Below, in pieces: positions 1-26,824 of a stretch of 26,824 bases of DNA. Position numbers and translations under genes: made by a program. The stretch lies in IMG/VR virus record IMGVR_UViG_3300020411_001140, positions 1 to 26,824 of that record; one strand, written 5' to 3'. Positions within the stretch are counted from its first letter, which is position 1; each line of letters opens with the position of its first letter. The DNA comes from a virus. Below the pieces are notes generated by a model. That model was not told the origin of the DNA, made no database searches, and saw only the letters and a list, made by a program, of their open reading frames with translations.

Positions 1-238
1 CCAGTGCTGTGTCCACCTGAGAGATGAACTTACCTAGTGTGGTAGAGGCTCCACAATTGTGACAACGGAAAAAGAGACCACCCTTTCTTTCGAAACAGTA
101 GCCACGAGCTTTACGTTTGTTCTTTTTGGAATCACCACATAGGGGGCAGGAAAAGTTGAATAGATTCTTCCCTTTGTCTTTGAAGTTACGGAGTTGTACA
201 CCGAGTCTCCGTATATACTCAATATCTACGTACAACAT
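1..238 (-). CDS. 61: DNA primase gp61-like, N-terminal part (cut by window edge)
   Basis: Only the first 79 residues are in the window. They hold a primase-type zinc finger: C31-P-L-C34-G-D-S and, after a basic stretch containing KARGYC, R-C59-H-N-C62. The CPxCGDS...KARG layout matches the start of T4 gp61, the primase that makes RNA primers for lagging-strand synthesis together with helicase gp41. The ATG at 238 is the only good start; no Shine-Dalgarno precedes it, and a perfect sigma70 promoter ends 12 bases upstream, so its transcript would have a leader of about five bases. In T4, genes 61 and 41 lie side by side; here about 14.7 kb of mostly virion-like genes separates them. The catalytic TOPRIM-like part lies outside the window. 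Confidence 0.85.
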   Translation of the reverse strand, partial: MLYVDIEYIRRLGVQLRNFKDKGKNLFNFSCPLCGDSKKNKRKARGYCFERKGGLFFRCHNCGASTTLGKFISQVDTAL

Positions 239-249
239 AAAATAGAAAT

Positions 250-277
250 ATTATAACACAGAATGTAGTTTTGTCAA
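250..277 (-). promoter_or_regulatory. Perfect sigma70-type promoter for the primase gene
   Basis: On the minus strand TTGACA (277-272), a 16-base spacer and TATAAT (255-250) match both consensus hexamers exactly. The expected RNA start is near 243, only about five bases before the primase ATG at 238, so the message would be nearly leaderless. Two more perfect copies lie at 17911-17883 and 21727-21700, which supports a real early-promoter class read by host RNA polymerase. Confidence 0.85.
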
Positions 278-278
278 G

Positions 279-362
279 TCACAGGACGTAGTTTATGAAT
301 CCTGTAAGTAGGAGGGAAAGTATTACCGACTGTATCAGCCACGCCATCCAGCGTTTAGACAT
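279..362 (-). CDS. 27-residue membrane microprotein, TAATG-coupled
   Basis: An ATG at 362 overlaps the TAA stop of the upstream gene as TAATG, the classic arrangement for translational coupling. The product starts with basic and aromatic residues (MSKRWMAW) and continues as one hydrophobic stretch, residues 7-22, that could cross the membrane once; it ends NYVL. The TGA stop (281-279) lies just before the -35 box of the primase promoter, so the gene fills the space between two transcription units. I do not recognise a family. Its shape would fit a small inner-membrane protein, perhaps a lysis or superinfection factor, but nothing seen here proves this. The coupling and hydrophobicity are direct observations; the role is unknown. 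Confidence 0.5.
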   Translation of the reverse strand: MSKRWMAWLIQSVILSLLLTGFINYVL

Positions 363-709
363 TATGTTGCCTTCGTTTGTCCAGAACCTTGTTTTAGTTT
401 ATCGACAGCTTTTGCTGTCTGTTGTCTTATTTTGTCCACACCAACTCTCGCCTTGTCCTTCAATGCGGAGATTTGTTGTGCTCTCTTTTCTCTATCCCTA
501 TCTTGTTGTGCCTGATTCTTGGCGGCGATGTCGTTCACTTTCTTCTTGAGTGCGGCACCACCCTTCTTTAACAGGTTCTTAGCACCACTCTTGATAGCGG
601 AACCAGCCTTCTTCGCGAAGTTACTCACACCCTTCTTCGCACTATCGATACCCTTTTTCATAAACTTGGGCATCTCATCTAGTTCGTGATACTCTTTGAA
701 GGACTTCAC
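362..709 (-). CDS. Small lysine/alanine-rich basic protein with capsid-targeting-like start
   Basis: 115 residues starting at a GTG (709) that overlaps the TGA stop of the gene before it (GTGA). The N-terminus MKSFKEYHELDE resembles the capsid-targeting leader of T4 internal proteins IPI-IPIII (MKTYQEFIAEA), including an LDE site of the (L/I)-x-E type cut by the T4 prohead protease. The rest is highly basic, with repeated K-K-G/A-x-x-x-K patterns (KKGIDSAKKG, KKAGSAIKSG, KKGGAALKKK) and a long helical second half. This composition suits a DNA-associated protein packaged in the head, which is an inference. I recognise no enzymatic domain. It ends in a TAATG junction with the 27-residue membrane microprotein. 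Confidence 0.75.
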   Translation of the reverse strand: MKSFKEYHELDEMPKFMKKGIDSAKKGVSNFAKKAGSAIKSGAKNLLKKGGAALKKKVNDIAAKNQAQQDRDREKRAQQISALKDKARVGVDKIRQQTAKAVDKLKQGSGQTKAT

Positions 710-930
710 GATATCTTTCCGAAAATGGGACGTTTGGCGTCCACTCCGTATTTCTTGAGTTTGGACATCAGTTCGGATTTATTCTTCGCTTCATCATCCC
801 AGTTACCAGCGTCGATGTAGTATTTGTTCTGCATCTTGTAGACCTGAAGTTCGAATTCAGGGTCATCTGGTTGTTCAAACGAAGCGATATGTCCTCGATT
901 CATTTCACTGAGTTCTTTGAAAGACTTCAT
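706..930 (-). CDS. 74-residue hypothetical protein with capsid-targeting-like start
   Basis: The start is placed at the ATG at 930, which overlaps the TGA of the upstream gene (ATGA). The frame stays open upstream to 1014, but that stretch overlaps the preceding gene. From 930 the protein begins MKSFKELSEMN, nearly identical to the start of the next gene (MKSFKEYHELDE), and contains an LSE site. The body is mixed charged (KMQNKYYIDAGNWDDEAKNKSELMSKLKK would be its core, given here in part: YYIDAGNWDDEAKNK) and looks like one small alpha/beta domain. Possibly a head-packaged internal protein. Function unknown. Confidence 0.65.
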   Translation of the reverse strand: MKSFKELSEMNRGHIASFEQPDDPEFELQVYKMQNKYYIDAGNWDDEAKNKSELMSKLKKYGVDAKRPIFGKIS

Positions 931-1241
931 TGTGAGGCTCCGATGTATGCGACGTATGTTTGAAATAGAGTCATAGCAAAAGTAAGTGTCAATAAAATAC
1001 CAGTCATCATCCACTTCCAGCGGTTGAGTCGGTCAAGTTCTTTCCACGTGTTCTCTACATCCTCGTTCATCTCTTCCCTGAGTTTGGATAGTCTGAGATG
1101 TAGTTCTTTGAAGTCCGTGACATTCTGTAACACGTGTTTTTCGAATGAGGAATGTATGTGGTCAACCTTGACCTTAACGACCTCAACTTCTGTTATTGCT
1201 TCTCTCACCCTGTCTCCCGGCACTAACTTATCTGCTTCCAT
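927..1241 (-). CDS. Coiled-coil protein with C-terminal membrane segment
   Basis: 104 residues from the ATG at 1241, chosen because AGGAG lies eight bases before it; the earlier in-frame start at 1265 has no such site. The middle (about residues 25-75) is a charged heptad-like helix (FEKHVLQNVTDFKELHLRL, LREEMNEDVENTWKELDRL) and the C-terminus has one hydrophobic segment (WKWMMTGILLTLTFAMTLF) followed by a short tail. The topology, a long cytoplasmic coiled coil held by a tail anchor, recurs in small phage proteins of unknown role. It overlaps the genes on both sides, so it is part of one long operon. No enzymatic motif is seen. Confidence 0.65.
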   Translation of the reverse strand: MEADKLVPGDRVREAITEVEVVKVKVDHIHSSFEKHVLQNVTDFKELHLRLSKLREEMNEDVENTWKELDRLNRWKWMMTGILLTLTFAMTLFQTYVAYIGASQ

Positions 1242-1440
1242 CTTTCCGACTCCTATATGCGGCAACTGCCATTCCTATGATTTTCTTCTTCGACTTTCCT
1301 TTAAACTGCGGTGCATCTGAATCTAAAAAATCATCGATGTAGTCTTTCTGAGTCGCGTCAGCAGATAACTTTTCGTTTAGGACGTTAAGAAGGTCTTTTC
1401 TTGCTCTCTCCCTTAGAGAGAGCAAATAGTAGGTTCTCAT
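1228..1440 (-). CDS. 70-residue hypothetical protein (DAPQFKGKSKKK motif)
   Basis: Starts at the ATG at 1440 that overlaps the stop of the upstream gene (ATGA). The sequence is charged and helical, with a C-terminal stretch DAPQFKGKSKKKIIGMAVA. That pattern recalls small proteins seen in other marine T4-like phages, from memory and without a named function. The N-terminus MRTYYLLSLRERAR has some likeness to the capsid-targeting leaders nearby (an LRE site at residues 9-11). Codons 6-14 are written as a perfect 10-bp inverted repeat (1401-1425), which may control its translation. Confidence 0.6.
   Translation of the reverse strand: MRTYYLLSLRERARKDLLNVLNEKLSADATQKDYIDDFLDSDAPQFKGKSKKKIIGMAVAAYRSRKDGSR
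1401..1425 (-). promoter_or_regulatory. Perfect 10-bp stem-loop inside the start of a small gene
   Basis: The arms 1401-1410 and 1416-1425 are exact reverse complements (TTGCTCTCTC / GAGAGAGCAA), with a five-base loop reading TAAGG on the minus strand. It begins 15 bases after the start codon at 1440, inside the ribosome footprint, and the loop looks like a Shine-Dalgarno core. A role in translation control or mRNA processing is inferred. There is no U-tract, so it is not a terminator. Confidence 0.5.
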
Positions 1441-2384
1441 TTCTTAAATGATTCCTTTGTAGCCTGTCTTAATTTTTCTTTGAGTTTTGCAAGTCTGGAC
1501 TCGATACGTTTACGTGTCTCTTTGAACTGTTTGGTTCTTCCGTCCACACTTACCGATAGTTCTGAACATTTACACTGTTCTTCGATGTAGTCAAGTATTT
1601 CGTCAACGTCCATCGACTCCCATGCTCTCTGTGCCTTTTTGGCTGCAGCTGGGTTGTCTGGTGCAACAGTGGTATTCAACCAGTCTATCCAGTCTGACTT
1701 CTTTTTGAACTTCTTAGGATTCGATTTAGCCAAGTCGGAAATAGCTTTCCAGTCGATACTATCCCACGCACCTTCTTCAACATCTTCTTCAGATATCTCA
1801 ACCTCTTGTTGGCGACGAACCTGAGAATGACCCATAGGGATCGCACCTTTGGTTTCTTTATCGGTAATGATGCCCTTCGCCCCCATTTTGTTAATACGTT
1901 GAAGGAACCCTTCTGCCTGGTCTCTCGTGGAGAAGTATACCTGGCTTATCGGTCCTTTCTTTGTAGCGGCGTATTTGACATAAACACCACCAGTCTCTTT
2001 AGCTTCGACTAGCTCAGGTTCAACTTCTTCGTAGTTTACTGTCTGTTTTATTTGGGCTTCTTTTGTGTCCATACGCGATGACATCTTGTCCCTTACGGAC
2101 TTGTCTTTGATGACATCTTGCATCTTCTTCAACTTCTTAGCCTCTGGTGGGACGGACGAATCTTCTGGGTAGGCGTCTTTTTCTACAGAGGACTTCCCAC
2201 CCTCGTCATCGTGCTTTTTTAGCAGTTTTTCGTCACGATGTCCTGAGTCATGAACCTTCTTGTCAGAGACAGGAGATTCCTTAACCAGTTTTGACATAGG
2301 TGTCAACATGGGATGGTTAGCTATTCCCTCTGGTAGTTCCTGTGAGTTTTCTTCTAACTCTTTTAGTGTTTGGTATGTTCTCAT
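1437..2384 (-). CDS. Virion-associated-like protein with protease-type cleavage sites
   Basis: 315 residues, ATG at 2384 overlapping the stop of the membrane protein upstream. The N-terminus MRTYQTLKELEENSQE resembles the T4 capsid-targeting leader, with LEE and LPE sites. Residues 20-120 are a charged, probably disordered linker. At L125-V-E-A128 there is an (L/I)-x-E|A site like those cut by the T4 prohead protease, directly before a compact region (TGGVYVKYAATKKGPISQVY) that looks folded. A second small helical region (GAWDSIDWKAISDLAKSNP) follows, and the last 40 residues are a basic helix. No catalytic motif is recognised. It is probably a structural or internal head protein; the cleavage is inferred. 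Confidence 0.6.
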   Translation of the reverse strand: MRTYQTLKELEENSQELPEGIANHPMLTPMSKLVKESPVSDKKVHDSGHRDEKLLKKHDDEGGKSSVEKDAYPEDSSVPPEAKKLKKMQDVIKDKSVRDKMSSRMDTKEAQIKQTVNYEEVEPELVEAKETGGVYVKYAATKKGPISQVYFSTRDQAEGFLQRINKMGAKGIITDKETKGAIPMGHSQVRRQQEVEISEEDVEEGAWDSIDWKAISDLAKSNPKKFKKKSDWIDWLNTTVAPDNPAAAKKAQRAWESMDVDEILDYIEEQCKCSELSVSVDGRTKQFKETRKRIESRLAKLKEKLRQATKESFKK

Positions 2385-2773
2385 TTTTTACCTTCATCTC
2401 CTGTGTCAGCTTTGAACCAGTAATCACTTATCTTGGTAAAGGTGGCGAGAAACCCACCGACCAATATATTTAACAGGTCACGAAATGCATCTGTGATCTG
2501 GAAGAAAAATAGTATCGTGATTATCATAATAAAAATACCGATCTGGGTCAATGACAGTGTAAACCTAGCGACAAATTGTCTTCGTCTACGTGACTCTTCC
2601 AGTTCGGCCTCGTGTACAATTAAGTCTGGGGGAACACCCCTGTCAATAGCGTCGGCTATCTCATCTAACTGTGTATGTGGATTGGTCGACGCCGTTTGTA
2701 TTTCACTCGCCTCAGCCATGTTGTCCTTATAATCATTACTGTTCAGTGGTTTGTTCAGGTCCAATGTCGACAT
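2381..2773 (-). CDS. Small membrane protein, two hydrophobic segments
   Basis: 130 residues. The first 65 are polar and acidic, then RRRRQF leads into a strong membrane helix (LTQIGIFIMIITILFFF, about residues 74-92) and a second weaker one (LLNILVGGFLATFTKI), ending SDYWFKADTGDEGKK. A basic patch before the first helix predicts a cytoplasmic N-terminus. The size, the two helices and the charged tail are compatible with a holin-like or anchoring protein, but no family is recognised and holin genes are usually shorter. It overlaps both neighbours, so it is translated from the same message as the virion-like genes around it. Confidence 0.6.
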   Translation of the reverse strand: MSTLDLNKPLNSNDYKDNMAEASEIQTASTNPHTQLDEIADAIDRGVPPDLIVHEAELEESRRRRQFVARFTLSLTQIGIFIMIITILFFFQITDAFRDLLNILVGGFLATFTKISDYWFKADTGDEGKK

Positions 2774-4910
2774 AATAATGTTCTTTCAAACTACTATTCA
2801 TTTGTCCGAACCTCAAGTATTGCATGTCTTCGGACTTCGAATTTTTCACAATGATTGGCCTATCGGGATATTTCTTCCCATACTCTATAATTTTACTTAC
2901 ACCTTTACTCTCACCAACGACTTTATTCCATCGTTGATATTTTTCTCTTCCCCATTTACACTGGTCGTATACTTCTGGGGATACAACAAAAATAGGTGTT
3001 CCTGTATCTTCTACAGACTCTTTCATCAAGGCGAACATTTTTGATGCACCACCACCGATGACTCTGTTACCAAGAACTGCGTCTTTCCAGTTTTCACCTG
3101 TATGTTTCTTCCATACCTTCATCAAAGGTTTTGCCTGTTTGGAAGGAAATGCAAACTGGTCAGACTTCTTATTGTATTCTATGTCACCATACTTTTTGTG
3201 TCGTATGATGATGTCATCCATCTTACCGAAAACCTCGCCTGGTATTCTCAGTTTCTTGACCATCTGTTCTATCTTGTCTCTGTCAAGACCTGTCCTGTTA
3301 GCACCGATACCACCATAAGCACTCATTGGTGCCTCACTCAAGTCTTCTTTGAGTTTCTTGACCCAACTTGGATTGATTTTCTGTTTCTTCATGTATTGAA
3401 CAACTCGTTGTGAACCCAAGAAATGTTTGATAGTAGGTCTACAGTCAGCCATCTTACCATCTTCTTTTTCTATCTGGTCTATCTGGTCGAACAGTGAGTC
3501 ATCACCGATGTATTGATAAATGACTTTTGCCGCGTCCTTGGCTGGAATAGGTCGTTGGAATAACTTTTGTATTGCCGCTACGTCCTCTTTGGAGTCAGGT
3601 AATGCCCAAGTTCCTTCTGTTATCATTGGAAGACCTTGTGCCCTATCCTCGACATACATATTCAACTCAAACTTACCACTGTCCATTCCATAGATTTGAA
3701 CGTGGAGTCTCTTACGAGTTGGTTTACCAGATGGGTATTCATATCCACCTAATGAGTAAGAGTTGGTCTTACCCTTCGATGGTTTCTTTGGACCCATGTT
3801 GACTTTCTGGAACCACTCTTCTGCATCCACTTCAAACTTATGTTTTTTGAGTGCGTGGTTTAGAGCTACCTCAAACGCCTTGGACATAGTCGGATGGTAG
3901 ACTTCGTAGTCACTACCTTTCTTTGCCTCTTTGAGGTCTTCTCCATCTACGTCTTTCGCTCTCTCTTTCTTACTTATGGCGATCGCGGCTTGTTGTTTTG
4001 GGTTTGCAGCCTCGTTATAGTCTTCTTCAGTCATGATGGTTGTTTCTGTCAGACTGAGAGTTTCTGATATCATGTTTCTCGCAAATGCATCGAGACATTC
4101 TACCAAATGTAAATATTCGTCTTCTGTGAACTCTTCTACAACGAGACCAAAGTTCGCACAGAACTCATTGACTTCGTCAAAGGCCATCTGAGCATATTCC
4201 TCAGACTCAAATAGAAGATTCAGAGAATTGTCAACTGATTCTGTCTTCATATCTTTCTTCCTCTTGAATGGTGGGAACTGGTCTGTTCCTTTTATGGCTC
4301 CAGTACCGACAGCATTGGTTGGTGTTTCCTCTAAAGGTTTCTCACCGATAAGTGAGTGAACGAAAGCCTTTAGGTTGTTCTTTTCTAGATATTCGTCATC
4401 CATACCTGCCTTCTCCATTTCCTTTCGAAAATCATCTGGGTCCATTTTTGACTTGTCCCACATATCAGACAACTTCTTGAGAAGTGCCTCGTTGGTTTTA
4501 TCATCAACCGCTGCTTCATACAGGGCCTGTAGGACATCTTCTGTTAACCAATCTGGAAGGTGGTCAACATTACTGTAATGTTCGAATGACTCCGATAGAT
4601 ACTTTGGGTCATCCAACCTTTCGGTTTCTTCTTTCATCAATAACGCAGTTGCGGCCGCAACACCAGCAATCATAGAGCCACCGCCAGGGATGAAGGACAT
4701 CAACTTCTTGATATTCCAGATAACCCTATCAAGAAGAGTATATGCCTTTTTCTCTTCTTCGGTCTCAAGTTCTTTCATCTTCTTGAGTACCTTACCCTTT
4801 TTGTCTATGATGCCTAGTTTAAATGCTTTCGTCTTCTCGAACGGCGTCGCCATCTTCTTGATGAAGAAGAATGCCGTTGCTATATTGAAAGCCCCTGTCA
4901 TCAGTCCCAT
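2736..4910 (-). CDS. Large mosaic virion-like protein, possible polyprotein
   Basis: 724 residues with several apparent modules. The N-terminus, after the start MGLMTGAF, carries a block (TPFEKTKAFKLGIIDKKGK, then a helix and SFIPGGGSMIAGVAAATAL) that I remember from large structural proteins of marine T4-like phages. Acidic linkers follow. Two segments start right after (L/I)-x-E|A sites: D-L-K-E328|A-K-K-G-S-D and D-L-S-E526|A-P-M-S-A-Y, giving two C-terminal pieces of about 198 residues each. The first contains SYSLGGYEYPSGKPTRKRL, the second AYGGIGANRTGLDRDKI. This spacing suggests a precursor cut by a prohead-type protease, an inference. The start at 4910 lies 92 bases inside the upstream gene, in another frame. 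Confidence 0.7.
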   Translation of the reverse strand: MGLMTGAFNIATAFFFIKKMATPFEKTKAFKLGIIDKKGKVLKKMKELETEEEKKAYTLLDRVIWNIKKLMSFIPGGGSMIAGVAAATALLMKEETERLDDPKYLSESFEHYSNVDHLPDWLTEDVLQALYEAAVDDKTNEALLKKLSDMWDKSKMDPDDFRKEMEKAGMDDEYLEKNNLKAFVHSLIGEKPLEETPTNAVGTGAIKGTDQFPPFKRKKDMKTESVDNSLNLLFESEEYAQMAFDEVNEFCANFGLVVEEFTEDEYLHLVECLDAFARNMISETLSLTETTIMTEEDYNEAANPKQQAAIAISKKERAKDVDGEDLKEAKKGSDYEVYHPTMSKAFEVALNHALKKHKFEVDAEEWFQKVNMGPKKPSKGKTNSYSLGGYEYPSGKPTRKRLHVQIYGMDSGKFELNMYVEDRAQGLPMITEGTWALPDSKEDVAAIQKLFQRPIPAKDAAKVIYQYIGDDSLFDQIDQIEKEDGKMADCRPTIKHFLGSQRVVQYMKKQKINPSWVKKLKEDLSEAPMSAYGGIGANRTGLDRDKIEQMVKKLRIPGEVFGKMDDIIIRHKKYGDIEYNKKSDQFAFPSKQAKPLMKVWKKHTGENWKDAVLGNRVIGGGASKMFALMKESVEDTGTPIFVVSPEVYDQCKWGREKYQRWNKVVGESKGVSKIIEYGKKYPDRPIIVKNSKSEDMQYLRFGQMNSSLKEHYYVDIGPEQTTEQ

Positions 4911-5307
4911 AGAGTTCCCTTAGTACAACTTCTTTTGCGTTATCTTCGATTTGTATATTACCTACATTTATGTTCTGACCATTGACACCCAAAACTTTTC
5001 TGGGACATCTGTTTGCCAGTAACAAAAATATCTTCAGTAGAGACCAGTTGTCAGGTGGTATTTTAAAAAATAACAACCTCTGTGCGGCCTCTAGTCTGAA
5101 GACATTGAAGTACATAATGACATGGTTCAATAACAGTCGGGACTTTAACTCTCCCTTCTTTCTGTAGTTATTGAAATGTCTATTAATGTATTTTGTTTTA
5201 TTCACATCCTGCTGGAACTCTCTGGTTGTTGTATGCTCCTTCATTATGTAATGTTGGAATGCAAACAACAACCAGTTTTCGTTCGTCAGGTTCTCAAAAC
5301 GAACCAC
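4819..5307 (-). CDS. Conserved phage hypothetical (MVRFENLTNENWLLFA family)
   Basis: 162 residues from a GTG at 5307, five bases after the stop of the fibre-like gene. The order of conserved blocks (RFENLTNENWLLFA, YINRHFNNYRKKGELK, LLNHVIMYFNVFRLEAA, LLFFKIPPDNWSLLK, then a C-terminal IEDNAKEVVLREL) matches, from memory, a conserved hypothetical family of marine T4-like phages whose members end near LREL or LREI. Here the frame runs 31 codons further and overlaps the next gene by 92 bases, so the tail may be overprinted or reflect a sequence error near 4915. The protein looks all-helical and soluble. Function unknown. Confidence 0.7.
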   Translation of the reverse strand: MVRFENLTNENWLLFAFQHYIMKEHTTTREFQQDVNKTKYINRHFNNYRKKGELKSRLLLNHVIMYFNVFRLEAAQRLLFFKIPPDNWSLLKIFLLLANRCPRKVLGVNGQNINVGNIQIEDNAKEVVLRELYGTDDRGFQYSNGILLHQEDGDAVREDESI

Positions 5308-5312
5308 AATAA

Positions 5313-7028
5313 TTAATAGTCTGGGTCAGTCCAGTTCTGGTCCACATCGTATGTGTCGTGAATGAACTTCTCACCTGTCAGTTCTTCCAACTTCTGAATC
5401 ACTGAAATCATATTAATGTATCGGCGACGGCTCTTTGCACCATCATACTCGTTGAAACACCACTCACCACGACTGTTGTGAGGTGAAATCTGTGTCTCTG
5501 TTCCACCACCTGCGGCAGAACCAGATGAGTTCATTACGAACATCTGAGCCAAACCAGAAAGTTGTTTAGCGTAAATGTAAGCCTGGTTGTGGTTGGCCAA
5601 TGTAGCTACGATACCTCCGTCAGGTTTTGTACCTTCAGTGTTCATAATCACTGTAGTGTCAACTTCTGACGAACCAGCACCTACACCTGTATCAACCGAG
5701 CCTGGTCCGATGATGAAAGGTGCATTTTCGATACGAATCTTTGAGATGCCGTTTGGTCTGTAGTAGTGAAGACCTGCACGTCTTGCTGATACACCAGTAC
5801 CAGTCTCAGGAGTGTGCATCGAAACGTTGGAGTTGAAGTGAGCTCCGATAGTTGAACTTGAGTTCAATGTCAGAACACCATTTGTTCCATCCCAGTTCAG
5901 GTTCTCACCTGCAGCTGCGGTATAGAAATAAGCATCTGATGCTTCAGTGTCTGCACCGACTGACAACGCTCCGTCAATGTGAACTCCGTCTGTAGAGTTA
6001 ACAATAAACTTAGCCTTGTTGGTTCCAGCAATCCACTGTATCATTCCGTTCGCTAAACCACTCTTACCTGCGGCGGCCGTACCATGAATGGTTGTATTGA
6101 AACCAATCTGTTCTTGACCGACAACGACAACTCCGTTAGCGTTTGTCTCACCATTGACATACATCTTGGACTCTGTTGCCTTCATGATGACGTTACCAGA
6201 CGCGAAGTGGAATACAGCGTCGTGTTGAGCTGCAAGGTCTCCGTGTGTGAATGCACCATGTGACTGAGTCGCGGCGTTGATAGTGAACAAACTGTTCTGT
6301 GTATCCCATGATACGAACTTATCAGCGGCGTTACCCATGATTTTGACATCTGAACCAGTAGTAGAGTTACCCAACATTGTAGGTCCGTCAACTACGAGAG
6401 CACCACTTGAGTTAGCGACTGTCTGAGCCTTAGTGACTGTCAATGTTCCGACTGACTTGTCAAAACGTACCGATGGGTTGGTTGAACCAGTGGCCCAAAC
6501 GAATACATCCTGTCCAGAAGTCATGTCACCAAAGTGAACATTACCTTGTAGGAATGTGGTGTCAGCGTTGACTGTCAACTGAGATACACCATCAAAGACG
6601 ATGTTTGCTGTTGGTGACTCAAACTGAGCACTTTGTCCGTTGGTTGAGTTACCTACGATGAGGTTTGCACTGGAAAGGTTAGCTTCTCCGTACAGGTTAT
6701 ACGTTCCATAGTGATTCATGACTAGGGAAGTATTGATTGTATTATCACCTATGTCTAACGACCTTGTGAATGCTGTGTTACCATTGATGGTAAAAGTATC
6801 GTTAGCGGCGGTCCAAGATACATTTCCCTGTTGATTCTGCCCGTAAATAGTTACGTTCTGTCCAGTCGTGGAATTTCCGATGGTCAGGTCACTGGGAATG
6901 TAGTTAAAAAAGTTAGCAAGAGTTATCTTGGTATTTCTTGCACTTGGGTTAAAATCGATTAAATGAAGAATGTCATCACTAGACGTAAGACTTATCTCCG
7001 TTAAATCGGTTATCTTTCTATCAGCCAT
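5313..7028 (-). CDS. Repeat-rich fibre/appendage-like virion protein
   Basis: 571 residues, ATG at 7028 with AAGGATAAA before it. After a short head (MADRKITDLTEIS) come imperfect beta-rich repeats marked by GNSTTGQ (51-57), GNSTNGQ (126-132), GDMTSGQ (167-173) and GNSTTGS (220-226), each followed by strands such as GNVSWTAANDTFTING. This glycine/asparagine/threonine-rich pattern is typical of trimeric phage fibres. The C-terminus (about 500-550) has SPHNSRGEWCFNEYDG and a helix YINMISVIQKLEELTGE, a tail seen on other marine phage fibre-like proteins where it may help trimerise. A neck, tail or whisker-type appendage is likely; the receptor is unknown. Confidence 0.75.
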   Translation of the reverse strand: MADRKITDLTEISLTSSDDILHLIDFNPSARNTKITLANFFNYIPSDLTIGNSTTGQNVTIYGQNQQGNVSWTAANDTFTINGNTAFTRSLDIGDNTINTSLVMNHYGTYNLYGEANLSSANLIVGNSTNGQSAQFESPTANIVFDGVSQLTVNADTTFLQGNVHFGDMTSGQDVFVWATGSTNPSVRFDKSVGTLTVTKAQTVANSSGALVVDGPTMLGNSTTGSDVKIMGNAADKFVSWDTQNSLFTINAATQSHGAFTHGDLAAQHDAVFHFASGNVIMKATESKMYVNGETNANGVVVVGQEQIGFNTTIHGTAAAGKSGLANGMIQWIAGTNKAKFIVNSTDGVHIDGALSVGADTEASDAYFYTAAAGENLNWDGTNGVLTLNSSSTIGAHFNSNVSMHTPETGTGVSARRAGLHYYRPNGISKIRIENAPFIIGPGSVDTGVGAGSSEVDTTVIMNTEGTKPDGGIVATLANHNQAYIYAKQLSGLAQMFVMNSSGSAAGGGTETQISPHNSRGEWCFNEYDGAKSRRRYINMISVIQKLEELTGEKFIHDTYDVDQNWTDPDY

Positions 7029-7069
7029 TTTATCCTTGACTAGAGTTTATTATCATATCACGAAACGTT

Positions 7070-7990
7070 TCACTGTTCACGAATCACGTTTGGTCTGTAA
7101 TAGTCCAAATTCTGACCCATGTTCATTCCATAGGTATCACCCTTGGAATAGTCAGTATCACTGAAGTCTAAGTTTCCTTTTGAGTCAGTGGATACCTGAA
7201 CTCCATAGAGATGCTCGATGGTTTGGATACTTTGTTCCAAGTTCATACCCGCAGCCTTGTAGAGTTCTAAAAGTCTGTAAATGTGCAACTGAGAGATATC
7301 TGGTTTTCCGTAGATTTCAGCTGTGTCAGCGATGTTCCCATCCCACATACCTTCAGCAATCATCTTCTCTTGAATACCAAACTCTTTGTTCATTTCTTCC
7401 CAGTTGTAACTGTATCTTTCATTTAGATACGCTTGTCTTTCACGAATCATTTCCTCGAAATTATCGAAGGACTCGACTTTGACTTTCTCTTTCTTTCCAG
7501 ACATTTTTACCTTTGCTTTATCTGTCTTTGGAGTAATAGGGGTTTTCTTTCCCTGTCCCGCCATTGGTCGACCCATTGAGTCAACTGCGGGTGGAGCCTC
7601 TGCTCCTCCCGCGGCTGGTGGACCAGCTTCGGGTGGTGGTGCTTTCTCCTCTCCACCTTCTTCTGGTTTCTCTTCTTCGTCATCCGACTTTTCGTCTTCT
7701 TTCTCATCGTCTGACTTCTTGTCATCTCCACCCTCTTTGTCACCTACAGGGTCACCCTTTTCATCGTCTTTCTTTGGAGGAAATGGTGGTTTCTTTTCGT
7801 CACCCTCTTCATCTTCCTCATCTTCTTTTTCGTCTTTCTCTTCTTCAGGTGAAGCCTTGGCTTTTTCGGCCTTGAGTTTAGCACGTTCCTCAGACTTCTT
7901 CTCCTTGAGACGCATGGCCCTGACTTCTTCCTTATGAGTAGCATGGACCATGTCAACAATTTTGTGTGCTAGGTCAGCATATTTGGACAT
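7070..7990 (-). CDS. Acidic low-complexity protein
   Basis: 306 residues, ATG at 7990 with AAGGAAACT before it, overlapping the upstream gene by 17 bases. A helical head (MSKYADLAHKIVDMVHATHK) leads into about 120 residues made almost entirely of E, D, K, G and P (roughly 35-155), then a folded C-terminal region of about 130 residues (FDNFEEMIRERQAYLNERY and further helices, ending in a tyrosine- and asparagine-rich tail). No enzyme motif is seen. The design, a structured end with a long polyampholyte linker, fits a scaffold, head-core or appendage-connecting protein, especially beside the fibre-like gene. The antisense strand carries long serine-rich open frames here, which are artefacts of the biased composition. 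Confidence 0.65.
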   Translation of the reverse strand: MSKYADLAHKIVDMVHATHKEEVRAMRLKEKKSEERAKLKAEKAKASPEEEKDEKEDEEDEEGDEKKPPFPPKKDDEKGDPVGDKEGGDDKKSDDEKEDEKSDDEEEKPEEGGEEKAPPPEAGPPAAGGAEAPPAVDSMGRPMAGQGKKTPITPKTDKAKVKMSGKKEKVKVESFDNFEEMIRERQAYLNERYSYNWEEMNKEFGIQEKMIAEGMWDGNIADTAEIYGKPDISQLHIYRLLELYKAAGMNLEQSIQTIEHLYGVQVSTDSKGNLDFSDTDYSKGDTYGMNMGQNLDYYRPNVIREQ

Positions 7991-10019
7991 AGTTTCCTTG
8001 TGGTAAATATTCTTCGTTTCGAATTCTTGGGTCTACAATGAAACCATTTTGTTTCATCCACTCAGTACCCATAAGGACTGGATAACCCATATGTGACCTG
8101 TCGGAAAGTGAAAAGTTGACTTTGTAGGTCTTTCCTCTGAAGTTCATAGGAATTTCAACGACTGGTCTTTTCTCCTTGTCAGTTCCTACTGCACCCATAA
8201 CAACCTCATAGTCCTTGATAGGAAAGGTTGCCAGTTTACCTGTGTCACCGACTTTAAAAATAGCTTTAGACTTCGTGAGTTTTAGGTCACGAGCGTCAAG
8301 TGTTGCTGAACCTGAGTTTCCTGTATCCATCTTACACATCATCTCACCCCAAGCAAAACTCACAGGTTCAATGACTCCAATTGGAACGGACTGTTTGGTC
8401 CAGTTTTCTTTTTCAGAATAGAACTCATACAGAATGTCGATGAGTTGTTTTCCGTCAATATCTTCTTTCTCTTGGATGTCATAATATTTAGCTGACACCC
8501 CAGGCGAACCATTTACTTCAAGTACAGTCAGTTCACCTTTTCTGTTTACAGCGATATCAACTCCTGAGAGTCTCATACCTATCGCTCTTGTGGCCTCCTC
8601 AGCAAGTTCGTTCATTGCTGGTGAGGGTTTGTAAGCTTGAAAGTCTCCTCCCAAGTCAACGTTGGTTCGAAAGTCTCCCTTCGCCATCGTTCTCTTGAGA
8701 CCAAACCTTGCCTTACCTTCGTGACAAATGACACGAACATCATACTTGAGGTCAAAGAACTCTTGAGCAATGAGTTGAGCATCTGTCTGTTTAGAGAAAG
8801 CGTCAACCACTCCTCTGAGTGATGATAGACTTTCCATCTTCATAACACCTTTACCCTTCGAACCTGTAATGGTCTTGAGCATCATTGGGAACTTTCCACC
8901 CAACTGTTCGACAACCTCATCCGTAATACCTGAATGAATGATAGCTGTTCGTGGTGTCCTAATACCTTCGGACTGTAGAATACGAGCAGTCGACAACTTG
9001 TTTCTCGCCGCGTCCATCGCCTCCATAGAGTTGAGGAATGGTACACCCGCTTGTTCAACCGCTTTTGCAACACCCATTCGACCTTCGTCCATCAGAACAG
9101 AACCAAGAGGAATTGCAAAAGTGTTTGTCGGGTCTACGGACAATGACTTGTTCTCTCCATTGTAGTTGTGTATTACCAACTGAGTATCTTCGACAAGATG
9201 AGTAAACGCCTTGTCAACATATACAATGTGAGTATTCTCGTTCTTTGCCCAATATTGTTGAGGTGTAGAGTCTTCTGGTTTTACGACACAAAGAATGAGA
9301 AACGTAGGTGTCTCTTTCTGTTCCATCAATCTTCGATAGGTAAATTTTTCCTCTACTTCTCGTGCTTCAACGACTACCTCTGTCTCTGGAAAATACTCTT
9401 CCCATTGGAACTCACTCCAGTCTTCTTTGATTTTCATAGCCTTACGTAAGGCCATGTACATCTTCTTGGCGTCGTTGTCATTCAACTTTGAAGGTACACC
9501 CTTTCGAAACTCCCCATAGTTATTATCAGTAGCAAGTGCTCTCATCTTACTCGCTGACATACCTGACACATCTTCTGCGTCTGGGTCTCTTTCACCAGCG
9601 GAGACAACCTCGAAACTAGAACCAACTGACTTGTCCTTGTCTTTGTGGTTGACATACTTTGAAAACTGAGCTCGGAACTGAGGCACCCTATCAGATCCCG
9701 CTACCATAATCAACTTAGTGTATCCCTTGTCCCGCAGGTCATAAGCCACATCGAACGCAGTCCTTGCATCATCCTTCTGGACGAGTTTTCCAAATGCCTT
9801 CTTGGCAATTGCGACTTTTAGTTTATATGGTAGCGGGTCTTTCTTGGGATTTTCTGAGTGTGAAAGATAAAGAAATGGGTCGGCATTATTCTTCTTGGCG
9901 ACTTTTTGTATCGTCTGTACAAGAAGTTCGTGACCAGTTGTTGGAGGGTTTAGACGGCCGAAAGCGAATACAGCCGTCTTACCTGTATCTTCTCTGAGTT
10001 GAAAGAATGACTTGGCCAA
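7974..10019 (-). CDS. Three-domain fusion: nucleotidyltransferase, ATP-grasp ligase, RimB-like aspartic protease
   Basis: 681 residues if started at the TTG at 10019, which has AGGTGG seven bases upstream; a GTG at 10031 is the alternative (numbers below use it). Residues 1-14 (AKSFFQLRED) look like a capsid-targeting leader. Domain 1 (about 18-200) is a cytidylyltransferase-fold enzyme: GRLNPPTTGHE with the TxGH motif (31-34) and MSASKMR (158-164), as in NMN or phosphopantetheine adenylyltransferases. Domain 2 (about 240-540) is an ATP-grasp ligase of the RimK type: LKTITGSKGKGVMKM (385-399) and LEVNGSPG (504-511). Domain 3 (about 548-670) matches the RimB/ATP-dependent zinc protease family related to retropepsins: MDTGNSGSATLDA (568-580) and the LSDRSHMGYPVLMG block. 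Together they suggest adding and removing amino acids on a protein or peptide, plus a nucleotidyl transfer step. Confidence 0.8.
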   Translation of the reverse strand: MAKSFFQLREDTGKTAVFAFGRLNPPTTGHELLVQTIQKVAKKNNADPFLYLSHSENPKKDPLPYKLKVAIAKKAFGKLVQKDDARTAFDVAYDLRDKGYTKLIMVAGSDRVPQFRAQFSKYVNHKDKDKSVGSSFEVVSAGERDPDAEDVSGMSASKMRALATDNNYGEFRKGVPSKLNDNDAKKMYMALRKAMKIKEDWSEFQWEEYFPETEVVVEAREVEEKFTYRRLMEQKETPTFLILCVVKPEDSTPQQYWAKNENTHIVYVDKAFTHLVEDTQLVIHNYNGENKSLSVDPTNTFAIPLGSVLMDEGRMGVAKAVEQAGVPFLNSMEAMDAARNKLSTARILQSEGIRTPRTAIIHSGITDEVVEQLGGKFPMMLKTITGSKGKGVMKMESLSSLRGVVDAFSKQTDAQLIAQEFFDLKYDVRVICHEGKARFGLKRTMAKGDFRTNVDLGGDFQAYKPSPAMNELAEEATRAIGMRLSGVDIAVNRKGELTVLEVNGSPGVSAKYYDIQEKEDIDGKQLIDILYEFYSEKENWTKQSVPIGVIEPVSFAWGEMMCKMDTGNSGSATLDARDLKLTKSKAIFKVGDTGKLATFPIKDYEVVMGAVGTDKEKRPVVEIPMNFRGKTYKVNFSLSDRSHMGYPVLMGTEWMKQNGFIVDPRIRNEEYLPQGNYVQIC

Positions 10020-10020
10020 A

Positions 10021-10968
10021 TTACTTCCCACCTATAGTCATTCCACCATTTTTCTTAGGACGGACTGTAGTTACTGAACCTTTGCCAGCAACTCCACCTT
10101 TTCCACCCCAACCTTCTTGTTTTTCTTTGGCGGCCTCTTCCCAGTATTTCTGAGCGTTGACTGCTCCTTTTTCCTGAGCGGCACGAACAGCCTCTTCGAA
10201 AGTCATGTTCTCTTTGACCTGTTCGTCTTCACCTTTATTCTTTTTGATGGACTTGTGTGTAGACTTCTTCATCGTGACTGGGTGAGTCTTACCACCAATT
10301 TTTACACTGTCCTTGCCTTGAGAAGCGGCGTGAGCGATGGCACCCATAAAGGATTCCTCGTCCTTTGCACTCTTCTTGGCTTCGGAAATGTTTTCTACTT
10401 GTTTAAGGTCGATATTCATTTCGGATTCCTCGTTGTAAACGTTGAGTAACACTTTATTCTGTGCCACGTAAGTATTAAAAACGGACTGTGGTTTGTCCTT
10501 CTTCATTGCCATTGCAATGAACCCATCTTTCTGTGCCAGTTTCTTCATCTTACCCATGTCGAACTTGGCATTCATTTCTTCTAGTTCTTGTTCTTCGACA
10601 TCATCAGCTGCTTTAGTATTGAATGGGTCAAACTTTTTACCTTTTTTAGCATCCTTCATTCTTGTCTTCAGGTCTTCCTGCTCTTGTTCTTCCTGAGCAT
10701 TAATGTTACCTTCTCCCCCATCTTGACCTTTGACTTTGTTAGACTTTCCAGTCTTATGAGCCTTGTCTTCTACGTCTTCTGGATGTTCAGGTTTCTTACC
10801 TGTTATAAACGTATCTCTATCGTCTTTTCCAGATGCGGCATGGAAGTGTTTTTCTTCGTAGTCAGAAGTCTTCTTGGAGATAGGGTGTTCTTGATGACCA
10901 CCTTTCTCGCCTGGTGTTTCTGTATACTTCTCATTCACTACGTTCTTGATCTGGTGCTCCAGTCTCAT
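10021..10968 (-). CDS. Lysine/glutamate-rich virion-associated-like protein
   Basis: 315 residues from the ATG at 10968, preferred over one at 11007 because the longer form would overlap the 54-residue ORF completely out of frame, and AGGA lies shortly upstream. It begins MRLEHQIKNVVNEKY, then a long hydrophilic, probably disordered stretch (about 15-130). A compact region follows (KMKKLAQKDGFIAMAMKKD, FNTYVAQNKVLLNVYN), then I194-S-E196|A, a prohead-protease-type site. A helical block (MGAIAHAASQGKDSVKIGG) and a glycine/lysine-rich tail end the protein. It sits directly before the three-domain fusion gene. Probably an internal head protein; no catalytic residues are seen. Confidence 0.65.
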   Translation of the reverse strand: MRLEHQIKNVVNEKYTETPGEKGGHQEHPISKKTSDYEEKHFHAASGKDDRDTFITGKKPEHPEDVEDKAHKTGKSNKVKGQDGGEGNINAQEEQEQEDLKTRMKDAKKGKKFDPFNTKAADDVEEQELEEMNAKFDMGKMKKLAQKDGFIAMAMKKDKPQSVFNTYVAQNKVLLNVYNEESEMNIDLKQVENISEAKKSAKDEESFMGAIAHAASQGKDSVKIGGKTHPVTMKKSTHKSIKKNKGEDEQVKENMTFEEAVRAAQEKGAVNAQKYWEEAAKEKQEGWGGKGGVAGKGSVTTVRPKKNGGMTIGGK

Positions 10969-11095
10969 CTTCGTCCTTCTGTGTGTATACTTGGTTGACC
11001 GCATCAATGAGTGACCTAGTCAAAGGGTCGTGATTGGTCTCGTTGGGGTTCAGTCTATTTTGTCTAGCGAACCTATTTAAAAGTGGAGTGTCCAT
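10931..11095 (-). CDS. 54-residue ORF between the ligase-like gene and the next
   Basis: An ATG at 11095 follows immediately after the TAA stop (11098-11096) of the ligase-like gene. The frame runs to a TGA at 10931 and encodes a protein beginning MDTPLLNRFARQNRLNPN, then DPLTRSLIDAVNQVYTQ and an acidic tail. Its length, its junction with the stop before it and its protein-like composition argue for a real small gene, and it fills the only unexplained space in this stretch. It overlaps the start of the next gene by 38 bases in another frame. I recognise no family; the two short helices suggest a small accessory or adaptor protein. Confidence 0.55.
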   Translation of the reverse strand: MDTPLLNRFARQNRLNPNETNHDPLTRSLIDAVNQVYTQKDEDETGAPDQERSE

Positions 11096-12352
11096 TTATC
11101 CCCAGTTCTTTATTGCGTTAAAATTATTCATACTAAACTCTAGGCGGTCAATGAGTTTGACAGCCTTACCACCAGATATTGCAACAAAACCCTCTGGGTT
11201 GGTCACCTTAAAACCTGTGTCTGTTTTGACAAAGGTATCTGTCATTCCTTTTATCTTTTCAAGTTTGTGTGTGATGAAATTCTTACAAACCTGAAATGCA
11301 CGCATAACATCAAATATCATTTTTATCTGGTCTTTGCGTTCTAGTAAAGTATCTAGGAGTAACTGCATTGCAGCTGTTTTTCTGTCTCGTGATGCCTGAG
11401 TCTTGAGTTTGTCTATCTCTTTCATGTACTTTGTCTCTACGTGTTTTATCACTCCAGCCGCCATTCTAGCGGTATCACGTATTGGTTGACCTTCTCTGAC
11501 ATTCTTATTGATATAAGCCTTCATGTCAACAGTCAGTTTGTTGTCTTCCGCGATCGCGTTCAAGACTGACTTGTCAACCTTGGTCATCAACTTTTCGATG
11601 AGAGAAATAAACCTATCAATGACTCTGGTCTCTTTCTGTGTGAAGGAGACAGTTCCACCCAAGTCACGAATGGATGCGTCTTTTATCCAACATCCTTTCG
11701 CCTTTGTCCTAGATGCATCAACTCCGAATGACGCCTTCATATCAGCCAGAGTTGGTCCACCTGTGTACTTTGTGTGGAATACAATACCCAGTTGTGCCTT
11801 CTTGATTTCAGCTTCAAGTGGTGTTCCTGAAGGAACTGCATAAACAATCGTGTTTGGTTGAAATGTGGTGTATGACTTTCCTTCGATGGTTGTCTTCTCC
11901 AAGTCTCCAGAAGTCCACATCAAGTCACCTTGCCATACTTCCTTTGGTGGAATGTTGGCCTGAGATAACAACTTGAGAGCTAGTTTCAGTTTTGGGTTGA
12001 GACCTGAACCTGAATAGTATTCGTCAACATCACCTTCTGTTTTACAAAGTTTTGGGCTTCCAGCAAAGACTCCTTTGGTCCCTACAAAGAAACGTCCATC
12101 TGATGGGTCTTTACCACAAAACACAGCTGGAGCTCCATCCCATTTCATTGTGATATCGGTTTCTCCTTTGGACTTTCCTGCGAGCATGTCTCGTAAGGCG
12201 ATGAGGAAGTCTGTTGCTGTTTTGACTCCATCAGTTCCTCCGTTAAGTACCTCATCTTCCAGATGTTCAAGATGAACGTTCTTTCCGTCTTTACCTTCAA
12301 CGAAAAACCATTTGCCGTCATCTATCTCCGTTATTTGCCTGAAACTGAACAT
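11096..12352 (-). CDS. DNA/RNA ligase-like nucleotidyltransferase (marine phage family, probably DUF6267)
   Basis: 418 residues. From memory it matches a marine T4-like phage family of unknown function (I believe DUF6267). In the sequence I see motifs of covalent nucleotidyltransferases: motif I K70-W-D-G-A-P, where the lysine would carry AMP; a motif III-like QGDLMW (141-146); motif IV E387-G-F-V; and motif V K396-A-V-K. The order and the short IV-V gap are as in RNA and DNA ligases, but about 240 residues separate III from IV, so there is a large insertion. The N-terminus MFSFRQITEIDD resembles the capsid-targeting leaders of neighbouring genes. It could be an end-repair ligase delivered with the genome; this needs proof of lysine adenylylation. 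ACAGGAG precedes the ATG. Confidence 0.7.
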   Translation of the reverse strand: MFSFRQITEIDDGKWFFVEGKDGKNVHLEHLEDEVLNGGTDGVKTATDFLIALRDMLAGKSKGETDITMKWDGAPAVFCGKDPSDGRFFVGTKGVFAGSPKLCKTEGDVDEYYSGSGLNPKLKLALKLLSQANIPPKEVWQGDLMWTSGDLEKTTIEGKSYTTFQPNTIVYAVPSGTPLEAEIKKAQLGIVFHTKYTGGPTLADMKASFGVDASRTKAKGCWIKDASIRDLGGTVSFTQKETRVIDRFISLIEKLMTKVDKSVLNAIAEDNKLTVDMKAYINKNVREGQPIRDTARMAAGVIKHVETKYMKEIDKLKTQASRDRKTAAMQLLLDTLLERKDQIKMIFDVMRAFQVCKNFITHKLEKIKGMTDTFVKTDTGFKVTNPEGFVAISGGKAVKLIDRLEFSMNNFNAIKNWG

Positions 12353-12370
12353 ATTCTCCTGTGTAGTTAT

Positions 12371-12377
12371 GTCTTAT
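12371..12377 (-). promoter_or_regulatory. T4-like late promoter motif (CTAAATA)
   Basis: The minus strand reads CCTAAATAAG here, 19 bases before the ATG of the ligase-like gene, overlapping the stop codon of the gene before it. Late promoters of T4 have TATAAATA, and CTAAATA-type versions are described for related cyanophages. As only one such motif sits clearly in front of the virion-like block, the call is tentative. Confidence 0.35.
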
Positions 12378-13153
12378 TTAGGGTCTCCTGCGACGTTCCA
12401 AAAGAGGTTGACTTTCGAAGGATTATACAGTTCCTTCATAGGTTTCCAGACCTTGGCGTCGTATTCACGGGCCGATGGGAATGGTGGTAAGTCTTCTTCT
12501 TTACAGGGTTGATTGTACTTATAGGATACTGGATGGACTGTTGCATTTCCAGCCTCTTCTTGGTCCATCTTATGTCCAGTTTGAACACAATGAAACTCAG
12601 AGTCAGGCCAAGCCATCTGTAAACCACGTGTGAGTGTACCAGATGAACCAACTGTCCATACAACTTCGGGGATGATTGGTAGGTTTCGAGCTACCTTGAT
12701 GATAGCTCCTAGTGTGATGTCATGTTCCAAACCTATCGGAACATTCATTCTTGTGGTAGGACTTTGTTCGACATACTTTTTACAGTGTGCCTTGGTGACG
12801 GATAACATACCCATCTTGACCCAAGTGATTTTACCACCCAAGTCGGAATAGTATTTTTGATGTGGTGTGGGTTCTTTCCTGTCAGCGTAAAACGAGTGTG
12901 CTATCTTTCCATACTTTCTACACAAGTATGCAAGTGAGATGTTTCCCCAACCAACGGAGTTACTCCCTCCATAACAAAACTCATCTACTGGTGTGTCACG
13001 AATCAGTTTATCAGCGAACCTGACTTTTGAACCACCTTCTTGTAGGTCATCACGAACTACAACGATTCCATCGTAGTCTACGAGAACTGGGAAAGGGTTC
13101 GGGTCTTCCCAGTCTTTGACTAGGTCGAGATAATCGTCAGGCCCAAAAAGCAT
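12374..13153 (-). CDS. PLP-dependent enzyme-like protein, fold type II
   Basis: 259 residues, ATG at 13153 with AGGATTAG before it, overlapping the methyltransferase end by 17 bases. Residues 33-46 (VRDDLQEGGSKVRF) resemble the lysine segment of the ACC deaminase/D-cysteine desulfhydrase group, with K43 as the candidate PLP lysine. GGSNSVGWGNISLAY (62-76) matches the substrate/phosphate-side loop (GGxxSNH-like), and TVGSSGTLTRGLQ (167-179) the serine/glycine-rich phosphate-binding loop. Known members have about 330-350 residues, so this is a shortened version. Possible roles are amino-acid breakdown or, given the methyltransferase next door, addition of an amino acid to a modified base as in some phage DNA hypermodification paths. 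The motifs are visible; the reaction is not. Confidence 0.6.
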   Translation of the reverse strand: MLFGPDDYLDLVKDWEDPNPFPVLVDYDGIVVVRDDLQEGGSKVRFADKLIRDTPVDEFCYGGSNSVGWGNISLAYLCRKYGKIAHSFYADRKEPTPHQKYYSDLGGKITWVKMGMLSVTKAHCKKYVEQSPTTRMNVPIGLEHDITLGAIIKVARNLPIIPEVVWTVGSSGTLTRGLQMAWPDSEFHCVQTGHKMDQEEAGNATVHPVSYKYNQPCKEEDLPPFPSAREYDAKVWKPMKELYNPSKVNLFWNVAGDPK

Positions 13154-14417
13154 CTAATCCTGTATCGAACAATGGTTGTCGTTCTTCACCTTTACGAAAA
13201 CACCAGACATTCTCAATGTAACACTTTTGCATAAACTCTGTCAAGTCTTCTTTTGTCTCAGTGACTTTTGGTCTCTGGGAATACCTCATTCCTAACTGAC
13301 CAATGAAGTGGTCCTCAAGTGTATCAATGAGGTCATCACCTGCCCTGTATCGTTTTCCTTTCACGACTGGGTCAAGGATGTTTGTCATAAGATAACCACC
13401 TTCGGACAAAGAGTCAAATGAATTCTGTGCAACTGGTAGATAGAAGTTGTCTCTCCAACTCTCGTAACTGTCATGTTTTTTCCACGACTGGTCTTGTTCG
13501 TCATCTCCACCTTCTCCATACCTCTCCGTTGCGTAGTAGGGTGGACTTGTGAATGCAACATCGACATTGTCAATCTCATCCCAAGGTATGTTTTCAGCAC
13601 CTGACCTGTAGATGGTGACAGTCTTATGACCCACGGAACGAAAGACATCATCCTGTATGTCGATGACTGGTTCGGAACCTAACAGTTTCTCATACCTACG
13701 AACCATGTCAATGTACTTTATCCAGACATTTCCGTTCGGGTCACAACCAACATACTCTTTTGCATTTGGTGTGGTGTAAAAACCTGTCAGTCTGTCACCC
13801 CAACCACATGATGTGTCAAGAACCTTGGTTGCATTTGTCATCGAGTAGATACATTTTGCAACTGGTGGTTTGAACTGTGTGGCCAGATACGAACCAATAC
13901 GAAACGAGGCGATATAGGTTGATACATCGACTGACCCATCACTCAAACTACGATAGAAATACTTGAACAGTTTTGCCATCTTGTCTGGATGTTTGGTCCA
14001 AGTCTCGTGAGGTGAAGGTCCAAAAGTAGAACCACACTTCATTCTCTCTTCGTACATATCGTAATCAGAGATGATATTGAAATGAGCTGGTGAGTCAATG
14101 ATACCCAGACCATGACTTGAGTATGGTCTTCGATAGTCACTGAACTTTTCCAGAACTTCTCTTCCCTCTTGACCTTTTGGTTTCAGATACTCCTTGACAT
14201 CTTTTGCAAGAAGTTTGAAGAACATATCGTCAGCCTTGAATGAGTTCTGTATCGATATTTTTCTGGGGTAGTTTGGTTTGTTGTCAAAGATGACATTCGC
14301 TATAGTCTGTAGTATCTCATCATCTTCATATGAGTTTCTCAACAGTATGAGTTCATTCTTGGGTATGATAGGGAGACCATCCCTACAGAATAGTTCTATT
14401 TTACCACGTAATGTCAT
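13137..14417 (-). CDS. DNA N4-cytosine/N6-adenine methyltransferase with clamp-tail-like C-terminus
   Basis: 426 residues, ATG at 14417 overlapping the gene before it. Motif I, the SAM-binding loop, is V-L-D201-T-S-C-G-W-G-D-R209; the catalytic motif IV is T290-S-P-P-Y-Y295, as in amino-methyltransferases acting on adenine N6 or cytosine N4. An unrecognised helical region of about 190 residues precedes motif I and may bind DNA or set specificity. The last six residues, LDAFWA, are identical to those of DNA polymerase gp43 in this window although the codons differ. This suggests binding to the sliding clamp and methylation of newly made DNA. No restriction partner is seen, so self-protection against host restriction is the likely role. 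Confidence 0.85.
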   Translation of the reverse strand: MTLRGKIELFCRDGLPIIPKNELILLRNSYEDDEILQTIANVIFDNKPNYPRKISIQNSFKADDMFFKLLAKDVKEYLKPKGQEGREVLEKFSDYRRPYSSHGLGIIDSPAHFNIISDYDMYEERMKCGSTFGPSPHETWTKHPDKMAKLFKYFYRSLSDGSVDVSTYIASFRIGSYLATQFKPPVAKCIYSMTNATKVLDTSCGWGDRLTGFYTTPNAKEYVGCDPNGNVWIKYIDMVRRYEKLLGSEPVIDIQDDVFRSVGHKTVTIYRSGAENIPWDEIDNVDVAFTSPPYYATERYGEGGDDEQDQSWKKHDSYESWRDNFYLPVAQNSFDSLSEGGYLMTNILDPVVKGKRYRAGDDLIDTLEDHFIGQLGMRYSQRPKVTETKEDLTEFMQKCYIENVWCFRKGEERQPLFDTGLDAFWA

Positions 14418-14995
14418 TTGATTTTTGCGAATGATTCTGCTCGGAGTGCCGCTCTATGGAATAGTTCTGACTTTACCTCTGGAATCCTTGCCTGTACAAA
14501 CCTGTCCAGAACGTCTGACTGTGTGACATCACCAGTTGCAACATAGTCATAGGCAAGTTCCGATGAGTATGACTCAAGTATGATGGGGTTGACGTTTGAA
14601 AACAGTTCGTCATCTACTTTCATGTAGACAGAAATGATTGAAGTGTACTCGTGGAGTATCACCTTTGTGAAATCGTGTTCAAGGTTAGCCAATACCTGTA
14701 CAGGAATGGTAATAGCTCTTGAGTAGATTTGAGGAGAACAATAGAATGTGACAGAGATGTCACTGTCTGTAGAAGTTCCATCCATGTAACAAGCATTCTC
14801 TTCCAGTTCTGAACTCTCTCTTACACTGAACTTAGTAGGGAGAGCCAGATAGTCTGTGAGTTGACTTGAAATTTTATTCTCAACGATAGTCCAGTCCACG
14901 TGACAGTTCTGGACGAAATGTTGCCAGACCTGTTTTGAGTGTCGTATACTTGCGTTGAGTTTCTCTATTCTTTGTTCTTCGGTTAGGTAGTCCAT
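14414..14995 (-). CDS. Hypothetical protein with zincin-like HEYTS motif
   Basis: 193 residues, ATG at 14995 overlapping the gp41 stop region. Helix-rich N-terminus (TEEQRIEKLNASIRHSKQVW), a beta-rich middle, and a helix V112-I-L-H115-E116-Y-T-S followed by SSELAYDYVA. The H-E pair in a hydrophobic helix recalls zinc metallopeptidases (HExxH), but the third ligand is missing: the fifth position holds isoleucine (HEYTSI). It is either a degenerate peptidase or a chance likeness. It lies between the helicase and the methyltransferase and is probably expressed with them. Function unknown. Confidence 0.6.
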   Translation of the reverse strand: MDYLTEEQRIEKLNASIRHSKQVWQHFVQNCHVDWTIVENKISSQLTDYLALPTKFSVRESSELEENACYMDGTSTDSDISVTFYCSPQIYSRAITIPVQVLANLEHDFTKVILHEYTSIISVYMKVDDELFSNVNPIILESYSSELAYDYVATGDVTQSDVLDRFVQARIPEVKSELFHRAALRAESFAKIK

Positions 14996-16383
14996 TCACC
15001 AAATTCTCGTTTAGATGTCATCCGATTATCTGTTCCGCGGTCGAATGCAGGAGTATCATCCTCTTCTTCCTTGGTTGCTGGTTGTGTAATGATAGACTGG
15101 TCCTGTACGTCATACAGACGCATCTTAGACCTATCAATACCAATTACAAACCTACGATTTGTTGAAGGGTCACCATAGCGATTCTTCAACTGTTTCCCAA
15201 CTATCATTCCTTTCTCATCCAACTCTTCACTGGATGTGAGAGCCAAGAAAAAGTCAGCAGTTGCGGGAAGTCCAAATGACTCTGAAGTATCTCCCAAGTC
15301 AACGTCACTGGACATAAAACCAGTTCTGTTTACCTGAGTTGCCGTAACAATGGGTAAGTTGTTCTCAACGGCAAAACCTCTGAACTCTTCAGCGATAGAC
15401 TTTATCAGAGTGTACATATTGGATGCGTTGGCTCCTCTGATACGAGAGGATGCACAAATATTCAGATAATCTATGTAGATGATGTCTGGACCAAAGTTCT
15501 TCTTTATCTTCAATTCGTTTAGAAGATGTCGGAAGTGTCCTACGTGAGCAGCTGCGGTCGGGTATTCTTTAATGATGAGCTTGCCCTTTACCATCTTATT
15601 TATTTTATCGACCTTTGATGTGTATGTTTCTTTCGGAAGGTCACGTAAGTCTTGGAGTTTCGTGTCCAGAAGGTTTGCGTCTATTCTCTCAGCAATTCTT
15701 TCTTCTGACATCTCCATTGTGATGTAAAGAACGTTGTGTCCCATATTTAGGTTTGACGCTGCACAATGACACATGAACAGGGACTTACCTACACCTGTTC
15801 CAGCCATGATAACATTGAGTGTCTTGTTCGGGAGACCACCATCTGTTATCTTGTTCATGTACTCAAGGTCAAATGGAATTTTGACTTCCTTCTTGTGATA
15901 GAAGTCGTACCTGTCTTCCCAGTCTTCAACGTAGTCGTGACCTATCTTGGAATCAAACGATACTGCAAGTGCATCAGACAGGAGTTTTGGAATGGCCCCT
16001 CTGTCCATGTCTTTGGACTTTCCATCGTAAATGTTGATGGACTCCATGATGGAGTTGTAAATGGCCTTTGACTGACACCAGTTTTCAGTCTCTTCCATCA
16101 ACCAGTCTTGGTTGACAGTTTCTTGAGGTTCAAAGAGTTTGTTGATAGCTTCAACTGAACCACGAAAGAGGTCTTCCGACATTCCCTTCTTGTTGTTCAG
16201 GTCAATGACCAAACTCTCCAGACTTGGTAGGTTATTATACTTGAGGAGAAAAGCTTCTATTTCACTGAAGACTTGTCTTTCGATGTGGTCAGCAAAATAT
16301 TCTTTCTTGATGAACGGAAGAGCTCTACGTGTGAACTCTTCGTTAGTTACTAACTGTCTCAGAATTGTATTCTCTAGTCGCAT
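14983..16383 (-). CDS. 41: Replicative DNA helicase gp41 (DnaB-type)
   Basis: 466 residues, near T4 gp41 (about 475). The Walker A loop is M-A-G-T-G-V-G-K-S (193-201) followed by the RecA-like core VLYITMEMSEERIAERID, Walker B-like FGPDIIYIDYLNI and the sensor stretch PIVTATQVNRTG. The N-terminal 150 residues are the helical domain used for hexamer formation and primase contact. It unwinds DNA 5' to 3' on the lagging strand and works with primase gp61, whose gene starts about 14.7 kb downstream. The ATG at 16383 is inside the preceding gene; the reading frames overlap by 41 bases. C-terminus is acidic with a short tail (REFGEWTT). Confidence 0.95.
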   Translation of the reverse strand: MRLENTILRQLVTNEEFTRRALPFIKKEYFADHIERQVFSEIEAFLLKYNNLPSLESLVIDLNNKKGMSEDLFRGSVEAINKLFEPQETVNQDWLMEETENWCQSKAIYNSIMESINIYDGKSKDMDRGAIPKLLSDALAVSFDSKIGHDYVEDWEDRYDFYHKKEVKIPFDLEYMNKITDGGLPNKTLNVIMAGTGVGKSLFMCHCAASNLNMGHNVLYITMEMSEERIAERIDANLLDTKLQDLRDLPKETYTSKVDKINKMVKGKLIIKEYPTAAAHVGHFRHLLNELKIKKNFGPDIIYIDYLNICASSRIRGANASNMYTLIKSIAEEFRGFAVENNLPIVTATQVNRTGFMSSDVDLGDTSESFGLPATADFFLALTSSEELDEKGMIVGKQLKNRYGDPSTNRRFVIGIDRSKMRLYDVQDQSIITQPATKEEEDDTPAFDRGTDNRMTSKREFGEWTT

Positions 16384-16702
16384 TCACTTTCGCCATAATG
16401 TCGATTGCAATGTTTACCACAATTTCCTCAAACTCTTCCTTGTGGTACTGGTCTGTAAACTCTTCTACTGGAAGATGGTCGGCTACTGCAAGAATGTCGT
16501 AGTCGACCGCGAATGGGAATGAACCATCTTCGTTTGGTTGTCTATCATCATATCCCATCGATTTGATTTTAAAAACTACACCTTCGTACTTATCATGTCT
16601 AAGTAAAATACAAGGTTCATTATCCTCATCGTCTACTGGGTTTTGGACCCAACTCCAATCGAGTCTAGTTTCCGTTTGGGTCGCTTGCTTGGGCGAACTC
16701 AT
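16343..16702 (-). CDS. Conserved hypothetical between uvsX and gp41
   Basis: 119 residues from the ATG at 16702, chosen because GAGG stands nine bases upstream; earlier in-frame ATGs at 16711 and 16726 lie deep in uvsX. After a polar head the sequence has beta-strand-like blocks ([43 protein letters not shown]), then a C-terminal helix ([18 protein letters not shown]). A small gene at this site is common in marine T4-like phages, as far as I recall, without a known function. Given its place between recombinase and helicase, a role as loader or regulator in replication is possible but unproven. Confidence 0.65.
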
Positions 16703-17753
16703 GGTCTGCATCCTCTTGGTTTTCATTGTTCAGTTCATAGTCTTCTGTTCCATACTTGAACTCTTGAGAAACATTCTCTTCGATTTTACCCATGACTTCT
16801 TCTGTAAAGTAGGCCTCTGGGTTTTTCATTATCTCTTTTGCATAGACTTTCTTCTCACCAATGTCGACACGAGAACCTGCCTGTTTCCAGATTCCATAAC
16901 CAACTGCGAAGTCTATCATACCATGCCACTTGGACAGACCACCATTGAATGTGATGAGGGTTTCAACCTTTTTATTTTCTACTGTGATTCTAGACTTGTA
17001 GTTACGACAAGTAACGATATTACCAAGTTGTTCTGTTCCATCCTTGAACTTCTTCTTGGTCAGGAAAAGAATGTTTGACGCAGCGAACTTGAGTCCAGCT
17101 CCACCACCCATTTCTTTTGTCGGAACATATGCACCAACAACTTCGTAAGTGTGGTTGGTCATAAAGATAGGAATACCAGCTGCACCAGCCTTGAGAGTCA
17201 GGACACGAAATGCTCCACGAATGAGTTGAGCTCGTGTCATATCTCTGGTATCTTTTCCATCTGAAATATCTTGGACTTCTTTTGATGTGGATAACATACC
17301 CAGTGAGTCAAGACAGATGACAAGAGGTGGTCTGTCATCCTTTGGTATCTCAAGATGTTTCTCAATGATTTTGATACACTGGTTTCTGAACTCTTGAATA
17401 GTTGTCACTGGAATGATGACCATACGAGAGGAGTCAATACCTCTCTGTTCAATCATCAACTTACTTATGGCTGACTCACTCTCAAAGTATAAAACCCCAC
17501 CAGTTGGATTAGCATCGAGAAATGATTTGACCATCCCCAAAAGGAAGAATGTCTTTCCAGTAGCTTGTTCTCCAGCGATAGCCGTAATTTTGTTTCCCGC
17601 GAAGCCCCCATAGAGACTCCCACTAACAAGAGCGTTAAGGGCATAACTACCAGTATCAATAAAGTGGGAAACATCACCTGTACCCACACCTTCACTAACC
17701 AACGAGGCGTACTCATTGCCAGTCTCCTTGACTAAGTCGTTTAAATAATTCAT
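16665..17753 (-). CDS. uvsX: UvsX recombinase (RecA-like)
   Basis: 362 residues, close to T4 UvsX (391). Walker A is G61-E-Q-A-T-G-K-T68, and the surrounding [19 protein letters not shown] is typical for UvsX. Walker B is in [18 protein letters not shown], followed by the loop region with [18 protein letters not shown]. The protein coats single-stranded DNA and carries out strand exchange for recombination-dependent replication and repair. The C-terminus is acidic ([14 protein letters not shown]), which in RecA-type proteins often tunes DNA and partner binding. The ATG at 17753 overlaps the stop of the 42-residue ORF as ATGA. A perfect sigma70 promoter 130 bases upstream can drive it independently of gp43. 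Confidence 0.95.
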
Positions 17754-17878
17754 TTCTTTTTCATTTCCAAAACCCTCCAGTTGTAGGGTTGTTCATTAAA
17801 AAATGCGAACATCCTGTCCCACGAGTTGAGGTCATACTCAATCCACGCATTTGGGTCATTTGGATGTTGTACTTTCAC
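17750..17878 (-). CDS. 42-residue ORF between gp43 and uvsX (start uncertain)
   Basis: The frame ends in an ATGA overlap with uvsX and stays open upstream to 18010, but that part lies inside gp43. After the gp43 stop, the possible starts are the GTG at 17878 (used here) and a TTG at 17911. From the GTG the protein begins [20 protein letters not shown] and ends WRVLEMKKK, a well-formed small protein. If the promoter at 17911-17883 is used, the RNA would start at about the GTG itself, so this would be a leaderless gene or is read only from the longer gp43 message. I recognise no family. Confidence 0.5.
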
Positions 17879-17882
17879 GTGT

Positions 17883-17911
17883 ATTATACCATCAAATTGG
17901 GTGAATGTCAA
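17883..17911 (-). promoter_or_regulatory. Perfect sigma70-type promoter for uvsX and downstream genes
   Basis: Minus strand TTGACA (17911-17906), a 17-base spacer and TATAAT (17888-17883), all consensus bases present and ideal spacing. It starts four bases after the gp43 stop codon. Predicted RNA start near 17876. It would allow the recombinase, helicase and following genes to be made early without reading through the long polymerase gene. Confidence 0.85.
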
Positions 17912-17915
17912 ATCG

Positions 17916-20423
17916 TTACGCCCAGAATGCGTCGAGTGTCGAGACCTCTTCAAGGTTCCAACCGATTTTTTCCACCAATTCTTCAAGAGGCTTCCGAAAG
18001 GTTTTTTCATACATAATATTTCTGTCTACGTATTTGTCCAGTCCAAAACCCTCTGGGAGTCCATCAACCATAGCAATGACATTCTCGTGTATTGGGTTTG
18101 GTAAGGACAAATAGACAAACTTGATTTTCTCACCTTCCTGTATCTTCGCGAAGGTCTTATCTAGTTTCTTCTCTTTTAGATAGTGGTTATAGAGAAGTGA
18201 ACCACGGACGTGCATCGGACATCCTTGTTTGTAGATTTCTCTACGTGAACCATACTTTTCCAGACCTTTGACAGACCTTGGAAATGCAATGTTCTCAAGA
18301 GGTTCTTGATTGAAAGTCTCACGAAACTCCTTGTTAAACTTCTGTAGGTCGGCCTCTGTTTTTGTCATAATGAGAAGATAAGCCTCCTTCAGTTTGTCAC
18401 GACACAATTCTGGTGTGGATGAACGAACAGACTCCAAACCCATAACCTTGAGTTTGGGTTTCTCATACTGAACACCTTCGTTATTCCATACGTTGAGAAT
18501 GTATCGTTTCTTTGCAGTCCAAACACCTCTGTCAGAAATACCTTCTCGTTTCATCACCATTTTGTTTTCGAACGCATTGGTGTACTCATAGAGTTCGTGG
18601 TATGCCTTGTCGAGAACTTGTTGGAATGGTCCTGAACCAACCTTGTCCAGATATTCAACAACGACTTTCTTCTCCACATCAAATGGGACTTCTTCGTATG
18701 TCTTCTCAACGAGTGGACCACAATTTACATAGATGGAGTCTGTGTCGGCTGCAATGATGAAGTCAGTCTCAGAGTTCAACATAGTTTGTATCGTCTTGTT
18801 GATACTGTTCTCAGCAGTCCTGACTGACAGTTGACCTGACATCGTGATAGCTTCTGCAATGTCTCTGTCATAGTATCGAAAGTATTCGTTCCCGATCGCA
18901 CCATAAGCTGAGTTGAGAGATATCTTACGAGCCATCTGCATGTTGTGATAGTAGGATATCTGTTTGAGTAGAACAGGGTCTTTGTCATTCTCATACAGTT
19001 GTTGAGTCTCCAACATTTTCTTCTTATACTTCACTCTGTCATTGTAGAACATCTGAAGTATCTCAGGAAGAAAACCCTGTTTGTCCGTTCGAAACATCGC
19101 ACCATTTGGTGTGACAGTACATCCCTCTGGAACTTCATACTCTCTGTCCAACATTGCTTGGACTGTAGGTGGAGTAGGAGTCATTCCTATCTTGGTCTCA
19201 GGAGAGATGTTGTATTGCATGATGAGATGAGGATACAGACTGTTCAGGTCGAAGGACATTACCCAGTCATGCATTCCCACGTGTGGGTCTTTGACATAAG
19301 CACCTTCCACAGCACCCAGACTCGATTCTTTCTCAAATGACTTTCTCATAGGAGTTACAATCTTCTTTCTCCAGAGATAGTCATATAGTTTGTTGTCCCA
19401 CATCTGCATCTGGGAGAAACAGGCATTTGGGTTACACTTCATCGAGTTGGTCAGAATGACAGCATTCTCAAGAAAACGATTCTTGTCATCCATACGAACA
19501 ACCAGTTCAACGTCACGAATGTTGTAGTCGATGAACTTCTTGTAGTCTCGTTTGTGGAGTGTGTAAAGGTTTGAGTATTCGTCAAATGACAGTTTACCTT
19601 CTCCCAGTTCTACGTGGGCGATGTTGTCAAGTCGATATGACTCTTGAGCTGAATATGTGAACCTCTTGTAGATTTCAAGATAGTCAAGAGCATTGACACC
19701 TTCAATAGTTACCTCATCGAGAAACTGACCACCCAGTTGGAAGTTGGTTTTGTAGACTCGATTCCAAGGTGACAGTTTCAGACAGAACTTCTCATCGATG
19801 ATACGTGAGATTCTGTTATACAGATAGGGAAGGTCAAAGAAACGTGTGTTCCAACCTGTGACGATGTCACATTCTGAACTACGAAACCACATCACAAAGT
19901 CGTGAAGGAGTTCTGACTCTGACTCAAACTTTTTATAAACTACGTTTGGTTGGGTTGTCTCATACTCTTGATTACCCCAGACATAATAGATGTCATTCAG
20001 GTAACAAGTGATAGAGATGACTGGATAGAGGGCCTTGTTTGCCTCTGGGAAACCTTCGTCTGATGAAACCTCGATGTCAATGAAAACGACATTGAACAGG
20101 TCAAAGTCGACTGGGGTTTCTTCTGGAAAGAACTCTGTCAGCCATTGTTGCATCCATCGTTCGTAACCATAGATTTCAAAACCTTCTATATTGTCGTGTT
20201 TTTGTCTCCAGTCCATCAGTTCTCTGGTGGACTCAAACTTTAGGGGGGATACAGGTTTTCCGTCAATGGTTCTCCACTGGGATTTACCTGTAGTATCTGA
20301 AATGTAGAGTGTAGGGGAAAATTGGTTTATTACCTTAGTTGCTCTCTGTCCCTTTCTAATTCCCCTAGCACAAATCTTCTCGCCTATTTTTACAATGTTT
20401 GTGTAAAAATCCAAGCTATTCAA
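17916..20423 (-). CDS. 43: DNA polymerase gp43 (family B, T4-type)
   Basis: 835 residues, slightly shorter than T4 gp43 (898). The proofreading exonuclease shows F-I-D116-I-E118 (ExoI), VTGWNTRFFDLPYL (ExoII) and YNIRDVELV (ExoIII). The polymerase shows motif A FDLNSLYPHLIMQYNISPE (391-409), motif B RKISLNSAYGAIGNEY (499-514) and motif C A-A-D560-T-D562-S, with the catalytic aspartates intact. The C-terminus ends in LDAFWA; in T4 and RB69 the corresponding tail binds the sliding clamp gp45. The ATG at 20423 overlaps the M15 peptidase gene by eight bases. No intron or intein is seen. Confidence 0.97.
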   Translation of the reverse strand: MNSLDFYTNIVKIGEKICARGIRKGQRATKVINQFSPTLYISDTTGKSQWRTIDGKPVSPLKFESTRELMDWRQKHDNIEGFEIYGYERWMQQWLTEFFPEETPVDFDLFNVVFIDIEVSSDEGFPEANKALYPVISITCYLNDIYYVWGNQEYETTQPNVVYKKFESESELLHDFVMWFRSSECDIVTGWNTRFFDLPYLYNRISRIIDEKFCLKLSPWNRVYKTNFQLGGQFLDEVTIEGVNALDYLEIYKRFTYSAQESYRLDNIAHVELGEGKLSFDEYSNLYTLHKRDYKKFIDYNIRDVELVVRMDDKNRFLENAVILTNSMKCNPNACFSQMQMWDNKLYDYLWRKKIVTPMRKSFEKESSLGAVEGAYVKDPHVGMHDWVMSFDLNSLYPHLIMQYNISPETKIGMTPTPPTVQAMLDREYEVPEGCTVTPNGAMFRTDKQGFLPEILQMFYNDRVKYKKKMLETQQLYENDKDPVLLKQISYYHNMQMARKISLNSAYGAIGNEYFRYYDRDIAEAITMSGQLSVRTAENSINKTIQTMLNSETDFIIAADTDSIYVNCGPLVEKTYEEVPFDVEKKVVVEYLDKVGSGPFQQVLDKAYHELYEYTNAFENKMVMKREGISDRGVWTAKKRYILNVWNNEGVQYEKPKLKVMGLESVRSSTPELCRDKLKEAYLLIMTKTEADLQKFNKEFRETFNQEPLENIAFPRSVKGLEKYGSRREIYKQGCPMHVRGSLLYNHYLKEKKLDKTFAKIQEGEKIKFVYLSLPNPIHENVIAMVDGLPEGFGLDKYVDRNIMYEKTFRKPLEELVEKIGWNLEEVSTLDAFWA

Positions 20424-20925
20424 TCTCCTTGAGTCGGTTCAAGTGGTCTTGGGATGGTTCCCAAGGTTGGTATCCATTACTATTTCTATTTATCAACATC
20501 GCGTTTCCACGATTGTTTCCTTCGTTGTTGTAGGAAACATGCACCCATCCGTCATTCGGGTCATTCTTGGCTGGGTCAAAATACTCCAGAATCAACTGGT
20601 CAAACTCAAGGTTTGTTACTATCCAAGTAGCTAGTAAGTCGTTCGCGATTCCACCAATACATTCTATATCTGCAGCCTGTCCTTTACAGTGCTGACTTCT
20701 TGAACTACCTTTGACTGCTTCGTTGAGGTCAGGACTTCTGTAGCAACTATTCACTGTAACGATTCCCCATTTGTCTCTGACTGGTTGTAAAACTTTATGG
20801 GTTAAAACTGTCATAGGAACTAGGTGTAATGCCGTAGGTGAGTTATCAATACCTAGTCTCGCCGCGGTTGATGACCTAGTCAACTCATTCAGTGTGAAAT
20901 TTTTTGATATACGAATATTTTCCAT
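20416..20925 (-). CDS. Peptidase M15-like, probable endolysin
   Basis: 169 residues, ATG at 20925 with a strong AAGGAG. The fold is that of zinc D-Ala-D-Ala carboxypeptidases: NFTLNELTRSSTAARLGIDN at the start (substrate and peptidoglycan contact region), SCYRSPDLNEAVKG, then the zinc site S-Q-H79-C-K-G-Q-A-A-D86 and the second histidine in W-V-H129-V. All three expected ligands are there. Such enzymes cut peptide bonds of peptidoglycan and serve as lysins in many phages. There is no signal peptide, so it would need a holin. A GC-rich hairpin lies just before its ribosome site, so its translation may be separately controlled from Hsp20 upstream. Confidence 0.85.
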   Translation of the reverse strand: MENIRISKNFTLNELTRSSTAARLGIDNSPTALHLVPMTVLTHKVLQPVRDKWGIVTVNSCYRSPDLNEAVKGSSRSQHCKGQAADIECIGGIANDLLATWIVTNLEFDQLILEYFDPAKNDPNDGWVHVSYNNEGNNRGNAMLINRNSNGYQPWEPSQDHLNRLKEIE

Positions 20926-20937
20926 TTTCTCCTTAGA

Positions 20938-20955
20938 GGGGGCCGAATGGCCCCC
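20938..20955 (-). promoter_or_regulatory. GC-rich hairpin between hsp20 and the M15 peptidase
   Basis: On the minus strand GGGGGCC, loop ATTC and GGCCCCC form a perfect 7-bp all-GC stem. It lies five bases after the hsp20 stop codon, and only one base separates it from the TAAGGAG ribosome site of the M15 gene. No U-run follows, so a classic intrinsic terminator is unlikely; 3'-end stabilisation, pausing or control of the peptidase start is more likely. Confidence 0.6.
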
Positions 20956-20960
20956 GCGGT

Positions 20961-21425
20961 TTACTCAGATATCTTCTTGGAAGGTTTAGCTCCAATCTTG
21001 ATTGTCCTTGGTTTCTTCTCCTCTGGAATGACACGTTCCATTGTAATGGTCAACATTCCGTTCTTGAGGTCAGCTCCTTGAACAATAAGGTCATCTGACA
21101 AAGTGAACTTGCGGGTAAACGCTCTGGTCGCGATTCCCTTATGGACGAACTCCATCTCGGCAGGTTCCAAGTCCTTGACAGTTCCTACTGTAAGAACCCC
21201 ATCTGCAACATTCACCTCCAGTTGGTCTTCAGTGAAACCAGCTACAGCCAACTCAAGGATGTACTTATAGTCACCCTCTTTACGTAGGTTGTATGGAGGA
21301 TATCCACCTGACGTTTGCGGTTGGGCAAACAGTCGGTCAAGCATGGTTTCAAAACCAACGGCTTTTTCCAGTGCTTTGTTGAATTCAGTGGGTAGGTGGG
21401 CGGACCAGTTCATTGTGGTATACAT
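20961..21425 (-). CDS. hsp20: Small heat-shock protein Hsp20
   Basis: 154 residues, ATG at 21425 with AGGAG five bases before it. An alpha-crystallin domain is visible from about residue 45 to 145: NLRKEGDYKYILELAVAGF, then EVNVADGVLTVGTVKD, TRAFTRKFTLSDDLIVQGAD, and NGMLTITMERVIPEEKKPR, followed by a C-terminal I-x-I anchor (TIKIG). The GVLTV and NGMLTI blocks are family hallmarks. Hsp20 holdases keep unfolded proteins soluble; marine T4-like phages commonly carry one, and it may help capsid or tail assembly. It follows a 72-residue gene and precedes the lysis peptidase. Confidence 0.93.
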   Translation of the reverse strand: MYTTMNWSAHLPTEFNKALEKAVGFETMLDRLFAQPQTSGGYPPYNLRKEGDYKYILELAVAGFTEDQLEVNVADGVLTVGTVKDLEPAEMEFVHKGIATRAFTRKFTLSDDLIVQGADLKNGMLTITMERVIPEEKKPRTIKIGAKPSKKISE

Positions 21426-21480
21426 AGTTACTCCTATAAGGCAGTATTATAAAATAAGACATCCTCGACATTGAGCGATG

Positions 21481-21699
21481 TCAGTCCCGAAAACCTTCTC
21501 CTTGAAGGAAATGGGAGAGTCTGTGTTTGAACACTGTCCAAAACAGACGAAACAAAGTGTCTTCAGAATACGTTCCTTCAGGCACCTCTAGCTTATATAG
21601 TGGATTATATTCGGGTTGACTTTTCATAGCCTGTACTTGTTTAGAAAATTCACTTGCAGAAATATAGTCCTCTGGTAGGATGTAATTCCTTTTAAACAT
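21481..21699 (-). CDS. 72-residue hypothetical protein
   Basis: Begins MFKRNYILPEDYISASEF and ends FKHRLSHFLQGEGFRD; soluble, mixed charge, no motif recognised. The ATG at 21699 touches the -10 box of the perfect promoter (TATAATATG), so an RNA from that promoter would start inside the gene, about six bases after the ATG. It could be translated from a longer message only, or from a downstream non-ATG start; M25 would leave 48 residues. AAAGGA within codons 3-5 may serve as a ribosome site for such a shorter start. Confidence 0.55.
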   Translation of the reverse strand: MFKRNYILPEDYISASEFSKQVQAMKSQPEYNPLYKLEVPEGTYSEDTLFRLFWTVFKHRLSHFLQGEGFRD

Positions 21700-21727
21700 A
21701 TTATACCCTATTTCCGTATTTTGTCAA
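21700..21727 (-). promoter_or_regulatory. Perfect sigma70-type promoter upstream of the hsp20/M15/gp43 group
   Basis: Minus strand TTGACA (21727-21722), 16-base spacer, TATAAT (21705-21700), all consensus. The hexamers lie just after the stop codon of the glycosyltransferase-like gene and touch the ATG of the 72-residue gene. It can start one message covering Hsp20, the M15 peptidase and DNA polymerase gp43. Confidence 0.85.
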
Positions 21728-22683
21728 CTCAAAATCTGGTTTAATTTATCCTTGAATATTGTAAATATCTCTTTAGGATTGAGAGGTTCATACTCCAACT
21801 CTGGTGGTGGTTCCATCATCTTCTCGTGAAGTTCTTTGGATGACTTCACTCTTTGCCAGTCATTCTTTACCAGTATTCCAGTAGAGTCGTAGTCATCCCA
21901 CACCATAGGAACGACACCACAAGCCATTGCCTCGTGATATCGTGATGTGGTTGCCTTGTTGTCTTTCCAGTTGAAACACAAAGTATATTGTGACTTCAGA
22001 AGTGTAGGAATGAGTTCTTCCATTGTCATAGACTTGTCATCTCTTTTGACTCTGGAAAACCTACCATAGAAACGAGTATTGAACCTACCCTCACCATCTT
22101 GGATTTCTTTCAGTATCACGTGTCTCTGGTCACCAGAAACTCCACTGTCATCATTTCGTTTTTCAGTTCCCCAGTATGTGAAACGAATGTCTCTCGTTTC
22201 GTCAAACTTGTTGTGACGAATGTAGTCCTTGATGAACCAGTATTTGAGTTGGTGAACATTGCCTGGAATGTCGGTCTCATCAAGTATGGATATCTTACAG
22301 TCTATTCCTTTGAAGGTTTTCTCTCGATAGAGTTCTTCAGTGTCACCTCTGTCACTACGTAAAATGATTACGTGTTTACCCTTCAGATATGGGAGAATGT
22401 GGTCCTCGATTGCCTTGTTACTCTTGGCTAGATTCTTTGGGTCTATGTATTTGTCGATGTGGTAGTGAAACTCGTTCTCACTTGGAATGATGAGAACATC
22501 GGCGTCTGGTACGTCCTTTGGGTTTCTACGATGAGCTTCACCGAAACCAAAGTTGTAGTAACCGAATGTGTGGTCTTCCTCTATCATGTATTTTTGTAAG
22601 AGGAAGCAATAAGAATCAAGAATGTTGAGGAGAGGCCTCTTGTAGTTTATTCCACTTCTTAGCCTGCAAACTGTGATCTTCAT
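21724..22683 (-). CDS. Glycosyltransferase-like protein (GT-B type)
   Basis: 319 residues. The C-terminal half holds a typical nucleotide-sugar end: Y-T-L-C-F-N-W (233-239), then S247-R-Y-H-E-A-M-A-C-G-V-V-P-M-V-W262, resembling the sugar-nucleotide site of retaining GT-B enzymes and exostosin-like proteins (E250 would contact the nucleotide ribose). The N-terminal half (ADVLIIPSENEF, KGKHVIILRSD) looks like the acceptor-side Rossmann domain. It could glucosylate phage DNA, as T4 transferases do, or a surface or virion component; the target cannot be read from the sequence. The ATG at 22683 lies 68 bases inside the upstream gene and has no clear ribosome site. Confidence 0.6.
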   Translation of the reverse strand: MKITVCRLRSGINYKRPLLNILDSYCFLLQKYMIEEDHTFGYYNFGFGEAHRRNPKDVPDADVLIIPSENEFHYHIDKYIDPKNLAKSNKAIEDHILPYLKGKHVIILRSDRGDTEELYREKTFKGIDCKISILDETDIPGNVHQLKYWFIKDYIRHNKFDETRDIRFTYWGTEKRNDDSGVSGDQRHVILKEIQDGEGRFNTRFYGRFSRVKRDDKSMTMEELIPTLLKSQYTLCFNWKDNKATTSRYHEAMACGVVPMVWDDYDSTGILVKNDWQRVKSSKELHEKMMEPPPELEYEPLNPKEIFTIFKDKLNQILS

Positions 22684-22987
22684 GACGAAATATAGATATA
22701 GTTTTCAATATTAACCAGCCAGGGATACCAAGTATTATCCCACTGGTGATAAACTTATTCCATGATAACCACGGAAGTTTACCAAAGTACCGATACCAGA
22801 AAATGTTCCACTTGGTTCTGGGTATCTCTTCCCTCCAATGAGGGTCATACCAGTCATTACCATGCTCAACGTCTAACATCCATTGAGCTGAGTATTTATT
22901 ACCATTCATGTACTCGATGAAATAATCATCTGTGTGATGTAGACGATGTCTATTCCGATACGGATGATTTACTCTTTTTCTCTTCAT
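22616..22987 (-). CDS. Hypothetical protein with one membrane segment
   Basis: 123 residues from the ATG at 22987 (a GTG at 23008 is the alternative, with no better ribosome site). A basic, histidine-rich head (MKRKRVNHPYRNRHRLHH) is followed by an aromatic soluble part (NIFWYRYFGKLPWLSW) and one hydrophobic helix (FITSGIILGIPGWLILKTI, near 85-104) with a charged tail. The final 22 codons are overprinted by the glycosyltransferase gene. No family is recognised. It forms a pair with the 103-residue membrane protein upstream. Confidence 0.5.
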   Translation of the reverse strand: MKRKRVNHPYRNRHRLHHTDDYFIEYMNGNKYSAQWMLDVEHGNDWYDPHWREEIPRTKWNIFWYRYFGKLPWLSWNKFITSGIILGIPGWLILKTISIFRHEDHSLQAKKWNKLQEASPQHS

Positions 22988-23261
22988 GACGTTTCCATGC
23001 TGAAGCACCTAGGATAGCACCCATTGCAATATGAAACATCCCACCATTTCTCAATGTATAAGGTTGCCAAGGTGGTGGAATATTATGAAAACAAACAGAC
23101 TGTTCTACTCCTCTGCCGACACAATCTTCAAAGAATGCAGCAACATAGAGGTTCCACCATATTGCACCAACAACAAAATCAAATAGGCATATAGAAATGT
23201 AAACCAGTGCTAACCAGTCTCTCCAGTAAGTATGTATCGTATGGTTAACCGCGAACGCCAA
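22950..23261 (-). CDS. Small membrane protein, possible holin
   Basis: 103 residues starting at a TTG (23261) inside the PAP2 gene end; no ATG is available before residue 75. Two or three hydrophobic segments are present: WLALVYISICLFDFVVGAIW (16-35), a weaker stretch with VCFHNIPPPWQPYTL, and GGMFHIAMGAILGASAW (73-89), ending in a charged tail (KRHEEKKSKSSVSE). The pattern of an aspartate in the first helix, a GGxFH-type entry to the last helix and a charged C-terminus resembles three-helix holins of phages and gene-transfer agents. The lipase, PAP2 and M15 genes nearby support a lysis or envelope role. The call is tentative. Confidence 0.5.
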   Translation of the reverse strand: MAFAVNHTIHTYWRDWLALVYISICLFDFVVGAIWWNLYVAAFFEDCVGRGVEQSVCFHNIPPPWQPYTLRNGGMFHIAMGAILGASAWKRHEEKKSKSSVSE

Positions 23262-24165
23262 CGTCCGCCTTCACGTTCCTGACTGAACCTTTGAGTCGTG
23301 ACTTTTCTCTACGTCCTCTGTTCTTTGAGGCTGACTCAAACCCGACTATCTTTCCATTCTTGTGAGATGCATCTTTACCATCTCCATTTCCGTAAGTTCC
23401 CTTCTGTCTATTGTACTTGACCAACTCAGCCCTGTACTTGATTCTCTCTGGTGAACTTTGGAATTTCTTGTACTCAGCCTTGTAGTCTCTCTTGTAGGCC
23501 TCGTCCATGTTCATCTCTATTTTGGGATAGACCTCGTTTGCGAGTTTGACACTTGCATCATGGTCGGACGGATAGTGCCATCCTGAATAGACTCTACCCA
23601 TACCACATTCTTCCGCGGCCTTCATCAGACCTTCTTTGTGTTTTGGATACTTTTTGGTGAAGTGGTTTGCAAGAAGTCTTGACTGTAGACTGTGTCCAGA
23701 TGGATATGCTGGTGACTTCATACTGTCACTGTGTAATGGCATGAAGTCAAAGTCCATCTTCATATTGTCAGCTAGATGATAAGGTCTTGGTCTTCCAAAC
23801 TTGTTCTTGAAATGTCGAACGATACCAGAACCAACGTCCTTGATTTTGTCCATCTCTTCTTCACTATACTCAAGGTCATTTTCGTCTAGGTATTTCTTGA
23901 TAGCAAAACCAGACTCAGCGTCGTGGTCCTTGACACTCTGTTCCATCTCTGGTGTTCTTTTCTTGAACATCTTTTGCATCTCTTCCAGTTCCTTGACTGT
24001 CTCAGAACTAGAGTTGACAGATGGTTCCGCTACCTTCAATGACTTATAGTCTCCCTTGAAGTTCTTCACTGGTTTGTCTTCTACTTTCTTGTGAAGAAGA
24101 GCGTCAACATCGTTCTCGTTTTTATATTGTTCTAAGATGAAATTACAGAATGACTTAAAACTCAT
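23245..24165 (-). CDS. PAP2-family phosphatase with capsid-targeting-like start
   Basis: 306 residues. All three PAP2 motifs are seen: K120-x6-R127-P128 (KNKFGRPRP), P155-S-G-H158, and G190-R-x5-H197-x3-D201 (GRVYSGWHYPSD), giving the expected catalytic histidines. No membrane helices, so this is a soluble enzyme of the acid-phosphatase/haloperoxidase type. The N-terminus MSFKSFCNFILEQ looks like a capsid-targeting leader with an I-L-E cut site. The tail (about 240-306) is basic (KNRGRREKSRLKGSVRN). Possible substrates are phospholipid heads, undecaprenyl or nucleotide phosphates; the sequence does not say. The ATG at 24165 overlaps the lipase stop (ATGA). Confidence 0.85.
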   Translation of the reverse strand: MSFKSFCNFILEQYKNENDVDALLHKKVEDKPVKNFKGDYKSLKVAEPSVNSSSETVKELEEMQKMFKKRTPEMEQSVKDHDAESGFAIKKYLDENDLEYSEEEMDKIKDVGSGIVRHFKNKFGRPRPYHLADNMKMDFDFMPLHSDSMKSPAYPSGHSLQSRLLANHFTKKYPKHKEGLMKAAEECGMGRVYSGWHYPSDHDASVKLANEVYPKIEMNMDEAYKRDYKAEYKKFQSSPERIKYRAELVKYNRQKGTYGNGDGKDASHKNGKIVGFESASKNRGRREKSRLKGSVRNVKADVGVRG

Positions 24166-24872
24166 CTAAGCTCCTTCAAATACGCATTGATTGAGTGGTC
24201 ACGTGCGTCTATCTTACCAAAAGACTCTCTACTTTTTTCACCACCTTCAACCCACTCCAATGTCTCTGCGTTTATCTTGATACCTGAATGTTTGTAAGGA
24301 TAGGGTGGAACAAAAGGGACTGGGTCCGTTTCAAACACCACACGAAAATGTGGTACTTCAAACTTCCACCATCCTCCTACTGCTATTTTCGGTGCACCAA
24401 ACGTGTAGACTTGTACAATGTGACCATCTTCTTGTAACCAGATAGAAAGTATCTGGGCCATTGCTCCACCCAGTGAATGTCCTGTTAAGTAAATGGTCTT
24501 GTCTCTATGTTGGTCTTTAATCGAGTCGTAGACTTTAAGTGCCGCATCATGAAACCCACGATGAAAGAGTATTTCCGCACTTTTGTCATGATAAAAGCGG
24601 GCGTCTATGTCTGAGACCACATTTCCAGCGTTCGCCGTTCCACGGATCGCGATTATCGTTACACCTTCTTTGTAATACATTCTGTACATCAAGTCACCGA
24701 CTTTGGTTCCGTCATCGTATACATCGACACAATACTGTGCCATCTCTACAAGTTCCTCAACCTTAACTGGTAAAGTCTCAGGACTTCCCTTGTCTCCATC
24801 TGAATACAGATACGGATTCAAGGCGGAACATGAACCAACCAAAAATGCTATAGCTACAACTAAGTACCTCAT
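24162..24872 (-). CDS. Class 3 lipase, predicted lipoprotein
   Basis: 236 residues, ATG at 24872 overlapping the preceding stop. The N-terminus MRYLVVAIAFLVGSC is a lipoprotein signal peptide with lipobox L-V-G-S-C15. The lipase fold shows the oxyanion stretch IAIRGTANAGNVVSDIDA (74-91), nucleophile elbow T-G-H-S133-L-G-G, then D183 in F-E-T-D-P-V-P-F and H226 in A-R-D-H-S-I-N, a complete Ser-Asp-His triad. It would be exported and anchored to a membrane, where it could hydrolyse phospholipids. That suits a lysis or envelope-damage role, possibly taking the place of spanins. A lipoprotein lipase is an uncommon phage gene. Confidence 0.87.
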   Translation of the reverse strand: MRYLVVAIAFLVGSCSALNPYLYSDGDKGSPETLPVKVEELVEMAQYCVDVYDDGTKVGDLMYRMYYKEGVTIIAIRGTANAGNVVSDIDARFYHDKSAEILFHRGFHDAALKVYDSIKDQHRDKTIYLTGHSLGGAMAQILSIWLQEDGHIVQVYTFGAPKIAVGGWWKFEVPHFRVVFETDPVPFVPPYPYKHSGIKINAETLEWVEGGEKSRESFGKIDARDHSINAYLKELR

Positions 24873-25255
24873 ACCTCTAACTTCTTATTTGGTGTACTGA
24901 AGTTTTTCTTTCTCATGACTGTCTTCGCCACCAAGTCCAACATACCACCGCGATCAGGCTGAAGTACAAAAGGCATATTAACATCAGTTTGCATGTCATG
25001 AATGACCGCCTGTGCTCCCGCTCCCATTGGACTAATCTTCTTTCCGTATTTCTTGTAGGTCTGTTTGAACAACCTTATCAACTCTGCGGGTGTTATGGGT
25101 TTCTTGTTACGTTCGTCATTAACTCTATCTTTGAAGTGTTTTGTAAACTCAATGTCAAGACCTACTTTGGCAAAGAGTTTGTCAGCATACTTTTCCACAT
25201 TGTCAAGGTCACGTTGTGTAACCTCTTCATAGATGTAGTTATCAAACGTCAGCAT
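24869..25255 (-). CDS. Conserved phage protein, possible RelE/BECR-like toxin domain
   Basis: 128 residues, ATG at 25255 overlapping the iscU end. The N-terminus MLTFDNYIYEEVTQ looks like the capsid-targeting leaders of this phage. The core F-T-K-H-F-K-D-R-V-N-D-E-R-N followed by KKPITPAELIRLF and, later, MPFVLQPDRGGMLDLVAKTV has the layout of small BECR-type nucleases (a histidine/arginine helix, a helix with ITxxEL, then strands). From memory it is a common protein in marine T4-like phages with no proven role. If packaged, it could act on host RNA at infection. The toxin idea is a guess from motif layout alone. Confidence 0.6.
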   Translation of the reverse strand: MLTFDNYIYEEVTQRDLDNVEKYADKLFAKVGLDIEFTKHFKDRVNDERNKKPITPAELIRLFKQTYKKYGKKISPMGAGAQAVIHDMQTDVNMPFVLQPDRGGMLDLVAKTVMRKKNFSTPNKKLEV

Positions 25256-25631
25256 TTTTCTTTCTGTAGTCAGCTATCGCGGCCTTTATTGCATCTTCCG
25301 CCAATATCGAACAGTGTATCTTCACTGGTGGAAGACTCAGCTCCTCCACAATTTCAACATTTTTGACTTCAAGTGCTTCATCAATTGTTTTATCTTTAAC
25401 CCACTCTGTCGCCAGAGAGCTAGCAGCAATAGCGCTCCCGCAACCAAAAGTTTTGAAGCGGGCATCTTCGATCTTTCCTGTTTCATCGTTTACCTGTATT
25501 TGGAGTTTCATCACATCTCCGCACTCAGGTGCTCCCACGAGTCCAGTTCCTACATTACTAGCTTCTTTATCGAGACTTCCTACATTTCTTGGGTTTTCAA
25601 AGTGGTCCACCACTTTCTGGGTATAAGCCAT
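25242..25631 (-). CDS. iscU: IscU iron-sulfur cluster scaffold
   Basis: 129 residues, as long as bacterial IscU (128). The three cluster cysteines are intact: G-A-P-E-C37-G-D39, F-G-C64-G-S-A and I-H-C107-S-I-L. L100-P-P-V-K104 is the site recognised by the HscA chaperone in bacterial IscU, directly before the third cysteine, so the protein should work with the host ISC machinery. ATG at 25631 with GAGGA before it. A promoter with its own -35/-10 stands about 100 bases upstream. No other isc gene is here. It probably supports Fe-S assembly in the infected cell; iron-sulfur genes are reported in other marine viruses. Confidence 0.95.
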   Translation of the reverse strand: MAYTQKVVDHFENPRNVGSLDKEASNVGTGLVGAPECGDVMKLQIQVNDETGKIEDARFKTFGCGSAIAASSLATEWVKDKTIDEALEVKNVEIVEELSLPPVKIHCSILAEDAIKAAIADYRKKNADV

Positions 25632-25648
25632 TAGATTCCTCGTTCATT

Positions 25649-25735
25649 TCATTTTCGACCACACGGACAATTACTTTGAGTAAATTGATTTATCTGATAT
25701 GTTCCACCTTTGGTACACGACAGACACGTAATCAT
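25649..25735 (-). CDS. 28-residue zinc-ribbon-like ORF upstream of iscU
   Basis: An ATG at 25735 opens a frame of 28 codons with M-I-T-C4-L-S-C7 and, near the end, N-C23-P-C25-G-R-K, a CxxC plus CxC arrangement that could hold one metal ion. AGAGG stands ten bases before the ATG. It lies between the dUTPase stop (25755) and iscU (25631). The ATG overlaps the -10 box of the iscU promoter, so an RNA from that promoter would miss the start. The frame continues upstream inside dUTPase, so a chance open frame cannot be excluded; the four well-placed cysteines are the argument for it. Confidence 0.4.
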   Translation of the reverse strand: MITCLSCTKGGTYQINQFTQSNCPCGRK

Positions 25736-25758
25736 AGTCCTGTGGCCTCTAGTGTCAA
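25731..25758 (-). promoter_or_regulatory. Near-perfect sigma70-type promoter for iscU
   Basis: Minus strand TTGACA (25758-25753), 16-base spacer, TATGAT (25736-25731): 11 of 12 consensus bases. The -35 box spans the last bases of the dUTPase gene including its stop codon region. Expected RNA start near 25724, giving a leader of about 93 bases before the iscU ATG. It uses the same 16-base spacing as two of the perfect promoters of this window. Confidence 0.6.
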
Positions 25759-26312
25759 GACATCCCACCTGTACTACCGAAACCAGCACCATGCTCAGTG
25801 TCACGAGTAGGAGCCTCACCAACCCTCTTGATGTCATACCACTCATTCTGTACCAGTTCTCCCTGACATACTCTATCACGTTTTCGGATTGTGATAGAAT
25901 GTTTGTTTGTATTGAAGACAGGTACGAATAACTCTTGAATATAGTCAGAGTCAATGATACCTATTCCATTGACGAGCATCATTCCCTTCTTCGCTGCGTT
26001 CCCAGACCTTGAGTATAGTCTGACAGAGTATCCTTCGGGAATGTCGAGTATCAACCCAGTAGGTATCAATGCTCTCTCATTCTGATTCAAGACTACTTCA
26101 TCACCACTAACTCGTCTATCACTGCTATCAACTGGTGACCAAACTTTGACTGAGTCATTTGGACCCCAGATTGCTGATAAGTCAAAACATGCCGAACCTT
26201 CGGTAGCAAACTCTATTCTCGACTCATCATGTATTTTATAAAAACCTAGAGTGGGTTTAGATGTTTCCATCATTCTGAGCCCACCTTTTTTCATCTGCAA
26301 ATTTATGTTCAT
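25755..26312 (-). CDS. dut: dUTPase (dUTP diphosphatase)
   Basis: 185 residues from the ATG at 26312, which overlaps the regA stop (ATGA). AAAGGTGG precedes another ATG at 26273, so a 172-residue form is possible. All five trimeric dUTPase motifs are visible: I G-S-A-C-F-D-L; II L-Y-S-R-S-G-N-A-A-K-K-G; III N-G-I-G-I-I-D-S-D-Y with the catalytic aspartate region; IV R-D-R-V-C-Q-G-E-L; V G-A-G-F-G-S-T-G-G. It hydrolyses dUTP to dUMP and PPi, keeping uracil out of DNA and supplying dUMP for dTTP synthesis. It sits beside regA and close to the replication genes. Confidence 0.95.
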   Translation of the reverse strand: MNINLQMKKGGLRMMETSKPTLGFYKIHDESRIEFATEGSACFDLSAIWGPNDSVKVWSPVDSSDRRVSGDEVVLNQNERALIPTGLILDIPEGYSVRLYSRSGNAAKKGMMLVNGIGIIDSDYIQELFVPVFNTNKHSITIRKRDRVCQGELVQNEWYDIKRVGEAPTRDTEHGAGFGSTGGMS

Positions 26313-26713
26313 TTAACACTATTGCCCACATTATATTTTGTTTCAAGTTTCCACTCTGACTTCTCCTTGTATGGGAGTATTTTCAAAGTGTTTATCTGAA
26401 CGACTGGCTCCTCAGTCTTTTTCGGGTCAACCAAGTCACACAGTTTCCATTCTGCCAGAAGGTTTGCAATAGCATTCCTTCTTGCCTGGTCAGTCTCAGA
26501 GAAGTCAGATGGTTTACCATCCAACATAAACAGTTCCTTGAAGTGCACGATATAGTATCTCCCCTGCTTGTGCAGAATGTGACAAGACTGATACAATGTC
26601 TTATCTCGTTTCGATGCTATACCTATTCTTGAAAGTGTTTCTCGTATCTTGAGAAAATCGTCTGACTTTTTTAGTGTGACCTCGACAAACCCATCTATGA
26701 TTTGAGTTGTCAT
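26309..26713 (-). CDS. regA: RegA translational repressor
   Basis: 134 residues against 122 in T4 RegA, with about nine extra residues at the start. The body matches T4 RegA block for block: VEVTLKKSDDFLKIRETLSR, GIASKRDKTLYQSCHILHK, YYIVHFKELFMLDGK, RRNAIANLLAEWKLCDLV, and a C-terminal EWKLETKYNVG. RegA binds AU-rich start regions of early mRNAs and blocks translation, including its own in T4. AGGACTAA stands before the ATG at 26713. It follows gp62 as in T4; in T4 gp43 comes next, while here about 6 kb of other genes lie between. Confidence 0.96.
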   Translation of the reverse strand: MTTQIIDGFVEVTLKKSDDFLKIRETLSRIGIASKRDKTLYQSCHILHKQGRYYIVHFKELFMLDGKPSDFSETDQARRNAIANLLAEWKLCDLVDPKKTEEPVVQINTLKILPYKEKSEWKLETKYNVGNSVK

Positions 26714-26727
26714 TTAGTCCTATTGAT

Positions 26728-26742
26728 AGCGAGGCATTCGCT
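26728..26742 (-). promoter_or_regulatory. Small hairpin in the gp62-regA gap
   Basis: AGCGA and TCGCT are exact complements around a five-base loop, 15 bases before the regA ATG. A CTAAATA motif (26755-26749) lies just upstream. As RegA controls its own message in T4, this gap may hold regulatory structure, but a 5-bp stem is weak evidence. Confidence 0.3.
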
Positions 26743-26757
26743 GTATTCTATTTAGGA

Positions 26758-26824
26758 CTAGAACAATGTATTGATTTCTTCTATTCTTTTCTTTGCCTTG
26801 ACAAAATAGGTTTCGTCAGGTTCA
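26758..26824 (-). CDS. 62: C-terminal end of a probable clamp-loader subunit gp62 (cut by window edge)
   Basis: The last 21 codons before a TAG at 26760-26758 read EPDETYFVKAKKRIEEINTL plus F. The end of a soluble helical protein directly before regA is where T4 keeps gene 62, the small clamp-loader subunit, and the short sequence is compatible with the gp62 end of marine T4-like phages as I remember it. The call rests mainly on gene order. Confidence 0.45.
   Translation of the reverse strand, partial: EPDETYFVKAKKRIEEINTLF

Follow-up and report, generated by a model that had tools for sequence, protein, structure and literature searches.

Unrelated proteins of a T4-like marine phage share a capsid-targeting-like N-terminal leader

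The window analyzed here is the whole 26,824-nucleotide stretch of IMG/VR record IMGVR_UViG_3300020411_001140 (positions 1 to 26,824). Eight of its genes, all on the minus strand, encode proteins that begin with related short leaders. The initial annotation had reported at least six such N-termini between positions 362 and 12352, and these were all found where it had placed them. Two further leaders, on the proteins at 23245-24165 and 24869-25255, had been missed. The leaders and the cargo domains discussed below are as follows.

674-709, minus strand: leader MKSFKEYHELDE of a 115-aa basic, Lys/Ala-rich protein (362-709) with a GTG start
904-930, minus strand: short-register leader MKSFKELSE (N-terminus MKSFKELSEMN) of a 74-aa protein (706-930)
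1408-1440, minus strand: leader MRTYYLLSLRER (MRTYYLLSLRE), the weakest of the set, of a 70-aa protein (1228-1440)
2349-2384, minus strand: leader MRTYQTLKELEE (MRTYQTLKE(LEE)) of a 315-aa protein (1437-2384)
8025-8213, minus strand: PF05618 (Zn_protease, retropepsin-like) domain of the fusion protein (E=3.5e-8, 33.9 bits, cut-off 27)
8454-9008, minus strand: RimK-like ATP-grasp domain of the fusion protein (PF08443, E=1e-27, 97.4 bits, cut-off 21)
9420-9995, minus strand: cytidylyltransferase (NMNAT-like) domain of the fusion protein (phrog_3041, E=9.7e-54)
9990-10019, minus strand: leader MAKSFFQLRE ((M)AKSFFQLRED) of the three-domain fusion protein (7974-10019), TTG start
11096-12352, minus strand: DUF6267 protein with an invariant KWDGAPA motif (PF19782, E=1.2e-103, residues 25-414, a full-length Pfam match)
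12326-12352, minus strand: short-register leader MFSFRQITE (N-terminus MFSFRQITEIDD) of the DUF6267 protein
24130-24165, minus strand: leader MSFKSFCNFILE of a PAP2-family protein (23245-24165), beyond the range first noted
25226-25255, minus strand: canonical leader MLTFDNYIYE of a 128-aa protein (24869-25255), likewise beyond that range

An aromatic residue at position 4 and a hydrophobic or aromatic residue at position 7 are present in all eight genes, with the register off by one in those at 7974-10019 and 23245; position 7 is aromatic only in the leaders of the 362 and 24869 genes. Four unrelated proteins have in common a form shorter by one residue, M-x-x-[FY]-x-x-[LI]-x-E. In the related contig L211, bodies found in the window stand behind the window's leaders lengthened by one residue. 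MLTFDNYIYE is the most T4-like leader of the window, and its homologues (MKRFKSYIPE, MKTFSTYIFE and MKSFSTYIFE) keep F4, Y7, I8 and E10. The weakest leader, that of 1228-1440, is kept as MRTYYLLSLRE or MRTYQLLSIRE in L287 and L288, and the counterpart of the 1437-2384 leader in L007 and L003 is MRTYSTLKELEEN. In L287, the closest relative, the likely counterpart of the basic protein, matched by position and composition, begins MKTFLEYTRD, with F4 and Y7 kept and without LxE. The fusion protein starts at the TTG at 10019, with AGGTGG upstream, and the same codon is ATG in L003, L004 and L005; its leader is MSKSFFQ[LF]RE in relatives and MNKTYQQFLKE before the same body in L211. The PAP2 leader is less well backed by comparison, because its homologues align mostly over a widespread C-terminal segment.

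The bodies behind these leaders also occur in other settings. The same DUF6267 body is found with a leader (in L211, MLRFKQYLAE/A; the slash marks the cleavage-type site) and without one (homologues L008-L018), and separate RimK-like genes have leaders of their own (MTQKFSQFITE in Melnitz, MKTFGAHLQE in L271). The "ligase-like" label of the DUF6267 protein is putative and rests on its KWDG motif (KxDG, motif I), which is invariant across 11 aligned homologues; a fold comparison (model pLDDT 72) gave no PDB match at E<=0.001, with DNA-ligase domains only among the weak hits. In viral contigs, 115 of the 118 ORFs that matched the canonical pattern carried it at their start, ahead of 35 unrelated body clusters; a permuted pattern, used as a control on the entire collection, matched 49 times, 10 of them at ORF starts. 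In ∼1 Mb of marine phage DNA selected without regard to leaders, 17 matches fell at ORF starts and 1 was internal (controls, 0/1 and 0/0). Across T4-like marine phages, the leader thus behaves as a detachable module that is almost exclusively N-terminal.

Every leader, taken singly, is short and weak, and a chance resemblance of short N-termini has to be weighed. A leader rule was drawn up with the window already known: [FY] around position 4, a hydrophobic residue three positions later, and [LIMV]xE within residues 5-14. Eight of the 33 window genes match it, whereas shuffling of residues 2-16 gave a mean of 0.42 matches and a maximum of 4, and none of 5000 shuffles reached 8. The shuffle check that the initial annotation had called for thus shows that the leaders are not expected by chance. 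Internal Met positions, used as a control, fit the rule in 1 of 223 cases. In phage Melnitz-3, the starts of which were annotated by others, 10 of 221 genes fit (p = 1.8e-5). Chance is also opposed by the canonical form at the start of nearly all matched ORFs and by the orthologues, which keep their leaders, and we consider it extremely improbable. It is refuted at the level of the family; single weak cases, e.g., 1228-1440, could still be chance. Two looser matches in phage S-SCSM1, MVKNYFKLMSE and MSDGYGYLVEE, are probably due to chance; both fit the strict rule. In a 50-kb stretch of T4, the canonical rule selects only ipII and ipIII. All three T4 internal proteins IPI-IPIII had been said to start MKTYQEFIAEA; this is correct for ipII and ipIII, where the cleavage-type site is MKTYQEFIAE/A, but ipI begins MKTFKEFTSTTTPVSTITEA. 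The DNA pattern of the T4 leader, searched in the window alone, gave no match, the window's leaders being divergent.

The T4 protease gp21 cleaves behind (L/I)-x-E, and the released bodies remain with the DNA and pass into the host. Such a site had been claimed for each leader, and all 8 window leaders have one, but some close relatives do not: Glu is lost in the DUF6267 protein of L005 (ITR) and in the basic protein of L287 (TRD). Within the window, a fragment of the genome, no head genes were found. The gene of the prohead protease gp21 is present in the two closest contigs, and the closest relative encodes gp21, gp22 and a capsid protein with the cleavage-type site FLSE/A; other capsid protein sites are LLTE/A and FLAE/A. 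Mutant data for T4 assign targeting to residues 4 and 7 and processing to residues 8 and 10, and Asp at position 10 blocks cutting and leaves targeting intact (PMC9026906). It is conceivable, though rather unlikely, that the leader docks proteins in the prohead and is mostly retained, the L/I-x-E match often being incidental. That F4 and the hydrophobic residue 7 are better kept than Glu, as in the ITR and TRD forms, that T4 targeting survives Asp at position 10, and that Ala is at P1' in no window site all point this way. However, the match occurs in all eight window leaders, the cytidylyltransferase leaders retain Glu in every relative seen, and the L211 forms of the window proteins end LAE/A and LKE/N. 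Cutting in the window lineage is predicted from these sites, and it is less certain than targeting because some relatives are without Glu and P1' is not Ala.

Published cyanophage virion proteomes provided a further comparison. Cytidylyltransferase homologues of the window fusion domain are present in the virions of S-CREM2, S-SCSM1 and S-SZBM1; the leader-bearing cytidylyltransferase was virion-positive in 3 of 3 proteomes, the leaderless DUF6267 protein was reported in none, and the virion SAM hydrolase and (APH-like) kinase of S-CREM2 also bear the leader. S-SM1 was left out of the tests because its annotation does not mark the detected proteins. In S-CREM2, the strict leader was found in 3 virion proteins vs. 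0 of 167 undetected ones (p=0.0027). There was no enrichment in S-SCSM1 alone (1/48 vs. 3/234, p=0.53) and little in S-SZBM1 alone (1/30 vs. 2/188), and the pooled proteomes gave a modest enrichment (p = 0.020, or 0.060 when limited to proteins of >=150 aa). The small leader proteins S-SCSM1 30 and S-SZBM1 191 and 192 were undetected in virions; therefore, detection and leader do not correspond one to one.

These virions were CsCl-purified, and the authors allow for carry-over, which those of S-CREM2 and S-SCSM1 raise for their enzymes. The leader might then be a mark of genes expressed late and strongly, their detection in virions reflecting carry-over from the lysate. However, an expression signal would not be expected to take the form of a motif at the protein level, with constant spacing and a protease site, and the cytidylyltransferase was seen in each of three independent proteomes, whereas the leaderless DUF6267 protein is not reported; we regard this reading as very unlikely. 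Slightly less improbable, yet still quite unlikely, is a genuine docking peptide for a partner other than the capsid core (baseplate, tail, membrane or host). Some leader proteins are encoded near tail and terminase genes and were undetected in virions (S-SZBM1 191 and 192, S-SCSM1 30), but the residues and register match those of T4 ipII and ipIII, the leader endings equal the capsid protein cleavage site, and leader proteins occur among cyanophage virion proteins.

We consider it likely that the leaders serve for capsid targeting in the manner of the T4 internal proteins, extended to enzymes. The capsid-targeting interpretation first given to them is upheld in part, namely that unrelated proteins have a capsid-targeting-like leader in common, given the T4 residue match, the modularity and the occurrence on cyanophage virion proteins; cutting is its less certain part. 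During head assembly, the leader would dock each protein on the prohead core (scaffold gp22), and the docked unrelated proteins would be enclosed in the head, four of them in the window lineage by the shorter leader form. A gp21-type cut after (L/I)-x-E would then free the bodies to travel with the DNA into the host. Proteins with the leader are probably cargo that is injected along with the DNA, because relatives bear the tag on dozens of families, some of them found in virions. A plausible purpose is to take over the host early, as T4 Alt does, and the set would comprise the nucleotidyltransferase, the RimK/PF05618 protein-modifying pair, DUF6267, the PAP2 protein and the small basic proteins. 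With somewhat lower confidence, we favor a general address-tag system in T4-like marine phages, in which a leader of 9-10 residues brings many unrelated and exchangeable proteins, including enzymes, into the head for injection, and lineage-specific tag forms (here the one-residue-shorter form of four unrelated genes) co-evolve with the scaffold.

In cyanophage papers, virions are repeatedly found to contain enzymes such as cytidylyltransferase, a kinase, SAM hydrolase and Cas9, and it is left undecided whether these are packaged or contaminants. If our interpretation is true, a leader readable from sequence would provide a sorting rule, predict which of thousands of unknown genes in abundant ocean phages have products that reach the host at time zero, define new N-termini precisely enough for a check by mass spectrometry, and suggest tags with which proteins of choice could be loaded into phage heads.

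The open-access literature on capsid targeting in cyanophages yielded one T4 review only and no paper describing the leader. The window-type leader agrees with the T4 leader at the key residues 4, 7, 8 and 10. As in the T4 internal proteins, an N-terminal leader of ∼10 residues, with aromatic 4, hydrophobic 7 and an (L/I)-x-E ending, precedes unrelated bodies, including a small basic protein (362-709). Unlike in T4, the predicted cargo of the window extends to large enzymes and to a fusion of three domains, four of the leaders have one residue fewer, and P1' is a residue other than Ala. T4 Alt, a packaged ADP-ribosyltransferase with a short propeptide, serves early host takeover (PMC9026906) and would be a functional analogue of a putative counterpart in the window; no relation of Alt to the window bodies was found, the sequences not having been directly compared. 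Giant-phage ejection proteins with protease-cut propeptides (e.g., SPN3US), compared by description, likewise involve many packaged proteins matured by a prohead protease. The cyanophage cytidylyltransferase, APH-like kinase and SAM hydrolase combine a canonical leader with presence in the virion, although the available portions of the S-CREM2, S-SCSM1 and S-SZBM1 reports make no mention of the leader. The cytidylyltransferase domain of 7974-10019 is homologous to that of these phages and, unlike theirs, forms one protein with a RimK and a PF05618 domain.

The window is a 26.8-kb piece of a T4-like marine myovirus, with nearly all genes on the minus strand, in the following order:

DNA polymerase, UvsX/RecA-like recombinase and gp41-type helicase
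362-13153, leader block
primase start

This polymerase-to-primase order is also found in Methylophilales phage Melnitz-3 and Synechococcus phages S-SCSM1 and S-SZBM1, and most genes of the S-SCSM1 block between helicase/mazG and primase are annotated as virion protein. The closest named relative of the window DUF6267 protein is only 44% identical. Gene 12374-13153 matches a PHROG annotated as threonine dehydratase (E=9.8e-31), without a Pfam match.

The leader family is real. The six leaders listed for 362-12352 in the initial annotation were all present in the window ORFs, one with a GTG and one with a TTG start. A ribosome-binding-like AGGTGG and an ATG at that codon in three relatives speak for the TTG start (position 10019). 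Two further leaders lie outside that range, MSFKSFCNFILE (PAP2 protein) and MLTFDNYIYE (128-aa protein); MRTYYLLSLRE is the weakest of the window set. A matching rule modelled on the leader of T4 picked out 8 of 33 window genes, and the possibility of chance, raised with the original claim, was assessed with shuffled N-termini (mean 0.42 matches; 8 never reached in 5000 trials). Since this rule was composed after the window had been seen, independent results outweigh the shuffle test. Near the outlying leader genes, 24162-24872, adjoining two of them, encodes a Class 3 lipase with a lipoprotein-signal-like N-terminus (MRYLVVAIAFLVGSCS), and 25242-25631 is a full-length gene for a NifU/IscU-like Fe-S scaffold (PF01592, E=1.4e-54). 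The C-terminal segment of the PAP2 protein (23245-24165), phrog_6437, is very widespread (at least 590 related stretches in marine phage contigs).

A DNA pattern for MKxFxxF[LIMF]xEA, scanned over 2.9 million viral contigs, gave at least 120 stretches; among the matches listed, 115 of 118 usable ORFs begin exactly at the canonical leader, and at least 35 unrelated clusters of bodies follow it. With the same codons reordered, the pattern matched 49 stretches across the entire collection, 10 of them at ORF starts. A T4-type core gene was present on 88/120 leader contigs among the matches listed vs. 12/49 control contigs. In ∼1 Mb of marine phage sequence retrieved on account of a different protein, 17 canonical leaders stood at ORF starts and one was internal (controls, 0/1 and 0/0). 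Bodies with a leader include cytidylyltransferase, DUF6267, DUF192, DUF6321, GNAT acetyltransferase and a DPBB domain.

In the related locus L211, the DUF6267 protein starts MLRFKQYLAE/AKEGKNLHLEH (slash, predicted cut position) and the cytidylyltransferase MNKTYQQFLKE/NSGKTAVYTFGR; the window counterparts, MFSFRQ-ITE and MAKSFFQ-LRE, are each one residue shorter. These orthologues link the divergent window leaders to the canonical leader. The short register is common to four unrelated window proteins (706, 1437, 7974 and 11096), and the full register is kept by the 24869 protein and its relatives (MKRFKSYIPE, MKTFSTYIFE). None of the DUF6267 homologues of L008, L010, L015 and S-SZBM1 (141) carries a leader; each starts directly at the body. 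Stand-alone RimK-like proteins have their own leaders (MTQKFSQFITE, Melnitz; MKTFGAHLQE, L271); in the window this domain is fused behind the cytidylyltransferase, with one leader in front.

The claim that T4 IPI-IPIII start MKTYQEFIAEA held for ipII and ipIII (MKTYQEFIAE/A) and failed for ipI (MKTFKEFTSTTTPVSTITE/A in the T4 record). The first ten residues of IPIII are enough for packaging; residues 4 and 7 serve targeting and residues 8 and 10 processing. With Asp as residue 10, targeting persists but cutting is prevented (PMC9026906).

A gp21 gene (PF03420) is present in both of the window's closest contigs. One of these has it downstream of the block, past the primase, ThyX and reductase genes, together with gp22 and the capsid protein (MFLSE/AAPTN); none of gp21, gp22 and the capsid protein is encoded in the window. 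Capsid propeptides end FLSE/A (Melnitz), LLTE/A (S-CREM2) and FLAE/A (S-SCSM1), with cut sites inferred by position. P1' Ala occurs in none of the window leaders, and the leader Glu is absent from L005 DUF6267 (ITR) and the probable L287 counterpart of 362-709 (TRD). Cutting in the window's lineage ranges from an even prospect to a likely one. Immediately before gp21, L287 6291-6635 encodes a basic 114-aa protein (MGNLTFSELMEG...) whose start resembles a shifted short-register leader, at roughly the position of gp67/gp68 in T4.

For S-CREM2, proteins were classed as detected or undetected from the published virion table (PMC10665884), and a strict leader rule was set before its genome was read. 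The rule matched three virion proteins, a SAM hydrolase (MKDFDSFLEE), an APH-like kinase (MKRFDAFLTE) and the cytidylyltransferase (MKNFSSFLTE), against 0/167 undetected proteins (p=0.0027). Neither S-SCSM1 nor S-SZBM1 taken singly showed enrichment of leaders among virion proteins; pooling the three phages gave p = 0.020 (0.060 when limited to proteins no shorter than 150 aa). The contrast is clearest within families: in these phages the cytidylyltransferase has a leader and was detected in virions in 3/3, whereas DUF6267 has no leader and a virion report in 0/3. S-SM1 virions, compared for virion presence only, also hold the cytidylyltransferase (PMC3037559). A small family with a canonical leader, MK[TS]FK[QS]F[ML]SESVNISGDFNGNLY (L025 44215-44535, L203 22311-22628), lies near terminase genes and was undetected in virions. 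The virion-detected, Cas9-like S-CREM2 ORF12 (L021 7704-10313) has a leader-like LRFASFMAE/A at residues 17-25, followed by AERLGLVSDGHGSWYD, which resembles the stretch behind the leader of S-SCSM1-type cytidylyltransferases; its annotated start may be too early.

T4-type capsid targeting is the best explanation of the leaders, and quite a probable one; by analogy with T4, they would dock cargo on gp22; injection of these proteins follows only if packaging is true. No description of such a leader for cyanophages was found in the open-access literature. The mechanism is already known, and would be common to the T4 internal proteins and the window's lineage, for which packaging is predicted from sequence. 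What is new relative to T4 is a far wider, more enzymatic putative cargo and, in the window's lineage, a shortened leader form.

What the first reader, a model, noticed from the sequence alone, without database searches (positions are those of the whole stretch)
11096..12352. Uncharacterised marine phage family carries ligase motifs I, III, IV and V
K70-W-D-G-A-P, QGDLMW, E387-G-F-V and K396-A-V-K appear in the ligase order with the correct short IV-V spacing, but about 240 residues sit between III and IV. This suggests a divergent covalent nucleotidyltransferase hidden under a DUF label, perhaps a DNA or RNA repair ligase delivered with the genome.
Basis: partly seen in the sequence, partly recalled or inferred. 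Interest (0 to 1): 0.7.

Follow-up and report, generated by a model that had tools for sequence, protein, structure and literature searches.

The report
Packaged ligase-like enzyme of marine phages
A protein of unknown function found in nearly all T4-like viruses of ocean cyanobacteria looks like a disguised nucleic-acid ligase, and in many relatives it carries a tag that should load it into the virus head so that it enters the cell with the DNA, which could fill the long-noted gap left by the missing ligase in these viruses.

Summary
Window 11096-12352 (minus strand, 418 aa) is a Pfam DUF6267/phrog_455 protein with no annotated function. The motifs are real. Across 134 non-redundant relatives K70, D72, G73, K93, Q141, D143, E387, G388 and K399 are invariant. 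K396 is not conserved, so motif V rests on K399 alone. AlphaFold models of the long form (pLDDT 91.8) and a 325-aa short form (90.9) both align best to RNA ligases (Naegleria Rnl, T. brucei REL1, Trl1, T4 Rnl2, T4 Rnl1), then DNA ligases: 48 of 50 and 50 of 50 listed chains. Foldseek alone was not significant. The extra residues between motifs III and IV are a helical insertion, much shorter in short forms. Nine DUF6267 phages carry no known DNA or RNA ligase family; T4 carries several and no DUF6267. Most long forms begin with a T4-type capsid-targeting sequence (MINYQEYLTE versus T4 IPIII MKTYQEFIAE). The adjacent, sometimes fused, HxGH nucleotidyltransferase has one too, and its S-SM1 ortholog is a published virion protein. 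Best reading: a covalent nucleotidyltransferase, probably a polynucleotide ligase, packaged in the head and co-injected. Catalysis, substrate and packaging are untested; the window copy's targeting peptide is degenerate.

The parts
11096..12352 (-). DUF6267 protein (P0001), 418 aa: predicted covalent nucleotidyltransferase / ligase-like enzyme
12326..12352 (-). residues 1-9 MFSFRQITE: capsid-targeting-like propeptide with an I-x-E cleavage-type end; degenerate compared with relatives
   Evidence: pLDDT under 50 for residues 1-20
12254..12280 (-). residues 25-33 NVHLEHLED, family signature before motif I (H27, E29, H30, E32, D33)
12134..12145 (-). motif I K70-W-D72-G73, putative nucleophile Lys
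   Evidence: invariant K, D, G in 134 of 134
12065..12091 (-). residues 88-96 with invariant F89 and K93, motif Ia-like (compare T4 Rnl1 FKSKGS)
11924..11932 (-). motif III Q141-G-D143
   Evidence: Q and D invariant
11765..11776 (-). motif IIIa-like H193-T194-x-Y196 on strand 188-197
   Evidence: invariant, DSSP
11261..11638 (-). residues 239-364, helical insertion between IIIa and IV; carries invariant N282 and K357
11183..11194 (-). motif IV E387-G388-F-V
   Evidence: E and G invariant; hhalign in register with Rnl1 EGYV
11144..11158 (-). motif V K399-L-I-D-R403, single lysine
   Evidence: K399 invariant, R403 132 of 132
7974..10031 (-). partner: HxGH 'cytidylyltransferase' domain + RimK ATP-grasp + retropepsin-like domain; N-terminus KSFFQLRE resembles a capsid-targeting sequence

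Best explanation
The gene encodes a divergent covalent nucleotidyltransferase of the DNA/RNA ligase superfamily, closest in fold to RNA ligases. Predicted chemistry: K70 attacks ATP (or another NTP) to form a lysyl-NMP, with D143 and E387 binding ribose and metal and K399 the alpha phosphate; the NMP then passes to a 5'-phosphate end of a nucleic acid and a 3'-OH seals the break. The helical insertion between motifs IIIa and IV takes the place of the extra domains of known ligases, because only 19 residues follow K399. In many long forms a 9-10 residue N-terminal capsid-targeting sequence should send the protein into the prohead core, where the gp21-type protease cuts after I/L-x-E; the mature enzyme would then be injected with the DNA and act before phage genes are expressed, for example sealing nicks in the incoming genome or broken tRNA. 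Shown here by computation: family, invariant residues, fold, absence of other ligase families in nine relatives, and the targeting-like N-termini. Inferred: catalysis, substrate, cleavage, injection. My separate estimates: covalent-nucleotidyltransferase fold and active site about 0.9; polynucleotide ligase about 0.6; head packaging of the long forms about 0.75, of this copy about 0.5.
For: Invariance of K70, D72, G73, K93, D143, E387, G388, K399 in 134 diverse sequences and in 127. AlphaFold model pLDDT 91.8, pTM 0.88; short form 90.9. VIA-align second look: Naegleria RNA ligase Z 8.5 (rmsd 3.6, 184 residues), TbREL1 8.1 (4.4, 196), Trl1 8.0 (4.4, 190), T4 Rnl2 7.5 (4.0, 178), T4 Rnl1 7.2 (3.8, 165), archaeal Rnl 7.0 (4.4, 183), DNA ligases 5-6; 48 of 50 rows are ligases. 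Short form: 50 of 50. HHalign against a T4 Rnl1 profile aligns motifs IV-V in register, P 0.0013 and 0.0045. Nine DUF6267 phages have no match to PF01068, PF09414, PF01653 or PF09511, while T4 matches PF01068, PF09414 and PF09511 and lacks DUF6267. Capsid-targeting-like N-terminus in 77 of 87 distinct long forms (59 in T4 register), against 77 and 32 of 648 other ORFs; T4 IPII and IPIII read MKTYQEFIAE. All nine phages have the gp21-type protease. The neighbouring T4-GC190 protein has MKKFSAFLxE and was found by MS in the S-SM1 virion (PMC3037559).
Against: No sequence match to any ligase family. Foldseek alone is not significant, and Z 8.5 is within the range seen for models without a clear match; the weight rests on the uniform hit list plus the motifs. 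Motif V lacks the second lysine usual in RNA ligases. HHalign local probability is only 18% with Rnl1 and under 1% with Rnl2. Short forms lack the targeting peptide (2 of 32) and the window copy has it only in the loose pattern. DUF6267 itself is not reported in a virion in the text I could read. Host ligase could serve these phages, as PMC2984593 argues.
Confidence: 0.55

Rival explanations
1. It is a covalent nucleotidyltransferase that does not ligate: it transfers NMP to a small molecule, protein or RNA 5' end, working in one pathway with the adjacent HxGH nucleotidyltransferase.
For: A GRFNPPTxGH / SASKMR-type nucleotidyltransferase lies close downstream on the same strand in 101 loci and is fused in L125 and in the 591-aa S-PM2 protein. 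Motif V has one lysine. No OB domain follows motif V.
Against: Nearest folds are RNA ligases, which also lack a C-terminal OB domain; no capping enzyme is among the listed aligned chains. 70 loci show no such partner within reach downstream.
Confidence: 0.25
2. It is an ordinary infection-time repair or replication ligase that is not packaged; the N-terminal peptides are incidental.
For: Short forms, including those of common cyanophages, lack the peptide (2 of 32). Genes sit beside polymerase, UvsX and gp41.
Against: 59 of 87 long forms match the T4 register against 4.9% of other ORFs; the partner with the same kind of peptide is a known virion protein.
Confidence: 0.25
3. It is a catalytically dead scaffold or DNA-binding internal head protein that kept a ligase fold.
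For: Head-internal proteins need no enzyme activity; no activity is known.
Against: Strict conservation of every catalytic position over proteins down to about 25% identity is not expected of a dead enzyme.
Confidence: 0.07
4. The motif matches are coincidental and the fold is unrelated to ligases.
For: Foldseek E-values not significant; no profile hit to ligase families.
Against: Two separately modelled family members give ligase lists, and the motif lysines and glutamate fall in ligase order on the expected strands.
Confidence: 0.06

Closest known systems
Naegleria gruberi RNA ligase (PDB 5cot, 6vt3)
   Same: Best structural match for both models; K-x-D-G, E and K catalytic order; motif IV to V spacing 12 versus 14
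   Different: N-terminal OB domain there (from memory); here no such domain but a helical insertion between IIIa and IV; about 10% identity
T4 RNA ligase 1 (gp63; PF09511)
   Same: KxDG, FKSKGS-like Ia, P-N-x-I-x-x-Y-like element after III, EG[YF]V...K in the same register
   Different: No C-terminal domain, second motif V lysine missing, long insertion, not detected by the family model
T4 RNA ligase 2 (PF09414)
   Same: Motif I Lys-x-x-Gly, basic residue in Ia, G-[ED] in motif III, EGYV; fold Z 7.5
   Different: No C-terminal helical domain; profile comparison gives no support
T4 DNA ligase gp30 (PF01068)
   Same: Same superfamily core; would fill the same vacancy, since the DUF6267 phages tested lack gp30
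   Different: No OB domain or motif VI here; lower structural scores for DNA ligases
T4 internal proteins and Alt (head-packaged, co-injected)
   Same: N-terminal aromatic-x-x-aromatic-[IL]-x-E peptide as in IPII/IPIII, and a gp21-type protease in the genome
   Different: No known T4 internal protein is a ligase; short forms of DUF6267 lack the peptide

Membership tests
Covalent nucleotidyltransferase superfamily (DNA/RNA ligases, capping enzymes) | Motif I K-x-[DN]-G with invariant Lys | tested here: met
   K70, D72, G73 134/134
Covalent nucleotidyltransferase superfamily (DNA/RNA ligases, capping enzymes) | Acidic residue in motif III and Glu/Asp in motif IV | tested here: met
   D143, E387 invariant
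Covalent nucleotidyltransferase superfamily (DNA/RNA ligases, capping enzymes) | Lysine in motif V | tested here: met
   K399 invariant; K396 is not
Covalent nucleotidyltransferase superfamily (DNA/RNA ligases, capping enzymes) | Ligase-type core fold | tested here: met
   Predicted models only; 48/50 and 50/50 listed chains are ligases; Foldseek alone weak
Covalent nucleotidyltransferase superfamily (DNA/RNA ligases, capping enzymes) | Lysyl-NMP adduct | not testable with these tools
   needs biochemistry
T4 Rnl1 / Rnl2 families (PF09511, PF09414) | Detected by the family model | tested here: not met
   no Pfam ligase hit for P0001 or any of 60 members
T4 Rnl1 / Rnl2 families (PF09511, PF09414) | Two lysines (K-x-K) in motif V | tested here: not met
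   second position is mostly I/V in this family; K-x-K invariant in the Rnl2 and Rnl1 sets
T4 Rnl1 / Rnl2 families (PF09511, PF09414) | C-terminal accessory domain | tested here: not met
   19 residues after K399, one helix 403-412
ATP-dependent DNA ligases (PF01068) | C-terminal OB domain | tested here: not met
   absent
T4-type capsid-targeted internal proteins | N-terminal targeting peptide with residues 4 and 7 bulky and [IL]-x-E end | tested here: met
   for long forms as a class: 77/87 loose, 59/87 in T4 register
T4-type capsid-targeted internal proteins | The same peptide in the window copy | tested here: inconclusive
   MFSFRQITE fits only the loose pattern
T4-type capsid-targeted internal proteins | gp21-type prohead protease in the genome | tested here: met
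   9 of 9 relatives; the window itself is a fragment
T4-type capsid-targeted internal proteins | Presence in the virion | not tested
   published for the neighbour T4-GC190, not found for DUF6267 in the text available

The most novel reading that the evidence does not exclude
DUF6267 is the missing polynucleotide ligase of marine T4-like phages: a new ligase family with a helical insertion in place of accessory domains, loaded into the head by a capsid-targeting peptide (on itself or on its HxGH nucleotidyltransferase partner) and injected with the genome to repair nucleic acid at entry. To my knowledge it would be the first virion-packaged ligase.
Probability: 0.33. Interest if true: 0.87.

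Novelty: new variant of a known kind. Interest (0 to 1): 0.7.

Why it matters
T4-like cyanophages are among the most abundant viruses in the sea. A 2010 review notes that they lack a recognisable gene 30 ligase and leaves open whether a distant homolog exists (PMC2984593). DUF6267 occurs in about 470 phage records, almost all of them cyanophages, and the name appears in none of the held papers. If it is a ligase, the gap is filled by a protein already present in these genomes. If it is also injected, phages would bring a repair enzyme with their DNA, a new role for head-internal proteins, which are known mainly as anti-restriction proteins and ADP-ribosyltransferases.

Tried and rejected
phmmer and profile search of the PDB by sequence: no ligase found. 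Pfam scan of 60 members: no ligase family. Foldseek against PDB: not significant. HHalign against Rnl2: no support; global hhalign gave no usable alignment. K396 as a motif residue: rejected by conservation. Identity of the HxGH partner by PDB sequence search: none. Plasmid collection: no relatives. Bacterial genome hits are mostly metagenome bins and look like phage contigs; not pursued. An mRNA-capping role was set aside because no OB domain or motif VI follows and no capping enzyme was among the listed VIA-aligned chains; Foldseek did list one (1p16) in its non-significant matches. Papers: no report of a capsid-targeted ligase in the held library.

Full report
What is there. The ORF lies on the minus strand, 12352 to 11096, 418 aa. 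It belongs to Pfam DUF6267 (E 1.2e-103) and phrog_455, both without function. tblastn finds it in about 470 phage records, nearly all Synechococcus or Prochlorococcus phages, with the closest named relative in Methylophilales phage Melnitz-3 at 44% identity. The window is a 26.8 kb virus record carrying DNA polymerase, UvsX, a DnaB-like helicase and Hsp20.

Conservation. I collected relatives from viral contigs, bacterial bins and named phages and aligned 134 sequences reduced at 80% identity. Invariant: K70, D72, G73, G80, F89, K93, Q141, D143, Y171, H193, T194, Y196, N282, K357, E387, G388, K399 (P75 is also invariant wherever that column is filled). Two size classes exist: long forms of about 400 aa and short forms of about 300 aa that lack roughly 75-100 residues, most of them between III and IV.

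Fold. AlphaFold2 with 127 family sequences gave pLDDT 91.8 and pTM 0.88 for the window protein; a short form, L131, gave 90.9 and 0.86. Motif I ends a strand (65-70), motif III is on strand 138-147, IIIa on 188-197, E387 stands just before strand 388-393 and K399 is on strand 396-400; residues 239-364 form a helical insertion. Foldseek found nothing significant in the PDB. The VIA-align second look gave ligases in 48 of 50 rows for the long form, led by Naegleria RNA ligase (Z 8.5, rmsd 3.6, 184 residues), TbREL1, Trl1, T4 Rnl2, T4 Rnl1 and archaeal Rnl, then DNA ligases, and in 50 of 50 rows for the short form. The Z values alone are middling, as the tool warns; what convinces is that two models from different size classes return one superfamily, the superfamily the motifs predicted. 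The aligned ranges (model 24-413 on Naegleria ligase 143-339) put K70, E387 and K399 about where K170, E312 and K326 lie; I could not read coordinates to confirm distances.

Profile comparison. HHalign of the short-form alignment with eight Rnl1 proteins aligned only motifs IV-V, in register (HEGFVSVS-DK-PYKI with IEGYVAVMKDGSHFKI), P 0.0013; the long-form alignment gave 0.0045. Rnl2 gave no support. By sequence the family is therefore outside known ligase families.

Complementarity. Nine DUF6267 phages have no match to DNA_ligase_A_M, DNA_ligase_aden, RNA_ligase or RNA_lig_T4_1, while T4 has three of the four and no DUF6267. A review states that gene 30 homologs are not found in cyanomyoviruses, so that these have either distant unidentified homologs or none, and thinks the latter more probable because host ligase can substitute (PMC2984593). 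Absence of other ligases fits the idea but does not prove it.

Packaging signal. T4 IPII and IPIII begin MKTYQEFIAE. The first 10 residues suffice for packaging; residues 4 and 7 matter for targeting, 8 and 10 for cleavage (PMC9026906). Long-form DUF6267 proteins begin MINYQDYLTE, MINYTEYLTE, MLNYQEYLTE, MKFSEYITE, MFAFSEFLTE, MINFSKYITE and the like; the summary's MINYQEYLTE is shorthand for this group. 77 of 87 distinct long N-termini match a loose pattern and 59 the T4 register, against 11.9% and 4.9% of 648 other ORFs in the same loci; shuffled N-termini match the loose pattern in 4.2% of trials. Short forms: 2 of 32. All nine named relatives have the gp21-type protease. The window copy, MFSFRQITE, fits only the loose pattern. 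The downstream HxGH 'cytidylyltransferase' (T4-GC190) begins MKKFSAFLxE or MKSFKSIFE, and its S-SM1 ortholog was found in purified virions (PMC3037559). In the window the partner reads KSFFQLRE. The partner follows DUF6267 in 101 loci, and the two are fused in L125 and in an S-PM2 protein. So the pair looks like head cargo, with the tag on one or both proteins.

Interpretation. A covalent nucleotidyltransferase is well supported. That it ligates nucleic acid is the best guess from the fold neighbours and the missing ligases. That long forms are packaged rests on N-terminal sequence and the published partner. In 18 loci a zeta-toxin/polynucleotide-kinase-like P-loop protein lies nearby, sometimes fused to the HxGH domain, which would suit end repair but is only suggestive.

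What it is not. It is not a member of the Rnl1, Rnl2 or gp30 families: no model match, one motif V lysine instead of two, no C-terminal domain. It works like them if the prediction holds.

Noticed in passing
7974-10031 (-): Three-domain fusion: HxGH nucleotidyltransferase, RimK-like ATP-grasp and a retropepsin-like / PF05618 domain, with a capsid-targeting-like N-terminus (KSFFQLRE).
   Followed up: partly
23245-24165 (-), 24869-25255 (-), 706-1014 (-): Other window ORFs with capsid-targeting-like N-termini (MSFKSFCNFILE, MLTFDNYIYE, inner MKSFKELSE); the window may encode several head-internal proteins.
   Followed up: no
L007-L017 and others: HxGH domain fused to or beside a zeta-toxin / AAA_33 kinase next to DUF6267; 18 loci have such a kinase within 4 kb.
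   Followed up: partly
L020 (S-PM2, NC_006820.1): DUF6267 is split over two reading frames in this record (198- and 437-aa frames), whereas BFVD holds one 591-aa S-PM2 protein that joins it to the cytidylyltransferase (A0A0M6VVW4).
   Followed up: partly
12374-13153 (-): Upstream neighbour matches phrog_7093 'threonine dehydratase' (E 1e-30), but no Pfam model.
   Followed up: no
P0001 residues 282 and 357 (window 11507-11509 and 11282-11284): N282 and K357 in the helical insertion are invariant in 134 sequences; their role is unexplained.
   Followed up: no

Follow-up and report, generated by a model that had tools for sequence, protein, structure and literature searches.

Why should the DNA polymerase and a putative DNA methyltransferase of one phage end in the same six residues? 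The question is raised by a 26.8-kb fragment of a T4-like virus (IMGVR_UViG_3300020411_001140, positions 1-26,824; 33 ORFs), the whole of which we refer to as the window. In translation gp43 ends in ...STLDAFWA (full end WNLEEVSTLDAFWA) and the amino-methyltransferase (MTase) in ...TGLDAFWA (full end RQPLFDTGLDAFWA), which confirms the identity of the two ends claimed in an earlier note on this DNA; its further claim that they are differently encoded also holds, codon by codon (CTC GAC GCA TTC TGG GCG in gp43, TTA GAT GCT TTT TGG GCC in the MTase). Because the codons differ, a recent DNA copy is an unlikely origin of the common tail. When the whole record is scanned with a degenerate DNA pattern, codons for LDAFWA occur at exactly two places, the ends of these two genes, and the reversed control pattern gives no match; with the composition of the window, ~2e-5 pairs sharing six identical C-terminal residues are expected among the 33 ORFs. 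For the majority of relatives the tail of gp43 resembles that of the MTase without matching it fully, and, as judged from the sequences, the exact identity in the window is partly a coincidence of variable letters.

The features of interest are collected in Table 1. The order on the minus strand is regA and, further along, gp43, a small ORF, uvsX, a 127-aa ORF, gp41, a 193-aa ORF whose place beside gp41 is conserved in relatives, the MTase, a threonine-dehydratase-like ORF and a DUF6267 protein. The threonine-dehydratase-like ORF adjoins the MTase also in two relatives (L003 and L004), and the two genes are perhaps one modification cassette; its ATG sits within the tail codons of the MTase (13137-13157), an overlap missed by the earlier note. 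The sliding clamp gp45 is not encoded within the 26.8-kb window, whose end falls at regA; gp62, gp44 and gp45 would be expected beyond that end. A gp45-type clamp is encoded by several relatives (L005, L053, L070 and others), and in one relative, whose MTase is 60% identical, gp45 (E=3e-18 to the T4 clamp), gp44 and the MTase stand in a single row.

Table 1. Coordinates of the two tails, the genes that carry them and the neighbouring genes in the window.
Feature	Position	Strand	Evidence or remark
gp43 family B DNA polymerase	17916..20423	-	phrog_262 E=9e-292, PF00136 E=5e-30; 835 aa, TTG start as listed
gp43 C-terminal LDAFWA, proposed gp45-binding motif	17919..17936	-	aligns with T4 gp43 end SLDFLFG
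Amino-methyltransferase (MTase), TSPPY motif, 426 aa	13137..14417	-	PADLOC MTase_II 1e-4
MTase C-terminal LDAFWA, proposed gp45-binding motif	13140..13157	-	translation, homolog conservation
193-aa ORF, no family match	14414..14995	-	upstream of MTase, overlaps MTase start by 4 bases
Threonine-dehydratase-like ORF	12374..13153	-	phrog_7093 E=1e-30; begins MLFGP
gp41 replicative helicase, context	14983..16383	-	phrog_19 E=5e-125
UvsX recombinase, context	16665..17753	-	phrog_97 E=2e-82
RegA translation repressor, context	26309..26713	-	phrog_242 E=2e-56

The MTase of the window falls below the gathering cut-off of PF01555 (19.5 vs 26.7 bits), as do those of two relatives (L034 and L035), and when the family profile is compared with clear PF01555 members only the motif IV region aligns, with a probability of 12%. 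NCBIfam holds no name for the protein, and a profile search among solved structures gives no match for the family. Both the catalytic motif [DNS]PP[YFW] and a glycine-rich cofactor motif are present, as TSPPY and DTSCGWGDR, and FTSPPY and DTS.GWGDRL are invariant in 45 homologs; from these motifs and the replication-gene neighbourhood we infer that DNA is the substrate of this putative MTase.

The motif also occurs in T4. T4 gp43 ends in KASLDFLFG, gp55 in PSLDFLYEAND, and an ORF at 149193-149540, which from its size, its place and the published motif we take to be gp33, in NTLDFLL. As a positive control, the strict pattern matches 4 of the 267 ORFs in T4, and gp43, gp55 and gp33 are among them; the fourth, a 183-aa ORF at 144561-145112 ending in QRSVDVFLG, either matches by chance or represents a further, unknown clamp partner. 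It is by their C-termini that gp43, gp55 and gp33 bind gp45, and these ends can freely replace one another (PMC2988020); the linker that precedes the gp55 motif is divergent (PMC2988020; PMC7892883). In gp55 of the marine contigs the motif likewise lies near the end (GLEEFMEKDT, GIENFIEEEL, STVEDFVE). The motif of the window matches these published gp45-binding ends, in support of the earlier note's prediction that the MTase rides the clamp. The MTase tail resembles them in motif class, C-terminal place, variable linker and occurrence in a phage supergroup that has gp45; the T4 carriers, however, are a polymerase and transcription factors, while those described here are DNA-modifying enzymes whose binding is predicted.

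Free variation of the tails among homologs, which the earlier note had named as grounds against its own proposal, is not seen. The tail count and the tree are based on 49 dereplicated full-length MTases, and several hundred further relatives at 40-50% identity occur in marine viral contigs, of which the best 80 of 588 confirmed stretches were kept. A motif of the type T-L-[DE]-x-F-[FWL] follows a variable linker in 40 of the 49. Relatives at 88-99% identity to the window MTase keep LDAFWA, those at 59-60% end in GLMEFFV, GLESFFV, STLEDFFV or STLEDFFI, and the pattern L-[DE]-x-F-[FWL] is retained down to ~40% identity though the letters change. Among the 40 tailed proteins the L never changes; F occupies the next hydrophobic position in 34, E or D follows the L in 39, and T or S precedes it in 37. 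The entropy (0 bits for L, 0.7 for F, 0.8 for T) stays between 0 and 1.2 bits at all motif positions except x, vs mostly 2-3 bits in the linker, which differs in both length and sequence; amid this variation a D, an F and a K/R before the motif are also fairly well kept.

On the tree of the 49 MTases the tail is found across all deep branches, and the nine tailless proteins amount to three label changes. One of these (L051) looks like a frameshift; the other eight proteins end in RRATLF, ATLPI or SVLPI. The distribution of sequences suggests an old tail with about two real losses. Since two branches have lost or shortened it (ATLF/ATLPI ends), the tail is not essential. A TET-type protein of Caulobacter phage Cr30 (L384:526-1854) ends in GATLF, like the MTase clade that ends in RRATLF, and the gp43 of this phage ends in DLSSLFD; short ends of the GATLF type may represent a shortened form of the motif instead of its loss.

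A census was then taken that was not aimed at modification enzymes: all long closed ORFs of the fetched marine T4-like contigs, which are mostly fragments, were tested for the tail. The loose pattern was refined partly on these data; the strict pattern is anchored in the known motifs of T4. The first census yielded essentially three tailed families, the polymerase (102/106), the MTase (91/109) and Mom (74/80; PF25680, E=2e-45), with 13 matches among the 1965 remaining proteins. The family sizes are biased because some contigs were fetched through these very genes, a bias that does not extend to the tailed share within a family. After dereplication at 80%, the loose pattern is found in 69/74 polymerases, 26/37 MTases (a count that includes distant paralogs and two homologs outside the T4 group), 12/13 Mom proteins, 12/12 TET/JBP oxygenases, 9/14 TET-associated glycosyltransferases and 37/1870 other genes (Fisher p from 3e-12 to 5e-93; shuffled expectation 1.1%). 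The corresponding figures with the strict pattern are 65/74, 25/35, 10/13, 9/12 and 9/14, with 18/1819 for the others. The background in other genes is thus 1-2%.

Further matches are rare, and comprise a beta-class N6/N4 MTase (L033, STLEGFYD), small HNH proteins, gp55, a few unknowns, TET/JBP oxygenases (NLNDFLGE in Melnitz-1, SLEEFLK in L259) and TET-associated glycosyltransferases (TLENFLND in L090). Searching outward from the TET match led to 80 loci, most of which have gp43 nearby; all closed TET proteins there carry the motif at their end (GNLEDFI, GSLEEFM, SSLDTFFT). In three relatives of the window (L014, L017 and L018) the MTase slot holds a Dam-like D12-class MTase (PF02086, E=3e-20; L014:9129-10025, L017:8702-9607), which stands in for the MTase and its neighbour and carries ATVEDFFVQLQ or STLDDFYVQLQ ~ten residues from its end. 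Two cultured phages show the same arrangement: Methylophilales phage Melnitz-1 (gp43 TLEDFFG, Mom QZI94411.1 TLEGFF, TET ORF at 3899-4942 NLNDFLGE) and Stenotrophomonas phage DLP_6 (gp43 ATLDSFFA, TET AATLGDFFV).

The beta-class MTases were rejected as a tailed group, with one of six representatives passing and two others ending in SPLEEFMK or SPLAEFMK; the C5-cytosine MTase beside TET and the MT-A70 MTase of L022 have no tail. Nor is the arrangement universal even in T4-like phages, since the TET-associated glycosyltransferases of the T-even-type phages Muldoon, KEN39 and BW-1 are tailless. Three contigs (L281:139-6300, L316, L363) repeat a row of gp43, C5-cytosine MTase, TET/JBP and glycosyltransferase, which suggests a full pathway from methyl to hydroxymethyl to sugar within the replication cluster. 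A 181-aa protein of unknown function (phrog_6927; L249:9721-10263) ends in NGLEDFYG and is a candidate new clamp partner. An asparagine-synthase-like protein (L076:8494-9954) ends in SLEKFMGT; if this tail is real, the protein is perhaps an amidating step in base modification.

Outside the T4 group the tail is absent from 14 of the 14 homologs checked in phages. The MTase homologs of Bacteroides phage DAC16, in which no gp43-type polymerase was found, and of Mammaliicoccus phage PMS3 finish precisely with the domain's last strand. Phage Mu Mom and the tailed Mom of marine T4-like phages are members of one enzyme family (PF25680, E=2e-45); unlike the latter, the Mom of the Mu-like phage D108 and eight further homologs outside the T4 group (from Listeria, Staphylococcus, Bacillus, Arthrobacter, Proteus, Enterococcus, Mycobacterium and Pseudomonas phages) stop before the extension that bears the tail. 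The TET proteins of HTVC112P and P12024L, two phages without gp43, have no tail. Homologs from GTDB (L205-L211) were rejected as cellular controls because they lie on phage-like MAG contigs that mostly hold gp43; though labelled bacteria or archaea, these contigs probably come from phages and were binned with other genomes.

The MTase tails are closer to the tail of their own polymerase than in shuffled pairs (p=0.014), and the corresponding value for TET and polymerase is p=0.0016, shared ancestry not being removed in either case; for Mom, with 7 pairs only, the co-variation is not significant (p=0.47). A polymerase tail other than FF tends to be paired with an MTase tail that also differs from FF, as in the polymerase/MTase pairs FW/FW of the window, LF/LF of another clade, and FM and WL in L054; an exception is L053 (gp43 FF, MTase FW).

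We put at about 80% the probability that the last six residues of the MTase are a T4-type sliding-clamp-binding motif, with which the enzyme would modify phage DNA at or after synthesis. Clamp binding by the tailed enzymes is very likely, because the tail occurs on unrelated modifiers against a background of 1-2% and is absent from the fourteen outside homologs; modification at the fork is what we infer from it.

Among the alternatives, the one that survives best, improbable as it is, has the tail docking on the host clamp DnaN and not on gp45. The bacterial clamp motif is QL[DS]LF, which the shape L-[DE]-x-[FL]-[FL] resembles, and one glycosyltransferase outside the T4 group does end in QLEIF. 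In the phages considered here, however, the leading Q is missing, with T, S, N or G in its place, the polymerase of the same phages bears this tail as well, and gp45 is encoded on the larger contigs. The glycosyltransferase in question (L385:1264-2022, TET-associated, Nonlabens phage P12024L) has no T4-type tail; its end, NSNQLEIF, resembles the bacterial DnaN motif and is possibly, by its sequence, a host-clamp version of the same idea.

It is highly unlikely that the tail serves the MTase fold as a structural cap or for oligomerisation and resembles the gp43 end by coincidence. The tail lies just ~15 residues past the last conserved strand, hydrophobic C-terminal ends are able to pack on a fold, and the D and F just ahead of the linker are fairly well kept, all of which a cap would accommodate; against it, the linker varies in length and sequence, tailless homologs are otherwise complete, and the same motif ends folds as unrelated as family B polymerase, Mom, TET/JBP oxygenase and glycosyltransferase, on which the tail has converged. 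Harder still to credit is that a host factor, such as a protease adaptor, reads the tail as a signal for degradation or localisation. Short hydrophobic C-terminal ends can act as protease signals, and the tail could be taken for one of them; its last residue, however, is free to change (A, G, S, E, N, V or absent), in contrast to the conserved L and F of the motif, and T4 gp43, gp55 and gp33 use the same motif for clamp binding. That the codons are instead preserved for the overlapping start of the next gene (12374-13153), whose ATG in the window does fall within those for LDAFWA, can be dismissed almost entirely, as gp43 and the MTase use different codons and the tail persists in relatives where other genes follow the MTase, such as uvsX (L056, L100) or unrelated ORFs.

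Under the clamp-binding reading, the tail peptide would dock in the hydrophobic patch of gp45. Since gp45 is a trimer with three sites, the enzyme could ride beside the polymerase on a shared clamp or use clamps left on the new DNA, and phage DNA would be modified during or just after its synthesis, before host nucleases cut.

Related systems are known. The alpha-glucosyltransferase of T4 binds gp45 in vitro, a result of Sommer 2004 that has been confirmed, and in T4 it is mainly expression, not clamp binding, that sets the level of modification (PMC13216743). This enzyme is, like the tailed ones, a DNA modifier of a T4-type phage, with a gp45 association that is known where theirs is predicted; it differs from the window MTase in having no such C-terminal tail and in belonging to another enzyme family. 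A PIP box links mammalian DNMT1 to PCNA (PMC11371216); in this case a short clamp-binding peptide keeps a DNA methyltransferase at the replication fork, as is predicted for the MTase. DNMT1 is, however, a cellular C5-cytosine MTase without homology to the phage enzyme, and its peptide, of a different sequence class, lies at the N-terminus. The idea of a clamp tail was not found in the literature on phage MTases, Mom or TET, a survey from which subscription papers were largely absent, and earlier notice is possible; the portions of the Melnitz paper reached by term searches make no mention of it.

That at least five unrelated DNA-modifying enzymes in marine relatives of T4 have this peptide in common suggests that enzymes riding the replication machinery chemically disguise the new phage DNA. 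With less confidence, we lean towards regarding clamp tethering in marine T4-like phages as a general device, which most classes of DNA-modifying enzyme (amino-MTases of two or three kinds, Mom, the TET/JBP oxygenase and the TET-associated glycosyltransferase) would have acquired independently; base modification would then be an assembly line on gp45, directly behind the polymerase. The tail is also a simple sequence handle: the strict pattern that recovers three known clamp partners of T4 picks out candidate new ones in uncultured phages, and tailed proteins without an assigned function could include modification enzymes of kinds not known so far. The idea is testable, since Melnitz-1 and DLP_6, which have the arrangement, are in culture. 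If it is true, a problem of timing would be solved, with the modifying enzyme already on the clamp before host nucleases reach each copy of the DNA.
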